From NCBI GenBank assembly GCA_015489175.1, contig WGAI01000067.1, forward strand, positions 1-64,000: a stretch of 64,000 nucleotides of DNA, given 5' to 3'. How positions within the stretch are numbered: the first letter of the stretch is position 1; the number at the start of each line of letters is the position of its first letter. The stretch comes from Caldifarciminota bacterium. Its GTDB lineage: Bacteria; Hydrothermota; Hydrothermia; B15-G9. Under the pieces are notes generated by a model. It worked only from the letters and a program-made list of their open reading frames with translations, did no database searches and had not been told where the DNA came from. A program made the translations under genes and the position numbers. This document shows, one piece after another, positions 1 through 64,000 of the stretch.

Positions 1-2353
1 CATTGGACGGCGCATGACCCGAATTCACCAGTTCTACCTGAAGCACGCCGTCGCCGCAATGCGACACCGATGAGAAGCGATAATCCAGAACCTCAAGCTC
101 TGGAGCCGCAATCCTCACGGTGTAGCTGGCTGTGTCGGGGGTTGCGTTTTCCCACGAATAGACCAATCTCAATGTGGTTGTTGCCCCGTAAGGTGCGTTT
201 GGAGATACCGAAATCGGGGTTGCTATGTTAACCGTATCGTTGCCTCCAATTGAACTGATATGGAAGGCCGTATCGCCTGCTGAGAGCCATTCCCCCGCCA
301 AGATGCTGACACGGATGTTGTTTATCCCCTCAGGCGTTCGGTTGACAAGCGTGGCGTTGAGGGTGTCAACGCCGTCCGGATAAAGGAACGGTGCGTTAAA
401 ACCGATGTGTGCAATCTCGATAGGCTGATCGCTTTCGGCATGTATAGTCTGTTCAAACATGGCATAGCCGCCTTTCCACACATAGAGCTGCACGGAATCC
501 TCGATCGGTGCGGTCGTGATGACTGCTTCCCCGTTGAAATCCGTTATCCCGTGATAAGCGCTATTCCCCTGAACTGCGGTAACATGTGCGCCTTCAATCG
601 GTGTGCCATCGATGTTTGTGACATCAACCCGAACCGTTGATGTGCCTCGAAAGATGGTGTTTTGGACGCTGACATAGAGTGTGTTGAGGGCGTGGATTGG
701 AATGTAGAGGTCAGGATCTCCGAGCAGGTTCATGGTGTAAATCATCCACCTGTAAGTGTTGGCACCGTTCGCAACTGGCACAAAGAGGGCTTTTGTGGCG
801 GCTACCGTTGCGCCCAGATCCGCCACCCTTCTGTTTATCAGAATGTCAAAGAACTCGATATCCATCTCGTCAGCAGGGCCGCAACCCGAAAAACCGGGGA
901 TATACCACCCGTATCGACTGTTGCCGACGAAAAATCCGCCGCCGTTCTGCGCTTTCACAAAGCTTTCAGCTATGCAGTCGTAGTCGAACGCTGCGACCCA
1001 GCAGCCAAGCGAATAAAGCACACCGACATACTGCGGCGCATTCGACAGGTTCGAGAAATCGCTCGGACTGAGGTAGCCAGAACCTGCCTGCATCAGCCAA
1101 GTGTTGCCGTGCCCGTTGTGGTTTACAAGGTTGTAGCCGTAATTGACGAATCCGACGAAGCTTCCGGGAGTAAGCATGCCATCGCGTTCGTAGAGATGCG
1201 AGACGCTCACGCTGTCGGACACCTTATCCGTAATGATGTCCTTCAAAATTCCGCCGTCTGTGGCGTTGTCCAAAAAACTTGCGACGAAAAGTGCGCGATT
1301 GAGATGAGCGACATCGCTGTTGCTTTCGTAGGTTATGACCTTGTTGACGAACACCTGCACATCCTGAGGCGTGGACACCGGTGCCCTACCGACAAAGATG
1401 TCCGGCCACAGGTCAACGGAATCGTCAACTTCGCCGAAAACGGAATTGCCATTTGCGTCCCATGTCCCATCGAGATCCGAAAAATATAGGTCTGCAGGAA
1501 TAGTATCTCCTTGTTGCGGTTGTGGGTGACTGTTCATTGCGAAAGCCTTGCGATACGGGAGCACATCCGTGTCTCCTCCAAGCAAAAGGTAGATGAGACC
1601 GGAATCGGCGGCCGATTTGAGGTAGTTCCTGAGCTTCTCGGCGTCGTCACGGCCGCTGTAATGCGTCCTTATCCACTCTATCGTCCTGAGCGCAACCCTG
1701 AGCCCCTTGTGGATTTTCCAGTTTATCAGGGGCTGCCAATAGCTGGAAAGAGAATTGGAAGTTACAATAAGGTAATCAAATCCACCACTTTCCTTTTGCG
1801 ATGTCGCCTGAATTTCATCGGAATTAAGGACGAGTGAGCGCAGGAGCTCGGCTCTATCCTGACTCACTATGACAGGGGATTGCGGAATCTCTATCTCAAA
1901 TTTTCGGTTGAAGATTACCTTGCCATCCATGGGGTTATACTGGATTGGATACAGCGTCAGGCCTACGACATCCACCCCGATGAAACGACCCCGTTTCTCC
2001 TCGTAAGGATTGCGCGGGTAGAATGCGTTTTTTGCATAGTATTCTGGCGCAGGCGAGCTCAGACGGACGGTTGTGGATGATGAGTCTGTCGGCAGCTGGA
2101 CGGGCGACGGTGAGATTTTGAGGTTCTCGACCGTGTCGGCCTCGACCACCCTGACAGTTATGTTTGTGTTTTCTGTCGGAAGCGCTACCAGAATCGTTTT
2201 AAACGGTATCCATGGCGCCCCGTCGATCGCCAGCATGGGCAGGCTGTCCACCCTCACGAAGCTTGCAGGCCCCTTCTGCTCGATGTTGAACTCGTGAAAT
2301 GTCACGGTATGAGTGAGTTGAATTAGCAGGATAGACATGAAAAATCCATTCAT
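1..2353 (-). CDS. Peptidase C25 (gingipain-like) secreted protease, partial (3' end beyond left edge)
   Basis: Reverse-complement frame read by eye from ATG at 2353 (MNGFFMSILLIQLTHTV, SD-like AGAGGTG upstream) to the window edge. Contains a gingipain-like His motif (NYGYNLVNHNGHGN) and Cys motif (VGVLYSLGCWVAAFDYD), then beta-sandwich sequence. Not in the ORF track because it has no stop inside the window. Confidence 0.88.
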   Translation of the reverse strand, partial: MNGFFMSILLIQLTHTVTFHEFNIEQKGPASFVRVDSLPMLAIDGAPWIPFKTILVALPTENTNITVRVVEADTVENLKISPSPVQLPTDSSSTTVRLSSPAPEYYAKNAFYPRNPYEEKRGRFIGVDVVGLTLYPIQYNPMDGKVIFNRKFEIEIPQSPVIVSQDRAELLRSLVLNSDEIQATSQKESGGFDYLIVTSNSLSSYWQPLINWKIHKGLRVALRTIEWIRTHYSGRDDAEKLRNYLKSAADSGLIYLLLGGDTDVLPYRKAFAMNSHPQPQQGDTIPADLYFSDLDGTWDANGNSVFGEVDDSVDLWPDIFVGRAPVSTPQDVQVFVNKVITYESNSDVAHLNRALFVASFLDNATDGGILKDIITDKVSDSVSVSHLYERDGMLTPGSFVGFVNYGYNLVNHNGHGNTWLMQAGSGYLSPSDFSNLSNAPQYVGVLYSLGCWVAAFDYDCIAESFVKAQNGGGFFVGNSRYGWYIPGFSGCGPADEMDIEFFDILINRRVADLGATVAATKALFVPVANGANTYRWMIYTMNLLGDPDLYIPIHALNTLYVSVQNTIFRGTSTVRVDVTNIDGTPIEGAHVTAVQGNSAYHGITDFNGEAVITTAPIEDSVQLYVWKGGYAMFEQTIHAESDQPIEIAHIGFNAPFLYPDGVDTLNATLVNRTPEGINNIRVSILAGEWLSAGDTAFHISSIGGNDTVNIATPISVSPNAPYGATTTLRLVYSWENATPDTASYTVRIAAPELEVLDYRFSSVSHCGDGVLQVELVNSGHAPSN

Positions 2354-2413
2354 TCTGATGACACCTCTCAAGTTTTGTGGTGGGATATTATAAACCGGCG
2401 GGAAATAAAAAGA

Positions 2414-2488
2414 TCGGGGCGAGTGGATTCGAACCACCGACCTCTTGGTCCCGAACCAAGCGCGCTAACCAAACTGCGCTACGCCCCG
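2414..2488 (-). tRNA. tRNA-Pro (anticodon CGG)
   Basis: Reverse complement CGGGGCGTAGCGCAGTTTGGTTAGCGCGCTTGGTTCGGGACCAAGAGGTCGGTGGTTCGAATCCACTCGCCCCGA folds as a cloverleaf: 7-bp acceptor, CTTGG/CCAAG anticodon stem with loop TTCGGGA, and GGTTCGAATCC T-arm. Confidence 0.95.
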
Positions 2489-2540
2489 ATCGTCGAGTGG
2501 ATATTATATCCGTGCGGCAAGTTCCAGTCAACGACGCGAT

Positions 2541-3320
2541 ACATTATCACTCATTTAAAATGTTACCGAAATGAAACCGATCACCAAATGATAATGTTAC
2601 CAAAACGGAGGTGAAGTATGCATAAAAATCTACCTATGAACTTCCCTGAAAGGCGCAAATACTCGCTCATGATGAAATCTCGCTACAAAAAGGCCCCTAA
2701 GAAAAAAATATATCATCCTCGATGAGATGCAGAAGGTCACAGCCTCCATCGTAAATCAATCATGTATGCCCCATCTCTCACTACTGAGCGCAGACTTCAT
2801 GAAAGAAGTCCGATCTATGGTGCAATGGTTAAAGATGCCCTCTGCATAGTAGCCAAAGTTCTCGATTACCCGGCCGCAGAACGGTAAAAACCCGCTCTCC
2901 TCTCCACCGCTCGCTATCTCACAAGCTTCGGAGATCTTCAGCTTAATCAGAAGTTGTCACAAAAGCTGGCCAAAATCGACCTCTCCACACTCAGGCGCAT
3001 GCTCGCTTCCATCCCGAGGGATAAACCTCGCCCAAAAGCAAAAGCTCCAAATCGCAGCAACAAAAGGATTCTCCTGATAAAAATTCCAATAGAATGCATT
3101 GAGGCTGACCTTGTGCATCACTCTGGTTATTGTTGATGTAGCCACTGGTTGGGTAGAACTTTGGGCTGTGTTAGAGAGGTTATGTATAACGATTTCAATC
3201 ACATCCTGCTCCGTCTCACTTCCCAACCGGAGCTACTCTCTGTTCAGTGAGGTTTAGTAACGAAATCAAATGGAGGCTAACATTTTCTCGGCAACATTTT
3301 CATTTGACTTTACACTTAGG
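2541..3320 (+). mobile_element. Degenerate IS-like element with imperfect terminal inverted repeats
   Basis: Left end CACTCATTTAAAATGTTACCGAAATGAAACC. Right end (reverse complement) CAAATGAAAATGTTGCCGAGAAAATGTTAGCC. They flank the transposase remnant. Confidence 0.6.
2618..3240 (+). pseudogene. Decayed transposase / integrase-catalytic-domain protein
   Basis: Frameshifted pieces in order: MHKNLPMNFPERRKYSLMMKSRYKKAPKKK, ILDEMQKVTA, VAKVLDYPAAE, LTSFGDLQLNQKLSQKLAKIDLSTLRRMLA, IEADLVHHSG, VIVDVATGWVELWAVLE. These match the layout of rve-type transposases (…KKEKGxILDE…LDYPCGKR…ExDLVAHxGG…TDVATGWTExxAV). SD GGAGG precedes the ATG at 2618. Confidence 0.75.
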
Positions 3321-3443
3321 GCAAGGTGCATAACAAAAATGCACTCGATACACTCTAAATGCGTCAGGATAAAACGCCAACTTACAGAGAAGAAAAGATG
3401 TTGGTGATCTTGCTCTCTGCCTTTTTCCCAGAACTTCACAGGG

Positions 3444-3473
3444 TTGAATTTTGAATTAAAAAAACTCGATAAT
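3444..3473 (+). promoter_or_regulatory. Putative sigma70-type promoter for glmS (TTGAAT-N18-GATAAT)
   Basis: -35-like TTGAAT at 3444-3449 and -10-like GATAAT at 3468-3473, with 18-bp spacing, upstream of glmS. Confidence 0.4.
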
Positions 3474-3481
3474 CTCACTCA

Positions 3482-3519
3482 GGTTGAAGGAAAAGCTCCT
3501 TTCAACCGCCATATTTTTT
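3482..3519 (+). terminator. Hairpin plus U-tract in the glmS leader (terminator or attenuator)
   Basis: GGTTGAAGGA-AAAGC-TCCTTTCAACC stem (one bulge), then GCCATATTTTTT. Confidence 0.5.
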
Positions 3520-3547
3520 CAAAATCCATCAGGGGAGGTAGAACGAT

Positions 3548-5371
3548 ATGTGTGGTATTGTCGGATACATAGGGAATAAGGATGTTGGTTCAGTTGTGCT
3601 TGTTGGTCTGGAAAAACTTGAGTATCGAGGCTACGATTCCGCAGGGATAGCTGCGATCCATGACGGTAATCTGTTTTTGAGGAAACGAGTCGGCCGTTTG
3701 AGCAACCTTTACAGCCTCGTGAACGGTCGTTCTATCAACGGAAACATAGCCATAGGCCACACTCGATGGGCAACTCATGGCCAGCCGACGGAGGAGAACG
3801 CCCATCCACACACGGATTGCAAAAATCGCGTCGCAGTAGCACATAATGGGATAATAGAGAATTTCCATGAGCTCAGGGATGAACTCGTCCGCAAGGGACA
3901 TCGGTTCGTCTCCGAAACGGATTCCGAGGTCATACCGCATCTGATCGAGGAGTATTACAAAGGCGATCTTGTGGATGCAGTCATCAAGGCAATATCGAGG
4001 CTTAAAGGCTCCTTTGCGCTCGCCATCTTCTCAGTTGACCACCCTGACATGTTGATAGGGGTGAGGAAAGACAGCCCGCTCATCGTCGGAGTCGGGGACG
4101 GCGAGATGCTCCTTGCATCCGACATACCTGCGATACTGTCTCACACCCACAAGGTCATCATATTGGACAACGGAGAGATAGCGATTTTGAAGAGATCTAG
4201 CTACGAGATCATAGATTTTGATGGAAATCACCGCGAGAAAACCGTCACGAATGTGGACTGGGATGTGCGCGATGTCGAATTAGAGGGATTTGAGCACTAC
4301 ATGTTGAAGGAAATTTACGAACAACCTGAAGTCATAGAGCGCAATCTCAGGAACTACCTTCGAAACAACGAATTCCTCCTTCTGAAAGACACCAACTTGA
4401 GGCGTTTGTTGCTGACCAAGAGTTCGATCCTCATTCAGGCCTGTGGCACATCGAAACATGCGGGCATGGTTGGCAAATACCTGCTCGAGCGGTTTGCGAG
4501 GATCCCCACGCGTGTCGAGTTCGCATCGGAATTTAGATACATGCACCCAGTTGTGCCGCCCGACACGCTCGTCATCGCCATCAGCCAATCTGGCGAAACG
4601 GCTGACACGCTTGCCGGCCTGAGGATGGCACATGAGATGGGGCTTGAGGTGCTGTCGATAGTGAATGTCAGGGATAGTTCCATCGCGCGCGAATCCGATT
4701 ATGTAATCTACACGGAAGCCGGGCCAGAGATAGGCGTAGCTTCGACAAAAGCTTATACCGCTCAAGTGCTTATACTCACTTTGCTCGCCTTTGAGCTCAG
4801 CTCTCTCAGAGGAATCATATCCAACGATGAGACCATCCACTACATCGAGGAGCTTAGGAAGCTGCCGGGCAGAATTAGACGCGTGCTCGACATGGACGAT
4901 GACATCAAATCGATCGCCGCACATTATCACGGTTACAATGACTTCATGTTTTTGGGACGCGGAATCAATTACCCGACCGCCCTCGAAGGCGCGCTTAAAC
5001 TCAAAGAGATCTCCTACATCCACGCCACAGGTTATGCTGCTGGTGAGATGAAACACGGCCCTATCGCACTTATAGACAAGAACATGCCTGTTATTTTCGT
5101 AAATCCTAACACCAGCGTGTTCGAGAAATCCATATCCAACATGAAAGAGGTGGAGGCGCGAGGTGGCATCATCATCGCACTGACAACGGAAGGCGTGGAA
5201 CTGCCGCACGGGATTGCCAGAGAGACGATACGCATCCCTGAGATCGACGAGCCTCTCGTTCCCATCCTGTCAATAGTCCCGCTTCAGCTCCTTGCCTATC
5301 ACATAGCGGTTATGAGGGGTTGCGATGTGGACAAGCCGAGAAACCTTGCCAAAAGCGTGACCGTGGAATAG
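3548..5371 (+). CDS. glmS: Glutamine--fructose-6-phosphate aminotransferase (isomerizing)
   Basis: MCGIVGYIGN N-terminus (Cys2 nucleophile), two SIS domains, terminal KPRNLAKSVTVE. SD aggggagg upstream. Confidence 0.98.
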   Translation: MCGIVGYIGNKDVGSVVLVGLEKLEYRGYDSAGIAAIHDGNLFLRKRVGRLSNLYSLVNGRSINGNIAIGHTRWATHGQPTEENAHPHTDCKNRVAVAHNGIIENFHELRDELVRKGHRFVSETDSEVIPHLIEEYYKGDLVDAVIKAISRLKGSFALAIFSVDHPDMLIGVRKDSPLIVGVGDGEMLLASDIPAILSHTHKVIILDNGEIAILKRSSYEIIDFDGNHREKTVTNVDWDVRDVELEGFEHYMLKEIYEQPEVIERNLRNYLRNNEFLLLKDTNLRRLLLTKSSILIQACGTSKHAGMVGKYLLERFARIPTRVEFASEFRYMHPVVPPDTLVIAISQSGETADTLAGLRMAHEMGLEVLSIVNVRDSSIARESDYVIYTEAGPEIGVASTKAYTAQVLILTLLAFELSSLRGIISNDETIHYIEELRKLPGRIRRVLDMDDDIKSIAAHYHGYNDFMFLGRGINYPTALEGALKLKEISYIHATGYAAGEMKHGPIALIDKNMPVIFVNPNTSVFEKSISNMKEVEARGGIIIALTTEGVELPHGIARETIRIPEIDEPLVPILSIVPLQLLAYHIAVMRGCDVDKPRNLAKSVTVE

Positions 5372-5379
5372 GAGCACGC

Positions 5380-7545
5380 TCAGCTCAAGAAGTCCTTTAT
5401 GTTCAGGCTTCTGACGAGCAGCACTGTTCCGAGCGGCTCCAATAGTTTGTCCATTCTGCTGATAAAAACGCCCTCCTCGCCCTTGCGCGGCACCCCCATG
5501 CCCACGATAGTGAGGTCTGAAATGCTTGAAAATTCGGACATTATGTCGATTATCCTGTCCATTGGGTTTTCTTTGATCAAAATCACAGGTTCGGCCTCAA
5601 TCCTGGCGTCCTGCATGATCTCCCGTATCTTTTTCTCCGATCGCTCTTTTTCCTCTTCGTTCGAGACGACCTCTATGAGCCTGATCTTGGCATCGCGCCA
5701 CTCGCTGTTGAGTTTTATTATGTGTGCGAGTAGAACCATCAGCGGTGCGTTACCGCCTTTGCCGCGCCAGAAGATGTCTATCGTAAGCCTGTTGCCAAAC
5801 CCTCTCTCAGGATCGTATTTGAGCGCAAGAATGTCCTTCTTAAGAAAGATTAGCTTGCGAATTATGCGGGCAAGCTCCACTTTGCGTTCAAAATTGTTGC
5901 TCCAGCCGAACATCGCGACATCGGATGTCAGTTTCCCGATACCATGCGCCTGAACGATAGTGGTGAACCCGTCCTCAGCGGTTCTGGCGATCTCAACTTC
6001 GGGGAAAATCGCCCACCTGTTCTGCCTGATGTATCGCCTGAGCTCTGCCAGCCGCTTCTCTCGCTCGGTTGCAAGGTCTTCAACATCTCCCACCAAAAGG
6101 TTGAACAGCGTGACAATCCCGTTGCCCCTGCTGAGCCATCGAGCCATTTTGACAAGGTGCGGCCTTTCGCCGGGCCCGCCACTGAAGACCATGATGTTCG
6201 GCCTCCAGTTAACCGTTCCGGGCTCGTAATCCTCCAGTTTCAGCAATGCGAACCGCGCAAGGCTTATCCAGACGCCGCTCCGAATGTCGCCCCATGTCTG
6301 GTTCAACTGCCTGTGTTGCAATATGATATAGATAGCAAAGAGGATGAGGGTTGCGATGATCGTGTAAATTGGGCTGATGAGAAACATCACGATGTAGGCG
6401 CCAATGACCCCGTAAAAAGAGATCGCCCAATGGACTCTAAACCGCGGCCTGTAACTCGGGTTTCCTATCAGAGATGAAAGGCCCGCCGCAAGGTTCGTCA
6501 CGCCGTAAGTCGTCAGGAAGAACATGGTGATGATCGTCGCCACCATGTTCAGGTTTCCCATCAGAATGAAGGTCTCGGCTATGAGGAATGTCACGATGAT
6601 GCCAGCTCTGGGCTCATTCTTCTTTGATCCGAGTGTCGCTGCAAGGAATTTTGGCACAACATGATCCCACGCAAGCGCCTGAAGCGTGCGCGGAGCGCCG
6701 ACGATGAATGTCAGAGCTGATGAAATAGTTGCCATCCAGATGCCGAGATAGACGAGTGCGGGCACAAGCGCTCTTTTTACCATTATCAGGTTGTCGCTCA
6801 ACAGGATCTCGTATGGAGCGACCGCTGTGAGTTTGACCGCCACCAGAAGATAAACGAGGTAACTGACGCCAAGAGCCATCAATGTGCCGCGAGGAATGTT
6901 CTTTGCGGGATCTTTGAGCTCACCCGACATGCTTACACCGGCAGTAACGCCCGTAACTGCCGGGAAAAATATCGCAAACACGCTCCAGAAGTTTTCCTCA
7001 GGGAGGTAATGCGGCGTCAGATTTATCGACATCGGCACCCATTGTTTTGTCAGGAAGAAAGACAGGATGCCCGCGATAAGTGACACGAAAATGCCGATCT
7101 GAACTTTGACGGCAAGGTCGGCGCCTATGAATGCGATCACCGTAAAGATAATCAGCACGATAGAGGCCACCAGTTTGAAGTTGAGATGAGGAAACAGCCC
7201 CAAAAGCGATTCCGTGAAACCTATCACATAGAAGGCTACCGATATGGATTGGGACAAAAAGAGCGGGATGCCGATCGCTCCGCCGATGTTGAGGCCAAGA
7301 CTCCTTGAGATTATGTAGTAAACGCCGCCAACGCCGACCTCCGTATTCGTTGAAATAGCTGATAACGATAGACTTGTAGCAAATGAGATCGACATCGCCA
7401 GCGTTATGAGGATTACACCAACGAACAGGCCGGTGTTCCCGATGACCCATCCCGTCCTAAGAAACAGGATGACGCCGAAAATCGACAGAATTGTGGGCAC
7501 GAACACGCCGTTGAAGGTGCCGAACCGCCTGACATTGTTTTCCAT
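5380..7545 (-). CDS. Amino acid/cation-chloride cotransporter (SLC12-like) permease
   Basis: FGTFNGVFVPTILSIFGVILFLRTGWVIGNTG is typical of cation-chloride cotransporters. ~12 TM segments and a long cytosolic C-terminal domain. Confidence 0.85.
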   Translation of the reverse strand: MENNVRRFGTFNGVFVPTILSIFGVILFLRTGWVIGNTGLFVGVILITLAMSISFATSLSLSAISTNTEVGVGGVYYIISRSLGLNIGGAIGIPLFLSQSISVAFYVIGFTESLLGLFPHLNFKLVASIVLIIFTVIAFIGADLAVKVQIGIFVSLIAGILSFFLTKQWVPMSINLTPHYLPEENFWSVFAIFFPAVTGVTAGVSMSGELKDPAKNIPRGTLMALGVSYLVYLLVAVKLTAVAPYEILLSDNLIMVKRALVPALVYLGIWMATISSALTFIVGAPRTLQALAWDHVVPKFLAATLGSKKNEPRAGIIVTFLIAETFILMGNLNMVATIITMFFLTTYGVTNLAAGLSSLIGNPSYRPRFRVHWAISFYGVIGAYIVMFLISPIYTIIATLILFAIYIILQHRQLNQTWGDIRSGVWISLARFALLKLEDYEPGTVNWRPNIMVFSGGPGERPHLVKMARWLSRGNGIVTLFNLLVGDVEDLATEREKRLAELRRYIRQNRWAIFPEVEIARTAEDGFTTIVQAHGIGKLTSDVAMFGWSNNFERKVELARIIRKLIFLKKDILALKYDPERGFGNRLTIDIFWRGKGGNAPLMVLLAHIIKLNSEWRDAKIRLIEVVSNEEEKERSEKKIREIMQDARIEAEPVILIKENPMDRIIDIMSEFSSISDLTIVGMGVPRKGEEGVFISRMDKLLEPLGTVLLVRSLNIKDFLS

Positions 7546-7632
7546 TAAGAGCTCCTTGTGTCAGATTTGCCCCACGCCGAGTGGCTTCAGAATTTTATTG
7601 GTGTTTCACGAGTGTGCAAGCATCTGCCTGAT
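7479..7632. repeat. Direct repeat copy A (~154 bp) flanking the R-M system
   Basis: Near-identical to 10921-11073 (2 mismatches and a 1-nt indel by eye). Contains the transporter 5' end and a duplicated 3' tail of the PhoU-like gene. Confidence 0.97.
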
Positions 7633-7724
7633 GTCATAAATAATTTTTCTCAAAATTTTATAGGACGCGTTTACTACGCTTAGCTTTTTTCTAGTTTTCA
7701 TCTACGATAGAGAAGGTTCTCATC

Positions 7725-10064
7725 CTAAAAGAGCTTATCTTGAAATTCCTTTTTCTTATCATTCTTATCATCTTGCTGAAATTTAGCCATTATTGTGGGG
7801 ATAATCGCATTTGCTATCTTAAATGACCTTGGTATAAGTTCGGAATAACAGTGCCTAATTGGTTCATTTTCAAGGGGAGCAATTGTCACGCTACTCATAA
7901 CTGCTGCATGTAGAAATGTTTTAAGTTCTCCAGTTGAAGTCCCTATTTCTTTCAAAGCGTCAGCAATCTCATAAGCCAATTTTTTAGCATGTTCTTCCAT
8001 GCCAATTCTTGTGTTAAATTTTTTCCTCGCGATGATTATTAGCGTTCTATCAAGGACATTATTGTTTTTTCTGGCTACAAGTCTGGTAAGAAGTTCAGTT
8101 GTTACAGGCCATATTCTCGTTATGTAAAAATTGCTTCCGTAAAGCGCACTTATTATTGATTTCCACGCGTTTAAACTTCTATGTGTAAACCACACAACTA
8201 AAATGCCATCATCTTTCAGTGCATTATAAGCTTCTTTAAAGAATTCCAACATCCGTTTAGCATACCATATCTCATCAAATTCGTTTTGACTTTTAGCATA
8301 ATTCTTGCTTTTTCTTACTATTAGCTCCCCTTTTCTCGGGACAGTTTGAGAATCTGTATCCCATTTAGCTATTTCTTTGTTATCGAATATAAATCCATCA
8401 TCTATAAGTTGTTTGAGGGATAATCTCAGCACCTGCCAGAAATACTCGCTGATATCACTGTAGATATGCGTATCAAAATAAGGTGGGTCAACATTTATTA
8501 AATCAAATTTTTCGTTGATATAGGATGTCAGTTTTCTCGCATCTCCATGAATTATGTTAATTCTATCGCCTACTCCCTCTAATCTTTTGCAAACTTCGTG
8601 CAATACTGGCACAATACCACCTTGAGTTCTCTTATCCACATCTGTTTCAAAAATCCATCGTAAATTTCGACGGGGAACGATAGCTTCACAATATGCTTCG
8701 CCATAGGATACTTTTCTGTTTCTTGCGTATTGACCGAGTGTGTCTCTTATTGTCCCCTTTTTCCATGTTGTTACAATTGAATTGTAATCTATAACTCTGC
8801 TTACTCCTAAAGCAAGATACAGCATTGACGCTTTTCCAATATCGTCGGTAGGCTCTATTGTAAGAATCCGTTTATTGATGTAGCTTATGATGTGTGCAAT
8901 CGAAAGTAATTGGCGTGGATTGAACAATTGATACCAGTGCTTAATTCCATATTTTTTGACTGGATTAAATACTTCATTGTCTTCAGGGATCTCCTTCACG
9001 GGGAGGTGTTGCTTAATCTCTGCAAATGATTCAGAGAACTGTTTGCAAGCTTTCAGAAAAGCATTAAAGTCTTCATTGTTGGCTATCCTATAGCCATCTT
9101 TTGTTTGTCTAATCAAAATCCTATGCGTAAAAAGGATTTCCTCTTCTTTAAATTGCCCATCCGCAAGGTCATCCAGAATTTTAATGTGGTCTTCCGTCCA
9201 TATTTTATAAGCCTCATATTTTTTAATTTTATGTCCGCAATAGGGACACACAACTTCTCCTCTTTTGATGTGAGGTAGTTCAGTTCTGAATTTAGAGATA
9301 TACGGTTTGAATGTCTTTTCATCTTTATTAAAACGAAACCCCAAATGGTATTTAGCCGTAATTTCTGAACTGTGAACTAATGGTATATGTCCGCCACATT
9401 TTGGGCATTTGATTCCTCTCGCAAATATATAACCTTCAGCATCTTCAGGATATAAACCATCAAGCTTCTTTTCAATATGGAAAATCAGCTTTTTTGCTTC
9501 CTCTTTCACCCTTTTAGCGAGCTCGTTACCGTATTGGGCAGGATATTTGATCGTAGCTTTCAGGATAATATAAGCTACCGGGCTATAATCAACTGCCACC
9601 GTCCTAAAGCCCAATCTCAGGCTCTCAAAAGGGATTGTTCCTCCACCAGCCATTGGATCACAAACAATAATCTCATCCGGATTTTTCCCTTCCTCATGCA
9701 ACAAATTCGCAATTATATCTTTTTTAGGGTCTGTATAGAATAGAAGCGGAGGATATTTATTTTGAATGTATGCGTCTTTTTTCATATTCCATCCAAGAAT
9801 GTCCATGAATGTACTTTTATCAACACCATCATTTAAAATAGATGCAAGGGTTATTGCTCGGGCTGCGGAACATGGCCTTCGAGCAAACCAAGGATGCAAA
9901 TTTCTTATTTTAGGGTCAAAGAACTCCCTACCTATTTTTCCGGCTATTCCAAGTTCTCTCGCATGTTTTATATAGGCAGGTGCGGACTTATATGCCATTT
10001 CGATTCCAGCATCTCTACTTATCTCCTTTACCGGGAACCACATTTCAATAAGTTTTTTATCCAT
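7725..10064 (-). CDS. DUF1156/COG1743-type DNA methyltransferase with Zn ribbons (modification subunit)
   Basis: N-terminal NLHPWFARRPCSAARAITLASIL, CDPMAGGGTIPFESLRLGF, INVDPPYFD catalytic motif, and two CxxC ribbons (CPKCGGH, CPYCGHK). Confidence 0.88.
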   Translation of the reverse strand: MDKKLIEMWFPVKEISRDAGIEMAYKSAPAYIKHARELGIAGKIGREFFDPKIRNLHPWFARRPCSAARAITLASILNDGVDKSTFMDILGWNMKKDAYIQNKYPPLLFYTDPKKDIIANLLHEEGKNPDEIIVCDPMAGGGTIPFESLRLGFRTVAVDYSPVAYIILKATIKYPAQYGNELAKRVKEEAKKLIFHIEKKLDGLYPEDAEGYIFARGIKCPKCGGHIPLVHSSEITAKYHLGFRFNKDEKTFKPYISKFRTELPHIKRGEVVCPYCGHKIKKYEAYKIWTEDHIKILDDLADGQFKEEEILFTHRILIRQTKDGYRIANNEDFNAFLKACKQFSESFAEIKQHLPVKEIPEDNEVFNPVKKYGIKHWYQLFNPRQLLSIAHIISYINKRILTIEPTDDIGKASMLYLALGVSRVIDYNSIVTTWKKGTIRDTLGQYARNRKVSYGEAYCEAIVPRRNLRWIFETDVDKRTQGGIVPVLHEVCKRLEGVGDRINIIHGDARKLTSYINEKFDLINVDPPYFDTHIYSDISEYFWQVLRLSLKQLIDDGFIFDNKEIAKWDTDSQTVPRKGELIVRKSKNYAKSQNEFDEIWYAKRMLEFFKEAYNALKDDGILVVWFTHRSLNAWKSIISALYGSNFYITRIWPVTTELLTRLVARKNNNVLDRTLIIIARKKFNTRIGMEEHAKKLAYEIADALKEIGTSTGELKTFLHAAVMSSVTIAPLENEPIRHCYSELIPRSFKIANAIIPTIMAKFQQDDKNDKKKEFQDKLF

Positions 10065-10068
10065 CGCT

Positions 10069-10857
10069 TCAAATGCTCCTATTTTTAAATTCAGCGAATT
10101 TTCTGTCTATTTCATCCCTTAATCCCTCTCCTGCTTCCTGAAATACATCTAACAACTCATCGTATATGTCATCGCCTGTAACAAAATTCCAAAATTCCTC
10201 TCCAACCAGGATCTCTCCTCTATCCAGGTCATATAAGCCTTTCAAAGTCCACCGTTCATAAGGCCGGGGATGGTAAGGGTTGTAAGGAATTGCGAGCCTC
10301 GTAAATACCTCAACATTTTTATCCTGGCTCAATCTCAACGCCGTCCATCTTAAGAGCTTCAGCTTTAATGCTGAGAACTCTTTCATGTTGGGTTTTGCAC
10401 TGGTTATGTCAAAGTAATTTTCAACATCGCCGATTTTTACAAATAAATCCACTCTCGAATCGGGATCTTTCCTGGGAGTTCCTTTCCTGATGCTTTTTCT
10501 TATAAGCTCAATTTCCTCTAATTTACTTACCTGTCTTACACCTGCCCTTAAATCATAGTGTATGGTTTGGATAAGTTTTTCGGTTTCAGGGTCTATGTTA
10601 CCCAGTAAATCATATTGTCTTTTGGCTTGAAACCCGGCGCTTTCAGCAAGAATTACAGCAACCTGTTCCCATATAGAAATTCCAAATGTAGTATTCATTG
10701 ATTGGATGAACGAGAACATAGCATATCTATCCCTCCCTAACAACCTAAAATGAAACGGCATCTGTTTTGTTTCCGGTTTATACTTCCTTAGTTTAGTTTT
10801 TACAATGTTTACCAAGAGATTGCGTATTTTATCGCGAGTTTGCCGTTTTAAACTCAT
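10069..10857 (-). CDS. Type II restriction endonuclease, TdeIII-like
   Basis: 262 aa. Resembles the RE_TdeIII family (RLLGRDRYAMFSFIQSMNTTFGISIWEQVAVILAE; DSRVDLFVKIGDVENYFDITSAKPNMKEF with a PD-(D/E)xK-like core). Adjacent to the methylase. SD AGGAGG. Confidence 0.8.
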   Translation of the reverse strand: MSLKRQTRDKIRNLLVNIVKTKLRKYKPETKQMPFHFRLLGRDRYAMFSFIQSMNTTFGISIWEQVAVILAESAGFQAKRQYDLLGNIDPETEKLIQTIHYDLRAGVRQVSKLEEIELIRKSIRKGTPRKDPDSRVDLFVKIGDVENYFDITSAKPNMKEFSALKLKLLRWTALRLSQDKNVEVFTRLAIPYNPYHPRPYERWTLKGLYDLDRGEILVGEEFWNFVTGDDIYDELLDVFQEAGEGLRDEIDRKFAEFKNRSI

Positions 10858-10920
10858 GTTTTACCTCCTATTTGATCATATTTTACAGCCACAGAGAGAA
10901 ATTTCGGCAATTCCCACCTC

Positions 10921-11073
10921 AAATCGACAGAATTGTGGGCACGAACACGCCGTTGAAGGTGCCGAACCGCCTGACATTGTTTTCCATTAAGAACTCCTTG
11001 TGTCAGATTTGCCCACGCGGAGTGGCTTCAGAATTTTATTGGTGTTTCACGAGTGTGCAAGCATCTGCCTGAT
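10921..11073. repeat. Direct repeat copy B (~153 bp) flanking the R-M system
   Basis: Near-identical to 7479-7632. Contains the 3' end of the PhoU-like gene and a truncated 5' fragment of the transporter. Confidence 0.97.
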
Positions 11074-11727
11074 CCGTTCAACTGTGTCTTTTGCCCTATC
11101 TGATATTGATGTCAAACACCTTGTCATGCTCAAAATGAAGATGGCATCGCCGTAGCTGAGTTTGTCCTCGTTATCAAACACGAACTGCATTATCTCGCCG
11201 CTGATCACATCGATCGAATGCTCTATCTCTTCGACCTCTCTGATAAGCTGGTATTCCCTCTCAATCTCGTCATCTCTGAAACCGCTTTCGATCACGATAT
11301 CGAGCTGTGAGATGGCGTTGTGCAGGTTGCGGGCCACTTTGATGCTCTCTTTGCCGATGCTTATCACTTTTTCCTTGAGTTCGTCTGGTATTGACCTCTC
11401 CTTGCACACCTTCAGCCATTTGGTAACATCCTGAGCCGCATCTGCGACTTTATCCTGAAAATACAGACAGAGAAGCACATCTGCGCGGCTCACAGGCATG
11501 AAAATGCGCGATGTTAGCGTGTCCCTTATGGACTCTTTGACCTTATCCGCCTCCTGCTCAAGGCTATCGACGGCGTCGCAGAGTTTCAACATCTCATCTT
11601 TGCGCCCTTCGCTCCATGCGACCAGCGCTTCCTCAAGCTTTTCAACAGCCTTGAGGACTATCTCGGAATGCTTTATCAAAGGCTTGAAAGGGCTCTTTGC
11701 GAAAAGTTTAAGCCATGCGCTCACCAT
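11047..11727 (-). CDS. PhoU-like DUF47/TIGR00153 family phosphate transport regulator
   Basis: Helical PhoU-like sequence (ADVLLCLYFQDKVADAAQDV). Immediately downstream of the Pit gene. Confidence 0.9.
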   Translation of the reverse strand: MVSAWLKLFAKSPFKPLIKHSEIVLKAVEKLEEALVAWSEGRKDEMLKLCDAVDSLEQEADKVKESIRDTLTSRIFMPVSRADVLLCLYFQDKVADAAQDVTKWLKVCKERSIPDELKEKVISIGKESIKVARNLHNAISQLDIVIESGFRDDEIEREYQLIREVEEIEHSIDVISGEIMQFVFDNEDKLSYGDAIFILSMTRCLTSISDRAKDTVERIRQMLAHS

Positions 11728-11730
11728 GAT

Positions 11731-12993
11731 TTAACCTCCTATGAAGATGAGAAAAAGTTTAAAAATTCCAGCCGCCATAACAGCAGCAATTGGGACGGTG
11801 ACGAACCATGAAATTACAATGTCCTTGAGGACATCGGTGTTTATAGCGCGCAACCCCCTTGCCAGCCCCACACCTACAACGGCGCCGACCACGGTGTGGG
11901 TGGTGGAGATCGGCATGCCCAGTCTTGATGCAACAAGGACTGTTGTCGCTGTGGCAAAATCTATGCTAAATCCCCTCGTATTTGTTAGCTGCGTGATCCC
12001 ATGGCCGACTGTTTGCATCACGCGATAGCCCCATGTGGCGACGCCAATCGCTATGCCAAGCCCTCCGAGTGCAAGTATCCATCTCGGCACAGGCACCTTT
12101 GCGCCGGCTGAGCCGAACATGATTGCAGTATAGACCGCAGCAACAGGTCCGATCGCATTCGCGACATCGTTGGCGCCGTGGGATAGAGCTACATAGCATG
12201 ATGTCACAACCTGGACATTGCGGAAAATGCGCTCCACAGATTTGTATGGGTTGCCGCTTCCGGTGTAATGCCTTAGCACTAATTTGCTTACGCCGACTGC
12301 TAAAAGTCCAACGGCCAAACCGACCAGAAGGGAGCGAATCATATCGTTACCATGCAATGTCTTGAGGTAGAACATAATTCCCACAATGAAAAAGGCCAAT
12401 CCTATCCAGAATGGGGCATATTTCCTTGCGTTCTGGAGTGGGTCTTCGGCGCTCAAAATGGTCTTCCTGATGAGCCAGAACAGAGTGAACCCGACTATTC
12501 CCCCTACAATCGGAGACAGTATCCAGCTCAACACCACCATTATCAGCTTACTCCAGTTGACGATTTTCACTCCGGCATAAGCTATTCCGTAACCAACAAG
12601 TCCACCGATTATCGAATGGGTCGTTGACACGGGAAGTCCCCAATAACTTGCCGCAAGCAGCCAGATAGCAGCCGATAGCAGGGCGGAGAGCGAGCCATAA
12701 ATCAGGATGTTGATGTTCTGGATGTGGCTTGGATCGATTATGCCCTTGCGGATTGTCTCTGTGACATGCTTTCCGAAGTAGTAAGCGCCTATAAATTCGA
12801 GAGAAGCCGCAATGATGACAGCCTGGGCCGGCGTTATTGCACCAGCACCGACCGCGGTGCTCATGGAGTTGGCCGTGTCATTGGCCCCAATCCCCCACGC
12901 CATGAAAAGCCCAACGGCGAGGGTTACTAAAAGCAAGGGATGGGTTGTTATGAGATGTATCATCGCCTCCCTTCCGTTTTGTTTGGGTTTCAA
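11731..12993 (-). CDS. pit: Inorganic phosphate transporter, PiT family
   Basis: GANDTANSMSTAVGAGAITP and GANDVANAIGP signature repeats. The start may be the internal Met at about 12963. Confidence 0.95.
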   Translation of the reverse strand: MKPKQNGREAMIHLITTHPLLLVTLAVGLFMAWGIGANDTANSMSTAVGAGAITPAQAVIIAASLEFIGAYYFGKHVTETIRKGIIDPSHIQNINILIYGSLSALLSAAIWLLAASYWGLPVSTTHSIIGGLVGYGIAYAGVKIVNWSKLIMVVLSWILSPIVGGIVGFTLFWLIRKTILSAEDPLQNARKYAPFWIGLAFFIVGIMFYLKTLHGNDMIRSLLVGLAVGLLAVGVSKLVLRHYTGSGNPYKSVERIFRNVQVVTSCYVALSHGANDVANAIGPVAAVYTAIMFGSAGAKVPVPRWILALGGLGIAIGVATWGYRVMQTVGHGITQLTNTRGFSIDFATATTVLVASRLGMPISTTHTVVGAVVGVGLARGLRAINTDVLKDIVISWFVTVPIAAVMAAGIFKLFLIFIGG

Positions 12994-13186
12994 TTAGAAG
13001 TGCAAGAAGGCGAACAGCACGGAATTTCGAGTTTCCCCTCGATTGTGAGAAGGGGTTAAGTCCTGAACAGAGGGAACCTCGAGGAGCATCTTTCATTGGG
13101 CTTAAATTATACCCGACTGCCTGATGTCACACAATCTAACCCCAATGCATCATTTGACGGGAAAGCAACATTGTTCGTGCATTTCG

Positions 13187-13215
13187 TTGACATGTATATA
13201 GCAAAGGTAAATAAT
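13187..13215 (+). promoter_or_regulatory. Putative sigma70 promoter (TTGACA-N17-AATAAT)
   Basis: Perfect -35 at 13187-13192, 17-bp spacer, 5/6 -10 match at 13210-13215, ~50 bp upstream of the 13265 ORF. Confidence 0.5.
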
Positions 13216-13264
13216 CGACCTGAATTCACGGAGCCTTAAAAACAAAGGGGAAGGAGGTCCTTAA

Positions 13265-15442
13265 ATGTTAGCCCTCATCATTGCCTCACTCATTTCAGTG
13301 GGACAACATGCGTCATCTCCTGTGGAAGCTGATTCCATGGGGTTTAGAGAAGTCGCAAGCTGGCCGTTCGGGCCCGCCCACGCGATCGCTGAAGACACGG
13401 TAAACAACAGAATTTTCCTCGCATCCGGCGCCGGTGTGATGATACTGCGGCCTGAGGAAAGCGGGGAATTCACACTCGTCTCGGATGCCATCAGGACACA
13501 CGGTGGCAACATAAATGTTCTAATCTACGACTATGCGCTGCAGACGCTCTTTATGGGCGGGGACAATGCGTGGCTCGAAATATGGTCGGTGCATGATAAC
13601 TCAACCCCGGTAAGGATAATGAGTTATCAGGATGCATCATCTTATGCTTTTTCGGATAGTTACATCATGGATATGCTTTTAGAAGGCAACAACCTATTGG
13701 TCGGCTATGAGAATGTATATAGTTCCTCACATTATGTGAAAGTTTTTAACATAAGCAATCTGCCCGATCTGCAAGAAGTTACGACGATACCAGTATCTTT
13801 TCCAATCAATAACTTCTCGAAGGATGGAAACAGATTATTCATAAACACAAACGGCAGCACTTCCGTATTTGATGTTTCAGACATATCCGCACCTGATTCG
13901 ATCGGCTACCTTCCGGTAGGCAACTGTTTCGGGATTGCTGAAGATACCGTTTTTTATGCCGTATGGGGCTCGTGGAATGGTATTTACGGAATTGACATCT
14001 ACAACATCTCGGACATCTCCAATCCCGTTTTGATTGCTCAAAACAATGTCTCGCTTTCCAGAACTTATCACAAAGTGAGGAAATACGGAAATAGGATCTA
14101 CGCATGCGGCGAACTTCTGGATGTATGGGATGTCTCTGATTTGACAGATCCTGTCGTTCTGTGGAGTTTCTGGCCGATTAGCGACGGTATTTTCGACTTC
14201 TCACCGGAAAACGGCCTATTGCTGACAGCATCGGGATATGCCGGCATGAGTTCGATCGATTTCGATTCGCTTGGTAACCCCTTCGAGGCGGAATTCTTCA
14301 GGACACCCGGCATCAACAAGGGCATCACAACAGGCGACGGCTATGCTTTTTACATAACTCGCATCAAGGGAGGTCTTCGTCTGGACATCCTGAGATACGA
14401 TCAGCATCAAGGAGACTTAAACTTTAACATATTGGCCAGCAGTGAGTATTCAATGGCATATTATGGTGAAAACCTTTACATCACAAGCGACAGCTTCTTG
14501 ACCAGAATTGATGTGTCCGATCCGACTGACCCTGTTTTAGCAAACATGTTGAGGCTGCCACGCGCTATCACCAACAAACGGGACATCGCAATTGGCAACG
14601 GTTATGCCTTTGTCGGTTCAGATTCAGGATTTTATGTTGTCTCCCTTGACAGCATGCAGGTTGTAAGCAGTCTGGCCGATACAGCGTTTGCCCACGGACA
14701 TAACCAACTCTATATTCACGGAAACCACCTCTATATGGTTTCCGGAAGTCAGAAGATAGGAGTTATTGACATATCGGATCCTCCATCTCCTCATCTGCTG
14801 TCTGTAACCTATTTTCCACAGTTATATGGGTTCATACAGGCCATGGCTTTCTACAACCATTACGCTTACATGTCAACCGATGTGAGTCAAATTGCGATAA
14901 TAGATATAAGCGTTCCTTCCAGTCCGACATATTTCTCAGATGTGCCGCCGAACGAACGAAATTACGGGCTCAGGGAGCTATCCGTTCACGGAAACTACAT
15001 GTTCGGGACACATGGAAGTTACACAGCCATGGTCGCCTATGACATGTCAAATCCCACAACTCCTGAAATCGCTGGGTATTACGACAATTATTACGAATAC
15101 ACTGATTATTCGATGGACGGCGACGACATTTATCTTTCTGACTGGACGATCGGTGTCCATATCCTCCATTTCACGCCAACGAGCATCTCCGAAGGAGCCG
15201 AACGCCCTGCATTGAACAACGTTATGGTGGTGTCCGATGAAATGGCATTTCAGCTGCCTCGGTCAGGAGAGCTTCAGCTGCGGATTTACGACGCCTCTGG
15301 CCGCATCGTCAGAAATATTGACGGATGGTTCTACAGCGGCTCGCATCGCGTGAGCCTGAAAGGCCTGCGAAATGGCGTTTATTTCTATGTGATGCAGACC
15401 GCTACCTCGAAATCAACCGGCAGATTTATCCTCATAAAGTGA
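13265..15442 (+). CDS. LVIVD-repeat secreted protein with type IX-like C-terminal sorting domain
   Basis: Repeated V(F/I)DISD(P/I)xxP motifs (beta-propeller). C-terminus LQLRIYDASGRIVRNIDGWFYSGSHRVSLKGLRNGVYFYVMQTATSKSTGRFILIK. Confidence 0.85.
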   Translation: MLALIIASLISVGQHASSPVEADSMGFREVASWPFGPAHAIAEDTVNNRIFLASGAGVMILRPEESGEFTLVSDAIRTHGGNINVLIYDYALQTLFMGGDNAWLEIWSVHDNSTPVRIMSYQDASSYAFSDSYIMDMLLEGNNLLVGYENVYSSSHYVKVFNISNLPDLQEVTTIPVSFPINNFSKDGNRLFINTNGSTSVFDVSDISAPDSIGYLPVGNCFGIAEDTVFYAVWGSWNGIYGIDIYNISDISNPVLIAQNNVSLSRTYHKVRKYGNRIYACGELLDVWDVSDLTDPVVLWSFWPISDGIFDFSPENGLLLTASGYAGMSSIDFDSLGNPFEAEFFRTPGINKGITTGDGYAFYITRIKGGLRLDILRYDQHQGDLNFNILASSEYSMAYYGENLYITSDSFLTRIDVSDPTDPVLANMLRLPRAITNKRDIAIGNGYAFVGSDSGFYVVSLDSMQVVSSLADTAFAHGHNQLYIHGNHLYMVSGSQKIGVIDISDPPSPHLLSVTYFPQLYGFIQAMAFYNHYAYMSTDVSQIAIIDISVPSSPTYFSDVPPNERNYGLRELSVHGNYMFGTHGSYTAMVAYDMSNPTTPEIAGYYDNYYEYTDYSMDGDDIYLSDWTIGVHILHFTPTSISEGAERPALNNVMVVSDEMAFQLPRSGELQLRIYDASGRIVRNIDGWFYSGSHRVSLKGLRNGVYFYVMQTATSKSTGRFILIK

Positions 15443-15452
15443 CATTCCATGA

Positions 15453-15484
15453 TCGAGGGGCTGCGGTAAGCCACAGCCCCTCGA
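15453..15484 (+). terminator. Strong hairpin after the LVIVD gene
   Basis: TCGAGGGGCTG-CGGTAAGCCA-CAGCCCCTCGA, 11-bp perfect stem 11 nt after the stop codon. Weak U-tract. Confidence 0.6.
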
Positions 15485-15548
15485 CTTTGCCTTATTCGAT
15501 TTCCTATGTTAATATTTGAGCCTGCTTTACGCACTGGAGGGGAATAAA

Positions 15549-15839
15549 TTGAAGCCATATAAGCGATCCGAAAGGGTAAGTCAGGAAATAAAGCGAATTC
15601 TTGCAGAAACTTTAACTTATGAGGCGCACGATCCGGTTCTCAGGCGCATAACTATACTTCGCGTCGAGGTGACGGATGACCTGAGAAAGGCAAAGGTGTT
15701 CTATTCCGTGATACTCAATACTGAGGGGGTCGAGAGCCATCTTGAGCGTGCCAGAGGCTACCTCAGGACGACGCTTGCCCACAAGATGAGGATAAAATTT
15801 GTGCCGGAGATCGAATTCAAGAAGCTGGAGATTTTATGA
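15549..15839 (+). CDS. rbfA: Ribosome-binding factor A
   Basis: KRSERVSQEIKRILAETLTYEAHDPVLRRITILRVEVTDDLRKAKVFYS. The ORF track starts at 15516, but TTG 15549 with SD GGAGGGG is the likelier start. Confidence 0.9.
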   Translation: MKPYKRSERVSQEIKRILAETLTYEAHDPVLRRITILRVEVTDDLRKAKVFYSVILNTEGVESHLERARGYLRTTLAHKMRIKFVPEIEFKKLEIL

Positions 15840-16735
15840 TGCACGGGTTCATCAACATCGATAAACCTCGTGGTATCACATCGTTCGGCGTGGTTGAGAG
15901 ACTGCGCGACATCCTCGGAATTAAAAAGGTCGGCCATGCCGGAACACTTGACCCAGATGCAACCGGCGTGCTCGTCGTCGGCGTAGGGAAGGGCACTCGG
16001 TTCCTCGAATTTTTGATGGATCTGGAAAAAGAGTATCTCGCCACCATCGCACTCGGTGTCCTGACTGATACGCTCGACATGAGCGGTCAGGTCATGGCAC
16101 GTAAGGATGTGCCTGAGCTGACGGAGGACAAACTCAAAGAGGTTTTAAAGGGTTTTCTCGGCGAGATAATGCAAACTCCACCTGCCTATTCCGCAATTCG
16201 GGTTGAGGGCAAAAGGCTTTATGAACTTGCCCGAGAAGGGATACTTGTCAACCCCAAGCCCCGCAAGGTCAGGATTTACAAACTTGAACTTATAGGCCTT
16301 GCCGATGACGAGTTTATGATACGGGTTGTCTGCTCCCGCGGCACTTATGTTCGCTCTCTTGCAAGGGATATAGGCGAAAAATTGGGCACTTACGGCGTGG
16401 TAAAGGAGATGCGTCGCACCAGAATTGGACATTTCCGTATAGAAAACTCCATCCCTCTGGATGTTGAGCCTGAGAAGATAAAAAATGCGATTATCCCGAT
16501 CGATAAAGGTCTATCTCACCTCAAAGAAGTAGTGCTGAAGGAGAAAGCGGCGTTCTATTTCCAGAACGGGACACAGGTCGGCTCGGCAGGGATATTGAGA
16601 AAATCAAAGGATGCAAGGAGCTTCGAGCATGTCAGAGTTTACAGGACCGATGGCGGATTTCTTGGAGTTGGGTATCTGAGATGGGACAGCATATCCCCGG
16701 TCAAAGTGCTGCCGCCCAATATAAACAACGCTTAA
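15836..16735 (+). CDS. truB: tRNA pseudouridine(55) synthase
   Basis: GFINIDKPRGITSF…KVGHAGTLDPDATGVLVV (catalytic Asp motif). Overlaps rbfA by 4 nt. Confidence 0.97.
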   Translation: MMHGFINIDKPRGITSFGVVERLRDILGIKKVGHAGTLDPDATGVLVVGVGKGTRFLEFLMDLEKEYLATIALGVLTDTLDMSGQVMARKDVPELTEDKLKEVLKGFLGEIMQTPPAYSAIRVEGKRLYELAREGILVNPKPRKVRIYKLELIGLADDEFMIRVVCSRGTYVRSLARDIGEKLGTYGVVKEMRRTRIGHFRIENSIPLDVEPEKIKNAIIPIDKGLSHLKEVVLKEKAAFYFQNGTQVGSAGILRKSKDARSFEHVRVYRTDGGFLGVGYLRWDSISPVKVLPPNINNA

Positions 16736-17412
16736 CCGGATTTCCTTGAAAACGGATTCCACATCCTTGGCCCTACATCCAGAATTGGCCATCCCATCTC
16801 TTTCGCCTTTTGGCGCAACCTTTTAGATGGGTTCACAGCCACAGGATGTCCAACCGCCTTAAGGAGAGGCAAATCCGCTGGGCTGTCCCCGAAAGCCCAG
16901 ATTTTGCCCCAATCCCATCCTTCCTTCTCGACAACCTCCCTGAGCACGGCAACTTTGCCCTCACGATACGGGTAAATTCCAACGACTTTGCCCGTGAAGA
17001 TACCGTTGACTACTTCTAACTTAGATGAGAGCACGTAATCCGAATTGATGAAGTCCCTTACGCGCTCGGCTATTATGTCGATTGTGCCGCTTAGCAACAC
17101 AATCGGTGTGCCACTTTCGCGAAACAACTCAATTATCTCTATCATCGACCGAAAAAAGCGGTTCTTTATCTCTGTCCAGCATTTGCTGTCTATTATCTCA
17201 TGAACCCTCTGAGCTTCAAGGCCCTCAATGTAAAACTTATTCCTCAGGAACTTGACTACTCCGCCTTTCTCAAAGGCAATCGCTAAAAGTTCCCTGAAAA
17301 GGTGGGATAAAGAAATCGCCCTGTTCGACAACATGCAGGCTATCAACATTCTTTCGAGCGACATCGGCAGGAGCGTGCCGTCTATGTCGAAAACGGCTGC
17401 ATCATACTTCAT
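16732..17412 (-). CDS. HAD-superfamily (HAD-IB/SerB-like) phosphatase
   Basis: DIDGTLLPM motif, LLSGTIDII, FGDSPADLPLL. Probable start MKYDAAVFD, overlapping the upstream gene. Confidence 0.85.
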   Translation of the reverse strand: MKYDAAVFDIDGTLLPMSLERMLIACMLSNRAISLSHLFRELLAIAFEKGGVVKFLRNKFYIEGLEAQRVHEIIDSKCWTEIKNRFFRSMIEIIELFRESGTPIVLLSGTIDIIAERVRDFINSDYVLSSKLEVVNGIFTGKVVGIYPYREGKVAVLREVVEKEGWDWGKIWAFGDSPADLPLLKAVGHPVAVNPSKRLRQKAKEMGWPILDVGPRMWNPFSRKSG

Positions 17413-18107
17413 CTTTCCTGGTCTTCCATCTCTTTGATAAAGGCAAATCCCTCGATTATCACGGGGATGCCTCGTATCAAGCACATGACAGCTGTCAAAA
17501 CGGCAAGGATGAGGCCCAACATGTGGACGGTCGGCGTGTAGCGCGAAAGCTCAGGATGCCCTATGAACGACCAGAACTGATCGAGCACGGAGACCAAAAT
17601 CAGCAGAGTAAATGTAACCCCTTTCATAACCGCATAGGATGTCCTCATAATCGGCGAACCCGTGAGGAATTTTCCGAGTCTGGTGCGCATCATCGTAGTC
17701 GAGCCGAACGCTGTTTTCCCGTATTTCAGGGCATAGTTTCTTACCGAGTCTGTCATTATGCCCCGTGAGACCACAACAATCGGAATCCAGACAGGGATAA
17801 GCCTCAGGTCGGACAGGACGATCCAGAGCACATTTTCGACAATTCTGTCGCCAGTGATGTCAAGCACGCTGCCGAGTGTCGTTGATATGTGGAGCTTTCT
17901 GGCAAGGAACCCGTCAAGCCAATCCATAACTATCACGATCGTGGCCAACAACGCCGCTCCTATCCGCGCCCAAATGGAGTTCGCATACACAAGGACAACC
18001 AACAGAAAAAGCAATGCTATCCTTAACAATGTCACACCATTTGCAATGTTTGCGATGCCGGATTTCTTTTTCATCAGGCTCCTCCGTTGGTTCCAATTTT
18101 GTCCCAA
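17409..18107 (-). CDS. CDP-alcohol phosphatidyltransferase family protein
   Basis: DWLDGFLARKLHISTTLGSVLDITGDR matches D-G-x2-A-R-x8-G-x3-D-x3-D. Likely start at the internal Met near 18074. Confidence 0.9.
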   Translation of the reverse strand: MGQNWNQRRSLMKKKSGIANIANGVTLLRIALLFLLVVLVYANSIWARIGAALLATIVIVMDWLDGFLARKLHISTTLGSVLDITGDRIVENVLWIVLSDLRLIPVWIPIVVVSRGIMTDSVRNYALKYGKTAFGSTTMMRTRLGKFLTGSPIMRTSYAVMKGVTFTLLILVSVLDQFWSFIGHPELSRYTPTVHMLGLILAVLTAVMCLIRGIPVIIEGFAFIKEMEDQER

Positions 18108-18232
18108 AACAATCGTTGAAGCAATGGTGGGGCCGTATGGTATCGTTTGGGCGCTTTAATGAAGCTCAATCTGAAAAAAACGATGTCCAGGACTGGGACT
18201 TACTTTATAATTCCCAACATCGAAAAATACCC

Positions 18233-19642
18233 ATGAACTCAACAGAAATTGAAAAAAACGGAGAGGCAAAAGTTTTATCGTGGTTGGCGTTAGGACTACT
18301 CATGTTAATAGAGCTTTTAGGCGTGTATCTTATTGCAATCAAAGAAATTAAATGGGGCATTTTCCTGTTCACTTTGCCGTTTGTGATAGGGATTATGCTT
18401 TATCTCTTCCTTAATCCCAAAATAGTTATGTTGTTTCTGGTCACAGTGGTTGCTGCTCTTCCTGTTCAGCGAGCTTTTTTCCCGATAGTCGTGCCCTCAC
18501 AACTTGTTTTCTTGCTGCTGTTGATGGCCACAGGGTCAATATTGTTGACATCATATCAGGAAATAATCGACGCCGGTTTCGGACGGAGTGTCGAGGATAA
18601 GCTTTTCATTTTGTTAGGTATAGTGTTGATTTTTTCCATCATAGTTAGCATAAGCAACGGCGATGATCCCAAAAACATCATGGTCATGGGGGTGCTCCAG
18701 TTTAATTACATCGGATATTTATGGGGAAGGGTTTATCTCAATGCGGAAAAGGACTGGAAAATCATCAAATACATCCTGCTTCTCTCCACATTCGCAGCCG
18801 GGTTTGAGCTTGCCTATCAGATGCCTGCCGCAAAATTTCACAATGTAGGCCGACTGCTCTTCCTTCAATCCTTTACGGTCTTCATTGCGTTCGTCATAGC
18901 TCTCAATGAGCTCGCTTTCGGAGTTAAAGGAACCCTCAAAACCATCTTCTATAATCTCGTTGCAATAGCAGCAATAGTCACCATCGTTATCTCGCTCAAC
19001 CGCACCATGTGGGTTATATTTGCGCTGTCCCTGTTTTGGCTCTATCTCCTGTGGAACTTTCTGTTAAAAATCTCCCTGAAACCGATAGTCAACAGTCTGG
19101 TTATGTGGACTCTGGCTATAATCATAACCGTTGCAGTGGGGCAGCTTGTATTCGGCTTCGACTTCCTGTTTTCACTGGTCAAACGAGTCTATACTTTTTC
19201 CAATCTCCAGCGCGATACTTCATTGATGGTCAGGAAGATAGACATAGGGCTTGTCAAGGATATAGTGCTCAGATCCCCGATATGGGGGCACGGCATTGGC
19301 AATGCTATGTGGCGCTACTGGCGGCATGCGGAGACATTTTTCATAGACAACGACTACATGGTTCTTTTGTGGCACTACGGCCTGTTTGGCACGCTGATAT
19401 TCCTGATCTTCTGGGTTTACAACCTGACAGTCATATTCAAGGGAATAAGATACGCCAGAGAAAGGGACATCAAGGTGCTCCTTTTGACGACATTCGCCGT
19501 CGGATCTTTGCTTATGATAAACGCTTTGACTGAAACAATTTACACGACACGCCCTCACATGCTCATCTACATGCTAATGGTCGGCATGTCGGTTTCGGTT
19601 GTCCGTAAAATGCAAATTCCTGCCAGCAAAGATGAGCATTGA
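18233..19642 (+). CDS. O-antigen ligase/polymerase-like membrane protein (Wzy_C family)
   Basis: Polytopic protein with PIWGHGIGNAMWRYWRHAETFFIDNDYMVLLWHYGLFGTLIFL, typical of Wzy_C. Start taken at MNSTEIEKNGEAKV, since the ORF-track N-terminus overlaps the divergent gene. Confidence 0.8.
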   Translation: MNSTEIEKNGEAKVLSWLALGLLMLIELLGVYLIAIKEIKWGIFLFTLPFVIGIMLYLFLNPKIVMLFLVTVVAALPVQRAFFPIVVPSQLVFLLLLMATGSILLTSYQEIIDAGFGRSVEDKLFILLGIVLIFSIIVSISNGDDPKNIMVMGVLQFNYIGYLWGRVYLNAEKDWKIIKYILLLSTFAAGFELAYQMPAAKFHNVGRLLFLQSFTVFIAFVIALNELAFGVKGTLKTIFYNLVAIAAIVTIVISLNRTMWVIFALSLFWLYLLWNFLLKISLKPIVNSLVMWTLAIIITVAVGQLVFGFDFLFSLVKRVYTFSNLQRDTSLMVRKIDIGLVKDIVLRSPIWGHGIGNAMWRYWRHAETFFIDNDYMVLLWHYGLFGTLIFLIFWVYNLTVIFKGIRYARERDIKVLLLTTFAVGSLLMINALTETIYTTRPHMLIYMLMVGMSVSVVRKMQIPASKDEH

Positions 19643-20845
19643 AAGTGTCACGATCAGCATGATTGTGTAGCTGATGAAAGAGGCGACAGCCGCCCCCAGT
19701 ATCCCCATCCGAGGGATGAGAATGAAGTTAAGCACGATGTTTGTCATAAACCCTGTAGCTGATGATATGGTGTTCACCCACGGCTTGCCCACCGCTATGA
19801 AATAGTGCGCCAGAAAGCTGTTTGTCGAAAGCACCATCGTCGCCCACACGATCACGACTATAGACGGAATTGAGGGTATGTATTTTCTGCCGAATGTTAT
19901 GACCGTGAACGGATTTGCAATCAGCGTAAAGATCACCCCGCCGATTATGAGTATCAACATGGATGGAGCGCCGTATATGAAAACGGTTTTGAGACTCCTT
20001 GTCTTGACCAGAATGGGCAATAGCGCTTGGTTGATGCTGTTCGTGAATATCTTGATGCCGTCACCTACGAGCGAGGCTATCGAATAGTATCCCACTGCCT
20101 TTTTATCTAACAGGTAGCCGATTATCAATATATCACTTTTGAGCACCATGAACCACAGAATGTTATGCAGGTGTAACCAAAAGGTGTATGAGACCATCGA
20201 CTTGAGGAGTTTCCAATCCAATTTGATTTTGATGGTTAGCCACTTCCTCACAATCCAGATGGCTGCGACCGATATCAGAAACATGGCTGTCGTGCCGCTC
20301 GACAGTGCTGCGAGAGGAGTTTTCAAGCTGAAGATGCCCATAAGTATCACTATGAGCAGGAGTTTGACGAAGGTGCCGGATGTGTTTAGGAGCGCAAACT
20401 TATCAACGCTGCCTATGGCCTGAAGGTATGCCGAGTTTATGTAGAAAAGGATTAACAAAAACAGCTGTAAAGCAGCCACGAGGGAGATTGCATACGGCAG
20501 ATGATAAATGCCCCTCAACGCTATGGCATTCACAACACCACCTGAAACGCCCAACAGGATGGACAGCCAGAACATGGAGTCCAACAGATTTTTCCTGTCA
20601 ACTTTGCCGTAGAAATACACAACCGATACTGCGAGGCTGAGGTGAAAAAACCTGCTCAATGTGTCCGTCATGCTGCGTGCGAGCGAATAAAGTCCTTGAT
20701 CCCTGACGCTCATAAATCTCGCAATCAATATCAGGGACAGGAAACCGGCTGCCACCCGCGCATAGTTAAGAACTACCACCGAGGCAAAGTATTTCAACTT
20801 TTTCGATTTTATTTTCGGCAGCGACATCCTCTTATCCTTAGGCAA
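19574..20845 (-). CDS. Polysaccharide biosynthesis flippase (MOP/Wzx-like)
   Basis: YFASVVVLNYARVAAGFLSLILIARFMSVRDQGLYSLA; ~12 TM polytopic Wzx/MVF-type sequence. Confidence 0.88.
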   Translation of the reverse strand: MPKDKRMSLPKIKSKKLKYFASVVVLNYARVAAGFLSLILIARFMSVRDQGLYSLARSMTDTLSRFFHLSLAVSVVYFYGKVDRKNLLDSMFWLSILLGVSGGVVNAIALRGIYHLPYAISLVAALQLFLLILFYINSAYLQAIGSVDKFALLNTSGTFVKLLLIVILMGIFSLKTPLAALSSGTTAMFLISVAAIWIVRKWLTIKIKLDWKLLKSMVSYTFWLHLHNILWFMVLKSDILIIGYLLDKKAVGYYSIASLVGDGIKIFTNSINQALLPILVKTRSLKTVFIYGAPSMLILIIGGVIFTLIANPFTVITFGRKYIPSIPSIVVIVWATMVLSTNSFLAHYFIAVGKPWVNTISSATGFMTNIVLNFILIPRMGILGAAVASFISYTIMLIVTLSMLIFAGRNLHFTDNRNRHADH

Positions 20846-21038
20846 AGTCGGACTCCCAAAGCCATATTAAAGGGAAAACATCAACTCACTGTTTGCTGTT
20901 TCAGCCTGAAATTATACTGTGAAGGTAAGTATGCAGGCTTTCACTATATCGCAATGAAAAATTCACCGATAGATCCACATGCGTGGCACATGATGTATCA
21001 TTTAAAGGATACTTGAAATTTTAATCCTTCCTTATTTG

Positions 21039-21263
21039 CTAACCTCCTTTTTGCTGGACTATATAACTTCCTTGTAAGCGGGATTTGGGGCCGCTTGATG
21101 TGTATATCTGCAATCGCCTCATTAGATACGACCTGTTAAAACCGGTTATCTGCACGAGAGAGTCCAATATGGTGCTCTTCTCCTTCTTCGTAGCGTTAGG
21201 ATACTTCCTTGCCATCTTTGCCGTTATAATCTTCTAACATACATTTGGAAGCTATCTTTTCAT
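21039..21263 (-). pseudogene. N-terminal fragment of the same transposase family
   Basis: MKR*LPNVC*KIITAKMARKYPNATKKEKSTILDSLVQITGFNRSYLMRRLQ… : transposase N-terminus with two in-frame stops, SD GGAGG upstream, rest of the gene absent. Confidence 0.7.
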
Positions 21264-21463
21264 AGGTGGGACCTCCTTCCTTTGGGTTTTTGGAGTGGAT
21301 TTTTCCGGCCCGAAGGAATGGGGTTCAACATATTCAAGCCTCTTTCGAGTTCCACAATTCGTGGTTCTTCCTTTTCATTTTGCATACTTTTTGTGATGTT
21401 TCTCGGCCTATGGAAATTAGCTTGCCTAAGGGTTAAAATTTTAAAAAACAAGGAGAATGGGAT

Positions 21464-21898
21464 ATGCAAGGTGTAGGTCAAAAATTAGAGCAAATTTTGA
21501 GAAGCCTCGAGGAGATGGTTCCCGATGTTGAGGCTATAGTTGTTATAAATGACGAAGGATTGGTCCTTGCTTCATCGGTGCCCCTTGGTTTGGATGAGGA
21601 CCGAATAGCTGCAATGGCCACCGTTGCACTCTCTTTAAGTGAGAGGACGATGCGCGAGCTTGATAGGGGCAATTGGGATCATGTTATCATAAGTGGCGAG
21701 AAAGGTATGCTTGTGGTCTATGCTCTTAGCGGTTCACCTGGTGCAATAGCTGTGCTTGCGTCCAGAGAGGCTAAGACTGGAATGATTTTATACCTCCTGA
21801 GGAAGATCGGGGTTGAAATCGTCAATGTGCTTGAAGGGAGAGAGGAAGCAGGAGCCTCTGGGATAGAAGGCACTAATGTAAATCTTCCACCGCTGTAA
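21464..21898 (+). CDS. Roadblock/LC7 domain protein (MglB-like)
   Basis: LEEMVPDVEAIVVINDEGLVLASSVPLGLDEDRIAAMATVALSLSERTMRELDRG…LASREAKTGMILYLLRK. Confidence 0.88.
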   Translation: MQGVGQKLEQILRSLEEMVPDVEAIVVINDEGLVLASSVPLGLDEDRIAAMATVALSLSERTMRELDRGNWDHVIISGEKGMLVVYALSGSPGAIAVLASREAKTGMILYLLRKIGVEIVNVLEGREEAGASGIEGTNVNLPPL

Positions 21899-21914
21899 CA
21901 TAGGCAAGATTTAA

Positions 21915-22673
21915 ATGAAGTTTATCTGTGGAATCATCTCTTTCGTATTAGGTGCAATTTTTGGCAGTTTCGCGAATGTCCTTATCTACCGTATTCCGCG
22001 CGGAGAATCCATCGTCTTCCCCGGCTCCCATTGTCCCGTTTGTGGGCATCCCCTATCTTGGAAAGACAATATCCCTTTGATTTCGTATATTCTTTTGAGA
22101 GGTAGATGTAGGTATTGTGGAGCTAAAATCTCGTTGCGTTACCCGTTAGTCGAGTTCACGATGGCGGTTCTCTTCACGATCGGCTTTTTGATCACGGGCC
22201 TGCATGTGCAGCTCCTATTCGTATGGACAGCTTTCTTCTTGTTACTGGTTATCTCATGGATAGATGTGGATCATGGGATTGTCCCCGACGAGCTCACCAT
22301 TGCCGGTGTCGTCATAGGATTGGTTGGACATGCATTGCTTGGCGTTCCGAGTTTGTTGACATCGCTCTGGGGATTGGCTGTTGCCCTTGTGCTGGGATTT
22401 AGTGTTAGATTCCTGGGCAGGGTGTTATCAGGGAGGGAGGCCTTTGGAGAGGGGGATATAACCACCCTTTCTATGATCGGTGCACTTCTCGGAGCTGATT
22501 ATGTATTTGCCGGGATATTCCTTGGTTCCATCGTAGGCCTTATTTTTATTGCAGGTTACTATCTTGTGAGGCGGGAACTGAGCAGGGAAGTGAAGTTTTG
22601 CCCATTTATCTTTGCGAGCGTTGTGATTTACTTCCTTGTAAGCTGGTGCTGCAACATATTTTATATAATCTGA
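21915..22673 (+). CDS. pilD: Prepilin peptidase (A24)
   Basis: GSFANVLIYRIPRGESIVFPGSHCPVCGHPLSWKDNIPLISYILLRGRCRYCGAKIS (two CxxC pairs); WIDVDHGIVPDELT and FGEGDITTLSMIGA catalytic Asp regions. Confidence 0.95.
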   Translation: MKFICGIISFVLGAIFGSFANVLIYRIPRGESIVFPGSHCPVCGHPLSWKDNIPLISYILLRGRCRYCGAKISLRYPLVEFTMAVLFTIGFLITGLHVQLLFVWTAFFLLLVISWIDVDHGIVPDELTIAGVVIGLVGHALLGVPSLLTSLWGLAVALVLGFSVRFLGRVLSGREAFGEGDITTLSMIGALLGADYVFAGIFLGSIVGLIFIAGYYLVRRELSREVKFCPFIFASVVIYFLVSWCCNIFYII

Positions 22674-22727
22674 ATTCGTTGAATTAGCTTGACTTTTACA
22701 AATTGTTGAGATATCATAGCAAAGGAA

Positions 22728-24542
22728 ATGTGGACACAAGCAGAGAGAAGGGCTCTAAGATATATAGCAACAGGGGAATACGATAAGGCCATCTCCGAAT
22801 ATCAGAAATTGCTGTCTGAGGTCGGAGATGACCCGGATATTTATAATGCCATAGGGGATCTGTATATCAAGAAAAAGGATACGCAGAAAGCTGTTGAAGC
22901 CTACCAGAAAGCAATTGAACTATATGAGAAAGATAACCTTGTAGAGAACGCCATTGCAGTAGCTCGAAAGGCTCTCCGTTACGACGAATCCAACAAATAC
23001 CTCTACCTTACGCTGTCTGAACTCTATGCACAGGTGGGAAGACATGACGAGGCTCTCGGTTACCTCTCGGCGTTCCTCGATAAAGGGGTTGAGCAACAGG
23101 ATGTGCAGAGACTGCAGCTGGTTTTTAAGGATATTGCTTCCTCCATTTCCAAGGATATGGAGCGTCAGAAGAGGTTTGAGAGGCTGTTCGAGAAGTTTCG
23201 TAAAATTATAGAAGAGTTAGGTGAGCTGAGTCTTGAGGAAGCCCAAAAGTCAGGTGGCGAGAGCATTAAATTTGACAAAGAAACTGGAAAGTTCAGAAAG
23301 ACAGATGGTAAGGTGGTGCAGTTCGAGCAGCCTTCGGAAGAAGTGCCTGAACCCAAACAGGAAACGCCGGCTGAGTTGTCCGAAGAAGAGCTTGGGAAAC
23401 TCGCCGAATGGCCTTCTGAGGAAGTTGAGCAAAAGGTGTGGCAGGAAAGCGAAACACCGACCCAGCCCGCTCAAACTGGCAGTCAGGCCGCGGAACCATG
23501 GGAATACGGCAGCGAGGGCATGGAGTTAGCTCAACAGGAGGTTAAGCCGCCGAAACATGAGGCTGTTCAGGAACCCCTTGTTGAAGTCCCTGAACATATC
23601 GAGGAGGTAACATCAGCCGCCAAAGAGAAACCCTCTGTCGAGTTTCCTGAATTGGAGGAGGCTCTGGAGATCGGGGATCAGTTTGGAGCTGAGGAAACTC
23701 CGCAGCAACAGGCTGCCGCAGTTCAAGAGCCTTCCGAAAAATCTGTCAGCGAAGATCTGGATGCCATCCTTGACAATCTCAACGAAATTCTGGAAGAAGA
23801 CATGAGCAAGCCTCAGGAGCAGCCAACTGCCACACAGGGGGGGGCGGAAATCGGCGATGTAGAGATGCCTTTTGAAGAGCTGCTGGCGCCACCTGCCGAA
23901 CAGACGCCAATAATTGAACAAACTCAGGCTATCCAGCCCGAACCGACGCCTCAGGAACAACCGATATTTCAGGAACCTGTGACCGAACCTGTCGAAAAAC
24001 TGTCACCGGTTGAGGCCTTCCTGAGATCAACCAAAGAGAAGGAGGTAAAACGCAAGAAGGCCTTCCTTGAGGAGATCAGAAAAGTCCCATCAGCAGGGTA
24101 TTCCCTTCTGTCTATTCTTCAGGATATAAGCTCATATTTGTCATCGTCGTCTCCGTTGTATTATCCCAATCTTGATCCTGCTGAATTTGGCCGCATCCTT
24201 ATGAATATGAAGCTCTACGATGAAGCTTTCCGCCAGTTCCAGAAAGCTTTGCTATATATGAAGCCTTCTGACAAGGCATCGAACATACTGGAAATAACTA
24301 AGTTCGCCGGCATGGCACTTTTTTATGCCCGAAAATACAGGCTGGCCATTAAACAGTTCGAGAGAGCACTAAAGTTGAACAGTCGCGATCCGGAATTGCA
24401 TTATCTGGTCGGCGTGTGTTATGAGCATCTCGGAGATTACAGAAAAGCGCTTGAGGCTTACGAAAACGCATATCTCATAGATGTTGATTTTCGAGATGTG
24501 GCTGAACGGATAAAATCGCTTTCACTCATAGAAAGGAGATGA
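22728..24542 (+). CDS. TPR protein with P/E/Q-rich central linker
   Basis: N-terminal TPRs (YDKAISEYQKLLSEVGDDPDIYNAIGDLYIKKKDTQKAVEAYQKAIELYEK), acidic/proline-rich middle, C-terminal TPRs (YRLAIKQFERALKLNSRDPELHYLVGVCYEHLGDYRKALEAYENAYLID). Confidence 0.85.
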   Translation: MWTQAERRALRYIATGEYDKAISEYQKLLSEVGDDPDIYNAIGDLYIKKKDTQKAVEAYQKAIELYEKDNLVENAIAVARKALRYDESNKYLYLTLSELYAQVGRHDEALGYLSAFLDKGVEQQDVQRLQLVFKDIASSISKDMERQKRFERLFEKFRKIIEELGELSLEEAQKSGGESIKFDKETGKFRKTDGKVVQFEQPSEEVPEPKQETPAELSEEELGKLAEWPSEEVEQKVWQESETPTQPAQTGSQAAEPWEYGSEGMELAQQEVKPPKHEAVQEPLVEVPEHIEEVTSAAKEKPSVEFPELEEALEIGDQFGAEETPQQQAAAVQEPSEKSVSEDLDAILDNLNEILEEDMSKPQEQPTATQGGAEIGDVEMPFEELLAPPAEQTPIIEQTQAIQPEPTPQEQPIFQEPVTEPVEKLSPVEAFLRSTKEKEVKRKKAFLEEIRKVPSAGYSLLSILQDISSYLSSSSPLYYPNLDPAEFGRILMNMKLYDEAFRQFQKALLYMKPSDKASNILEITKFAGMALFYARKYRLAIKQFERALKLNSRDPELHYLVGVCYEHLGDYRKALEAYENAYLIDVDFRDVAERIKSLSLIERR

Positions 24543-24545
24543 GAC

Positions 24546-25685
24546 ATGCCGTCTCTGGCAGAAGTCCTTATAGGTAAGGGTATTTTTACAAAGGAACAGT
24601 TGACCGAAACCCTTAAGGCATTTAGAGGTTCAGGTAAGTCATTTGAAGAGATACTTGTTGAATCGGGACTTATGGACGATAGGAAATTGGTGGAACTCAT
24701 ACTTGCGGTTACTCCTTACAAGTATGTGAACCTCAAAGAATTGGAGATAGATCGCTCAGCCATTAAGCTGATACCTGTGGATATTGCTGAAAGGTTTCTG
24801 GTTTTCCCGATAGCGAAGTCCGGAGATTACCTCTCCTTAGCCATGGCAAATCCCATCGGTAAAGAGGTCTATGATGTTGTGACAAGACTTTCTAACTTGA
24901 AAATCATCCCGTTTGTGGCGAGCATAAGCGATATAAAGTGGGCCGTTGAGCGTTATTACCGCGGAAAAGAAGATGTTGAAAAGGAAGTTGAGCCTGCCTT
25001 TGAAGGGCTTATCATCCATGAAGGGAACAAATTTGCTGTCTCAGTCGCCCGTGATGTGTTAAACCATAAGAAAAAGGGCATCATCATTTTCTATGGGCCC
25101 GAAGGTGTCGGTAAAACATCGCTTTTGAGGGCAGTTTACGACGCACTCGAAAAGTCCGACATGAAAGGCAGGTTTTACAATCCGACCACATTCAAAGCTT
25201 CATACAACGACGCAAAAGTTGATGGGGCTCTTAGATTTTTCTTGAGAGAGTTAGGCATCGTTGATATTTTGCTTTTTGATGACATCGATGGCCTTTACGG
25301 AGAGAAGGAGGTCTGCCAATCAGTCGGTTATGTTGTTGAAGAGCTTGTTGATAGCGGCAGAAGTGTGTTTTTGACGCTTTCCGGAGGGCTTGAGAGCATT
25401 CAGATGGCCGGAAACATAAAACTGAGAAACTTGATGGAGGGTGGGCTTTTAGTGCCTATAACGCCTCCTGACAAGAATGTGATGCTGAAAATACTCGTTA
25501 AGATATCAAAAGAAGAAAATGTGAATATTTCAGATGAAGTTTTAAAATTTATAGTCGATAAAGCAGGCTCCAATTTGAGGCGGCTGAGAGGGGCCATTGT
25601 GCAGCTGAAATCTCTTGAGGAATATGCAGGAAAAAGGATACCCGATGAAGTTGCTAAAAGCATAGTGAGGAGGTATTTAACCTGA
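24546..25685 (+). CDS. GspE/PilB N-terminal (MshEN-like) domain fused to DnaA/Hda-like AAA+ ATPase
   Basis: aa ~1-140 resemble a GspE/PilB N-domain. Then Walker A GPEGVGKTSLL, Walker B VDILLFDDIDGL and a DnaA domain-III-like end, NVNISDEVLKFIVDKAGSNLRRLRGAIVQLKSLEEY. Confidence 0.8.
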   Translation: MPSLAEVLIGKGIFTKEQLTETLKAFRGSGKSFEEILVESGLMDDRKLVELILAVTPYKYVNLKELEIDRSAIKLIPVDIAERFLVFPIAKSGDYLSLAMANPIGKEVYDVVTRLSNLKIIPFVASISDIKWAVERYYRGKEDVEKEVEPAFEGLIIHEGNKFAVSVARDVLNHKKKGIIIFYGPEGVGKTSLLRAVYDALEKSDMKGRFYNPTTFKASYNDAKVDGALRFFLRELGIVDILLFDDIDGLYGEKEVCQSVGYVVEELVDSGRSVFLTLSGGLESIQMAGNIKLRNLMEGGLLVPITPPDKNVMLKILVKISKEENVNISDEVLKFIVDKAGSNLRRLRGAIVQLKSLEEYAGKRIPDEVAKSIVRRYLT

Positions 25686-25686
25686 T

Positions 25687-27333
25687 ATGCTTGGTCTATC
25701 GCTAAAGAGAAGGAAGAAAAATAAGGCAGGAGTTGGGCTCGATCTGGGCAGCAGATTTATAAAACTTGCTGTCCTGGAGAAACGGGGGTCCAGCTTTGAG
25801 TTAAAGAAATATGCTATCGAGGAGATACCTGCTGAGAGCATAGTTGGTAAGGAAATCATGGACAGGCAGGCAGTTGTGGAAACACTTGCTTCACTTGTGG
25901 AGCAGCACGGCCTTGAGGGCGAATTTGTAACTTTCAACATGGCTGGCAAAGGCGTGATGTTGCGTAGAATCACGGTCCCGAAACAGGATCCGAAAGCGCT
26001 TGCTGAATCCATCGAGAGGTATTTGACAGAGAACATACCGTTCGATCTCGCTGATGTGATATGGGATTACAAAATCCTACCCTCAACGGGAACCGAGGAG
26101 GAGATGGACCTTCTGCTTGCCGCTGTCAGAAACGACACGGTTTACTCCATGATCGACATCGTCAAGGAAGCAGGACTTCAGATAGGCGGTATCGACCTCG
26201 ATCCTATTGCCATAGAACATACTATGGCAATAAACGAGTATCTCAACGGGGAAGGCGACATATTCGTTTTCCACATAGGTTATGAGAACACGGAGGTGAT
26301 CCTTTTCCGGGATGGCCTTTTTTACGCTTACCGTGACATACCAATTGCCACAAAGATTTACACAGAGGCCATTATGAGATATCTCGATCTCACATTTGAG
26401 CGTGCAATACCCGTTCTGATAGGGACCGAGATCGAAGGGGCTGAATATGAGGAAGCGATGGGGGTTGTGAGATCTATCAACGAAAGACTTGTCGATCAGA
26501 TAGATAGGCTGTTCCCGACATTGATTTCGCCGGATGAACTTGAAAAACCGCGCGCCATATACCTGACAGGCGGAGGTGCATGGATCATCGGACTCAGGGA
26601 TTTCTTGCAGGATCACTATCAGCTTGCTGTTGACATAGTCGATCCGCTCTTGCAGTTGTCCTATGATACTGAGCTTTTCGGTGAGGAAGACACTCAACAT
26701 ATCTCCCCTATTCTCACAGTTGCAATCGGACTTGCGCTCAAACAGCTTGGTAACGCCACCATCGACCTCGCTCTGTCTCCCGTAGAGGAGAGAAGGGTTG
26801 AGGAAAAGAAGAAAATAAAGATAGGCCTTGAACCGATAGTCGGTGTTTTGAGTGCGGCCGGTCTGGCTGCTTACATTGGCCTGACTTACATGGGACAGGT
26901 ATCCAGAATTAAAGAGCTTAACCGGGAAATCGCTGAGACAAGGGGTAAAATACAGGCTCTTAAACAAAAGGTTGATGAGTTGCAGCAATATGAGGAAAAG
27001 AAAAAAGAGGTGGAGGCCAAGCTTGGAGTGATTGAGGAAGTTGCAAAAGGTAGGTTTTTTCAGGTTAGGATAATGGATGAGCTGAATCGTGTCATGCCGG
27101 ACGGTGTGTGGATAACAGAACTTTCGGAAACTGGCGGCGGATCTGATCAAGTTACCATAACGCTTAAAGGAGGAGCAGTGCAGCCATTTGATGTCACGGA
27201 GTTTATGAGGAGTCTCGAGGATTCTCCGATTTTCAGCAATGTTGAACTTGTCTCAGTGGAACAGTCACATACAGAAACTGAAGTCTATACATCTTTTCAA
27301 TTGAAGTTCACCGCTTCTAACATAGGGAAATAG
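25687..27333 (+). CDS. PilM-PilN fusion, T4P inner-membrane alignment protein
   Basis: N-terminal actin-like PilM (VGLDLGSRFIKLAVLEKRG…IYLTGGGAWIIGLRDFL). Then a single TM (PIVGVLSAAGLAAYIGLTYMG), coiled coil and PilN-like ferredoxin fold (IMDELNRVMPDGVWITELSETGG). Confidence 0.88.
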   Translation: MLGLSLKRRKKNKAGVGLDLGSRFIKLAVLEKRGSSFELKKYAIEEIPAESIVGKEIMDRQAVVETLASLVEQHGLEGEFVTFNMAGKGVMLRRITVPKQDPKALAESIERYLTENIPFDLADVIWDYKILPSTGTEEEMDLLLAAVRNDTVYSMIDIVKEAGLQIGGIDLDPIAIEHTMAINEYLNGEGDIFVFHIGYENTEVILFRDGLFYAYRDIPIATKIYTEAIMRYLDLTFERAIPVLIGTEIEGAEYEEAMGVVRSINERLVDQIDRLFPTLISPDELEKPRAIYLTGGGAWIIGLRDFLQDHYQLAVDIVDPLLQLSYDTELFGEEDTQHISPILTVAIGLALKQLGNATIDLALSPVEERRVEEKKKIKIGLEPIVGVLSAAGLAAYIGLTYMGQVSRIKELNREIAETRGKIQALKQKVDELQQYEEKKKEVEAKLGVIEEVAKGRFFQVRIMDELNRVMPDGVWITELSETGGGSDQVTITLKGGAVQPFDVTEFMRSLEDSPIFSNVELVSVEQSHTETEVYTSFQLKFTASNIGK

Positions 27334-27343
27334 GGGGGAAACC

Positions 27344-27769
27344 ATGAAAATTAAAGCGATTGGTTCGTTGATGTTAGCTATTTTTCTAGGAACAATCATC
27401 TTTACAACATCTTGTAATATGATAGATTACAGAGCTACTGTGTATGGTTATGTGCTATCGGATCCGGATTACAGGAACCCGGTGCCAGATGTAACCGTTA
27501 TCCTCAGAGTTACAAGTGTAAACGATGTGCCTGACTACAACACAATTACCGACGATAATGGCTATTACTCGATAAACTTTGAGGTGGGCTTTAAGGACGA
27601 AAACGGACATTTCATCCCGAACGAAGTCGTAGATGTAATGCTGAGATTCCAGTATGGCGGCTCCACATACACTTTGACCGATTTCAGGGTCTCGGCTGGC
27701 AGCATGGTGATGGCACCTGTCGTTTACCTGTCTCAGTTTGGTAGTGGAGGCGGCGGAGGAGGTAAATGA
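27344..27769 (+). CDS. Predicted lipoprotein with carboxypeptidase-regulatory-like fold
   Basis: Signal plus lipobox-like FTTSC; YGYVLSDPDYRNPVPDVTVILRV…TDDNGYYSINFEVG; Gly-rich C-terminus. Confidence 0.65.
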   Translation: MKIKAIGSLMLAIFLGTIIFTTSCNMIDYRATVYGYVLSDPDYRNPVPDVTVILRVTSVNDVPDYNTITDDNGYYSINFEVGFKDENGHFIPNEVVDVMLRFQYGGSTYTLTDFRVSAGSMVMAPVVYLSQFGSGGGGGGK

Positions 27770-27770
27770 C

Positions 27771-28412
27771 ATGGCACTCGATCTGAAGAGCCTCAAACTA
27801 CCGTCCAATCTCCCGATAAACACGAAATTCCTGCTTGTTCTGGTAATTAGCTTCAGCGCAATAATTTATGTTTACATAAAGTATTCTTATAACCCCAAAA
27901 AGAAGGAAATTGAGGACTTACATCAGCAACTTATCGACCTTAAAAACGATTATGCTGCCCTTCAAGTGCAAGTTCAGAACTTGCAGGAGACAAAGAGGAA
28001 GCTCGATTCTCTGAAAGTTATATGGAGTCGAATCCAGGTCCTGTTGCCGGACAAAAAGGACATTCCGGGGTGGTTTGATGACATAGTTGCGGCTTCCCGC
28101 AGTGCCGGCATCGATGTCATGCAGTTTAAGCCCGCCCCCCCGAAACAGTCCGACAAATATACAGAGTATCCTTTTGATGTAACTTTTCGTGGCACATATC
28201 ACAGTTTTGGCGCCTATCTTGCAGCGATAGCCAACCATCCTCGGATAACAAGGGTTAGCGATGTGAAACTATCATCCATGGACAGGCAGGAGGGCGAACC
28301 GTGGACGCTTCAAGGGTCGATGACGATCTCCACATTTGTATTCAACCCCGGTTTTCTTGAAAAGCAACAACAGCAGCAGAAAGGAAAGGCCGGCAGCGGC
28401 CAGAAGCGATAG
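27771..28412 (+). CDS. pilO: T4P assembly protein PilO
   Basis: N-terminal TM, coiled coil, LLPDKKDIPGWFDDIVAASRSAGIDVMQFKPAPP…YPFDVTFRGTYHSFGAYLAAIANHPRITRVSDVKLSS. Confidence 0.9.
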   Translation: MALDLKSLKLPSNLPINTKFLLVLVISFSAIIYVYIKYSYNPKKKEIEDLHQQLIDLKNDYAALQVQVQNLQETKRKLDSLKVIWSRIQVLLPDKKDIPGWFDDIVAASRSAGIDVMQFKPAPPKQSDKYTEYPFDVTFRGTYHSFGAYLAAIANHPRITRVSDVKLSSMDRQEGEPWTLQGSMTISTFVFNPGFLEKQQQQQKGKAGSGQKR

Positions 28413-28424
28413 GGAGGTGGGTGC

Positions 28425-29129
28425 ATGACAGGTTTACTTGTAATGTTTCTCGTGTCTGCGAGCATAAAAGAAATTAGAACTCAGCAGGTTGGAAAAGAGG
28501 CCGTCGAGATTTCGATTGTGGCGGATGCTCCGATCGACAACTTTGACCATGTGCTTTTGATGCGCCCATCGCTCCGCATAGTCATAAGCATACCCGGATT
28601 GAGTTACGACCTGCCATCCGACACGGTGAATGTAGGCAAAGGCCCGGTTGACAAGGTAGTCGGATTTGTCAAGTCAAGACGCCCTCTCGAATCCAGAGTC
28701 GTCATATACCTCAGAAAGAGCGTTCAATACAGGGCTACACTGAGCGCCGATAAGAGCGAGTTGATTTTGTTTATTGGTGAGGTCGATACTACCTCCATCT
28801 CGACCGAAGGCCTGCTTTATTATCCCAGAAGGGCGCCTTTTCTTTACTCCGCTCGATACAAAAGGGATCCGTTCTCCATGCCTAGCCTCAAATCGATAAG
28901 CGATACCCTTCTTGAGGTTAACGGGGCGAAACTCGTGGGGGTTCTTGAGACACCTACGGGCAGAGTGGCCGTTGTAAGAGCATACAATGGCAGGGGGTTT
29001 GTTCTTCATGAACACGATATCGTAAAGAACGGGATCGTGAGCGAGATAGGCAAGGATTATGTCATTTTTACGATAAGCGATTATGGTTTTACAAGGACGG
29101 TAGTCCTCAGACTTAAGGAGGAGGAATAA
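28425..29129 (+). CDS. AMIN domain plus PilP-like protein
   Basis: N-terminal AMIN-like beta region (VEISIVADAPIDNFDHVLLMRPSLRIVISIPGLSY…SRVVIYLRKSVQYRATLS). C-terminal PilP-like RDPFSMPSL…LVGVLETPTGRVAVVRAYNGRGFVLHEHDIV. Confidence 0.72.
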   Translation: MTGLLVMFLVSASIKEIRTQQVGKEAVEISIVADAPIDNFDHVLLMRPSLRIVISIPGLSYDLPSDTVNVGKGPVDKVVGFVKSRRPLESRVVIYLRKSVQYRATLSADKSELILFIGEVDTTSISTEGLLYYPRRAPFLYSARYKRDPFSMPSLKSISDTLLEVNGAKLVGVLETPTGRVAVVRAYNGRGFVLHEHDIVKNGIVSEIGKDYVIFTISDYGFTRTVVLRLKEEE

Positions 29130-29131
29130 CT

Positions 29132-30346
29132 ATGAGAAACAAAATAATTTATATTTTGTTGACACTTTTTCTATTGGCTGGCAATGTGGCCTCGCAGAAC
29201 GCTGGACGCGTGAGCGTGGACTTCCAAAATGCTGACATCTCGCTTGTGCTTAAAACATTCTCCGATATAAGCGGCAAAAACATCGTGGCCACCAAGAATG
29301 TGAAAGCAAAAGTGACGGTTACACTTAAAAATCTGCCATGGCAGCAGGCATTTCAGACGATACTCGACATGTATGGCCTTACTTACATCGAGGATAACGG
29401 AATTATAAAGGTCATGACCGTGGAGGAATCCAAGCGATTTCGGGAAACAAGGCAGCCTCAAACGCATATTTTCCAGATCAAATATGCGAAAGCTGATGAA
29501 TTGCAGGGTGTTGTGTCGCCGCTACTTTCATCGAGCGGAAAAATTGTGGTGGATAAGCGCACCAATTCGCTTGTTATCACGGATGTGCCAAGCGCAATAA
29601 GGGAGATAGATTCTCTGATACAGCAGCTTGACACACCTACACCTCAAGTCCTGATTCAGGCCAGGGTTGTGGAGATCAATCACAGTGTTGCAAAGGCACT
29701 TGGAATAGATTGGTCGGCTATCCATCCTGACAACCCGGCGACTGGACTTCCGTTCAATGTCAAAGTTCCACTTGGCACGGCAGCAACAGGAAGCATAAGA
29801 TTTGGCAAGTTCATAGCTGGCATGGGCATAGATGCGACCATCGACATGCTTGAGAGCGAGAGTAAGGCTAATGTGCTGTCTCAGCCAAGCATAATCGTTG
29901 CAGATAACCAGCAGGCTGAGATACTTTCTGGTAAACAGATACCGATCATAACGAGGGATATGGCTGGCAATCAGGTTATTCAGTTCTACAATGTTGCACT
30001 TAGGTTGACCGTAACGCCTCACATAAGCCCTGACAGCACGATAACGCTTGAGCTTAACCCCGAGGTTAGCGATATAGCCGGTGAGGCGCCGGGCGGTGCA
30101 GGTGTGATGATATCCACGCAGCAGGCGAAGACCCAGTTGACCGTCAAAAATGGCGAGACTGTCGTTATCGGTGGCATTATGAGGTCGCACAAGAAAGAAG
30201 GCGAGTCGAGAGTTCCTTTCTTTTCCCGTATCCCGTTGATCGGAATGCTATTTAAATCCAGAAGAGAAGATTCTGAGAAATCGGAACTTATGATTTTCGT
30301 TACCCCAAGAATTATCTCTTATGCAGGAGTTAGTTCCTCTGAATGA
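29132..30346 (+). CDS. pilQ: T4P secretin, compact
   Basis: STN domain (VSVDFQNADISLVLKTFSDISGKNIVATKNV), N1 domain, secretin domain ending FFSRIPLIGMLFKSRREDSEKSELMIFVTPRII. Confidence 0.96.
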   Translation: MRNKIIYILLTLFLLAGNVASQNAGRVSVDFQNADISLVLKTFSDISGKNIVATKNVKAKVTVTLKNLPWQQAFQTILDMYGLTYIEDNGIIKVMTVEESKRFRETRQPQTHIFQIKYAKADELQGVVSPLLSSSGKIVVDKRTNSLVITDVPSAIREIDSLIQQLDTPTPQVLIQARVVEINHSVAKALGIDWSAIHPDNPATGLPFNVKVPLGTAATGSIRFGKFIAGMGIDATIDMLESESKANVLSQPSIIVADNQQAEILSGKQIPIITRDMAGNQVIQFYNVALRLTVTPHISPDSTITLELNPEVSDIAGEAPGGAGVMISTQQAKTQLTVKNGETVVIGGIMRSHKKEGESRVPFFSRIPLIGMLFKSRREDSEKSELMIFVTPRIISYAGVSSSE

Positions 30347-30378
30347 TGGGGCCCCAATAAAATAAGGGAGGATAGGAT

Positions 30379-33300
30379 ATGAAGAAGATTTTGTCTATTT
30401 TTATATTGGTGATGGCGGTATCCAATGCAGCTGCGTCTCCGGTTTACATTACGAATGTCGAAGTGGAGCCCAATCCATTCAGTCCTAACGGTGATGGGAG
30501 GGCGGATACAACAACTTTCTCATTCATACTTAGTGGCTATGTGGATACTGTCTATCTAAGGATATTCCGCGATTCGCTTAACACGAGCACAGGGCTCAGA
30601 GACACTGTAATCGACTCTATCGTCGCTGTCCTTACTCCTGGAATTCAGGGTGCCAATGTGATGGCATGGACTAATGTCGAGACCGATCCATCCATATTGC
30701 CGGATGGGCCGTATCACTATTTCATTTACGGTAGCGATACGACGGACACGGCCACAGGTATCGTCTATATAGATAGACAGCCACCTACAATTTACAATGT
30801 CTCTGTGACACCCAACCCATTCAGCCCAAATGGAGACGGTATCAACGACTATGCTCACATTGCGTTTTCGGTCACAGGCAGTTACCGCCCTGAGGACAGC
30901 CTGTTTTTCCGTAAGCCACCTCTGGGCATTGGTTATCTTCAGCTGTGGTATCAGAACGGTGCAGGTCATGGCGTGTTTGTGGCCAATGCAAAGGTAGATT
31001 CAGCGGATGGACATGTCGATAACATCATCGAATTCCCTTATCCGGTGTATCTCGCTCTGGCTGTCGGTGGACTTCAGGGGCTTGAGCAGGTCGATCTTAG
31101 GTTCTTCGATTACGCCAACAGGGCCATCGACATTACGGCTCAGCCAAATGAGGACATAAGAATTGGAATACCAGAAACTTACCTGTTGAACAAATTTATG
31201 TATTTCTCCTCAAGTTCGTTCATCGTGACGAACATGGACTCTCTTGATCCAGGAGTTTCAATCCTGATACCTGTTTACGCATTTACTGGTAACGCATCGA
31301 TAACGATCACTGACATCAACAATCAGGTTGTAAGTGTTGTTGATTTCGTGGATGTTTACAGAGGAGATGGTAATTACTTCACGGATTGGGGGCCTGACAA
31401 CATACCCGACGGCCTTTACACATTCAGCATTCAGGCACAGGATGAGTCCTACAATGTGGAGCTTTACACGGGCAATGTGATAGCCAATTCGATACCGACA
31501 AATGTCGATTCCCTGACCGTTTCACCGTCAGTTATCTCTCCAGCTAACCTTGATGGGCGAGCTGACGCAGCGCTCGTGCAGTTCTCCATCTCCGAAGAAG
31601 CCCATGTGACTGTCAGGGTTTATAACTCTGCTACACAGTGGGATACAACGACGCTTGTCAGGACTTTGATAGGCGATTCTGTCATGCAGGGCGGCAGCCA
31701 CTCCTTGACATTCGACGGAAGGGACAACAATGGGAATTTCCTCGCACAGAACAGTGACAGCACATACACCGTCGTCGTCACAGCTTACGATCCATATACC
31801 CTCGATTCGGATGTCAAATCGGCGCCGATAGTTGTGGACAATCTTTCGCCGTCCTTTGACACACTTTACATCAACACTCTGGTCAACAACACCATCGATA
31901 CCCTTTACGGAAAGGTAAACGAGCCGGGTAGTGAAATTCGCGTCTTTCGCAACGGATATCCCATAGGCATAGCCATCGCCGATTCCATAACGGGTAACTT
32001 CTCGCTTGTTGTCACCTATGTTGAGGGCATAAACACATTTACAGCAATCGCTTACGATGCAGCATACAACAGTGACACGGCGTCCGTCACGGCTCTCTGC
32101 GACCTTCATGCCCCGACACTGGCCTCAAGTTCGCCTTTCGACGGCGAAGCATTCCAGACTTTCACGATCGCAAACGGCAAAGCTGTTTTGATCGATAGCA
32201 TCTATCATGACAGTGCATCTGGTATCGATTGGGCCACCGCATCGGTTCATCTCTACTACGAAAATTATCTCAGAGACACATATCTTGGTTCCCCGATAAC
32301 GCATCTCGGGGATACGCTTTTCATCCCGTTCATCACGGATTCAATAAACGCCCACAGCGGCCATTACAGGCTTATCGTTTCGGTTCAGGACAGGGCAGGC
32401 AACACGATGTTCGATACCGTGAGATTTACGGTCGATAGAGTTGCTCCGACTATTGTCACGATTCCAGATTCCGGTTCACCTACGAACATGCTGGATACGG
32501 TGATGGCAGTAATTCGGGACTCGATATCTGGCGTTGACACGATCAGCACTACCGTGTCACTTGAGAAACGCAATGTGAGAACGATCGAGGGAACCACTTT
32601 CTGGCGTGGAGATACGGTATTTTTCGTGCCACTTTCTCCGATACCGCGCGATGGCTCTGATGACGGCGAGTATATCTTTGCCGTCGATGCCGTGGATAAG
32701 GCCGGAAACTACACTCCAAAGCGCTCTTTGATTATTTACGACACAAGGCCGCCGCACATAACGACATTCTGGCCGCCTGACAGCTCAACTTTTCAGGATT
32801 CTGTGACAGGGATCGACACCATATTTGCAGTTGTCAACGACAGCTTTGGCAGTTTCGCCGGCTCAGGCCTTGATGTCAACTTCTCGCTCATAAGGCTTGT
32901 GAACACAAATAACGGGCAGGGTGTGATCGGAAATCAGATCTATCATGGCGATACTCTGAAATGGGCGATCGACCCAACGCTCTACGATCCGGCATACGGG
33001 TTCAATGAAGAGGGCACATACATGATAACCGTCACGGCTACGGACAGCGCTGGCAACTCTGCAGACACATCATCGACATTTATCATCGACCTGAGCAGCC
33101 CGATCGTGACCGAGGTCTATCCAGCTGACAGCGCTTATGTGAATGCGAGCCCTGAAAACATCCACGCCATCGTCGTTGAGAGGGGAAGCGGGATAAACAA
33201 ATCCGCATCTTACATCCACATTTACAGGCCTGACGGTGGCGAGGTGCCCGGAACATACACTTTTGTGGGCGATACCCTGCTGTTCTCACTCGAAAATCCG

Positions 33301-36300
33301 TTCCCTGAGGACGGGACATGGGACGGCCAGTTCACCATAGTCGTTCATGTGGAGGACAATGTCGGCAAGACGGTCGAGGACACATTCCACTTCATTTATG
33401 ACACGCAACCGCCTCAGGTTGTGTGGTCCACGCCGTCTGACAGTTCCTACCTCAACCGCAATTTCGAGACCGATTACAACAGGACCATTAAAGTGCGGTT
33501 GAGCGATGCAACATCCGGACTTGATTTCGGGACAAGCGGACTTAGCATCCTCGTGAACTGGGAAAACTACAACGCCTCACCGTCCAACTACCTGAGGTTG
33601 CCGCCAGATACGCTTGGCTTCCACTTCGATAGCCTAATTGAAGGCGAGATTGAAGTTGTCGTCTGGGGCTACGATCACGCTAACAACCTGTTGAACGATA
33701 CTCTGATCCTCATTGTGGATACCACAAAGCCGAGCGTGGTCTTTGTTCCGGACAGCGGGACTATGACAAATTCGCTCAGCACATTCTCGGCCTACATTCG
33801 TGACCTGTTTGCCGGACCTGACACGGCCAGCACACACCTTGCGGTTTACCGGCTGGACAGCCCGTCCGACACCACTTCGATCGGCCTTGACCATTACGAA
33901 TGGCTCGGTGACACCATCGTGTTCTACCCGTATCCTCCGATCGCAACCGATGGGTCAAACGATGGCGAATATCTCATAAGGGCCTATGCTTACGATAAGT
34001 CTGGCAATGTCGATTCAAGCCGAATTTCAACGATTTTCTACGATTCAAAGCCGCCTTATGTCGTTTCTCACTCGCAATCGAGCGGTGCAGATACGCTCAT
34101 AACCGATACGCTGAGCGAGATCTGGGTTCTGCCGTCTGATGCCAACGGATTGAGGTGGGTGTCCGGGATTGATACCAACGGCACTCAGGTCTCAGTTGTT
34201 AACCAGTTCGGCGCTGCGATTGCGGGACACCGTGAATGGCGCGGCGATACGCTCTTTTTCGTGTTCGATAACCCTATATCGGCCGATGGCCGCTACACGG
34301 CGAGGGTCTATATGGCCGACCTCGTCGGCAACACATCCACGGATAGCTTCAGGTTTGTGGTTGACCTGAATTCACCTCAGATCACATGGAGCGACCCGGC
34401 AGACAGCTCCTATGTCAACTCACCGCCGAACGAGATCAGGATCTTCATTCAAGACCTTGGAAGTGGTGTCAACTTCAATGCGTGCTCGGTCGTGGTTTAC
34501 ACGCCCAACATGGGCACGGTCCTCGGTCACACCGAGGTCAGGAACGACACCATCGTCTTCGTGCTTGAGGAGACACTGCCGACGGACGGCTCCGCCGACG
34601 GCGTTTACACCGTTTTGGTATGGGGTCAGGACAACAACAACAGGCCGTTGTCACCTTCCAATCCCGATACGCTGATGTTCACATTTGACACGCAGGTGCC
34701 TCAGCTCGTGAGCTACTATCCGACTCGCGATACGGCACTTAACCAGTTCAATTCGCCCGAATTCGGGCCTGACACCATATTCGCAAGGCTTAGAGATGCG
34801 ACAGCCGGCGTGGATCTCACGACAAGCGACCTGACCCTTCTCAAATACGGGTTGCCTATAAGCGGTGTGGCAGTCACGCGGCGTTCAGCCGATACCACTT
34901 TGATAATGGCCCTGCCATCAGGTCTTGAGGAGGGCAGATATTCGTTCGTCGTCAAAGAGGTCGATTTCGCTCACAACCTCAAGCGCGATAGCATAAACTT
35001 CGTCTATGACCTCACAGGTCCGGTGATTTCGGCGCTGATGCCAGACAGCGAAAAACTTAACATGATCGATTCGATCGACATCTCGGTCATCGACACGCTC
35101 GCAGGCACTGACACCATGCAGACGAACCTGACTGTCAGACTGTTAGATGCAGGCCGCACGATCGGCGGTGATATAGTCTGGCTGGATCCTTCAACTGTCA
35201 GGTTCGTCCCTGATCCGCCGCTTGCCACAGACGGCTCCGATGACGGACTTGTTGAAGTGGAAACGCATGGATTTGACATGGCAGGGAACGGCTCTGTCGA
35301 TACTTCATACCTGATTTACGACACGAGGCCGCCTCGCATTGTGGACGACAGAATCGATTTCTTCCGCGATACGCTAACGCACACGCCTGTCGGCAGTCTG
35401 GTCATGCCGACGGACACCGTAATCGAGGACAGTTTCTTCGGGCTCAGGGTCGCTCTCGATGACAGCTATTTCGGCCGCACCGTTTCCGGGATTGACCCCG
35501 TCAGGAGCACTGCATCGCTCACCTATCAAGGAGGTGCAGCTATACCCGGCATAACGATGGTCAGCAACGATACGCTCTACCTCACGCTTTCCGATACCAT
35601 TCGTGAGGATGACAGGTTCACCGCACGGTTCAACATCGCGGACGAAGCGGGCAACAGCAGCGAATACGAACATAACTTTATCGTTGACCTTTATCCGCCG
35701 GTTCTCGCCGGCACTGTGCCGCCAGATGGCGGATTTATCAATTCACCTCCAACCTATGTGGCGGCCAGCATCTTCGATAACGGGAGCGGTGTCCTTATGG
35801 ACACTTCAGTTACGAAGATCACATTGATCGCTCCCGACAACCATATCGTGCTTGGCTATAACGAATTTGTGAACGATACGCTTTATTTCAGGATCCAGGA
35901 GAACATCGATTCCACGGGCATTGCGGATGGCACATACACGATGATCGTTCGGAGCATGGACAACAGCGGCAAGGGATTTGTTGATACGCTTAGCTTTGTG
36001 CTCGACACGCAGCTGCCGTCCCTCGATTCATCGCTGGCTGTCGTGAACGGAAACGAGTATCCGCTTGAGGATGGGTATTTCAATCAGGCGCCTGATACAT
36101 TGTGGTTCTACCTCAGCGACAGAACGTCCGGAGCCAACCTCCTTTCGAGCGGAGTTTCGCTCCACAGATACGGCCAGCTTCTTGAGACATCCATTGTTAG
36201 GGATACGGTCAATGATAGGCTTGGCATCGTGCCACTCTCACCGCTTGATGATGGGCGATATTTCGCACGAGTAAGCGTTGTTGACCGTGCTCTCAATTTC

Positions 36301-39300
36301 CTCGTCGATACAGTTTCTTTTGTGATCGACCGTGTGGCACCAAGCATCGATGTGCAGCCCGAAAACGGCGTTGCAGTTAATCGACTCGACACGATAACGG
36401 TTTACCTCAACGATACGCTTGCAGGAATTGATACGATTACAACCACCGTGTCGCTCACAGGCCCGAACGGCGATGTGCCTCTGAATGTCAACTGGATAGA
36501 TGGCGTTCAGGCCATTTGCACCCCTGTTCAGCCGCTTGCCACCAACGGCTCGGACGACGCAGACGACTATGTGATCTATGTTGAGGCCTACGACAAAGCT
36601 AACAATGTATCCGTGTCAAGTGTGCATATAACTTATGATACACGGCCGCCTTATGTTACCGAGAGGTTCCCGGATTCACTCTCACTTGGCGATGTCAATT
36701 CTGTCTGGGTCAGGTTTGCCGACTCGTTGAGCAGCTCAGTTCACGGCTCAGGAGTGGATTCTGTGCTCTCGATCATCCGCCTGACTCGTGCTGAGACGGG
36801 CGAGGCGATACCGGGTCAGAAGATTGTGCGCGGCGATACTCTGATTTTCAACATAGATGCCGCTTATGCACCGCTTGCAGATGGAAGATACAAGTTCTAT
36901 TCAATCCTTTACGACAAGGCTGGCAACATGGATAGCCTTGAGTATGAGTTCGTCGTTGACACGCGCGGCCCATCGCTTGTTTGGAGCATGCCGCGCGACA
37001 GTGGATTTATAAACTACCAGCCGCAGGCCATTTACGCATTAATCGCCGATGAGGGCACAGGCCTGAATTACGACACCGCACTTACAAACATTCGGGTTCA
37101 GGGGCCGGATGGCAGATATCTGATAGGTTACAACGAGTTCATCGGCGACACGCTTGTCTTCCACATAACGGATTCGTCCCTCATTGATGGCTACTACAAT
37201 GTAGAAGTCAGGGCGCACGATATGATAGGAAGGCCTTTGAACTACGCGCCTTCCGGAAGCTACGATTCTGTTCAGGTGCTGACATTTGCGATAGACCGCA
37301 GGCCGCCAACTCTCGCATGGAGTTATCCCGCACACGACACGGCAATTCAGAGGCCGGAGGGGCCGTATGTGGTTGAATTCAACGATCTTCTTGCGGGCAT
37401 AAACCTCTCATCAAGTGGCGCGGATCTGATGCATTACGGCGTGCCCGTTGAGATAAACATCACTCGTGTGGATTCCGGCGATGTGGTGATCGGCAACGAT
37501 ACGGTGCATGTGACGAACGCACTGGTTATCCAGCCTGTTGATAGCGGCAGTTTCGATGTGGAAGGCCGCTATAAACTCGCGGTTATCGGCGTCGATAAGG
37601 CTTTGAATGTCGTGCAGGATACGATACAGTTCATAGTTGACAGGCAACCGCCTGAGCTGACATTTTATCCTGCCGATAGCAGCTACCTCGATTCTATCGA
37701 TAGAATTTATGTGATTGTCAGCGATACGCTTGCAGGTGCGAACAATTCGTCAATCGATTTCGCACTGGTCGGCCCGAACGGTGACATGAGTGGCACCTTG
37801 AGCTGGTATGGCGATACTGCTGAGTTTGTGCCCACCAACCCGTTCCAGCCCGGCGGATATTACGATGGGAAATACAACATTATCGTTTCGGCTTACGACC
37901 GCGCCATGAACATGGCTTATGGCAGGTCCGATTTCATCTACGACACCAGGCCACCCTATCCGACGATGTTCTATCCGTCTCAGGATTCCGTCGTGCCTCG
38001 TCCTGTGTATTACGCATGGATGAGGCTGACAGATGTGTATGACACCATGCGCGAGGTGTCCGGTGTGGACATAGGCGCGTGCCAGATCGGTGTCCTCGAT
38101 CCGGATGGTGTTACCGTGCCAGGCAACATGGTGTTCGAGGGCGATACTGCGATAAGATGGAGCTTCAGAAACGCAATCATCAGGGATGGAAGATACACGG
38201 TCTGGGCGAAGTATTACGACCGCGCTGGCAACTTCGATAGCACATCTTACGAGTTCACGCTCGATTTGAACCCGCCTGTGGTCGTTTGGAGCTCGCCTGA
38301 GGACAGCAGTTACATAAATCACTCAATTCAGGATGTGCAGGTGGTGCTTGACGATCGCGGCGGCTCAGGAGTGAATCCGGATTCATCTCGCCTATATCTC
38401 GTTGGACCGAACGGAGATACGCTTTTGGGATCCTTCAGCATAAGCAACGACACGCTCAACTACCACCTCGTTAGCCCGCTGCCGGCCGACGGCTCAGCGG
38501 ATGGAGTTTACAGGATGCTGGTGCACGGCAGGGACTATGTGAACGACCCAGCAGTCATCGGCGACCACACCATAGATGATACCCTGATGTTCGTTTACGA
38601 TACCCGTGCGCCATACCTTGTAGCATCTTATCCAATTGACAACGCAATGCTTAACACGGCGCCAGAGACCCTTTGGGTGCAGCTTGGAGATCAGCTCTCA
38701 GGCGTCTCGCTTGGAACGAGCAACCTGACGCTGTTCGTCAACGGCCTCATCGTGCCGGGCACGGTCTATCGCGATGTTGTTCACTCAAGGCTGATGTTTG
38801 TGCCCGATAATCCGCTTACGGACAACGAATACAGCCTTCTCGTCTTTGCAAGGGATACTGCCACCAACGAGTTTGTCGATACGGTAAACTTCATCGTGGA
38901 CACTCAGGAGCCGGATGTCGTTATAACGCCCAATGATGGTGCGACCGTCAACCAGCTTACGGAAATCACGATGTCCGTTGAGGACAACATGTCAGGTGTG
39001 GATACGACATTGAGTTACATAAATGTCACAGGGCCTAACGGCGTGGTTGCCGCTCAGAGATATTGGACGGGCGACACGCTTCATTTTGTGCCGACGCCTC
39101 CGCTCAGAACGGATGGCAGCGATGATGGCAGATACACTGCTGCTGGCGTTGGTTATGACATGGCAGGCAACATAGATGTGAACACGATCAGCTTCATTTA
39201 CGATACCAGACCTCCGTTCGTTCAGGAATTTTATCCTCAGGACATCCAGATAATGCCGCTGAGAGCGGTCTGGGCAGTTGTGTCCGATACGCTGCCCGGC

Positions 39301-41706
39301 AGGGCTGTGTCAGGCGTGAACTTCAGCGCTTCGAGAATTAGGCTCTACACAGAAAGCGGTGCGATTATACCCGGCTCGCAAGTGTATCGCGGCGACACTC
39401 TAATATGGCAACTCACGGATTCGCTTGTGACAGAGGGGAGATACAGAATCTGGGTGTATCTCGAGGACAATGCCGGCAATGTGGATAGTGCCGAGCATTA
39501 CTTCACGATCGACCTCGCAAATCCGGTGGTTCAGGTAACATATCCTGATTCTGCGGGCTATGTGAAGGATACACTTGCAAGTGTTTGGGCCGCATTTGGA
39601 AATGCGTTCTCAGGCATGAACTGGGATTCCAGCGTCACGCGCATAGAGGTGCTCAACCCGATGGGCGACCAGTTGCCCGGATACCACACACACAGCGGAG
39701 ACACGCTGACCTTCAACCTCTCCGTGCCGATACTCCCGAACGGCATCCGCGATGGATTTTACACGATGCGCATCTTCGCTCAAGACAACGCTGGTAACTC
39801 GCTCTCGCCGCTCAACCCGTGGGTCGGCTATTTCATCTACGATTCGAGAGCGCCGCGCGTCGATTCCACGGTTCCACGCAACGGCGCAGTCGATTACCTG
39901 CTGCGTGACAGCGTTTGGGCCTCGATATCCGATGAATACCCCGGAATTGATTCGGTGTCAGGTGTTAACACAGCAACATCGACGATCGAGCTGTTCTATC
40001 CCGACGGTTCAGGTGTGCCGGGCTACGGAGGAGTGTTCAGGAGTCGCGCCGTGTTCTACATCTATCAGGGCACGAACTTGCCGCCCGGCGACTACATGAT
40101 GGTGCTGCACTTAGAGGACCGCGCTGGCAACATCACAGACGACACGGTCAGGTTCAATGTCGGCGAAAGGCTCGTGATCACGGACATTGAGCCGGATTCC
40201 GGCGCATTCGTCAATCGGCTTGACACGGTCAGGGTCACCATCTGCGATAGGCTCGGCGTCGGAGTTGATACGCTGTCGAGCGTCAGGGTTTACGATCAGG
40301 GCGGTAACATGCTGCCCGGCCACTTCGAATACATGGGACCCGATACCGAGCTGACATTCATCTATGTGCTCGATTCGACGGTTACCAGATCCGGCCGCTA
40401 CTTCATAAATGTTACGCCGCTGTCAGTTGACGGCGTCGTCGGCCAATCGAGGACTTACGATTTCATGCTTGACGCTGTTCCGCCTCAGCTTATCACATCC
40501 TCAGTGGAAGACGGCGACACGCTTATCCGTTCACCTCAGGAACTGTTCGTTACTGTCGGCGACATAAGCGGAATTGACACCACCAACACATTCCTCAGGC
40601 TGTTCGATCCATCGTGGCGACCGGTTGGCGGCCATGTTGAGTTCAGGTTCGGAGGCAAAGACGGTTTCAACAAACTGCTTGGAATTGACGATGGCAAGCT
40701 CGGCGACACCATCGTCTTCGTGCTTGATAGCACATTGAAGGTGGAGGGAACATATTATTTCTACAGCTACATCACCGACATAGCGGGCAACACGAAGATC
40801 GACACCATAAGTTTCGACTATCTGCTCCCGATAGAGGTGCGGACAAATCCGCGCTCAGGCGAAGTCGTAACCACTCAGCTTACGGCGGTTTACGCCTATG
40901 TCAAAGACAGGACAGGACTTGGGTTGCAATCCGTTTCTGTCTGGCTGTCCCACGCAAACCTCAACGACACGATTCCCGGTACTCAGAGCATGTTGAACGA
41001 TACGACATTTGCGTGGACGCTCGATCAACCGCTTGCAGTCGATGGTTCCGATAACGGAGGTTACAGGGTCAATGTTGTGGCATCCAACGGCGGCGGTGAT
41101 GTTGTGACTGGAACGGCGCTGTTTACCTACATCGTGGATCAGGTTCCGCCGCCAAGGCCGATCATATCTCCGGATGTGCCGACCGATGTGTGGTATGATA
41201 CCCTGACGGTCATCGGCAAGACCGAGCCCTATGCCCTTGTCACAGTCGTGATTAACGATTCGACGACGCGAATAACTCAGGCGGGACCGGACAGCATCTT
41301 TGTGTTCGATACGCTCAGACTGGTGTTTGACACTACGAATGTCCTGAAATTTGTTGCGGCAGATGCATTTGGCAACATAAGCGATACGACGGAATTAGAA
41401 GTTAAAGCGGCACCGCCATCGTTCAGCGTTGCGCCTTCCATGCCGTTTACAGATGCTGACCATGTGTTCAGGTTCTCTCTGCCGCAGAGCGCACATGTTA
41501 CCGTCACGATTTACAACCTGAGAGGCGACAAGCTCGCCACACTGGAGGCCGACTTGCCGATGGGCAAATACCTGACCCTTAACTGGGATATGAAGAACAA
41601 CGATGGACAGGATGTCAACAATGGGCCATTGCTTTATGTTGCTGAGGTTGAGTATGCGGATGGCACGAAAGACAGGAAGAAGGACATCATAATTGTGGCA
41701 AGGTAA
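30379..41706 (+). CDS. Giant 3775-aa secreted multi-Ig-like-domain protein with FlgD-like/type IX-like C-terminus
   Basis: Signal peptide; two SPNGDG N-terminal domains; ~25-30 tandem Ig-like domains (IYDTRPP, DGSDDGxY, AYDKAGN); C-terminal FSLPQSAHVTVTIYNLRGDKLATLEADLPMGKYLTLNWDMKNNDGQDV…YVAEVEYADGTKDRKKDIIIVAR. Confidence 0.9.
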   Translation: MKKILSIFILVMAVSNAAASPVYITNVEVEPNPFSPNGDGRADTTTFSFILSGYVDTVYLRIFRDSLNTSTGLRDTVIDSIVAVLTPGIQGANVMAWTNVETDPSILPDGPYHYFIYGSDTTDTATGIVYIDRQPPTIYNVSVTPNPFSPNGDGINDYAHIAFSVTGSYRPEDSLFFRKPPLGIGYLQLWYQNGAGHGVFVANAKVDSADGHVDNIIEFPYPVYLALAVGGLQGLEQVDLRFFDYANRAIDITAQPNEDIRIGIPETYLLNKFMYFSSSSFIVTNMDSLDPGVSILIPVYAFTGNASITITDINNQVVSVVDFVDVYRGDGNYFTDWGPDNIPDGLYTFSIQAQDESYNVELYTGNVIANSIPTNVDSLTVSPSVISPANLDGRADAALVQFSISEEAHVTVRVYNSATQWDTTTLVRTLIGDSVMQGGSHSLTFDGRDNNGNFLAQNSDSTYTVVVTAYDPYTLDSDVKSAPIVVDNLSPSFDTLYINTLVNNTIDTLYGKVNEPGSEIRVFRNGYPIGIAIADSITGNFSLVVTYVEGINTFTAIAYDAAYNSDTASVTALCDLHAPTLASSSPFDGEAFQTFTIANGKAVLIDSIYHDSASGIDWATASVHLYYENYLRDTYLGSPITHLGDTLFIPFITDSINAHSGHYRLIVSVQDRAGNTMFDTVRFTVDRVAPTIVTIPDSGSPTNMLDTVMAVIRDSISGVDTISTTVSLEKRNVRTIEGTTFWRGDTVFFVPLSPIPRDGSDDGEYIFAVDAVDKAGNYTPKRSLIIYDTRPPHITTFWPPDSSTFQDSVTGIDTIFAVVNDSFGSFAGSGLDVNFSLIRLVNTNNGQGVIGNQIYHGDTLKWAIDPTLYDPAYGFNEEGTYMITVTATDSAGNSADTSSTFIIDLSSPIVTEVYPADSAYVNASPENIHAIVVERGSGINKSASYIHIYRPDGGEVPGTYTFVGDTLLFSLENPFPEDGTWDGQFTIVVHVEDNVGKTVEDTFHFIYDTQPPQVVWSTPSDSSYLNRNFETDYNRTIKVRLSDATSGLDFGTSGLSILVNWENYNASPSNYLRLPPDTLGFHFDSLIEGEIEVVVWGYDHANNLLNDTLILIVDTTKPSVVFVPDSGTMTNSLSTFSAYIRDLFAGPDTASTHLAVYRLDSPSDTTSIGLDHYEWLGDTIVFYPYPPIATDGSNDGEYLIRAYAYDKSGNVDSSRISTIFYDSKPPYVVSHSQSSGADTLITDTLSEIWVLPSDANGLRWVSGIDTNGTQVSVVNQFGAAIAGHREWRGDTLFFVFDNPISADGRYTARVYMADLVGNTSTDSFRFVVDLNSPQITWSDPADSSYVNSPPNEIRIFIQDLGSGVNFNACSVVVYTPNMGTVLGHTEVRNDTIVFVLEETLPTDGSADGVYTVLVWGQDNNNRPLSPSNPDTLMFTFDTQVPQLVSYYPTRDTALNQFNSPEFGPDTIFARLRDATAGVDLTTSDLTLLKYGLPISGVAVTRRSADTTLIMALPSGLEEGRYSFVVKEVDFAHNLKRDSINFVYDLTGPVISALMPDSEKLNMIDSIDISVIDTLAGTDTMQTNLTVRLLDAGRTIGGDIVWLDPSTVRFVPDPPLATDGSDDGLVEVETHGFDMAGNGSVDTSYLIYDTRPPRIVDDRIDFFRDTLTHTPVGSLVMPTDTVIEDSFFGLRVALDDSYFGRTVSGIDPVRSTASLTYQGGAAIPGITMVSNDTLYLTLSDTIREDDRFTARFNIADEAGNSSEYEHNFIVDLYPPVLAGTVPPDGGFINSPPTYVAASIFDNGSGVLMDTSVTKITLIAPDNHIVLGYNEFVNDTLYFRIQENIDSTGIADGTYTMIVRSMDNSGKGFVDTLSFVLDTQLPSLDSSLAVVNGNEYPLEDGYFNQAPDTLWFYLSDRTSGANLLSSGVSLHRYGQLLETSIVRDTVNDRLGIVPLSPLDDGRYFARVSVVDRALNFLVDTVSFVIDRVAPSIDVQPENGVAVNRLDTITVYLNDTLAGIDTITTTVSLTGPNGDVPLNVNWIDGVQAICTPVQPLATNGSDDADDYVIYVEAYDKANNVSVSSVHITYDTRPPYVTERFPDSLSLGDVNSVWVRFADSLSSSVHGSGVDSVLSIIRLTRAETGEAIPGQKIVRGDTLIFNIDAAYAPLADGRYKFYSILYDKAGNMDSLEYEFVVDTRGPSLVWSMPRDSGFINYQPQAIYALIADEGTGLNYDTALTNIRVQGPDGRYLIGYNEFIGDTLVFHITDSSLIDGYYNVEVRAHDMIGRPLNYAPSGSYDSVQVLTFAIDRRPPTLAWSYPAHDTAIQRPEGPYVVEFNDLLAGINLSSSGADLMHYGVPVEINITRVDSGDVVIGNDTVHVTNALVIQPVDSGSFDVEGRYKLAVIGVDKALNVVQDTIQFIVDRQPPELTFYPADSSYLDSIDRIYVIVSDTLAGANNSSIDFALVGPNGDMSGTLSWYGDTAEFVPTNPFQPGGYYDGKYNIIVSAYDRAMNMAYGRSDFIYDTRPPYPTMFYPSQDSVVPRPVYYAWMRLTDVYDTMREVSGVDIGACQIGVLDPDGVTVPGNMVFEGDTAIRWSFRNAIIRDGRYTVWAKYYDRAGNFDSTSYEFTLDLNPPVVVWSSPEDSSYINHSIQDVQVVLDDRGGSGVNPDSSRLYLVGPNGDTLLGSFSISNDTLNYHLVSPLPADGSADGVYRMLVHGRDYVNDPAVIGDHTIDDTLMFVYDTRAPYLVASYPIDNAMLNTAPETLWVQLGDQLSGVSLGTSNLTLFVNGLIVPGTVYRDVVHSRLMFVPDNPLTDNEYSLLVFARDTATNEFVDTVNFIVDTQEPDVVITPNDGATVNQLTEITMSVEDNMSGVDTTLSYINVTGPNGVVAAQRYWTGDTLHFVPTPPLRTDGSDDGRYTAAGVGYDMAGNIDVNTISFIYDTRPPFVQEFYPQDIQIMPLRAVWAVVSDTLPGRAVSGVNFSASRIRLYTESGAIIPGSQVYRGDTLIWQLTDSLVTEGRYRIWVYLEDNAGNVDSAEHYFTIDLANPVVQVTYPDSAGYVKDTLASVWAAFGNAFSGMNWDSSVTRIEVLNPMGDQLPGYHTHSGDTLTFNLSVPILPNGIRDGFYTMRIFAQDNAGNSLSPLNPWVGYFIYDSRAPRVDSTVPRNGAVDYLLRDSVWASISDEYPGIDSVSGVNTATSTIELFYPDGSGVPGYGGVFRSRAVFYIYQGTNLPPGDYMMVLHLEDRAGNITDDTVRFNVGERLVITDIEPDSGAFVNRLDTVRVTICDRLGVGVDTLSSVRVYDQGGNMLPGHFEYMGPDTELTFIYVLDSTVTRSGRYFINVTPLSVDGVVGQSRTYDFMLDAVPPQLITSSVEDGDTLIRSPQELFVTVGDISGIDTTNTFLRLFDPSWRPVGGHVEFRFGGKDGFNKLLGIDDGKLGDTIVFVLDSTLKVEGTYYFYSYITDIAGNTKIDTISFDYLLPIEVRTNPRSGEVVTTQLTAVYAYVKDRTGLGLQSVSVWLSHANLNDTIPGTQSMLNDTTFAWTLDQPLAVDGSDNGGYRVNVVASNGGGDVVTGTALFTYIVDQVPPPRPIISPDVPTDVWYDTLTVIGKTEPYALVTVVINDSTTRITQAGPDSIFVFDTLRLVFDTTNVLKFVAADAFGNISDTTELEVKAAPPSFSVAPSMPFTDADHVFRFSLPQSAHVTVTIYNLRGDKLATLEADLPMGKYLTLNWDMKNNDGQDVNNGPLLYVAEVEYADGTKDRKKDIIIVAR
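32440..40163 (+). repeat. Higher-order repeat: six cycles of a four-domain (A-B-C-D) Ig-like unit, ~1.26-1.32 kb each
   Basis: The A-type domain recurs at about 32440, 33730, 35020, 36338, 37645, 38905 and 40163. Each is followed by distinguishable B, C and D domains. Confidence 0.8.
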
Positions 41707-41717
41707 GGAGGCAAGAC

Positions 41718-42617
41718 ATGAAGATGAAAAGGATTTTGATTGTTATCGGGCTTTTTGCGACCAGCACCTGGGGGCAGGGAGCGAGCTTCAGGTCGGCTTT
41801 CCCTGATTTCCCACCTGAGCCTTACGGCGCCGCCATAGGTGGCGCCGCAGTCGCCCTTACGGGCACGCCATCAGCACCATTCTGGAATCCGGCAGGCGCA
41901 GCTTTCATGGACGGCAGAGCTATCATGGCTGGCGGCTCAAAATTCCAGAACTGGCCCATCTACACGGCCAATCTGATTTACACACAGGGCGACCAGGGAT
42001 TTGGGGCCGCAGCACTCATCATCAACCATCTTGGACTTAAGGCATACGACGAGCAGGTCAAGTATCAGGAAAACAGCATATCATACACATGGGCGACGAA
42101 GCTCAGCGGAAGCATCGGTATCGGAGTCAAGGGCAAATACATCATGGCATCGTCAGACTTACAGGATGTTCAGGCAAGTGGTCTTTCGATCGATGCAGGC
42201 GTGCTGTTTAACCTTCAGGGGTTTGCCAACATCGGATTTACCGCAAAGGACATTCTTTCGACGCTGAAATGGAAGACGGGCAGGGTTGAGCACCTTCCCA
42301 TCGTCTTTGAAGGTGGCATCGGCACGGCACCCCTGTTCCAGAGACTATCGCTTTTCGTGTCGTTCAGGGGAGAGCAAGGGATGGGCATATCTGACATCGG
42401 AGTTGGCACCGAAGCGTGGATAATGCCCGGCCGACTATCTCTGCGGCTTGGACTTGATAATAGGATCCTGAACAACATGATGTCGATATCCGGCGGACTT
42501 GGCCTGATAATCCCGCTCGACATCTTCAGCAGCTACTTCATTAACTACTCTTTCGAGATGGGACAGAATATCGTCGGTGTGCAGCATCGGTTCTCGATAG
42601 GGCTTAACTGGGAATGA
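41718..42617 (+). CDS. PorV/PorQ-like outer-membrane beta-barrel protein
   Basis: AAIGGAAVALTGTPSAPFWNPAGAAFMDGRAIMAG, typical of the PorV/UPF0164 N-terminus; barrel-like repeats to FSIGLNWE. Confidence 0.82.
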   Translation: MKMKRILIVIGLFATSTWGQGASFRSAFPDFPPEPYGAAIGGAAVALTGTPSAPFWNPAGAAFMDGRAIMAGGSKFQNWPIYTANLIYTQGDQGFGAAALIINHLGLKAYDEQVKYQENSISYTWATKLSGSIGIGVKGKYIMASSDLQDVQASGLSIDAGVLFNLQGFANIGFTAKDILSTLKWKTGRVEHLPIVFEGGIGTAPLFQRLSLFVSFRGEQGMGISDIGVGTEAWIMPGRLSLRLGLDNRILNNMMSISGGLGLIIPLDIFSSYFINYSFEMGQNIVGVQHRFSIGLNWE

Positions 42618-42621
42618 TGGG

Positions 42622-43146
42622 ATGAAAGTTAATTCATCGAAGAAGATCTATCAGGGCAGGATTTTGAACCTGAGGGTTGACGAGATAACACTCGATAACG
42701 GCCGAAGGACCACGCGCGAGGTTGTTGAATACCGCGGCGCAGTGGCAATCGTGCCGATCATAGAAGATAAGATCCTGTTCGTCCGCCAGTTCAGATATCC
42801 GGTCGGTGAGGAGCTTATCGAGATACCCGCCGGTAAGATCGAGGAAGGCGAGCATCCGGACGATACTGCTTACAGAGAGCTGATCGAGGAGACGGGTTAC
42901 AGGGCGGCTGAACTGAAATTGCTCTCGAGATTTTACACGGCTCCCGGTTACTCAACCGAAGAGCTCTACCTGTTTCTTGCCCCGAAACTCGAACCATCTG
43001 AGATGAGCCCTGACTTCGACGAGATCATTGAACCCGTTGAAATTCCGATGGATGAAGTGTATCGCATGCTTAAAAACGACGAGTTCCACGACGCCAAAAC
43101 CATACTCGGACTGCTCTGGTTCTTCAATTTCGTCAAAAACGATTGA
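42622..43146 (+). CDS. NUDIX hydrolase (ADP-ribose pyrophosphatase-like)
   Basis: NUDIX box GKIEEGEHPDDTAYRELIEETGYRA. Confidence 0.95.
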   Translation: MKVNSSKKIYQGRILNLRVDEITLDNGRRTTREVVEYRGAVAIVPIIEDKILFVRQFRYPVGEELIEIPAGKIEEGEHPDDTAYRELIEETGYRAAELKLLSRFYTAPGYSTEELYLFLAPKLEPSEMSPDFDEIIEPVEIPMDEVYRMLKNDEFHDAKTILGLLWFFNFVKND

Positions 43147-43235
43147 ATATCTCAATTATCTGGGACAGCCTTATTCCGCTTAATTCGGATTTGAAGCAGG
43201 GGAGGGTAGGGGGTAGATTTGTGGAGGTAGGTGGA

Positions 43236-45131
43236 ATGAACCAGAACGGATTTGTCAAGAAACTTACATCGTTTGTCTCCGTTGACAGGATACTCGACAA
43301 CATAGCATGGATTACGAGGTTCCACAGGATGCAGGCATCACCTGACCTGTTGAGGGCAGTGGAATATGCTGTCGAGCAATTTGAGAGTTACGGACTTGAA
43401 GCGGAACTTGTGAGGATACCCATCGGCGATTGGGTCGGCGGAGTGGCGGGTTTTGATGGCTGGGAGTGCACGGACGCCGAGCTCTGGCTCGAGGAGCCGG
43501 AAATGCGAAAGCTCGCTGATTGGCATGAAAATAAATTCAGTTTAATTCAGCGTTCAGCTGCAATTGATGGAGTTTTTGAGGTGACAGCTGACAAAGATGG
43601 CGATCTCAGGGGCAAATTCCTGCTTACGGATGACATGAAGGACATCACCCGTGTCCACAAATACATCGACAAAGGCATTGTCGGCATCATTTTCTACGGT
43701 ATCGGAGATAGATCAATCGACCTGCCCGACGCGCGGAGATACCTGTCTTTCTGGTGGACAAGGGGCTATCAGCGTAAAATTTCGGGTTTTACCCTGACTT
43801 ACAGGCAGGGGCTTTACCTCAAAGGACTTCTGGCGCAGGGGAAACAGGTCAAGATCCGCGCCAGAGTTAACAGCCGGTTTTACGATGGTACTTTCGACAT
43901 TGCCACTGCAGTGCTGAGGGGCGAGTCACCTGAGGAGATCGTCCTGACTGCCCATATCTGCCATCCCAAGAACGAAGCCAACGATAATGCGTCAGGTGCT
44001 GGCGTCGTGATGGAGGTCGCCCGCGTGCTCAGCCATCTTGTGTCGAACGGCACCATAAAGCGTCCCGTAAGGAGCATCAGGTTCATCCTTGTGCCTGAGA
44101 TCAACGGCTCCAATGCGTTCTACCTTGAACAACCTGATGTGGCCCGCAACGGGTTGATGGGCTTGAATTTTGACATGGTCGGCTCAAACCTGAAGCTGTC
44201 GAGGGGCGTTATGCTGTTAGACAAACATCCGGCCGTGCTCGGCGGCTATTCATCTGCACTTGTGAACAGGCTCAGGCGGAGGTTTGTTGACGGGGTGAAG
44301 AACTGGCTGGGGACAGCATACTTCAACGATGTGGCCATGGAGACCGTGCCTTTCGGAGATGGGACCGACCACCTTGTGCTGTCTGACCCGCATTTTGGCA
44401 TACCTGCTCCCACGATGATAAACTGGCCTGACCGGTATTACCACACGGATCACGATACTATCGATAAACTTTCTGGGCACTCGCTGCGGATGGCTGCTGC
44501 AACCGGCGTCGCATTCGCCTTTATGACAGCTAATCCTGAGGGCGAGCACTTGAGATGCGCTGCAGATAGCGTGTTGCTGGATACCATCGAGGATATACAA
44601 AGGGTTTTGAACGACGAGCTCGACCGCCTTGATGCAGGCATGAGCTCATCGATGCGGTTTATGGCCATGTTGAAACGGATTGCACAGCAGGGTTATGATA
44701 ACCTCAGGGCTGTCAAAAACGAAGGATTTGATGTTGCCGGGCACGAGACCCTCATATCCAACTATGTGACCGATCTCATCAAGATATACGAAAACCAATT
44801 CGATGCGGACAGGGTGTTTCTCGATAAGGCGCTGTATCCGAATGATAAAACCCCGGTGAGGAAGGTCAAAGGCGTCTATTATCCGTGGTCGTGGATTCGG
44901 GAGAACAGGCCGGATCTGGCCGAAAAGTGGGATGAGCTCTCGGATGAAGCGGCCAGAGATGAGAATTTCATGAGCGTTCCGCATTTCGCTTATCTTTGGT
45001 TCGACGGCAACAAAAACACGCGCGAGGTGGCGTTCGACCTCGCATCAGTTTACGGAAAGCCAATTCACCCTGAGCAATACAGGTTTTATCTGGAATTGCT
45101 CGCTGATATCGATTTCATTGAGCTCAAGTGA
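43236..45131 (+). CDS. M28/DUF4910-like metallopeptidase
   Basis: LTAHICHPKNEANDNASGAGVVMEVARVL, FILVPEINGSNAF, NWPDRYYHTDHDTIDKL metal-ligand regions. ATG 43236 with SD ggaggt is preferred over 43143. Confidence 0.82.
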   Translation: MNQNGFVKKLTSFVSVDRILDNIAWITRFHRMQASPDLLRAVEYAVEQFESYGLEAELVRIPIGDWVGGVAGFDGWECTDAELWLEEPEMRKLADWHENKFSLIQRSAAIDGVFEVTADKDGDLRGKFLLTDDMKDITRVHKYIDKGIVGIIFYGIGDRSIDLPDARRYLSFWWTRGYQRKISGFTLTYRQGLYLKGLLAQGKQVKIRARVNSRFYDGTFDIATAVLRGESPEEIVLTAHICHPKNEANDNASGAGVVMEVARVLSHLVSNGTIKRPVRSIRFILVPEINGSNAFYLEQPDVARNGLMGLNFDMVGSNLKLSRGVMLLDKHPAVLGGYSSALVNRLRRRFVDGVKNWLGTAYFNDVAMETVPFGDGTDHLVLSDPHFGIPAPTMINWPDRYYHTDHDTIDKLSGHSLRMAAATGVAFAFMTANPEGEHLRCAADSVLLDTIEDIQRVLNDELDRLDAGMSSSMRFMAMLKRIAQQGYDNLRAVKNEGFDVAGHETLISNYVTDLIKIYENQFDADRVFLDKALYPNDKTPVRKVKGVYYPWSWIRENRPDLAEKWDELSDEAARDENFMSVPHFAYLWFDGNKNTREVAFDLASVYGKPIHPEQYRFYLELLADIDFIELK

Positions 45132-45156
45132 TCATGTCCCCCGCTATGGACATGAT
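45131..45156 (+). terminator. Short perfect hairpin after the M28-like gene
   Basis: ATCATGTCC-cccgctat-GGACATGAT right at the stop codon. Could be an operator instead. Confidence 0.4.
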
Positions 45157-45204
45157 TTGAATATGCCTGTTGAATATACCCCATAAACAATAGAGGAGGT
45201 AAAG

Positions 45205-46422
45205 ATGGCGTTGTGGATGGCTTTTCTCGCTTTTTCTTTTTATTCGGTCCCGTCGGGAAAGCTTAACTCTGTCAAAAGTTACATCTACTATCGCGGCGAA
45301 AAATTTGACAAAAAGCTCAAAAATTACGATCTCGTGATAGTCCCGCCAGATTTTAAAAGGAAATTCGTAAAAAAACTGCACAGATACGGCAAAAAGGTGG
45401 TAGTCTCCGTCAAAAAAGAGGACAATTTTGCGCCTTACCACATTCTGGAGAGTGAGAAGCCTGAAGAGAATTTCGACGGTTTTTTTATCATACTCCAGCC
45501 GTCCGATACCGATTTCGTCAGGATGCTGCACGACACATTTCCGGATAAGGCGATCATAATTTCGACAGATGTGATTCACATTGAGCCGTTTTTGGACTAC
45601 ATCGATGGGTATATGTGGAGGTTTTTCTCCACTGAATTCAAAAATGTCCGATACACGGTCAAGACCGATGTAGATGAAATTCATAGGGAGAACTACCTTG
45701 CGATCAACATCCTAAACAGGCTGAGGAAATATCGTAAGAATTTCAAGGTGTTTTCCCTCGATGTGCTGACGATACCTGATACGCAATCCATTGTCGCGTG
45801 CTATTACCGGGCCAGAAGGCTCGATTTCATAGAGTATGTTGGTACTCCGGCGCTTAACTTCGTGATTTACATACCCGACACCTTCCATGTCGATTCCGCT
45901 TACGCCTATGGCTCGTTCGACCCTGTTTTCAAACTGCCATCGCAGATTGTGCGCGACACGAGCCCTGAGAACATAGCCCTTGCCATTAACGGAGCTGAGG
46001 CTTACTGCGATTCAAAGGCTCCGTGGGCCGACATCTCGGTTGTGAACGACGGATACATAAACGATCCGGCCATCGAATGGCTTATTCCTATCAATTGGGC
46101 GAGCGGCTCAGATTCCGCAGCCCATTATGTGGAAATTCGGTTTGCGGACGAGTATTACCTCGATTCGGTCAAAATTTACTGGCCTATCGTGAACGGCGTT
46201 CCTTTGTCTCCGAAACGCTATCGGTTGGAGGCATGGAGCTCAGAGCGCCAGTTCTGGTGGCCAATGGTGATTGCGACCGATTCCAGACCTCGAAAGATGG
46301 ATAAGTTTGTGTTTACGGATGCGTATGCTGGCAGAATCAGGATTTACATCGCCCCCGGAGACGGGCCGAAAATGTATCCGTTTCAGCTGTGGGTGAGTGA
46401 AATAAAAGCCTATGGAGAGTAA
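45205..46422 (+). CDS. GH114-like (TM1410-like) barrel protein with C-terminal discoidin-like domain
   Basis: YDLVIVPPDFKRKFVKKLHRYGKKVVVSVKKEDNF…DGFFII resembles GH114-like barrels. C-terminal ADISVVNDGYIND…HYVEIRFADEYYLDSVKIYWP resembles F5/8 type C domains. Confidence 0.5.
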   Translation: MALWMAFLAFSFYSVPSGKLNSVKSYIYYRGEKFDKKLKNYDLVIVPPDFKRKFVKKLHRYGKKVVVSVKKEDNFAPYHILESEKPEENFDGFFIILQPSDTDFVRMLHDTFPDKAIIISTDVIHIEPFLDYIDGYMWRFFSTEFKNVRYTVKTDVDEIHRENYLAINILNRLRKYRKNFKVFSLDVLTIPDTQSIVACYYRARRLDFIEYVGTPALNFVIYIPDTFHVDSAYAYGSFDPVFKLPSQIVRDTSPENIALAINGAEAYCDSKAPWADISVVNDGYINDPAIEWLIPINWASGSDSAAHYVEIRFADEYYLDSVKIYWPIVNGVPLSPKRYRLEAWSSERQFWWPMVIATDSRPRKMDKFVFTDAYAGRIRIYIAPGDGPKMYPFQLWVSEIKAYGE

Positions 46423-46457
46423 AATAAACATCCAAAATCAAAGGAGAGTGATATAAC

Positions 46458-49400
46458 ATGAGAAAAACGATTGCTTTGTTGCTTATGCTGGGATACGGTT
46501 ATGGCTCGGTCGGCATCCTGCATCGCGGATCCGCCGATGTAATGCTTCAGGACAGCCTTTTTGACCGTGCCCTGATGGAGCGAACCATCCGCGTCAAGCA
46601 GGCGATCAACCCATACTGGCGCCAGAGGCCCCCTCTTTTTACTGTTCCAGCCTTCAAAAATGGGCTTGGCGGGAGCAAGGGCGACACGGTGGTGATCAGG
46701 ATTTTAGCGATACGCGTGGATTTCCCGCTTGAAGACCCTGATGACCCCGCAACCACCGGAAACGGAAAATTCAGGCTCACCGACAACGGCAGGAACCCAA
46801 TTCTCAGGGTGGATGCCAACGGCGACACGGTGTTTAACCCACTCTACGACCCGCCTCACGATAAACGCTATTTTGAGCATCTGCTGGAATATGTTGCGGA
46901 CTACTATCGCAATGTGACCTATGGGAAAGTCAAGGTGGAGTTCGTTGTCATACCGCAGGAGGATGATTCAGCTTATCACCTGCCACACTCGATCAGATAT
47001 TATGGCGACACCAGCAACTGGATCTACGGATTGGCATCGATCATCAGAGATGCGTTCAAAGTTGCGGATCGCGATGTGAATTTGCCGTTCACTTTCACAG
47101 ATCTGGATGGAAATGGTGTCAAGGACGCCATGGAAGGCGTGTTGGACAGATATGTCATCTTCCACGCTGGCAGTGCGTGGCAGACGGACATCATGAACAA
47201 CACACCTTTTGACATACCCGCCGTCTATGTCCCGCCGGCAGTTATGGAGTATGCGTTTGGAAGGCCTTTCATCGTGCTGAACGAGGGAGCGGATACCGTC
47301 TGGGACGCCGCTGTAATGCCGGAACAGATGACGCAGGACGGCGTTGAGTCGAGACTTCAGGCCACGCTTGTCCATGAATCCATGCATAACTTCTTTTCTG
47401 CGCCGGATTTATACGATGTGTCCTATCATGGTGCTGGGATCGGCGCATGGGGCATCATGGCGACGGGGGGCTATCTCAGCTATGAATCTCCAGACGGCGA
47501 CACGATACCCGAAGGCCTGATCGCGCCCCTCCCGTGTGCTTTCATGAGGTGGTGGGCGAGCTGGGTTGTTGACCTGATCTGGGGACAGGGTGGCACATTG
47601 GGAAATGAATTTCAAACCGTGCAGCCGTCCGCCGATTTCGATACGCTTTCGGTTTATCCATCAGCTGTGCTGACCGACAGCAGCGGTAACTTTCTGGAAG
47701 ATCCGCATGGCAGACCGCGTTTTTACAAAATCCCGATCAACGACCACGAGTATTACCTCCTGGAATACCGCCAAAAGGATCTCAATGGCGATTCGACAGT
47801 CAAAGGGTTGTGGCGGGACGGCGTTTTTGTGTCCTTTTTCGGTGAAAACGATTATCTTCTGCCCGGAAAGGGACTTTTGATATGGCACATCGACGAGAAC
47901 ATACTGTGGGATAACTATGCTTACAACGAAATTCAGGTGCCTCGCCCGATGGCAGTTGACCTTGAAGAGGCCGATCATGTGCAGGATCTCGAAAGTTTCA
48001 TGCCGCCAGACATGCATCCATATCAGTATGTCTGGTTTGGCTGCCCCTACGATCCTTATTTTGAAGGAAACAACACCGAATTTTCCGATACTTCGAGGCC
48101 ATCATCGCTGGACAACGAGGGTGGACACACGGGAATCAAGATCTTCGACATCTCTCGACCTGAAAGTTTGATGACTTTCGTGTTCGGATACCAGAACAGC
48201 ATAAGCGGATTCCCGATTTTGCTAATACCTGAGCATCAGACGATAGATTCTGGCAGGACATTCCTCCGTTACAGGTCAAACTCGATCGTTTCCACCTATC
48301 TAAAATATGATTCGCTGTCCGACATCATCTGGGCAGTGGCCGATGTGGTTGTCGATACCGTGCGCGAGAACTTCATAAACGGTTCGGTCGATACGCTCTC
48401 ACACTTCCGAGAGATAGACATCTTTGCTGTTGACGGGCAGGGCAATGTAGTTGCCAGCTCGAAGATGGCGAATGCGGGCTTCACTTACGGGATTGCGCTT
48501 TCCGATATCGACGGAGACAGCGCGATGGAGCTCATCTTCGGGACAACCAACCAGAAACTTTACGCCCTTGCGCTTGAGAACAATTCCATAATTTCGAGGT
48601 GGTTCAGGCCAGCGCCGTCGCCGGACGCCATAATGGTTGCCCCTGTCGTGACAAATTCCGCGATATTCGTCGGGAACGAAAATCAGGAGCTTGCGAAATA
48701 CGAGCTCAACGGGGCTGTCGGGTCATCGATCTTCTTCGGCACACCTGTCAGGACGTCTCCGGCTTTTGCCGACGGAAAGCTCTGGTTCCTCTCGACCGAC
48801 GGCAGGTTCTTCAAGATAGATCCAGATGGATTTACGGTGATGGATTCTGCGCTTAACGAACTTGTGATTGAGTCAAAGCTTCCACCTGCCGCGTCCAATT
48901 TGAAAGACGATGGGAAGCTCTATGTCGCTGTCGCAAGGGTTGATAGCGAGCTTGTGGTGCTGGATTCATCGCTTTCGGTAGTGTGGCACCGTGCGTTGAG
49001 CGGCGTTCCGATTGCGGGGCCAGCTGTGGGCGATATAGATGGCGATGGGCGTGGCGAGGTCGTAGTCCTTACTGACAAAAAGCTGTTTGCTTTCAACCAC
49101 AACGGCTCCCTTATGTCCGGATTCCCGATCAATATTGAGACGGACACCATTCGGGATGCTGGCGCTATTGTCCTTGCCGATGTGAACGGCGACGGCAAGC
49201 CCGATATCCTCTTTCAGAACGGCAGAAAGGGGATTCAGGCATACGATTATCGCGGCACGCCTGTGGACGGATACCCCCTCCAGCTCGCAGGTGATGCGGA
49301 TTTCATCGCAGCCAATGTTGTTAGCTCTACGGACAACACCGAGCTCATTGCATTTGATAGCAAGGGCTATCTGCGCGGCTATCAGCTTGATGGGAGCGAG

Positions 49401-49763
49401 ATCGCATGGTCACAGTTCGGGGCAGATGAGCGAAATAACTCCTTTGTGGAAATTCAGGGCGATTCGTCGAACGGCAACGGCACGGGCATCGACCGGGTTT
49501 ATTTCTACCCTAACCCTACACACGACGGCATGGTCAGGCTCAGGTTCAACGCTCAGGAGCCCGGTCATGTCAGTGTCCTGCTGGTAACCCAATCTGGCCT
49601 GATAATTGGGCAGTATGGGCCTTTCGATGTGGAGGGCGGTGGCTACGAGGAGGTGCCACTCGACCTGTCCAGTATGGCAAGCGGACTTTACATCGTTCGG
49701 GTGAAATTCGACTTAGAAAGCGGGACATACATCAGATTTTTGAAGCTTGCTATTGAGAGGTGA
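46458..49763 (+). CDS. M6-family metalloprotease with VCBS/FG-GAP-like repeats and type IX-like C-terminus
   Basis: HESMHNFFSAPDLYD (HExxH), GAGIGAWGIMATGGY, GDIDGDGRGEVVV and ADVNGDGKPDILF repeats, C-terminal VYFYPNPTHDGMVRLRF…GLYIVRVKF. Confidence 0.88.
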   Translation: MRKTIALLLMLGYGYGSVGILHRGSADVMLQDSLFDRALMERTIRVKQAINPYWRQRPPLFTVPAFKNGLGGSKGDTVVIRILAIRVDFPLEDPDDPATTGNGKFRLTDNGRNPILRVDANGDTVFNPLYDPPHDKRYFEHLLEYVADYYRNVTYGKVKVEFVVIPQEDDSAYHLPHSIRYYGDTSNWIYGLASIIRDAFKVADRDVNLPFTFTDLDGNGVKDAMEGVLDRYVIFHAGSAWQTDIMNNTPFDIPAVYVPPAVMEYAFGRPFIVLNEGADTVWDAAVMPEQMTQDGVESRLQATLVHESMHNFFSAPDLYDVSYHGAGIGAWGIMATGGYLSYESPDGDTIPEGLIAPLPCAFMRWWASWVVDLIWGQGGTLGNEFQTVQPSADFDTLSVYPSAVLTDSSGNFLEDPHGRPRFYKIPINDHEYYLLEYRQKDLNGDSTVKGLWRDGVFVSFFGENDYLLPGKGLLIWHIDENILWDNYAYNEIQVPRPMAVDLEEADHVQDLESFMPPDMHPYQYVWFGCPYDPYFEGNNTEFSDTSRPSSLDNEGGHTGIKIFDISRPESLMTFVFGYQNSISGFPILLIPEHQTIDSGRTFLRYRSNSIVSTYLKYDSLSDIIWAVADVVVDTVRENFINGSVDTLSHFREIDIFAVDGQGNVVASSKMANAGFTYGIALSDIDGDSAMELIFGTTNQKLYALALENNSIISRWFRPAPSPDAIMVAPVVTNSAIFVGNENQELAKYELNGAVGSSIFFGTPVRTSPAFADGKLWFLSTDGRFFKIDPDGFTVMDSALNELVIESKLPPAASNLKDDGKLYVAVARVDSELVVLDSSLSVVWHRALSGVPIAGPAVGDIDGDGRGEVVVLTDKKLFAFNHNGSLMSGFPINIETDTIRDAGAIVLADVNGDGKPDILFQNGRKGIQAYDYRGTPVDGYPLQLAGDADFIAANVVSSTDNTELIAFDSKGYLRGYQLDGSEIAWSQFGADERNNSFVEIQGDSSNGNGTGIDRVYFYPNPTHDGMVRLRFNAQEPGHVSVLLVTQSGLIIGQYGPFDVEGGGYEEVPLDLSSMASGLYIVRVKFDLESGTYIRFLKLAIER

Positions 49764-49811
49764 TCGGTCGTAGCAGGCTGCTGTGATTGCAGGCTTTGGT
49801 TCTGACATCGA

Positions 49812-49836
49812 CCCCGCCGCCCGAAGGGCGGCGGGG
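49812..49836. terminator. GC-rich hairpin between convergent genes
   Basis: CCCCGCCGCCC-GAA-GGGCGGCGGGG, 11-bp perfect stem with 3-nt loop between the M6 (+) and S9 (-) genes. No U-tract. Confidence 0.65.
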
Positions 49837-49922
49837 CGTCCTGTTCCGCTTAGAACTCAGCTTTGTCCTGACCTTATCGCCACCAAGCTTTTGGTTGTTC
49901 GCAGGCTGTTTTGAGCCTGTGT

Positions 49923-51791
49923 TTAAGTTTCGCTCCTGCCTCCAAGGTATTTTGCAAGGAACCTGTCTGCCCGCCTGAAGAAGTCGAGCCGATTTTTCGC
50001 CTTCATGAAACCGTGTCCCTCATCCGGGTATTCGACATATTCGACAGGTATGTCGCGCTTCTTCAGAGCTTCAAATATCTGTATGCTCTCCGTGCGTTTC
50101 ACGCGCGGGTCGTTTTTCCCCTGACCGATGAGCAGCGGAACATTTATCCTGTCGGCGCTGAACAGCGGTGACCTCGATTTCAGGAATTCTTCATCTTTTT
50201 CGGGATGGCCTATCCTTTTGTAAAGCATGTTGAGATAAGGCTTCCAGTAAGGTGGGATGGAGTTTATGAATGTTATCAGGTTTGACGGACCGACGATGTC
50301 AACTCCACAGCAATAGAGCTCAGGCGTGAACGCAACTCCCGCGAGTGTGGCATATCCGCCGTAAGAACCTCCCATTATCGCTATCCTTTCTGGATCAGCA
50401 ATTCCCTGTTCTATCAGCCATTTGACGCCATCCGTGATGTCATCCTGCATCTTGCCGCCCCATTCCCTATCACCTGCATTTATGAAAGCCTTACCGTATC
50501 CGGTCGAGCCCCTGTAATTCACCTGCAAAACAGCATAGCCCCTGTTTGCAAGCCATTGAACCATAGGATTGTAACCCCATGTATCGCGCCACCATGGCCC
50601 ACCGTGAATAAGCACCACCGTCGGCAATTTCCTCGGCTCTTTACCGGGCGGTAATGTCAGGTAGCCGTGGATTGTGAGGCCGTCCCGCGCCGTGTATTTG
50701 ATAGGCTTCATCTCCGCAAGCGTGTATTTTTCAAGTTCAGGCCGCGATACGAAAAGCAGTTTGCCTTTGCCACTGTTGCGGTCGTAGATGTAATAGTGGA
50801 CGGATTGCCTGTCACCTTGAAACTCTACAAGCCACAGGCTGTTGTCCTTGTTCCTTGATGTTACAGTGAAGTATCCGGATTCGAGCTCACCGATGCGTTT
50901 GAAGTCCTCCTCAAGCTCCGAATCCAGCACGATCCATTCCAGTTTGTCCCTGATTACCCCAACCGCTTCCGGTTTTCGGGCATAGGGATGGAAAAGGAGC
51001 ATCGGGGAAAGGTCAAACTCATCGTCGGACGCAAGAGTCCTTTCTTCGAGTGTTGATGGGTCTATCTCCACAAGGGCGTTGGTGTTGCGGTTTACGCTGC
51101 TGAGCATATAGAGCTTCCCGTTTCGGGCTTTAAGAAGATAGGTCGCGAGTTCATCTTCCTGAGAGACATCCATAAGATGTTCAAACTGCCCGTTTCGTCT
51201 GGCGTAGATACTGAGGCCTCCCGTCTCAAGAGGTGCCGCGTAGGCCACAAGGTCGAGCTTTTCGTCACCGACAAATGAGAGAGCGCTGACATCGTTACGG
51301 AACACCATATTGAGCTCGCCCGTGCGCGTGTTGAGCCGATAGATATCCATAAATCTGCGGTCCCTTTTGTTCATCTGAATTAGCATCTCATCGGGGAAAT
51401 CGGGGTGATTCTTGACCATCAACGCCTGCACATCAGTCTCTGGCGTAAGGAGTTTGGGCTCCTCTTTACCGCGAAAATCAACGGCAAAGATCCTGAAGTT
51501 TTCATCCCCGTTGATGTCCTGATAATAGATAATCTGCTCCCCGTTCCACATCCAGTTATACCATGCTACCTCACGCTCCCTATCCCTTGTGACAGGCCAT
51601 TTCTCGCCGCTTTCCAGATCTTGAACCCAGATGTTTTTCAGGCCTTCAAATGGGGCTACATAGGAAACAGACCGCCCGTCAGGCGATATCTTCACATTGG
51701 CGATTTGGGCATCGCCGAACAGAACTTCGAGCGGTATAAGCGGGACATTTCTCATGACTGACCTCCGCATTTTGTTCAGGCTATTATACAA
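49923..51791 (-). CDS. S9 family prolyl oligopeptidase-like peptidase
   Basis: MGGSYGGYATLAGVAFTP (GxSxGG), VLIHGGPWWRDTWGYNPMVQWLANRGYAVLQVNYRGSTGYGKAF, VEYPDEGHGF. Probable start about 51755. Confidence 0.95.
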   Translation of the reverse strand: MYNSLNKMRRSVMRNVPLIPLEVLFGDAQIANVKISPDGRSVSYVAPFEGLKNIWVQDLESGEKWPVTRDREREVAWYNWMWNGEQIIYYQDINGDENFRIFAVDFRGKEEPKLLTPETDVQALMVKNHPDFPDEMLIQMNKRDRRFMDIYRLNTRTGELNMVFRNDVSALSFVGDEKLDLVAYAAPLETGGLSIYARRNGQFEHLMDVSQEDELATYLLKARNGKLYMLSSVNRNTNALVEIDPSTLEERTLASDDEFDLSPMLLFHPYARKPEAVGVIRDKLEWIVLDSELEEDFKRIGELESGYFTVTSRNKDNSLWLVEFQGDRQSVHYYIYDRNSGKGKLLFVSRPELEKYTLAEMKPIKYTARDGLTIHGYLTLPPGKEPRKLPTVVLIHGGPWWRDTWGYNPMVQWLANRGYAVLQVNYRGSTGYGKAFINAGDREWGGKMQDDITDGVKWLIEQGIADPERIAIMGGSYGGYATLAGVAFTPELYCCGVDIVGPSNLITFINSIPPYWKPYLNMLYKRIGHPEKDEEFLKSRSPLFSADRINVPLLIGQGKNDPRVKRTESIQIFEALKKRDIPVEYVEYPDEGHGFMKAKNRLDFFRRADRFLAKYLGGRSET

Positions 51792-52217
51792 CAGCCAATT
51801 TTCAATTTCTCAAGCGGATAAGTTGGTTAGGTTGGCGGTGAGGCTAATTCCCCCCCCTAACCGGGCAACGATTGAAAAAAGAGAGGGCATTCATCAAGCG
51901 GATGATGGAATTACGGTTGAGACCCTGATTGAAAAGATTCCAATACCTTGATAATTAAAGGCATACGAAATATGAAAAGAACTCTCTCCATGGAATACTT
52001 GAAGAATATGGGCTTGTATGAGCGCCACTCAGGGTGCAAGAATTGGTTCTGTTACCAATATGTTGGATTTAATTTCGACTATGGAACATATACGGAGATT
52101 TTTAAGCATGTCTTGAAAGAAACACAGAGAAATTACCTGATAAGTAAGAATTAGATTTGAGTTCTTAATTGAAGCCTGTAAATTATTGCATGGAAAATAT
52201 AGAAAGGAGGTGTAATT

Positions 52218-52610
52218 ATGGCAGATGAAAAAATATTTTACAGTGACAATAAAGGGGTAAAGGTTACAAACACGAGATTTATTGTGGGACGAACAACTTA
52301 TCCTATCGCAGCGATTACTTCCATCACAACTTTAAAGATCCCGGCTAAAAGGGACACTGCCATCTGGATGATTGCCATAGGAGCTTTGGTTGTAATTTTT
52401 GGATTCCCGCTTAATTACATTGCAGGTGTCCTGGGAATTGCTGTTCTGACTATGGGAGTGATGCAATTTTTCAAGATTAAAGATACTCACATCCTGAAAA
52501 TTTCTACTGCTGCCGGTGAAATTGAAGTAGTGAAGTCAACGGGAGATCCAGATCGTATTCAGAATATTGCGCGTGCCCTTAATGAAGCTATTGCTCAGAG
52601 AGGTTACTGA
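52218..52610 (+). CDS. DUF6232-like small membrane protein
   Basis: EKIFYSDNKGVKVTNTRFIVGRTTYPIAAITSITT, two TM segments, PDRIQNIARALNEAI. SD AGGAGG. Confidence 0.75.
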   Translation: MADEKIFYSDNKGVKVTNTRFIVGRTTYPIAAITSITTLKIPAKRDTAIWMIAIGALVVIFGFPLNYIAGVLGIAVLTMGVMQFFKIKDTHILKISTAAGEIEVVKSTGDPDRIQNIARALNEAIAQRGY

Positions 52611-52866
52611 TGTATTTTAAATGCTTAGTAAAATTTAACTTCACTTTACATAAGGCCAAGTTACGGGGTAAGGCCGTTGGCGCTTGTTTCTGCTGTGTTT
52701 AAGCCTCTTGAAATAGGATAGCAAGCGGAGTTGGTTTGTTGAGGATAATCAAATGCTTCACTATGTTTTGAGCGGTATTTCCAACGCTTGCCTAAATAAA
52801 AAGCCTTTCCAGCTAAAGATTAACCTGGGCAGTGTCCTGCAATTCCACGGTCAGAACAAGCACCTC

Positions 52867-53982
52867 TCACACCGTCAAATTCATCTCAGTTTCGTGGTCG
52901 AAGATGTGGATTTTGTCCATGTTGAAGTGGAGTTCCAGCACATCTCCCGATTGCGGCGGATTGTATGGGGGGATTCTCGATATAAATGCGTTTCCGTGCT
53001 CGGTGTTGTAGTAAACCAAAATCTCATTTCCGAGCGTCTCAACGAAGTCCACCCTGGCCTTCACGGAATGGATGTTGTTCTCCTTCGGAGAGATATCCGG
53101 CAGGTATATATCCTCAGGCCTTATTCCGAGATAGACTTCCTTGCCAGTAGCATCTTTCTCCTTCAATTTCTGAGCTTTCGAGTCAGGAATTGGCAGTTTG
53201 AAATCGTCGTTCACGAAATAGATGGTTCCGCCCTCTTCTTGCAATTTGCCCTCAAAGAAGTTCATGGGCGGAGAACCGATAAAGCCAGCGACGAATTTGT
53301 TAACCGGTCTGTGATAGAGGTTGAGCGGGTCATCGATCTGCTGTATCTCGCCGGCCCTCATGAGAATGATCTTGTCGCCAAGCGTCATCGCCTCAACCTG
53401 ATCATGGGTGACATAGATGGATGTAGCATTGAGCCGTTGATGGAGTTTTGCGATCTCAGCGCGCATCTTGACCCTCATTTTGGCGTCCAGGTTGGAAAGC
53501 GGCTCATCGAAAAGGAAGACTTTTGGGTGACGGACGATCGCCCTGCCGAGTGCCACACGCTGGCGCTGACCACCGGATAGCTCGCGCGGCTTGCGGTCTA
53601 ACAGATGCTCAATTCCAAGAATTTTGGCTGCCTCCTCGACGCGCTTCTTGATCTCATCCTTGGGCACTTTGCGCATTTTTAGCCCGAACGCCATGTTGTC
53701 GAACACACTCATGTGAGGGTAAAGAGCATAGTTCTGAAAGACCATGGCAATGTCGCGATCCTTCGGAGGAATGTCGTTTACGAGTTTGCCTCCGATGTAA
53801 ATCTCTCCGGAAGTGACTTTCTCGAGGCCAGCAATCAACCTTAGCGTTGTGGTCTTACCGCAACCGGATGGGCCGAGAATGACTGCAAATTCACCATCTT
53901 CCACCGTGAAAGTCGCATCTTTTACGCCTACATTGCCTCTTTCAAATATCTTTGTTACCTTAACGAGATCAACTTTGGCCAT
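52867..53982 (-). CDS. ABC transporter ATP-binding protein (MalK/UgpC/MsmX type)
   Basis: GPSGCGKTTTLRLIAG, LSGGQRQRVALGRAIVRHPKVFLFDEPLSNLDAK, C-terminal TOBE-like domain. Confidence 0.95.
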   Translation of the reverse strand: MAKVDLVKVTKIFERGNVGVKDATFTVEDGEFAVILGPSGCGKTTTLRLIAGLEKVTSGEIYIGGKLVNDIPPKDRDIAMVFQNYALYPHMSVFDNMAFGLKMRKVPKDEIKKRVEEAAKILGIEHLLDRKPRELSGGQRQRVALGRAIVRHPKVFLFDEPLSNLDAKMRVKMRAEIAKLHQRLNATSIYVTHDQVEAMTLGDKIILMRAGEIQQIDDPLNLYHRPVNKFVAGFIGSPPMNFFEGKLQEEGGTIYFVNDDFKLPIPDSKAQKLKEKDATGKEVYLGIRPEDIYLPDISPKENNIHSVKARVDFVETLGNEILVYYNTEHGNAFISRIPPYNPPQSGDVLELHFNMDKIHIFDHETEMNLTV

Positions 53983-54862
53983 TTTCTTTATTCCCCTCCA
54001 GAATGTCCAGTATTTTCACAATGTTTTCCTTCAACTCTGTTCTTGGAACGACCATATCGATCATTCCATGTTCGAGCAAAAATTCGGAACGCTGGAACCC
54101 TTTTGGAAGTTCCTGGCGGATTGTGTCCCTGATCACGCGTGGCCCGGCGAATCCGAGCAACGCCTCTGGCTCTGCGATTAACACATCTCCCAGAGACGCA
54201 AATGAGGCCATAACGCCGCCCATCGTGGGGTGCGTAAGGACGACGATGTAAGGAATGCCGGCCTCTTCAAGCTCAAGGGCAGCGAGGCTGGTTTTAACCA
54301 TCTGCATCAGCGAGATTATGCCCTCGTGCATCCTTGCGCCGCCACCGGAAGCCGTTATCGCCACAAGAGGAATGCCCAGCTCAATGGCTTTCTGTGCAGC
54401 ACGATAGAACTTTTCACCAACAACCGAGCCCATCGAACCGCCCATAAACCCGAAGTCGGTAATGAACATAACTACTTTTTTGCCGCCCATGTGTCCTACG
54501 CCGGCGATAGCAGCCTCTTTCAAACCGGTTTTGCGCTGCGACTTCTCTATTTTGGCTTTGTAATCGGGGAAATCGAGAGGGTCAAGAGACTCCAGATTGG
54601 GTGCAATTTCCTCGTCGAAATCGCCATTGTCCAGCATGATTTCCTTGTATTTGAGCGCGCCGATGCGAAAGTGATAACCACACTTGGGACAGACCCACAG
54701 GTTGCGCTCAAGTTGTGCCCGATAGAGTATCTCTCCGCACTTATCGCATTTATACCAGAGTCCATCGGGGAGCTGTTTCCTTTCGCTCTCAAGGCCGAGC
54801 GACTTCCGTTTCCTGAATAGAAGCATGCGCTTATTATACCCGTGCTCAGGATAATGTGTCAA
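53969..54862 (-). CDS. accD: Acetyl-CoA carboxylase carboxyltransferase subunit beta
   Basis: Zn ribbon CDKCGEILYRAQLERNLWVCPKCGYHFRI, ASGGGARMHEGIISLMQMVKT. Probable start about 54826. Confidence 0.96.
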   Translation of the reverse strand: MTHYPEHGYNKRMLLFRKRKSLGLESERKQLPDGLWYKCDKCGEILYRAQLERNLWVCPKCGYHFRIGALKYKEIMLDNGDFDEEIAPNLESLDPLDFPDYKAKIEKSQRKTGLKEAAIAGVGHMGGKKVVMFITDFGFMGGSMGSVVGEKFYRAAQKAIELGIPLVAITASGGGARMHEGIISLMQMVKTSLAALELEEAGIPYIVVLTHPTMGGVMASFASLGDVLIAEPEALLGFAGPRVIRDTIRQELPKGFQRSEFLLEHGMIDMVVPRTELKENIVKILDILEGNKENGQS

Positions 54863-54933
54863 ATGGGATGTAAGTTCTTTATTTTTCGAGAGATGAGGTT
54901 ATTTTTAGATGATTTTAGGATTGTGGTGTATCC

Positions 54934-56016
54934 TTATCTTGGAGATAATGATTTGATGGAGAAATTGGCTCCTCGCTTTTCTATGCGAAACGACTTGCCC
55001 ATAAATAGCTCGGTGATCCAGATATTGGTTTTGATGTGGTTTGTGACCTCTCGGACAATGATGCTGCCACCGACGAGCCCCATTAGCGGGATGAGGTTAT
55101 CTGCAAGGTTTACATCCACGCTCGAACCTACTTTTATGTCCGACAGCAACTTTTGGGCTGCTTCCTGCCCGATTTTCTCAGATGGCACGCCTCGCTTGCC
55201 TATGGCATCCGCCCCAAGGATGCCGTTGCCGGTGAATTCAGCTACGAGCGTGATCGCCGAGCCCGGTGAAAGCGCCCTTTCGTAACTGATGTGCCTATCG
55301 ATGGGACAATTCGCTTCTTTCATGACCGACTCTGCGGCCATAAGCTGGCGATGAGCTACTTTTCTTTCCTTGAGATGATGGGATGCCATGGAATAGATGT
55401 TGATTTTTCTCAATTTCCCTCTGTCCATGAAGTCCAACGGGCCGACCATATCGTGAACGGTTTTTCTGAAATCGTCGAAATCGCCATGTTGAGACACAGC
55501 TGCGCCCGGCCTTATCAGAAATTCGACCTCCCCTCCACCTCTCGGGTAAAACCCTCTCCGAATGAGCCTTATCTCTATGCCGTGTGTAAAACGCGCGACG
55601 ATCGGGACGATCACATGTCTGAAATAGTCAAATGTCATGCTCATAGGCACATCTGTGCCGCCTCTCACCTTTATCGACACTCTGGAGCTTGCAAAAGCTG
55701 AAACCGGCAGGATGGTCTGCATGAAAAGTGTGATCGATCCTGCCGTTTGGAAATCAATTTCTATCCTTCCGCCGCGGATCTTGCCCGGCACAAATGTTAT
55801 CTCCGTGGAACCTTGCACTGCTCCTTCGATGTGGCTGGATGTGAGTTTTCTGAGTGCTTTGAGGATGTTTAGATGCTGAGGCTTGAGCCCCGGTTTCTTG
55901 CGCCCCTTCCTGATGTTAAAAGCGTGAAAAGGTTTGCCCGTCAGAAGGGACAGAAGGAGAGCTGTTCGGACTATCTGACCGCCTCCCTCGCCGTAGGAAC
56001 CGTCAATCTGAAGCAT
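54934..56016 (-). CDS. rtcA: RNA 3'-terminal phosphate cyclase
   Basis: IDGSYGEGGGQIVRTALLLSLLTGKPFHAFNIRKGRKKPGL; RRGFYPRGGGEV. Confidence 0.95.
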   Translation of the reverse strand: MLQIDGSYGEGGGQIVRTALLLSLLTGKPFHAFNIRKGRKKPGLKPQHLNILKALRKLTSSHIEGAVQGSTEITFVPGKIRGGRIEIDFQTAGSITLFMQTILPVSAFASSRVSIKVRGGTDVPMSMTFDYFRHVIVPIVARFTHGIEIRLIRRGFYPRGGGEVEFLIRPGAAVSQHGDFDDFRKTVHDMVGPLDFMDRGKLRKINIYSMASHHLKERKVAHRQLMAAESVMKEANCPIDRHISYERALSPGSAITLVAEFTGNGILGADAIGKRGVPSEKIGQEAAQKLLSDIKVGSSVDVNLADNLIPLMGLVGGSIIVREVTNHIKTNIWITELFMGKSFRIEKRGANFSIKSLSPR

Positions 56017-57364
56017 CTTCTTTTTTCTTGACCTTGATTTTCAATCCTTTAACGGCTTCCACAACGACAATTGTTCCCACAGGCAGCGGTTCGTCACTGT
56101 AAGCCTGCCACAGCTCGCCGTGGACGAGGACCATGCCTCCGCGAGGCGTTACATCCTGTTTAACTACTCCCTCTTCGCCTATCAGGCCTTCCATTCCGGT
56201 GACAGGTTTTCGCCTCATGACCTGAACAGCCTTGAAAATGACGAGGAAGAAAAGCGCTGCTGTAAGCGCAACGAACAGGGCGATCGTGCTGTAAGAAACC
56301 CTGAATATCGGGTTTAAGTTTTTGTTAAACAATAAAATAGACCCCATAGTCAACGATATAAGCCCTCCTATGGCCAGCACACCATGCGATTGTATGTAAA
56401 TCTCAGCGATGAAAAGCGCGAGTGCGAAAACCATGAGTGCGACGCCTGCGTAGTTGACGGGCAGTGTCTGAAAGGCGTAAAGCGCTAAAATCATGGAAAT
56501 TCCGCCGATCACGCCCGGAAAGATAGCGCCTGGGTGCGACAGCTCGAATATCAGCCCGTAGATGCCGATCATAAAGAGGATGTATGCGATGGATGGGTTC
56601 GCCAGGACCATCAAGAGCCTTTCCCTGAACGACATCGGCATATCGATTGTGTTTGCTGATGCGGTGTGAAGCCTGACATACCGGTTTTTTGTCTTTACGA
56701 CTTTGTTGTCAACAGAATCCAAAAGCTCATAGACATCTGTGGCTATCAGGTCGATAACATTCATCTGAAGCGCTTCATCTGCGGTCAGTGTTTCCGAGCT
56801 GCGGACGGCTTTTTCAGCCCATTTGATGTTGCGGCCGCGCTCCTTCGCAATCGATTTTATGAATGCAACGGCGTCGTTCTCGATCTTTTTCATCATCACC
56901 GGATCGACCTTTGTGCTGTCCGAACCACCCTGAAACACTGGATGAGCCGCGCCAATATGTGTGCCGGGTGCCATTGCCGCTATGTTGGCCGCCATCGTGA
57001 TGAATACGCCTGCCGACGCCGCCCGCGCACCTCGTGGATAGACGAACACGGCTATCGGCACGGTTGAGTTGAGCATGGATTCGACCATGATATGGGTGCT
57101 TTCATAAAGCCCGCCCGGCGTGTCCATCTTGAATATCACCAATTGGGCGTCACTGCGCTCGGCTTCCTCTATGACTCTTTGCATGTATTCGGACACGACC
57201 GGGTTTATAACCCCGTTGATCTCGCCCACGAACACCGGACCGTCTAAATCAACTGTATCCTGAACTATAAAAAGATCAGTATCACCCTGAATCAGGAAAA
57301 AATTGGTATCACCAAAAGCGAAAAAGCTGAGTGCCAAATAAGTGATTAAATGCAAGTGCAGCAT
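56003..57364 (-). CDS. NfeD-family membrane serine protease
   Basis: FKMDTPGGLYESTHIMVESMLNSTVPIAVFVYPRGARAASAGVFITMAA; polytopic region and C-terminal OB-fold NfeD domain. Confidence 0.93.
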   Translation of the reverse strand: MLHLHLITYLALSFFAFGDTNFFLIQGDTDLFIVQDTVDLDGPVFVGEINGVINPVVSEYMQRVIEEAERSDAQLVIFKMDTPGGLYESTHIMVESMLNSTVPIAVFVYPRGARAASAGVFITMAANIAAMAPGTHIGAAHPVFQGGSDSTKVDPVMMKKIENDAVAFIKSIAKERGRNIKWAEKAVRSSETLTADEALQMNVIDLIATDVYELLDSVDNKVVKTKNRYVRLHTASANTIDMPMSFRERLLMVLANPSIAYILFMIGIYGLIFELSHPGAIFPGVIGGISMILALYAFQTLPVNYAGVALMVFALALFIAEIYIQSHGVLAIGGLISLTMGSILLFNKNLNPIFRVSYSTIALFVALTAALFFLVIFKAVQVMRRKPVTGMEGLIGEEGVVKQDVTPRGGMVLVHGELWQAYSDEPLPVGTIVVVEAVKGLKIKVKKKEDASD

Positions 57365-57365
57365 C

Positions 57366-58559
57366 TCATTTTTCTTTTTGTTTCAGGTTGAATACATATT
57401 CGGCGGCCTTCACGATCTTTTGGGCGCCCTTACGCAGGTTTTCCTCAGAAGTTGCATAGGAGATTCTTATATAACCCTCGCCGTAAAGCCCGAACGCCGA
57501 TCCCGGCAGAACGGACACGCCATATCTGTCGAGGAGGATGTCGGTGAATTCGTAAGATGAAATTCCAAGCTTTTTGATGTTGGGAAACAGGTAAAATGCT
57601 CCTCTTGGCTGCTTGACGGTTATGTGCTTGGATTCTTCAAGTATTGAGATAAGCAAATCTCTGCGTTGCCTAAATTTTTCCACCATCCACCTCACAGGCT
57701 CCTGATCGCCCTTGAGAGCGGCTATGCCTGCCATCTGGACGAAAGGCGCAACGCAGGACACCGTTTCAGTTTGGAGTTTGATGATCTTGGGAATAATCTC
57801 GTCGGGAACGATGCCGTATCCAAGACGCCATCCGGTCATGGCATACGCCTTTGAAAAGCCATCGACGACGACGGTCCTTTCCTTCATCTTCGGGAGCGTG
57901 GCGATCGAAACATGCTCTCCTTCATAGAGCTGTCTTGAGTAGATTTCGTCGGATATGATGACGAGGTTGTATTTCTCAGCGATTTCGGCCACAGCCTCAA
58001 AATCTTTCATTGTGAGGATCGAGCCAGTGGGGTTGTGCGGCGTGTTCAGGATAATTATCCGCGTTCTGGATGATATGATGGATTCCAATTTATCGACATC
58101 GAGCGCAAAGTCATTTTCCTCTTTGAGCTCAAGTGGAACCGGTTTGGCACCAGCGAGTTTGATCATTGAGCGATATGAAGTATAGCCCGGATCCGGATAG
58201 ATGACCTCATCGCCTTTCTGAGAGAGAACCATGATCGTGAAGAAAATCATCGGTTTGGCGCCCGGCGTAACGACGATGTTGTCGGGTGACGCGTCGATAC
58301 CTTTCCTTGTTTTCTCATCCTCTGCGATTGCCTCTCTCAATTCGAGAAGGCCCTGTGGAGGCGCGTAATGGGTCAGGTTATCGTCGAGGGCCTTCTTAGC
58401 TGCCTCTTTGATATGTTCCGGAGTGTCGAAATCAGGCTCTCCGACTTCGAGGTGTATGATCTCTCTACCGCTTCGCTCCAGTTCTTTTGCCTTTCTGAGC
58501 ATGTCAAATGACGACTTGGAGAGCCCCTTCATCCTGTCAGCTGTATGAAAATGGCTCAT
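57366..58559 (-). CDS. PLP-dependent aminotransferase class I/II
   Basis: GEPDFDTPEHIKEAAKKAL, NTPHNPTGSI, DGFSKAYAMTGWRLGY (PLP Lys). Start MSHFHTADRMKGL with SD GGAGG; the ORF track extends to 58619. Confidence 0.94.
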   Translation of the reverse strand: MSHFHTADRMKGLSKSSFDMLRKAKELERSGREIIHLEVGEPDFDTPEHIKEAAKKALDDNLTHYAPPQGLLELREAIAEDEKTRKGIDASPDNIVVTPGAKPMIFFTIMVLSQKGDEVIYPDPGYTSYRSMIKLAGAKPVPLELKEENDFALDVDKLESIISSRTRIIILNTPHNPTGSILTMKDFEAVAEIAEKYNLVIISDEIYSRQLYEGEHVSIATLPKMKERTVVVDGFSKAYAMTGWRLGYGIVPDEIIPKIIKLQTETVSCVAPFVQMAGIAALKGDQEPVRWMVEKFRQRRDLLISILEESKHITVKQPRGAFYLFPNIKKLGISSYEFTDILLDRYGVSVLPGSAFGLYGEGYIRISYATSEENLRKGAQKIVKAAEYVFNLKQKEK

Positions 58560-58584
58560 ATCGCCTCCTTGTTTTAGTTCAAAA

Positions 58585-58616
58585 CCCTTTCGGGAGGGAC
58601 AACCTCCGCAAAAGGG
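58585..58616 (-). terminator. Hairpin between the 58667 gene and the aminotransferase gene
   Basis: Minus strand CCCTTTTGCGGAGG-TTGTC-CCTCCCGAAAGGG then TTTTG. Confidence 0.55.
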
Positions 58617-58666
58617 CAATCAAATGAACACCAGATAATGCTCGGGGTAACCTTTTGAAAAACAGC

Positions 58667-61081
58667 TTATTCAAGTCTTATTTTGACTCTTGGTTTGCGT
58701 ATGATTTCACCGGTTTTCTTTGACCTGAAGCCTCTGGCTATCACATCGATGACAACCTGCCTCGTGCCGAACCCCTCCACATCCCATACTTCTACATTTT
58801 CAGCTTCCTCATCGGTAAGTGGTCTATTCATAGGAACCTCTATCTCTTCAATTCCAAGTAAGTTAAGGAATTCATCAAGCCTCTGTTTCATCTGTGGATG
58901 AGCTGACATCGCATCGATCAACGGCAAGTAATCTTTGTAGTTCAACTCCTCTTCGATGTATTTTAGTGCTTCTGTAAGATCCTCGATGCTGGCCTCCAGT
59001 GCTTCAAATTCCATTCTGAGCTCTGCAGTCTCCGGTACCTGACCTGAGGCCACATCCTTTAAGACGCGCACTTGATTTTTGATCCTGTCCCATCCCTCGG
59101 CTATGTCAAGGAATTTCTGATAAGTATGCTGAAGTGCGAGTTTTTTGCTGGGCTCCGTTTCGCTCTCAATCATGCTTCTCGCAAGTATAGCGGCTTTGAG
59201 CATCGGGTTATCTTGCAACTTCTTGAGTTTCTGAGCAATTTCTGCCAGCATAGCCCGTATATTCTCAGGTTTCCTCTCAGGTGGCCTTGTAATTTCCTCA
59301 GGTTGGGGCGGTATCTGTTCGATTTCTGGCTGCTCGATTCTCGGTTGTTCGACTTCTTGAGGCTGTGCAGGTTCCGTCGGTGAAATCTCGATTATAGGCT
59401 CATTGTTAGGTGACAATGTGGATTCTGTTTCTACAGGTTTTACAGTGCTTGGGCCGAGTTCCTCGAACATCTCAGATGCTTCAGGCGGATTGCCGGCCAA
59501 TTCTGTCTCATAAGATGGATAAGACTCTTCTTTTATAGTTCCAGGCTGAACAGGTTGTGGCGCCTGGATAGGAGCGGCTGCCGCATGGGTTGAGATGAAT
59601 TCTTTGACTTCCCGCAATTGGGTTCTTAGCTCCCCATTAAGCCTTGCAATTGCGTCCTCGGTGCTTTCTTTCACATCGTTTGTAGAACTATCGATCTGCA
59701 CAGAAAGGGCCTGAACCAGTGTAAGCAGCCTGTTTATATTTTCTGACAATTTGGAGAATTGCGTGTCGAGTTGGGGCGAAACAGAGCTTTCAGTCGGCTT
59801 GTTGCTCAGCTCCTGAATAGTGCCCTTCAGGTCGTCGATAATGACATCAAAGTCCCTAATTTTTCTGTTTATCTTCGATACGCGGCTGTATGTGAGATAC
59901 AGGAAGATGAGGATGGCGAGTAGGGCTATGATGAAGATGATAAGCAACGGTGTGCTGATGCCGCCACCTCCACCGCCACCCGAAGGAGTCCCTTCATCTA
60001 TGGTGATAACTTCAGGTGATTCTTCACCGCCACCTCCACCGGTTTCGGTTGGAGTGGCCTCCATACCGCCTTCTGGAGGGGCAGCAGCTTCGCCGGTGGG
60101 TTGCGTTGTGTAGCCGAGTCCAGAGACCGGAGATACCTGAACGACGGACTGCATGCTCTTGCCGCCATTAAAGTAGAGGTAAACACCGACTACCTCTGAC
60201 CCTATCATGTTTTTGATGTCATCGGTGGTGGCGAAGGACAGGCCGATACTGTCAACGCCGTTGATCTCTTTGGGCAGCGGATCGATTACGGAGTAGGCGC
60301 CTTCGTATCCAATTATCTCTATGGAATCGAGTGTAACCTTCTGGTTGCTTTGCAAAACCAGATAGACCATTTCAGATGTAACTGTGAGTCTGAGCGGTTT
60401 TATCAGCGATGTATCAATTCCAGTGCCCATTCCGCCTGGTGTTTCAACTCCTCCTGCCCCCTCAGCAGGTGAAACAACGGCTCCACCGCCGCCTCCTGTC
60501 ATGAGAGCAGCAAAGTCCGGGTCGGAAAACGCTTTCCTCAACGACCGTTTTACAGTTTGCGGTTTGACTTTGCTATCAGGTATTACGAAAAATGATTTAG
60601 CTGCAATGTAATAAGGGTCTTTGTCAGTCATTTTTTTGTAATTGACTATCACTATTGTCCCATCGCTATATGGAATTTCGTTTTTCTTTTGGGGAAAGTT
60701 CAAGGCAAGGAGGGTAATGATTTTCTTGGTTGTTTTGTCAAGACCCCTGTATTTTGTTTTATGTTTTGCCTTTGTGTTTAAAAGATTCTCAAAAGAGTTT
60801 ACCGTTATTTTCTGGCCATCCGGAACAGTTATGCCCTCAGATGACAGAAGTGCAACCCAGAAGTTATGGTTTTTGGATAGCCAGTTCTGTTTCTCTGGAT
60901 CGAAGAGTCTTGCGCGTGGAGTATTGGAGGGGTTTTCCGACACAATCTTCATCGCTTTCCCAATGCGAACCCAGAAGACTGCTGAATCGCTTCTCACAAT
61001 GAAGGCTTTGTTTATGTCGTAAACTACAAAATAATTTGTAGCATTTACCAAACTTAAGAATATTAAGGTCACCCCGAGCAT
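58667..61081 (-). CDS. Large single-TM protein with Gly/Pro linkers and C-terminal coiled coil, unknown function
   Basis: 804 aa: signal sequence, extracytoplasmic region, GGGGG linkers, TM TPLLIIFIIALLAILIFLYLTYS, coiled coil, P/E-rich linker, helical C-terminal domain. Confidence 0.8.
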   Translation of the reverse strand: MLGVTLIFLSLVNATNYFVVYDINKAFIVRSDSAVFWVRIGKAMKIVSENPSNTPRARLFDPEKQNWLSKNHNFWVALLSSEGITVPDGQKITVNSFENLLNTKAKHKTKYRGLDKTTKKIITLLALNFPQKKNEIPYSDGTIVIVNYKKMTDKDPYYIAAKSFFVIPDSKVKPQTVKRSLRKAFSDPDFAALMTGGGGGAVVSPAEGAGGVETPGGMGTGIDTSLIKPLRLTVTSEMVYLVLQSNQKVTLDSIEIIGYEGAYSVIDPLPKEINGVDSIGLSFATTDDIKNMIGSEVVGVYLYFNGGKSMQSVVQVSPVSGLGYTTQPTGEAAAPPEGGMEATPTETGGGGGEESPEVITIDEGTPSGGGGGGGISTPLLIIFIIALLAILIFLYLTYSRVSKINRKIRDFDVIIDDLKGTIQELSNKPTESSVSPQLDTQFSKLSENINRLLTLVQALSVQIDSSTNDVKESTEDAIARLNGELRTQLREVKEFISTHAAAAPIQAPQPVQPGTIKEESYPSYETELAGNPPEASEMFEELGPSTVKPVETESTLSPNNEPIIEISPTEPAQPQEVEQPRIEQPEIEQIPPQPEEITRPPERKPENIRAMLAEIAQKLKKLQDNPMLKAAILARSMIESETEPSKKLALQHTYQKFLDIAEGWDRIKNQVRVLKDVASGQVPETAELRMEFEALEASIEDLTEALKYIEEELNYKDYLPLIDAMSAHPQMKQRLDEFLNLLGIEEIEVPMNRPLTDEEAENVEVWDVEGFGTRQVVIDVIARGFRSKKTGEIIRKPRVKIRLE

Positions 61082-61209
61082 GAAAGGCCTCCTTTTTGTT
61101 GCTTTATTTTAATGTTTTTTTCTCTGACACTGCAAGGCTTGGAAATCATTATAGGCTATTTGGATATGTTCAGTATTGAGCATGGGCACCTTTAAAACGG
61201 AACTGGATA

Positions 61210-62547
61210 TTATCTGAGCCAAATGACTTGTGCCAGATACTTTCTGCCTTCTAATTTTCTGTCGCCGTAAACGGCAGCTGTAACCCCCGTTGCGTTCTCA
61301 ACACCTAACTTGAAATGGAGGTTGTAGGGAAGTCCCAAAGCCACATAGCCGTTTGCGATGTAGTAAGGTTCTCTTAAATGTTCTTCATCGGTTTTTGTAG
61401 GGCCTATGTAACCACCGTCTATCTCCAGACTTAAAAGCTTATATCGCAAAACAGAGTGGAGTTTGGCAGAATATTCTGGCACGAAGAAAACGCCCTCATC
61501 AAATACTGTGTAATATGCCGATGCCGAAATTTCTATGTGTTTCATCTTCCAATTCAGCGTCAGGGTGGGACAGAAAAGCCGATAGCCACCTGCGGAATAA
61601 AGATATGGCACATCATTACCTTTTCGGAAAATTCTGCCTTCGCCATGCTCGTAAACGCCGGATAACCTGATGGAGGCCTCCTTTATAGGTTTCATCTCAA
61701 TTACAGCTTCCCCTTTCATCGCAAATTCAGAATCTGAAATCGAATCAAGTTCTGTGGCCATGAAGTCAAAGAATGGAATTGATGGGATGCCCGCGCGATA
61801 GCCCCACTTGACCTTAACGAACAGGTTCCTTGTGCCGTAGTATTGCATTTCTATTGTTGGTAATATGTTATGTTTTTTGTAAGGCTTGGTAAGTGTAAAA
61901 CCAGGAGCCAGCAAAAGGCCGCCCGGCAAGATCCATCTGAGGTTGTAATTGGCCTTGAAATCTGAATTTGAATGATGGAAAGAATACTCGAACTTACTGG
62001 AGAAGACATTTATAAGATGCCTTGTGGCTGGGAGTATCAATTTTGCTGATACGGACGATTTCGGGTATAACAATGAGTTTCGCCTGTCGCCTATCTGTAT
62101 TGCGTGGATGTCGGTGTAAAATCCGATAAACACGCTGTCGCTTCTGAATTCAAATATACCTATGTGTATGTTGCCACCGTAAGCGTATCTGTCGTTTCTA
62201 CGCCAGTAATGCAGGTCATAGCCACCTTCAACTCCGCTCGATCTCAACACAAATTTCATTTTTGAGAAAGCAGAGTCAAACTGAGAGAAGTCATAACCTC
62301 TCAGCAAATTAGCCTTTAAAAGGAAAGTCTTTGGGGTGGAAAAGTTGAACGACATCCCCCTGTCTTCCCACAGGTGCAAGCCAACCATGTATTGTGAATT
62401 GTATTCGGATTTGTATTCGTAAGCCGGAAGCGGTGGAGGAATAATATGCATCAATTTCAATGGAGTTAGTGTGTCAAACGGTATTGGAGGATATTTTGGG
62501 TGGAAAAACATAGCCGTGATAAGCAGATAATATCCAATACTGCTCAT
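61210..62547 (-). CDS. Predicted outer-membrane beta-barrel protein
   Basis: N-terminal hydrophobic segment, then alternating amphipathic strands with aromatic girdles throughout. Overlaps the LptF/G gene by 4 bp. Confidence 0.65.
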   Translation of the reverse strand: MSSIGYYLLITAMFFHPKYPPIPFDTLTPLKLMHIIPPPLPAYEYKSEYNSQYMVGLHLWEDRGMSFNFSTPKTFLLKANLLRGYDFSQFDSAFSKMKFVLRSSGVEGGYDLHYWRRNDRYAYGGNIHIGIFEFRSDSVFIGFYTDIHAIQIGDRRNSLLYPKSSVSAKLILPATRHLINVFSSKFEYSFHHSNSDFKANYNLRWILPGGLLLAPGFTLTKPYKKHNILPTIEMQYYGTRNLFVKVKWGYRAGIPSIPFFDFMATELDSISDSEFAMKGEAVIEMKPIKEASIRLSGVYEHGEGRIFRKGNDVPYLYSAGGYRLFCPTLTLNWKMKHIEISASAYYTVFDEGVFFVPEYSAKLHSVLRYKLLSLEIDGGYIGPTKTDEEHLREPYYIANGYVALGLPYNLHFKLGVENATGVTAAVYGDRKLEGRKYLAQVIWLR

Positions 62548-63701
62548 GCCTTTTCCTCCTTAATGGACAAAATTGCACCGATAATGGCTGTTACAATGTT
62601 TGGGAGCCAGCTTGCGATGTAAGGGTTCATCATACCCTTTTTGGCGAAATCCTCACTTGCAATCATTATAATGTAGTAAAAAGTAAACACCAGAAATGAG
62701 ATGCCGAAAGCTGTCCCGTAGCCGCCACGTCGTGCAATTGTGGCTATCGGCACGGCTATCAGGACAAAAACAATGCCCGCAAACGCAAGTGAGATCCTTT
62801 TGTTGAACTCTACTATGAGCCTTGATTTTTTTGTCCTGAGCCAATTGGCCTCTACAGTGTCTCTCGCAGTAGCAGGGTTTATCTCGCGGATTTCCTTGAG
62901 AAGCTGTCTCGCCTTGCGTTCGCGCGGACTTCTGTATTTGCTTTTAACGCTTGCCATTTCCTCAGATATAGGAATTTTGACGATGTGGCGTGTGAATTTA
63001 ACCGTCCTGTAAAGCTGGAGATCAGGAGAAGTGGGTTCGTGTATCTCTCCGTCTATCATAATCATGATGATGGTGTCCCCCTTTGTGATTAGCCTTCCGT
63101 ATTTTGCGATTATTACACGGACTATGCCGTTTTTTAGGGGTTCGTTTAGTTTGATGCCAAACAATTCCGATGTGCGCTCATTCTTGCGCTCCACGAAAAT
63201 TCGATAATCCTTTATCTGGGTGAACCTGCCTGCCTCGATCTGAGAGATGGGCTTCTTGCGTGAGATTTCGGATAGCAGCATTCTGAGCCTGTAATTGGAC
63301 TCCGGTGATACCTCAAGGTTGAACCATGTCATGAAGATGAAAAGCAGGAACGCTGCTGCCAGAGGCGCCAGCGCTAATCGTCTCAAGCTTATGCCTAAAG
63401 ATTTGGCCGCAAGGGTCTCGAAGTCCTGAGACATCCTGCCATACACTACAAGCGAGGCAATCAAAACGCTCATGGGTACGCTCATCGTTAAGATGAATGC
63501 CAATAGGTAAATTACCAGCTTGCCGACCGTCAAAAGCGGCACATTTTTCCTTACCACAAGGTCAGCAAGCCTAATGAAATAGTCCAAAAGCATTATAAAC
63601 GACAGCACACCGATGCCACCGATGAACGGTGATATGTGCTCCTTGAGGATATATCTATCCAGAGTCGTTGGGAATTTCATCGAGCCGTTATGATTGGTCA
63701 A
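62544..63701 (-). CDS. LptF/LptG family permease
   Basis: TLDRYILKEHISPFIGGIGVLSFIMLLDYFIRLADLVVRKNVPLLTVGKLVIYLLAFILTMSVPMSVLIASL; RISLAFAGIVFVLIAVPIATIARRGGYGTAFGISFLVF. Confidence 0.93.
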   Translation of the reverse strand: MTNHNGSMKFPTTLDRYILKEHISPFIGGIGVLSFIMLLDYFIRLADLVVRKNVPLLTVGKLVIYLLAFILTMSVPMSVLIASLVVYGRMSQDFETLAAKSLGISLRRLALAPLAAAFLLFIFMTWFNLEVSPESNYRLRMLLSEISRKKPISQIEAGRFTQIKDYRIFVERKNERTSELFGIKLNEPLKNGIVRVIIAKYGRLITKGDTIIMIMIDGEIHEPTSPDLQLYRTVKFTRHIVKIPISEEMASVKSKYRSPRERKARQLLKEIREINPATARDTVEANWLRTKKSRLIVEFNKRISLAFAGIVFVLIAVPIATIARRGGYGTAFGISFLVFTFYYIIMIASEDFAKKGMMNPYIASWLPNIVTAIIGAILSIKEEKA

Positions 63702-63738
63702 ACTTCGCCTTTTGTCAATTTGCTATTATACCGAATAT

Positions 63739-63935
63739 AAAATGTTACCAAGAAAATGCTGACTTAGCGTTTGATAATGTCAATGTGAGCTGTATTAAGA
63801 GGGGAGGAAGAGATTTTGTTGTGCAGAGTATTTCATAGAAAGCTTTTAGGGAATGGTTTTTCCTTTATTTTGGCAACACTCATTTAGTTCAAGGTTTCTT
63901 TTCGGCAACATTTTAAATGAGTGATAACGACATTG
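63739..63935. mobile_element. MITE-like miniature element related to the 2.5-3.3 kb IS remnant
   Basis: Left end TAAAATGTTACCAAGAAAATGCTGAC…GTTTGAT matches the reverse complement of the IS remnant's right end. Its right end (reverse complement) CGTTATCACTCATTTAAAATGTTGCCGAAAAGAAACC aligns with 2539-2577. No coding sequence between. Confidence 0.7.
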
Positions 63936-64000
63936 TTGGCATCCTGATATCCGCTTTATAATTTAGACCGAACTCATGGATTGTAATAGGATTTGTTATT

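Follow-up and report, generated by a model that had tools for sequence, protein, structure and literature searches.

Gene content of the locus

Between a phoU-like gene and a gene for an SLC12-like transporter, the window (the whole stretch of 64,000 nucleotides that was analysed) carries two genes on the same strand, one for an endonuclease and one for a DNA methyltransferase, and the DNA that holds them is directly abutted on either side by one copy of a long direct repeat (Table 1). The original prediction had spoken of a PhoU-like gene and simply of a transporter; these labels stand in outline and can now be refined to a PhoU_div (DUF47) gene and an SLC12/amino-acid-permease-like gene. The host is an uncultured WOR-3 bacterium (Caldifarciminota bacterium), whose draft genome of 2.06 Mb in 77 contigs is 95.6% complete. 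The genomes compared here are drafts assembled from metagenomes, with each species represented by a single one, and the junctions are known from assembled sequence alone. Elsewhere in the window, positions 30379-41706 hold an ORF of 3775 aa with many bacterial Ig-like domains and a FlgD-type C-terminal domain, the product of which is predicted to be a giant surface or secreted protein.

Table 1. Features of the R-M locus and its surroundings, in window coordinates.
Feature	Coordinates	Strand	Size and remarks
SLC12/amino-acid-permease-like (cation-chloride cotransporter-like) transporter	5380..7545	-	Intact; 98% aa identity in same-genus relative G001
Left copy of target duplication	7479..7632		154 bp; current 5' end and upstream region of transporter; no private change relative to empty-site allele
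Relic of phoU 3' end, downstream of R-M	7606..7632	-	27 bp; from alignment of the copies
Inserted DNA	7633..10920		3288 bp, 37.4% GC; R-M genes only; missing from empty site of G001
R-M unit, limits set by DNA homology with archaeal loci	7720..10907	-	81% to Archaeoglobus L070 over 3197 bp
DUF1156/COG1743-type DNA methyltransferase	7725..10064	-	779 aa; PF06634 above cut-off, N6_N4_Mtase weak
TdeIII-family type II restriction endonuclease	10069..10857	-	262 aa, intact; PF09520 (RE_TdeIII), E 1.1e-62
Relic of SLC12 5' end, upstream of R-M	10916..10987	-	24 codons (residues 1-24, 96%), then TGA
Right copy of target duplication	10921..11073		153 bp; real phoU 3' end, redundant upstream region and 67-bp SLC12 5' relic; all three private changes
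PhoU_div (DUF47) gene, 'phoU-like'	11047..11727	-	Intact; 96% aa identity in G001
Pit-type phosphate transporter	11731..12993	-	PF01384, E 2.7e-117

Global alignment of the two repeat copies gave 98% identity with two mismatches and one one-base indel, exactly as originally described, and a repeat search of the window recovered them as the in-register pairs 7479-7572/10921-11014 (99%) and 7571-7632/11012-11073 (98%). The proposed make-up of the repeat was likewise borne out: it consists of 67 bp of SLC12 5' coding sequence, 59-60 bp of intergenic DNA and the last 27 bp of the phoU-like gene. A genome-wide search with the repeat found two places only (E 3e-76 and 9e-71 in the 2.06-Mb draft), which rules out both a chance match and a dispersed genomic element, the latter having been named beforehand as one of the outcomes that would speak against an insertion. 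Since it is built from the ends of two resident genes and the DNA between them, and is present in two genomic copies only, the repeat derives from the target and not from the inserted element. The right copy provides phoU with its end while the left copy provides SLC12 with its start and upstream region, and both genes are whole; because the duplication covers both gene ends, the insertion broke neither of them. The R-M genes may in turn use a putative transporter promoter contained in the duplicated segment.

The insert itself contains the R-M genes and nothing else of gene size. The ORF list and a domain search revealed no transposase, integrase or other gene-sized ORF in 7633-10920, in agreement with the original prediction, and the repeat search found no inverted repeat pairing the two insert ends. 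The hallmarks of an IS or composite transposon (transposase, terminal inverted repeats, a short target duplication of fixed length) are thus absent at the insert, as are those of prophages, ICEs and integrase elements, the insert holding only R and M and no integrase; integrase elements carry an integrase and attachment-site repeats, usually at a tRNA. The expectation that the insert would be richer in AT than its surroundings was confirmed, with a GC content of 0.374 compared to 0.498 and 0.487 in the 5-kb flanks (37.4% against ~49%; z = -4.3), and no other 3.3 kb of the window is as low. In raw tetranucleotide distance the insert is again the most extreme (0.448; next highest 0.305), whereas after correction for GC the deviation is only about 2 SD.

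Both R-M genes are intact. The endonuclease scores 212 bits against PF09520 (cut-off 27.2), and its residues D137 and D150-(x4)-K155 are conserved over 45 homologues. The methyltransferase has the motifs DPMAGGGT and DPPY together with a Zn-ribbon-like CxxC pair, is matched by MTase_II/HmaB in PADLOC, and is probably the cognate modification enzyme of the TdeIII-family endonuclease. Compared with the Archaeoglobus locus L070, dN/dS is ~0.07 for the R gene and ~0.10 for the M gene, which indicates that both are under purifying selection for function. The recognition sequence of TdeIII and MjaII is GGNCC. The insert has no such site (0 vs 5.5 expected), the host window is depleted of GGNCC and of the control sequence CCNGG to the same degree, and there was no clear signal of GGNCC avoidance across the TdeIII family.

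An empty site in a same-genus relative

Relatives were searched with the SLC12-like transporter (n=60), and the same-genus genome G001, which shares ~91.6% DNA identity with the host genome, matched at 98% aa identity. On contig C156 of G001 (loci L004/L067) the order is pit - phoU-like - SLC12 - glmS with one repeat copy and without R-M, which is the ancestral order that had been postulated and the very arrangement, an empty single-copy site in a relative, that the original prediction had put forward as its main check. Positions 1-1567 of L004 match window 12484-10921 and positions 1412-5163 match 7632-3883, the two matches overlapping in the repeat only, so that both window copies align to the same 156 bp of G001. 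No TdeIII gene was detected anywhere in the G001 genome. The more distant G003, of the same family, has pit and phoU followed by a different gene, and no R-M there. The contig of G002 stops inside the transporter and is hence uninformative for the site. No relative was seen that carries two repeat copies without R-M.

A three-way alignment of both copies with the G001 allele contains 14 columns, corresponding to 13 events, that set both copies apart from G001. Private changes number three, at positions 73, 94 and 102; they all belong to the right copy and fall within the intergenic DNA, and the left copy has none. That both copies share all lineage changes implies that the resident allele was copied in this lineage after its split from G001, so the duplication arose here, with or after the insertion. 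Only the redundant right copy has decayed; the one from which the transporter still takes its upstream region has kept its sequence. On a simple clock, and with numbers as small as 3 vs 13, the duplication may be roughly one-fifth to one-quarter as old as the divergence from G001. The view that the event is recent, which had been based on the high identity of the repeats, therefore holds in relative terms only, as three differences between the copies against 13 lineage events.

Source of the R-M unit

Homology of the R-M unit to L070 covers ~97% of the insert, and on the upstream side it starts ~13 bp inside the insert edge. The nearest endonucleases come from Archaeoglobales, Thermoplasmatota and one Aerophobetes genome (87-80% aa identity), with a branch support of 80/88 that is not strong, and no donor closer than dS ~1 (vs L070) was found. 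Among the loci examined, the DUF1156-type partner occurs only in an archaeal-related subgroup, mainly Archaeoglobales and Thermoplasmatota. PF09520 was also matched in the control genome of Methanocaldococcus jannaschii.

Some further observations were made on archaeal and other relatives of the unit. Across TdeIII loci L050-L113, similar endonucleases are accompanied by three methyltransferase architectures, namely the 779-aa DUF1156 type downstream and proteins of ~406 aa and ~535 aa upstream, which suggests that TdeIII endonucleases have exchanged methyltransferase partners. In a Thermoplasmatota R-M copy (L075), an opposite-strand ORF of 392 aa starting MKSIFVGIDVSKHSFTACAL lies between R and M at 8787-9965 and by eye resembles an IS110 transposase. 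Ahead of the endonuclease gene, on its upstream side, some 45 bp (10858-10907) that include a TTTAAAAAT-like stretch are conserved with the archaeal loci L070, L072, L075 and L100, and are a candidate for a shared promoter element possibly carried across domains.

Flanking repeats at other TdeIII loci

TdeIII R-M loci were gathered from 85,462 species and from the WOR-3 phylum, where the family is present in 28 of 147 genomes. The test set comprised 44 loci that were testable and free of duplicates; at each, the highest-scoring direct repeat shared by the two 900-bp flanks was compared with those of equally sized windows at other positions in these loci. A score of at least 70 was reached by five of the 44 loci (the window, L181, L101, L082 and L093) and by six of 1851 control windows (Fisher p ~2e-6), and when the window and the contig-end locus L101 are left out, three of 42 loci still reach it (p 8e-4), both p-values being approximate as control windows from one locus were treated as independent. 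The remaining 39 of the 44 loci have no strong flanking repeat, which means that a long duplication is not obligatory, or that it decays.

An independent case that closely parallels the window locus is that of L181 (G177:C3:106000-116061), from another WOR-3 family, where repeats of 166/167 bp with 98% identity (6412-6578 / 8800-8965), found nowhere else in that genome, surround a 2.2-kb insert of 32% GC (42-49% around it) with a TdeIII R-M system that has a 405-aa methyltransferase. In G176 (L185), of the same genus as G177, both L181 flanks are colinear, with ~145 bp between them and no R-M. In a third genus, L098 of G020 has a 28-bp repeat, and its sister species G033 has a clean single-copy empty site. 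G033 holds a 93.3%-identical R-M unit (L097) at a different site from that of L098, and the unit may have moved within this lineage, its divergence resembling the genomic background. The length of the duplication thus varies between insertions, at 154 bp in the window, 167 bp at L181 and 28 bp at L098.

Two loci with less similar repeats, L082 (6657-6780/8854-8988; 138 bp, 78%) and L093 (6646-6715/8796-8865; 72 bp, 86%, confined to its site and made up of the 5' end of the gene that follows downstream), are TdeIII units with a 406-aa methyltransferase in Omnitrophota and Bacteroidetes/Chlorobi MAGs, and are candidates for older target duplications; no empty or orthologous site was found for either in their families.

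Contig ends supply two separate observations. The whole 2907-bp contig of L101 is a TdeIII R-M system alone with identical 76-bp ends, suggestive either of a loop, the form in which an R-M between identical repeats assembles, or of a circular molecule, and L094 has a suggestive 31-bp contig-end repeat around R-M; without reads, neither proves anything. Other repeats were rejected: that of L089 (3369-3442/8644-8714) is a low-complexity motif far from the R-M unit, that of L091 has further copies within the same locus, and the 16-bp repeat of L097 is not a clean duplication, as the endonuclease stop is separated from the right copy by host-like sequence and synteny is broken in G020.

Discussion

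We propose that a compact R-M unit very probably entered this lineage after the sister-species split and inserted between the phoU-like and SLC12-like genes with a duplication of its target. A unit of TdeIII and DUF1156 type, from a lineage now known mostly from archaea, would have arrived after the split from G001 and landed between the two genes, where, as comparison with the empty site shows, a 154-bp stretch of the target was doubled, so that the insert has a copy on either side. In the likeliest scenario, the arriving DNA would have been joined at a break or gap, the ends of which were offset by ~154 nt, or captured by a replication-type repair, with fill-in making the second copy; this joining step, and with it the molecular mechanism, is offered tentatively, as somewhat short of probable. 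Ku was not detected in the host genome, which disfavours classical NHEJ. The unit would then have been retained as a working defence and addiction module, a function that we infer alongside the purifying selection shown by dN/dS, and its flanking repeats would permit a later clean deletion via homologous recombination.

The main rival is single-crossover (Campbell-type) integration of a circle with R-M and the 154-bp segment of the locus, derived from a close relative that already carried R-M there. It would give the same X-A-R-M-A-Y product, the three differences between the copies could be those between donor and recipient, and there is a precedent in the horizontal reconstitution of HpyAII in H. 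pylori, which has an 80-bp flanking repeat (PMC7494987). We nevertheless regard it as improbable, as a donor with R-M beside the segment is needed, so that the original event is only pushed one step back, and as all three private changes lie in one copy, in its redundant part, just as neutral decay predicts. The empty site might also be read in reverse, with G001 losing an ancestral R-M system when its repeats recombined and keeping the single copy as the deletion product. HpyAII is known to be deleted through repeats of this kind (PMC7494987), and the product of such a deletion resembles an empty site; however, an earlier duplication should have left the copies to diverge independently, barring conversion, whereas they share 13 lineage events and differ by three, and the more distant G003 also lacks R-M next to phoU, which makes this history very improbable. 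Slightly less credible still is a 154-bp tandem repeat that existed beforehand and received the R-M genes exactly between its copies: the final structure alone is compatible with it, but the same-genus relative has one copy, two independent events would be required with the insertion exactly at the repeat joint, and the same architecture is found at unrelated sites in G177 and G020.

R-M systems are often carried on conventional mobile elements, yet delivery by an IS or composite transposon, an integron cassette, a prophage or an ICE would have to be reconciled with an insert that lacks a transposase, an integrase, any further gene and an inverted repeat pairing its ends, and with a duplication that, at 154 bp, far exceeds the usual IS target duplications; we give such delivery hardly any credence. 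The same can be said of an assembly artefact. A metagenome-assembled genome of 77 contigs invites the suspicion, but a simple assembly duplication would give identical copies and is opposed by the three differences between them (two mismatches, one indel), syntenic genes continue on both sides, and the R-M genes are intact and intergenic.

Insertion of R-M systems with long target duplication, which the original prediction treated as established, is indeed a known phenomenon (Nobusato et al., 2000; Furuta et al., 2010, as described in PMC3874152, PMC3031569 and PMC1643837). As these later papers describe them, such insertions resemble ours in that R-M stands alone without a transposase, between direct repeats on the scale of 100 bp, of which a relative has a single copy and whose length varies by site, and they differ from it in that our case comes from an uncultured WOR-3 host and the TdeIII family. 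HpyAII (HpyII) of Helicobacter pylori is similarly placed between long direct repeats, of 80 bp, through which R-M can be deleted or restored (PMC7494987); its enzymes and organism are unrelated to those studied here, and its deletion and restoration have been seen, whereas the WOR-3 case is known from sequence only. Insertions of PabI-family R-M in Campylobacter, Helicobacter and Staphylothermus share with ours that, by genome comparison, the R and M genes are (nearly) alone in the insert without a transposase, but in them 62 bp or 4 bp of target were replaced with no long duplication (PMC4615327), unlike in the WOR-3 case. The endonuclease belongs to the same family as those of TdeIII/MjaII-type systems (PF09520), which pairs with at least three methyltransferase architectures, of which the WOR-3 unit has the downstream DUF1156 type. 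The literature searched made no mention of TdeIII by name. Hence, the WOR-3 locus is well supported as a new, well-resolved case of an already known type of R-M insertion.

It is a long-standing question how R-M genes manage to move when no transposase is at hand, and the evidence has come mainly from Helicobacter comparisons; in the present case, from a deep, uncultured phylum, the empty site is resolved and the events can be placed in a dated order. Together with two more empty-site cases in the same enzyme family (167 and 28 bp), it shows that the pattern is not peculiar to naturally transformable pathogens. One could go further and regard TdeIII R-M units as autonomous mobile units, whose insertion route regularly makes long target duplications of variable length, perhaps via breaks by their own endonuclease. 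We hold this to be doubtful; if true, the duplication would restore gene ends, so that insertion into packed gene clusters would be nearly harmless. TdeIII is one enzyme family where the mechanism of R-M insertion could be tested.

Follow-up and report, generated by a model that had tools for sequence, protein, structure and literature searches.

The fusion gene and its operon

The window analysed here is a single stretch of 64,000 nucleotides from a genome of the deep-branching bacterial phylum Caldifarciminota (WOR-3/Hydrothermota), Caldifarciminota being NCBI's current name for Hydrothermota. It contains a type IV pilus (T4P) operon with the following genes.

21464..21898, + strand: Roadblock/LC7 protein, conserved upstream in families f1 and f3 only
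21915..22673, + strand: prepilin peptidase (A24; Pfam)
22728..24542, + strand: TPR protein, 604 aa, with Pfam matches to repeat families only; the immediate upstream partner
24546..25685, + strand: MshEN-DnaA fusion gene, 379 aa (open reading frame, Pfam, NCBIfam, PDB, phylum profile search)
25687..27333, + strand: PilM-PilN fused gene, 548 aa, immediately 3' of the fusion in every case
27344..27769, + strand: small putative lipoprotein, conserved in the operon
27738..28412, + strand: PilO (Pfam)
28425..29129, + strand: PilP-position protein, conserved in position, with no Pfam match of its own
29132..30346, + strand: short PilQ secretin, 404 aa (Pfam, NCBIfam)

The PilM-PilN product bears a partial resemblance to Amuc_1101 of Akkermansia (NCBIfam E = 2e-49, with a score well short of the cutoff). 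The gene directly after pilQ (30379-41706) encodes a repetitive protein of 3775 aa.

Translation confirmed the 379-aa reading frame of the preliminary description, and a Shine-Dalgarno-like GAAAGGAG lies just 5' of it. The features of the fusion gene are as follows.

24552..24710, + strand: MshEN_N helical subdomain, residues 3-55 (NCBIfam, AlphaFold2 model, motif check)
24717..24971, + strand: MshEN (PF05157) stretch, residues 58-142 (Pfam; fold match to 5htl/6ejf/9g1w)
24966..24992, + strand: flexible linker, residues 141-149, pLDDT < 50 (AlphaFold2 model)
24996..25460, + strand: DnaA domain III AAA+ core (Pfam, AlphaFold2 model, fold search)
25095..25118, + strand: Walker A, GPEGVGKT, residues 184-191, intact
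25260..25289, + strand: Walker B, VDILLFDDID, residues 239-248, intact
25419..25433, + strand: box VII/arginine-finger region, KLRNL, residues 292-296 (alignment; roles per PMC5742627)
25470..25679, + strand: AAA+ lid helices with sensor-2 Arg345 kept; the protein ends here, without domain IV

The N-terminal part had been described as a GspE/PilB-type domain, and profile searches identified it as such with Pfam MshEN (PF05157; residues 58-142, E = 3.4e-16, 59.4 bits against a cutoff of 23.1) and NCBIfam PilB (TIGR02538; residues 4-149, E = 2.6e-17). For this part, a PDB sequence search returned the N-domains of PilB, PilF and MshE. The C-terminal part matched Pfam Bac_DnaA (PF00308; residues 151-280, E = 8e-13, above the curated cutoff) and TIGR00362 DnaA (residues 151-377, E = 1.4e-31; 110 bits, below the whole-protein curated cutoff of 343.9), and its best PDB chain was T. 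maritima DnaA (2z4r, E = 5e-23). The Hda profile TIGR03420 scored E = 3e-13 (49.8 bits against a cutoff of 194.8). Of the original "DnaA/Hda-like" label, the DnaA domain III assignment therefore stands, and the module is nearer to DnaA than to Hda. The PilB core profile T2SSE (PF00437) gave 13.5 bits (cutoff 24.9) over the Walker A alone, AAA_22 gave 24.0 bits (cutoff 27), below Bac_DnaA, and Pfam found no peptidoglycan-binding domain in the window protein.

We examined the same assignments with an AlphaFold2 model of the window protein built from 23 family members, which confirmed both folds (mean pLDDT 86, with residues 141-149 disordered). A Foldseek search with this model placed DnaA domain III at the top (2z4r, TMt 0.85) and also returned the N-domains of MshE and PilF. 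Between Walker A and Walker B the model has two tandem helices (residues 213-225 and 229-237), an arrangement known as an initiator-specific motif (PMC5742627). Two assignments had been named in advance as contradicting the proposed architecture, namely a GspA/ExeA or RecA-type core at the C-terminus and an N-terminal part other than T2SSE_N. Neither was found: profile and fold ruled out the former, and the N-terminal part is MshEN. We firmly identify the window protein as a MshEN/PilB-type N-domain joined to a DnaA domain III AAA+ module.

As originally reported, domain IV is absent. Bac_DnaA_C (PF08299) had no match in the window protein and did not appear in the family lists of the 23 members, whereas the genome's real DnaA, on another contig (C43), matched DnaA_N, Bac_DnaA and Bac_DnaA_C. 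The claim that the PilB core has been replaced holds for the protein but not for the organism, which encodes an intact PilB grouped with PilT, PilC, PilS and PilR on contig C44. Because genuine DnaA, PilB and PilT are encoded elsewhere, the fusion replaces none of them and is an addition.

Spread, synteny and origin

A profile search of 147 genomes of the phylum recovered the full-length fusion in 33, from 12 families; this count was made by hand from the listed matches and includes the partial matches of G043, G054 and G055. Twenty-two of these genomes belong to seven families (f1, f2, f3 and f8-f11) of the window's class, which we call Hydrothermia after the Hydrothermota titles of its members. 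The other 11 come from families f32-f35 and f37 and form a second clade, f32-37. Both domains were matched in Pfam by all 23 aligned members. Outside this alignment, L049 and L054 keep MshEN, with Bac_DnaA below the threshold used. Divergent members include L053:7212-8729 and L054:9129-10508, in which the C-terminal region or lid after the AAA+ core is rebuilt, and L049:4799-5971, which has lost the Walker A Lys.

The T4P operon setting of the preliminary description was found throughout. A fused pilM-pilN gene follows the fusion directly and on the same strand in 33/33 genomes (29 of the 29 loci examined, plus G024, G046, G048 and G132 by coordinates), and a TPR gene directly precedes it in 26 of the 28 loci with upstream sequence. 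The genes usually run prepilin peptidase, TPR, fusion, PilM-PilN, small putative lipoprotein, PilO, PilP and short PilQ. Among the 147 genomes, the fusion is absent from every one with a stand-alone PilM of ~350 aa. Twenty-eight genomes of families f23-f27 have the fused PilM-PilN and lack the fusion gene, so fused PilM-PilN as such does not require it.

Two further features of these operons were recorded. PilQ measures about 400 aa in fusion operons, whereas the other pil operons retrieved for the phylum encode versions of about 516-590 aa. In f37, a free-standing MshEN gene of ~144-167 aa lies between TPR and fusion (L043:8042-8533, L061:4243-4746, L060:5642-6076), and these loci carry a further short TPR reading frame as well.

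Outside the phylum, we found no fusion in 60 Actinomycetota genomes besides L073 ('Hydromicrobium americanum', PEXF01000113), and DnaA and PilB matches are separate there. L073 was rejected as an outside case: its pil operon is like those of f32, and this WOR-3-like contig is most likely misbinned or a contaminant. A broader contig scan with two short peptide patterns, which rarer or diverged cases elsewhere could escape, otherwise found the fusion only in WOR-3/Hydrothermota/Stahlbacteria or in MAGs matching genomes of the phylum. A chimeric contig or frameshift artefact was also rejected, given the recurrence of the fusion in 33 independent genomes and its low dN/dS. In the literature searched, which lay mostly outside subscription journals, no paper brought together MshEN, DnaA, PilB and type IV pili. 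The fusion is a new T4P-associated family, conserved as the class of AAA+ proteins that had been suggested, and we found no earlier description of its architecture.

A tree of the AAA+ part was rooted with Actinomycetota DnaA after removal of the most divergent-looking entries, namely eight rows of the fusion and four of DnaA that were divergent. In this tree the fusion AAA+ modules form one clade (100/100) within a clade of the phylum's DnaA and fusion proteins (100/100), and Hydrothermia DnaA is nearest to them (86/95). An unrooted tree with more rows separated fusion from DnaA (99/99), its long branches making finer placement unsure. The fusion AAA+ arose inside the phylum's own DnaA, which bears out its description as a repurposed initiator-type ATPase. 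Comparison of the window gene with its 95% relative gave a dN/dS of 0.071 (N-half 0.076, AAA+ half 0.068), and the fusion is under purifying selection. Identity among Hydrothermia members is 42% for the N-domain and 25% for the AAA+ module, a pattern that would be expected were docking the constant task in this class. In f32-37 the order is reversed, with 44% for the N-domain and 57% for the AAA+ module.

In family f7 of the window's class (G035-G042, up to 93% complete), DnaA domain IV and T2SSE were matched in none of the eight genomes. Each has one weak AAA+ match, and PilM appears as a single weak match, in G041. This family may lack a canonical DnaA.

The c-di-GMP motif and the AAA+ active site

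MshEN domains that bind c-di-GMP carry two copies of a 24-residue motif (RLGxx..Q), for which a relaxed form is also described (PMC5013675). The degeneracy noted beforehand extends to both copies in the window protein, where R/G/Q are replaced by S/A/F and S/E/V, and across the family, in which 0/29 members match the relaxed form. The same test was passed by two PilB proteins of the phylum and failed by the window genome's own PilB. A c-di-GMP sensor was accordingly rejected, and judging from sequence the family is unlikely to bind this nucleotide. MshEN domains can act in ligand sensing and not in docking (PMC5013675), and the MshEN of the fusion may have some other ligand, which would speak against a docking role.

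We then compared the active site with E. coli DnaA, using the residue roles given in PMC5742627. All ten f32-37 sequences compared have the Walker A Lys, the Walker B Asp, sensor-1 Asp269, the box VII Arg (Arg281), the arginine finger (Arg285) and sensor-2 Arg334 (E. coli numbering), and a model of one member has 47-48% identity and a TMt of 0.92 to B. subtilis DnaA domain III. At these six sites the window protein has K, D, S, K, L and R; both Arg281 and Arg285 are lost, their equivalents being K292 and L296. Family-wide, the Walker A Lys is kept in 28/29 members and the Walker B Asp in 29/29, and most keep the sensor-2 Arg. The sensor-1 Asp is lost in all members of the window's class and the arginine finger in most (L035, L047, L048 and L053 still align an Arg), while sampled true DnaA proteins have Arg at the finger position in 21 of 21. 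These losses make hydrolysis by homo-oligomers, and an active ATPase cycle, doubtful in the window protein and most of its class. The term "switch ATPase" thus calls for qualification: f32-37 has the full set of residues, while the window protein lacks the arginine finger and the sensor-1 Asp.

The same losses could mean that the Hydrothermia AAA+ module is a pseudo-enzyme, a structural spacer that connects PilM to the TPR protein and perhaps to PilB, without switching driven by nucleotides, and the lower identity of this module relative to the N-domain points the same way. We consider this unlikely: Walker A and B are intact in nearly all members and the sensor-2 Arg in most, dN/dS is the same for the AAA+ half as for the N-half, and f32-37 retains the whole catalytic set.

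Descent from the phylum's DnaA also raises the possibility that the module forms a pair with DnaA and shifts the ATP state of the latter, thereby coupling pilus assembly to the cell cycle. Hda, itself an AAA+ protein without domain IV, is a precedent, and the interface residues Arg281 and Arg285 are kept in f32-37. Nevertheless, such a link is improbable, because the fusion gene always lies within a pil operon, the interface residues are mostly lost in the window's class and the profile is closer to DnaA than to Hda. Moreover, we know of no Hda protein that carries MshEN.

It is more improbable still that the module is a DNA-uptake factor, acting on single-stranded DNA that enters by way of the pilus and ComEC. 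DnaA domain III does bind single-stranded DNA through its H and B motifs (PMC5742627), and the window genome encodes ComEC. Yet only f37 and L059 keep the B-motif Arg (E. coli Arg245), which gives way to other residues in the window protein and most members, and domain IV is absent from the fusion. ComEC occurs almost throughout the phylum, whether or not a genome has the fusion or pili, so its distribution is uninformative. A PilB-type N-domain on an ATPase in a pil operon might suggest a motor that stands in for a PilB-type ATPase in assembling pilins or the secretin, but this is scarcely credible, given that T2SSE (PilB/PilT-type) ATPases are encoded in all fusion-bearing genomes (beside the operon in L053, L054 and L043), that the window protein has no arginine finger, and that DnaA-type modules are switches, none being known to us as a rotary or translocating motor.

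Proposed role and comparison with known systems

On balance, we lean towards the fusion being a phylum-specific T4P component whose MshEN domain docks on PilM and whose AAA+ module, at the base of the pilus, works as a switch or adaptor that depends on ATP. MshEN-PilM biology and gene order suggest such a role, in keeping with the regulator or localisation factor first proposed. On this reading, the fusion arose when a duplicate of the host lineage's DnaA lost domain IV and was joined to a docking domain of the PilB/GspE N1 type. The constant presence of pilM next door makes PilM docking the best reading of this PilB-type N-domain, which most likely binds the cytoplasmic PilM ring, the product of the next gene, via the surface that the N1 domain of PilB uses. 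PilB sits in a socket of PilM, and T2SS structures suggest that its N1 domain contacts PilM (PMC11656802). Docked in this way, the protein would bring a DnaA-type AAA+ to the base of the machine, where the product of the upstream TPR gene is a probable partner.

DnaA modules are ATP switches that act through head-to-tail contacts, which makes a switch or scaffold the likeliest role. ATP binding would then license the assembly or exchange of PilB/PilT motors. In f32-37, ATP hydrolysis by head-to-tail oligomers could also be part of the switch, whereas in Hydrothermia the switch would be mostly hydrolysis-poor or an ATP-bound scaffold. We suggest only tentatively that in f32-37 the fusion assembles on the PilM ring into head-to-tail oligomers that resemble those of DnaA and depend on ATP, and that these gate access of PilB and PilT. 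If true, this would be a class of pilus control without known counterpart.

Replication initiation and its regulation are the settings in which DnaA-type ATPases are known. In the case described here, a single lineage appears to have transferred such a switch, stripped of the domain that reads DNA, to a machine of the cell surface, and has retained it for a very long time, across 12 families. The fusion is a natural experiment on the capabilities of domain III by itself. Control of PilB/PilT exchange at the PilM base is an open question (PMC11656802, PMC11580455), for which the fusion offers a test.

In Myxococcus, the TPR protein SgmX recruits PilB, and the SgmX/FrzS/SopA polarity factors provide an analogy, and only that, for cytoplasmic TPR-linked recruitment of PilB to the T4P base (PMC11580455). 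In contrast to the fusion operons, no AAA+ protein is described in that system, and the window genome has no clear MglA-type GTPase, near the Roadblock gene or elsewhere, only weak PF00025 matches. Other MshEN fusions carry REC, HD-GYP, CheA, CheX, cyclase or kinase outputs (PMC5013675). The fusion resembles them in that MshEN stands at the N-terminus, ahead of an output domain foreign to it; it differs in that DnaA AAA+ is absent from the main-text outputs of that study and its motif is unreadable as a c-di-GMP site. Like Hda, the fusion has a DnaA-type AAA+ without a DNA-binding domain, but it matches the Hda profile more weakly than that of DnaA, carries MshEN and sits in a pilus operon. 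It shares subdomains and fold with the N1 domain (MshEN, PF05157) of PilB/GspE and lacks N2, the RecA-type motor core and the c-di-GMP motif. Unlike DnaA, the fusion has MshEN instead of domains I, II and IV and lies in a pil operon, and the window protein is without the arginine finger. It nonetheless has the fold of DnaA domain III, with Walker A and B, the two tandem helices between them, the sensor-2 Arg and the lid, and in f32-37 the likeness extends to the sensor-1 Asp, the box VII Arg and the arginine finger.
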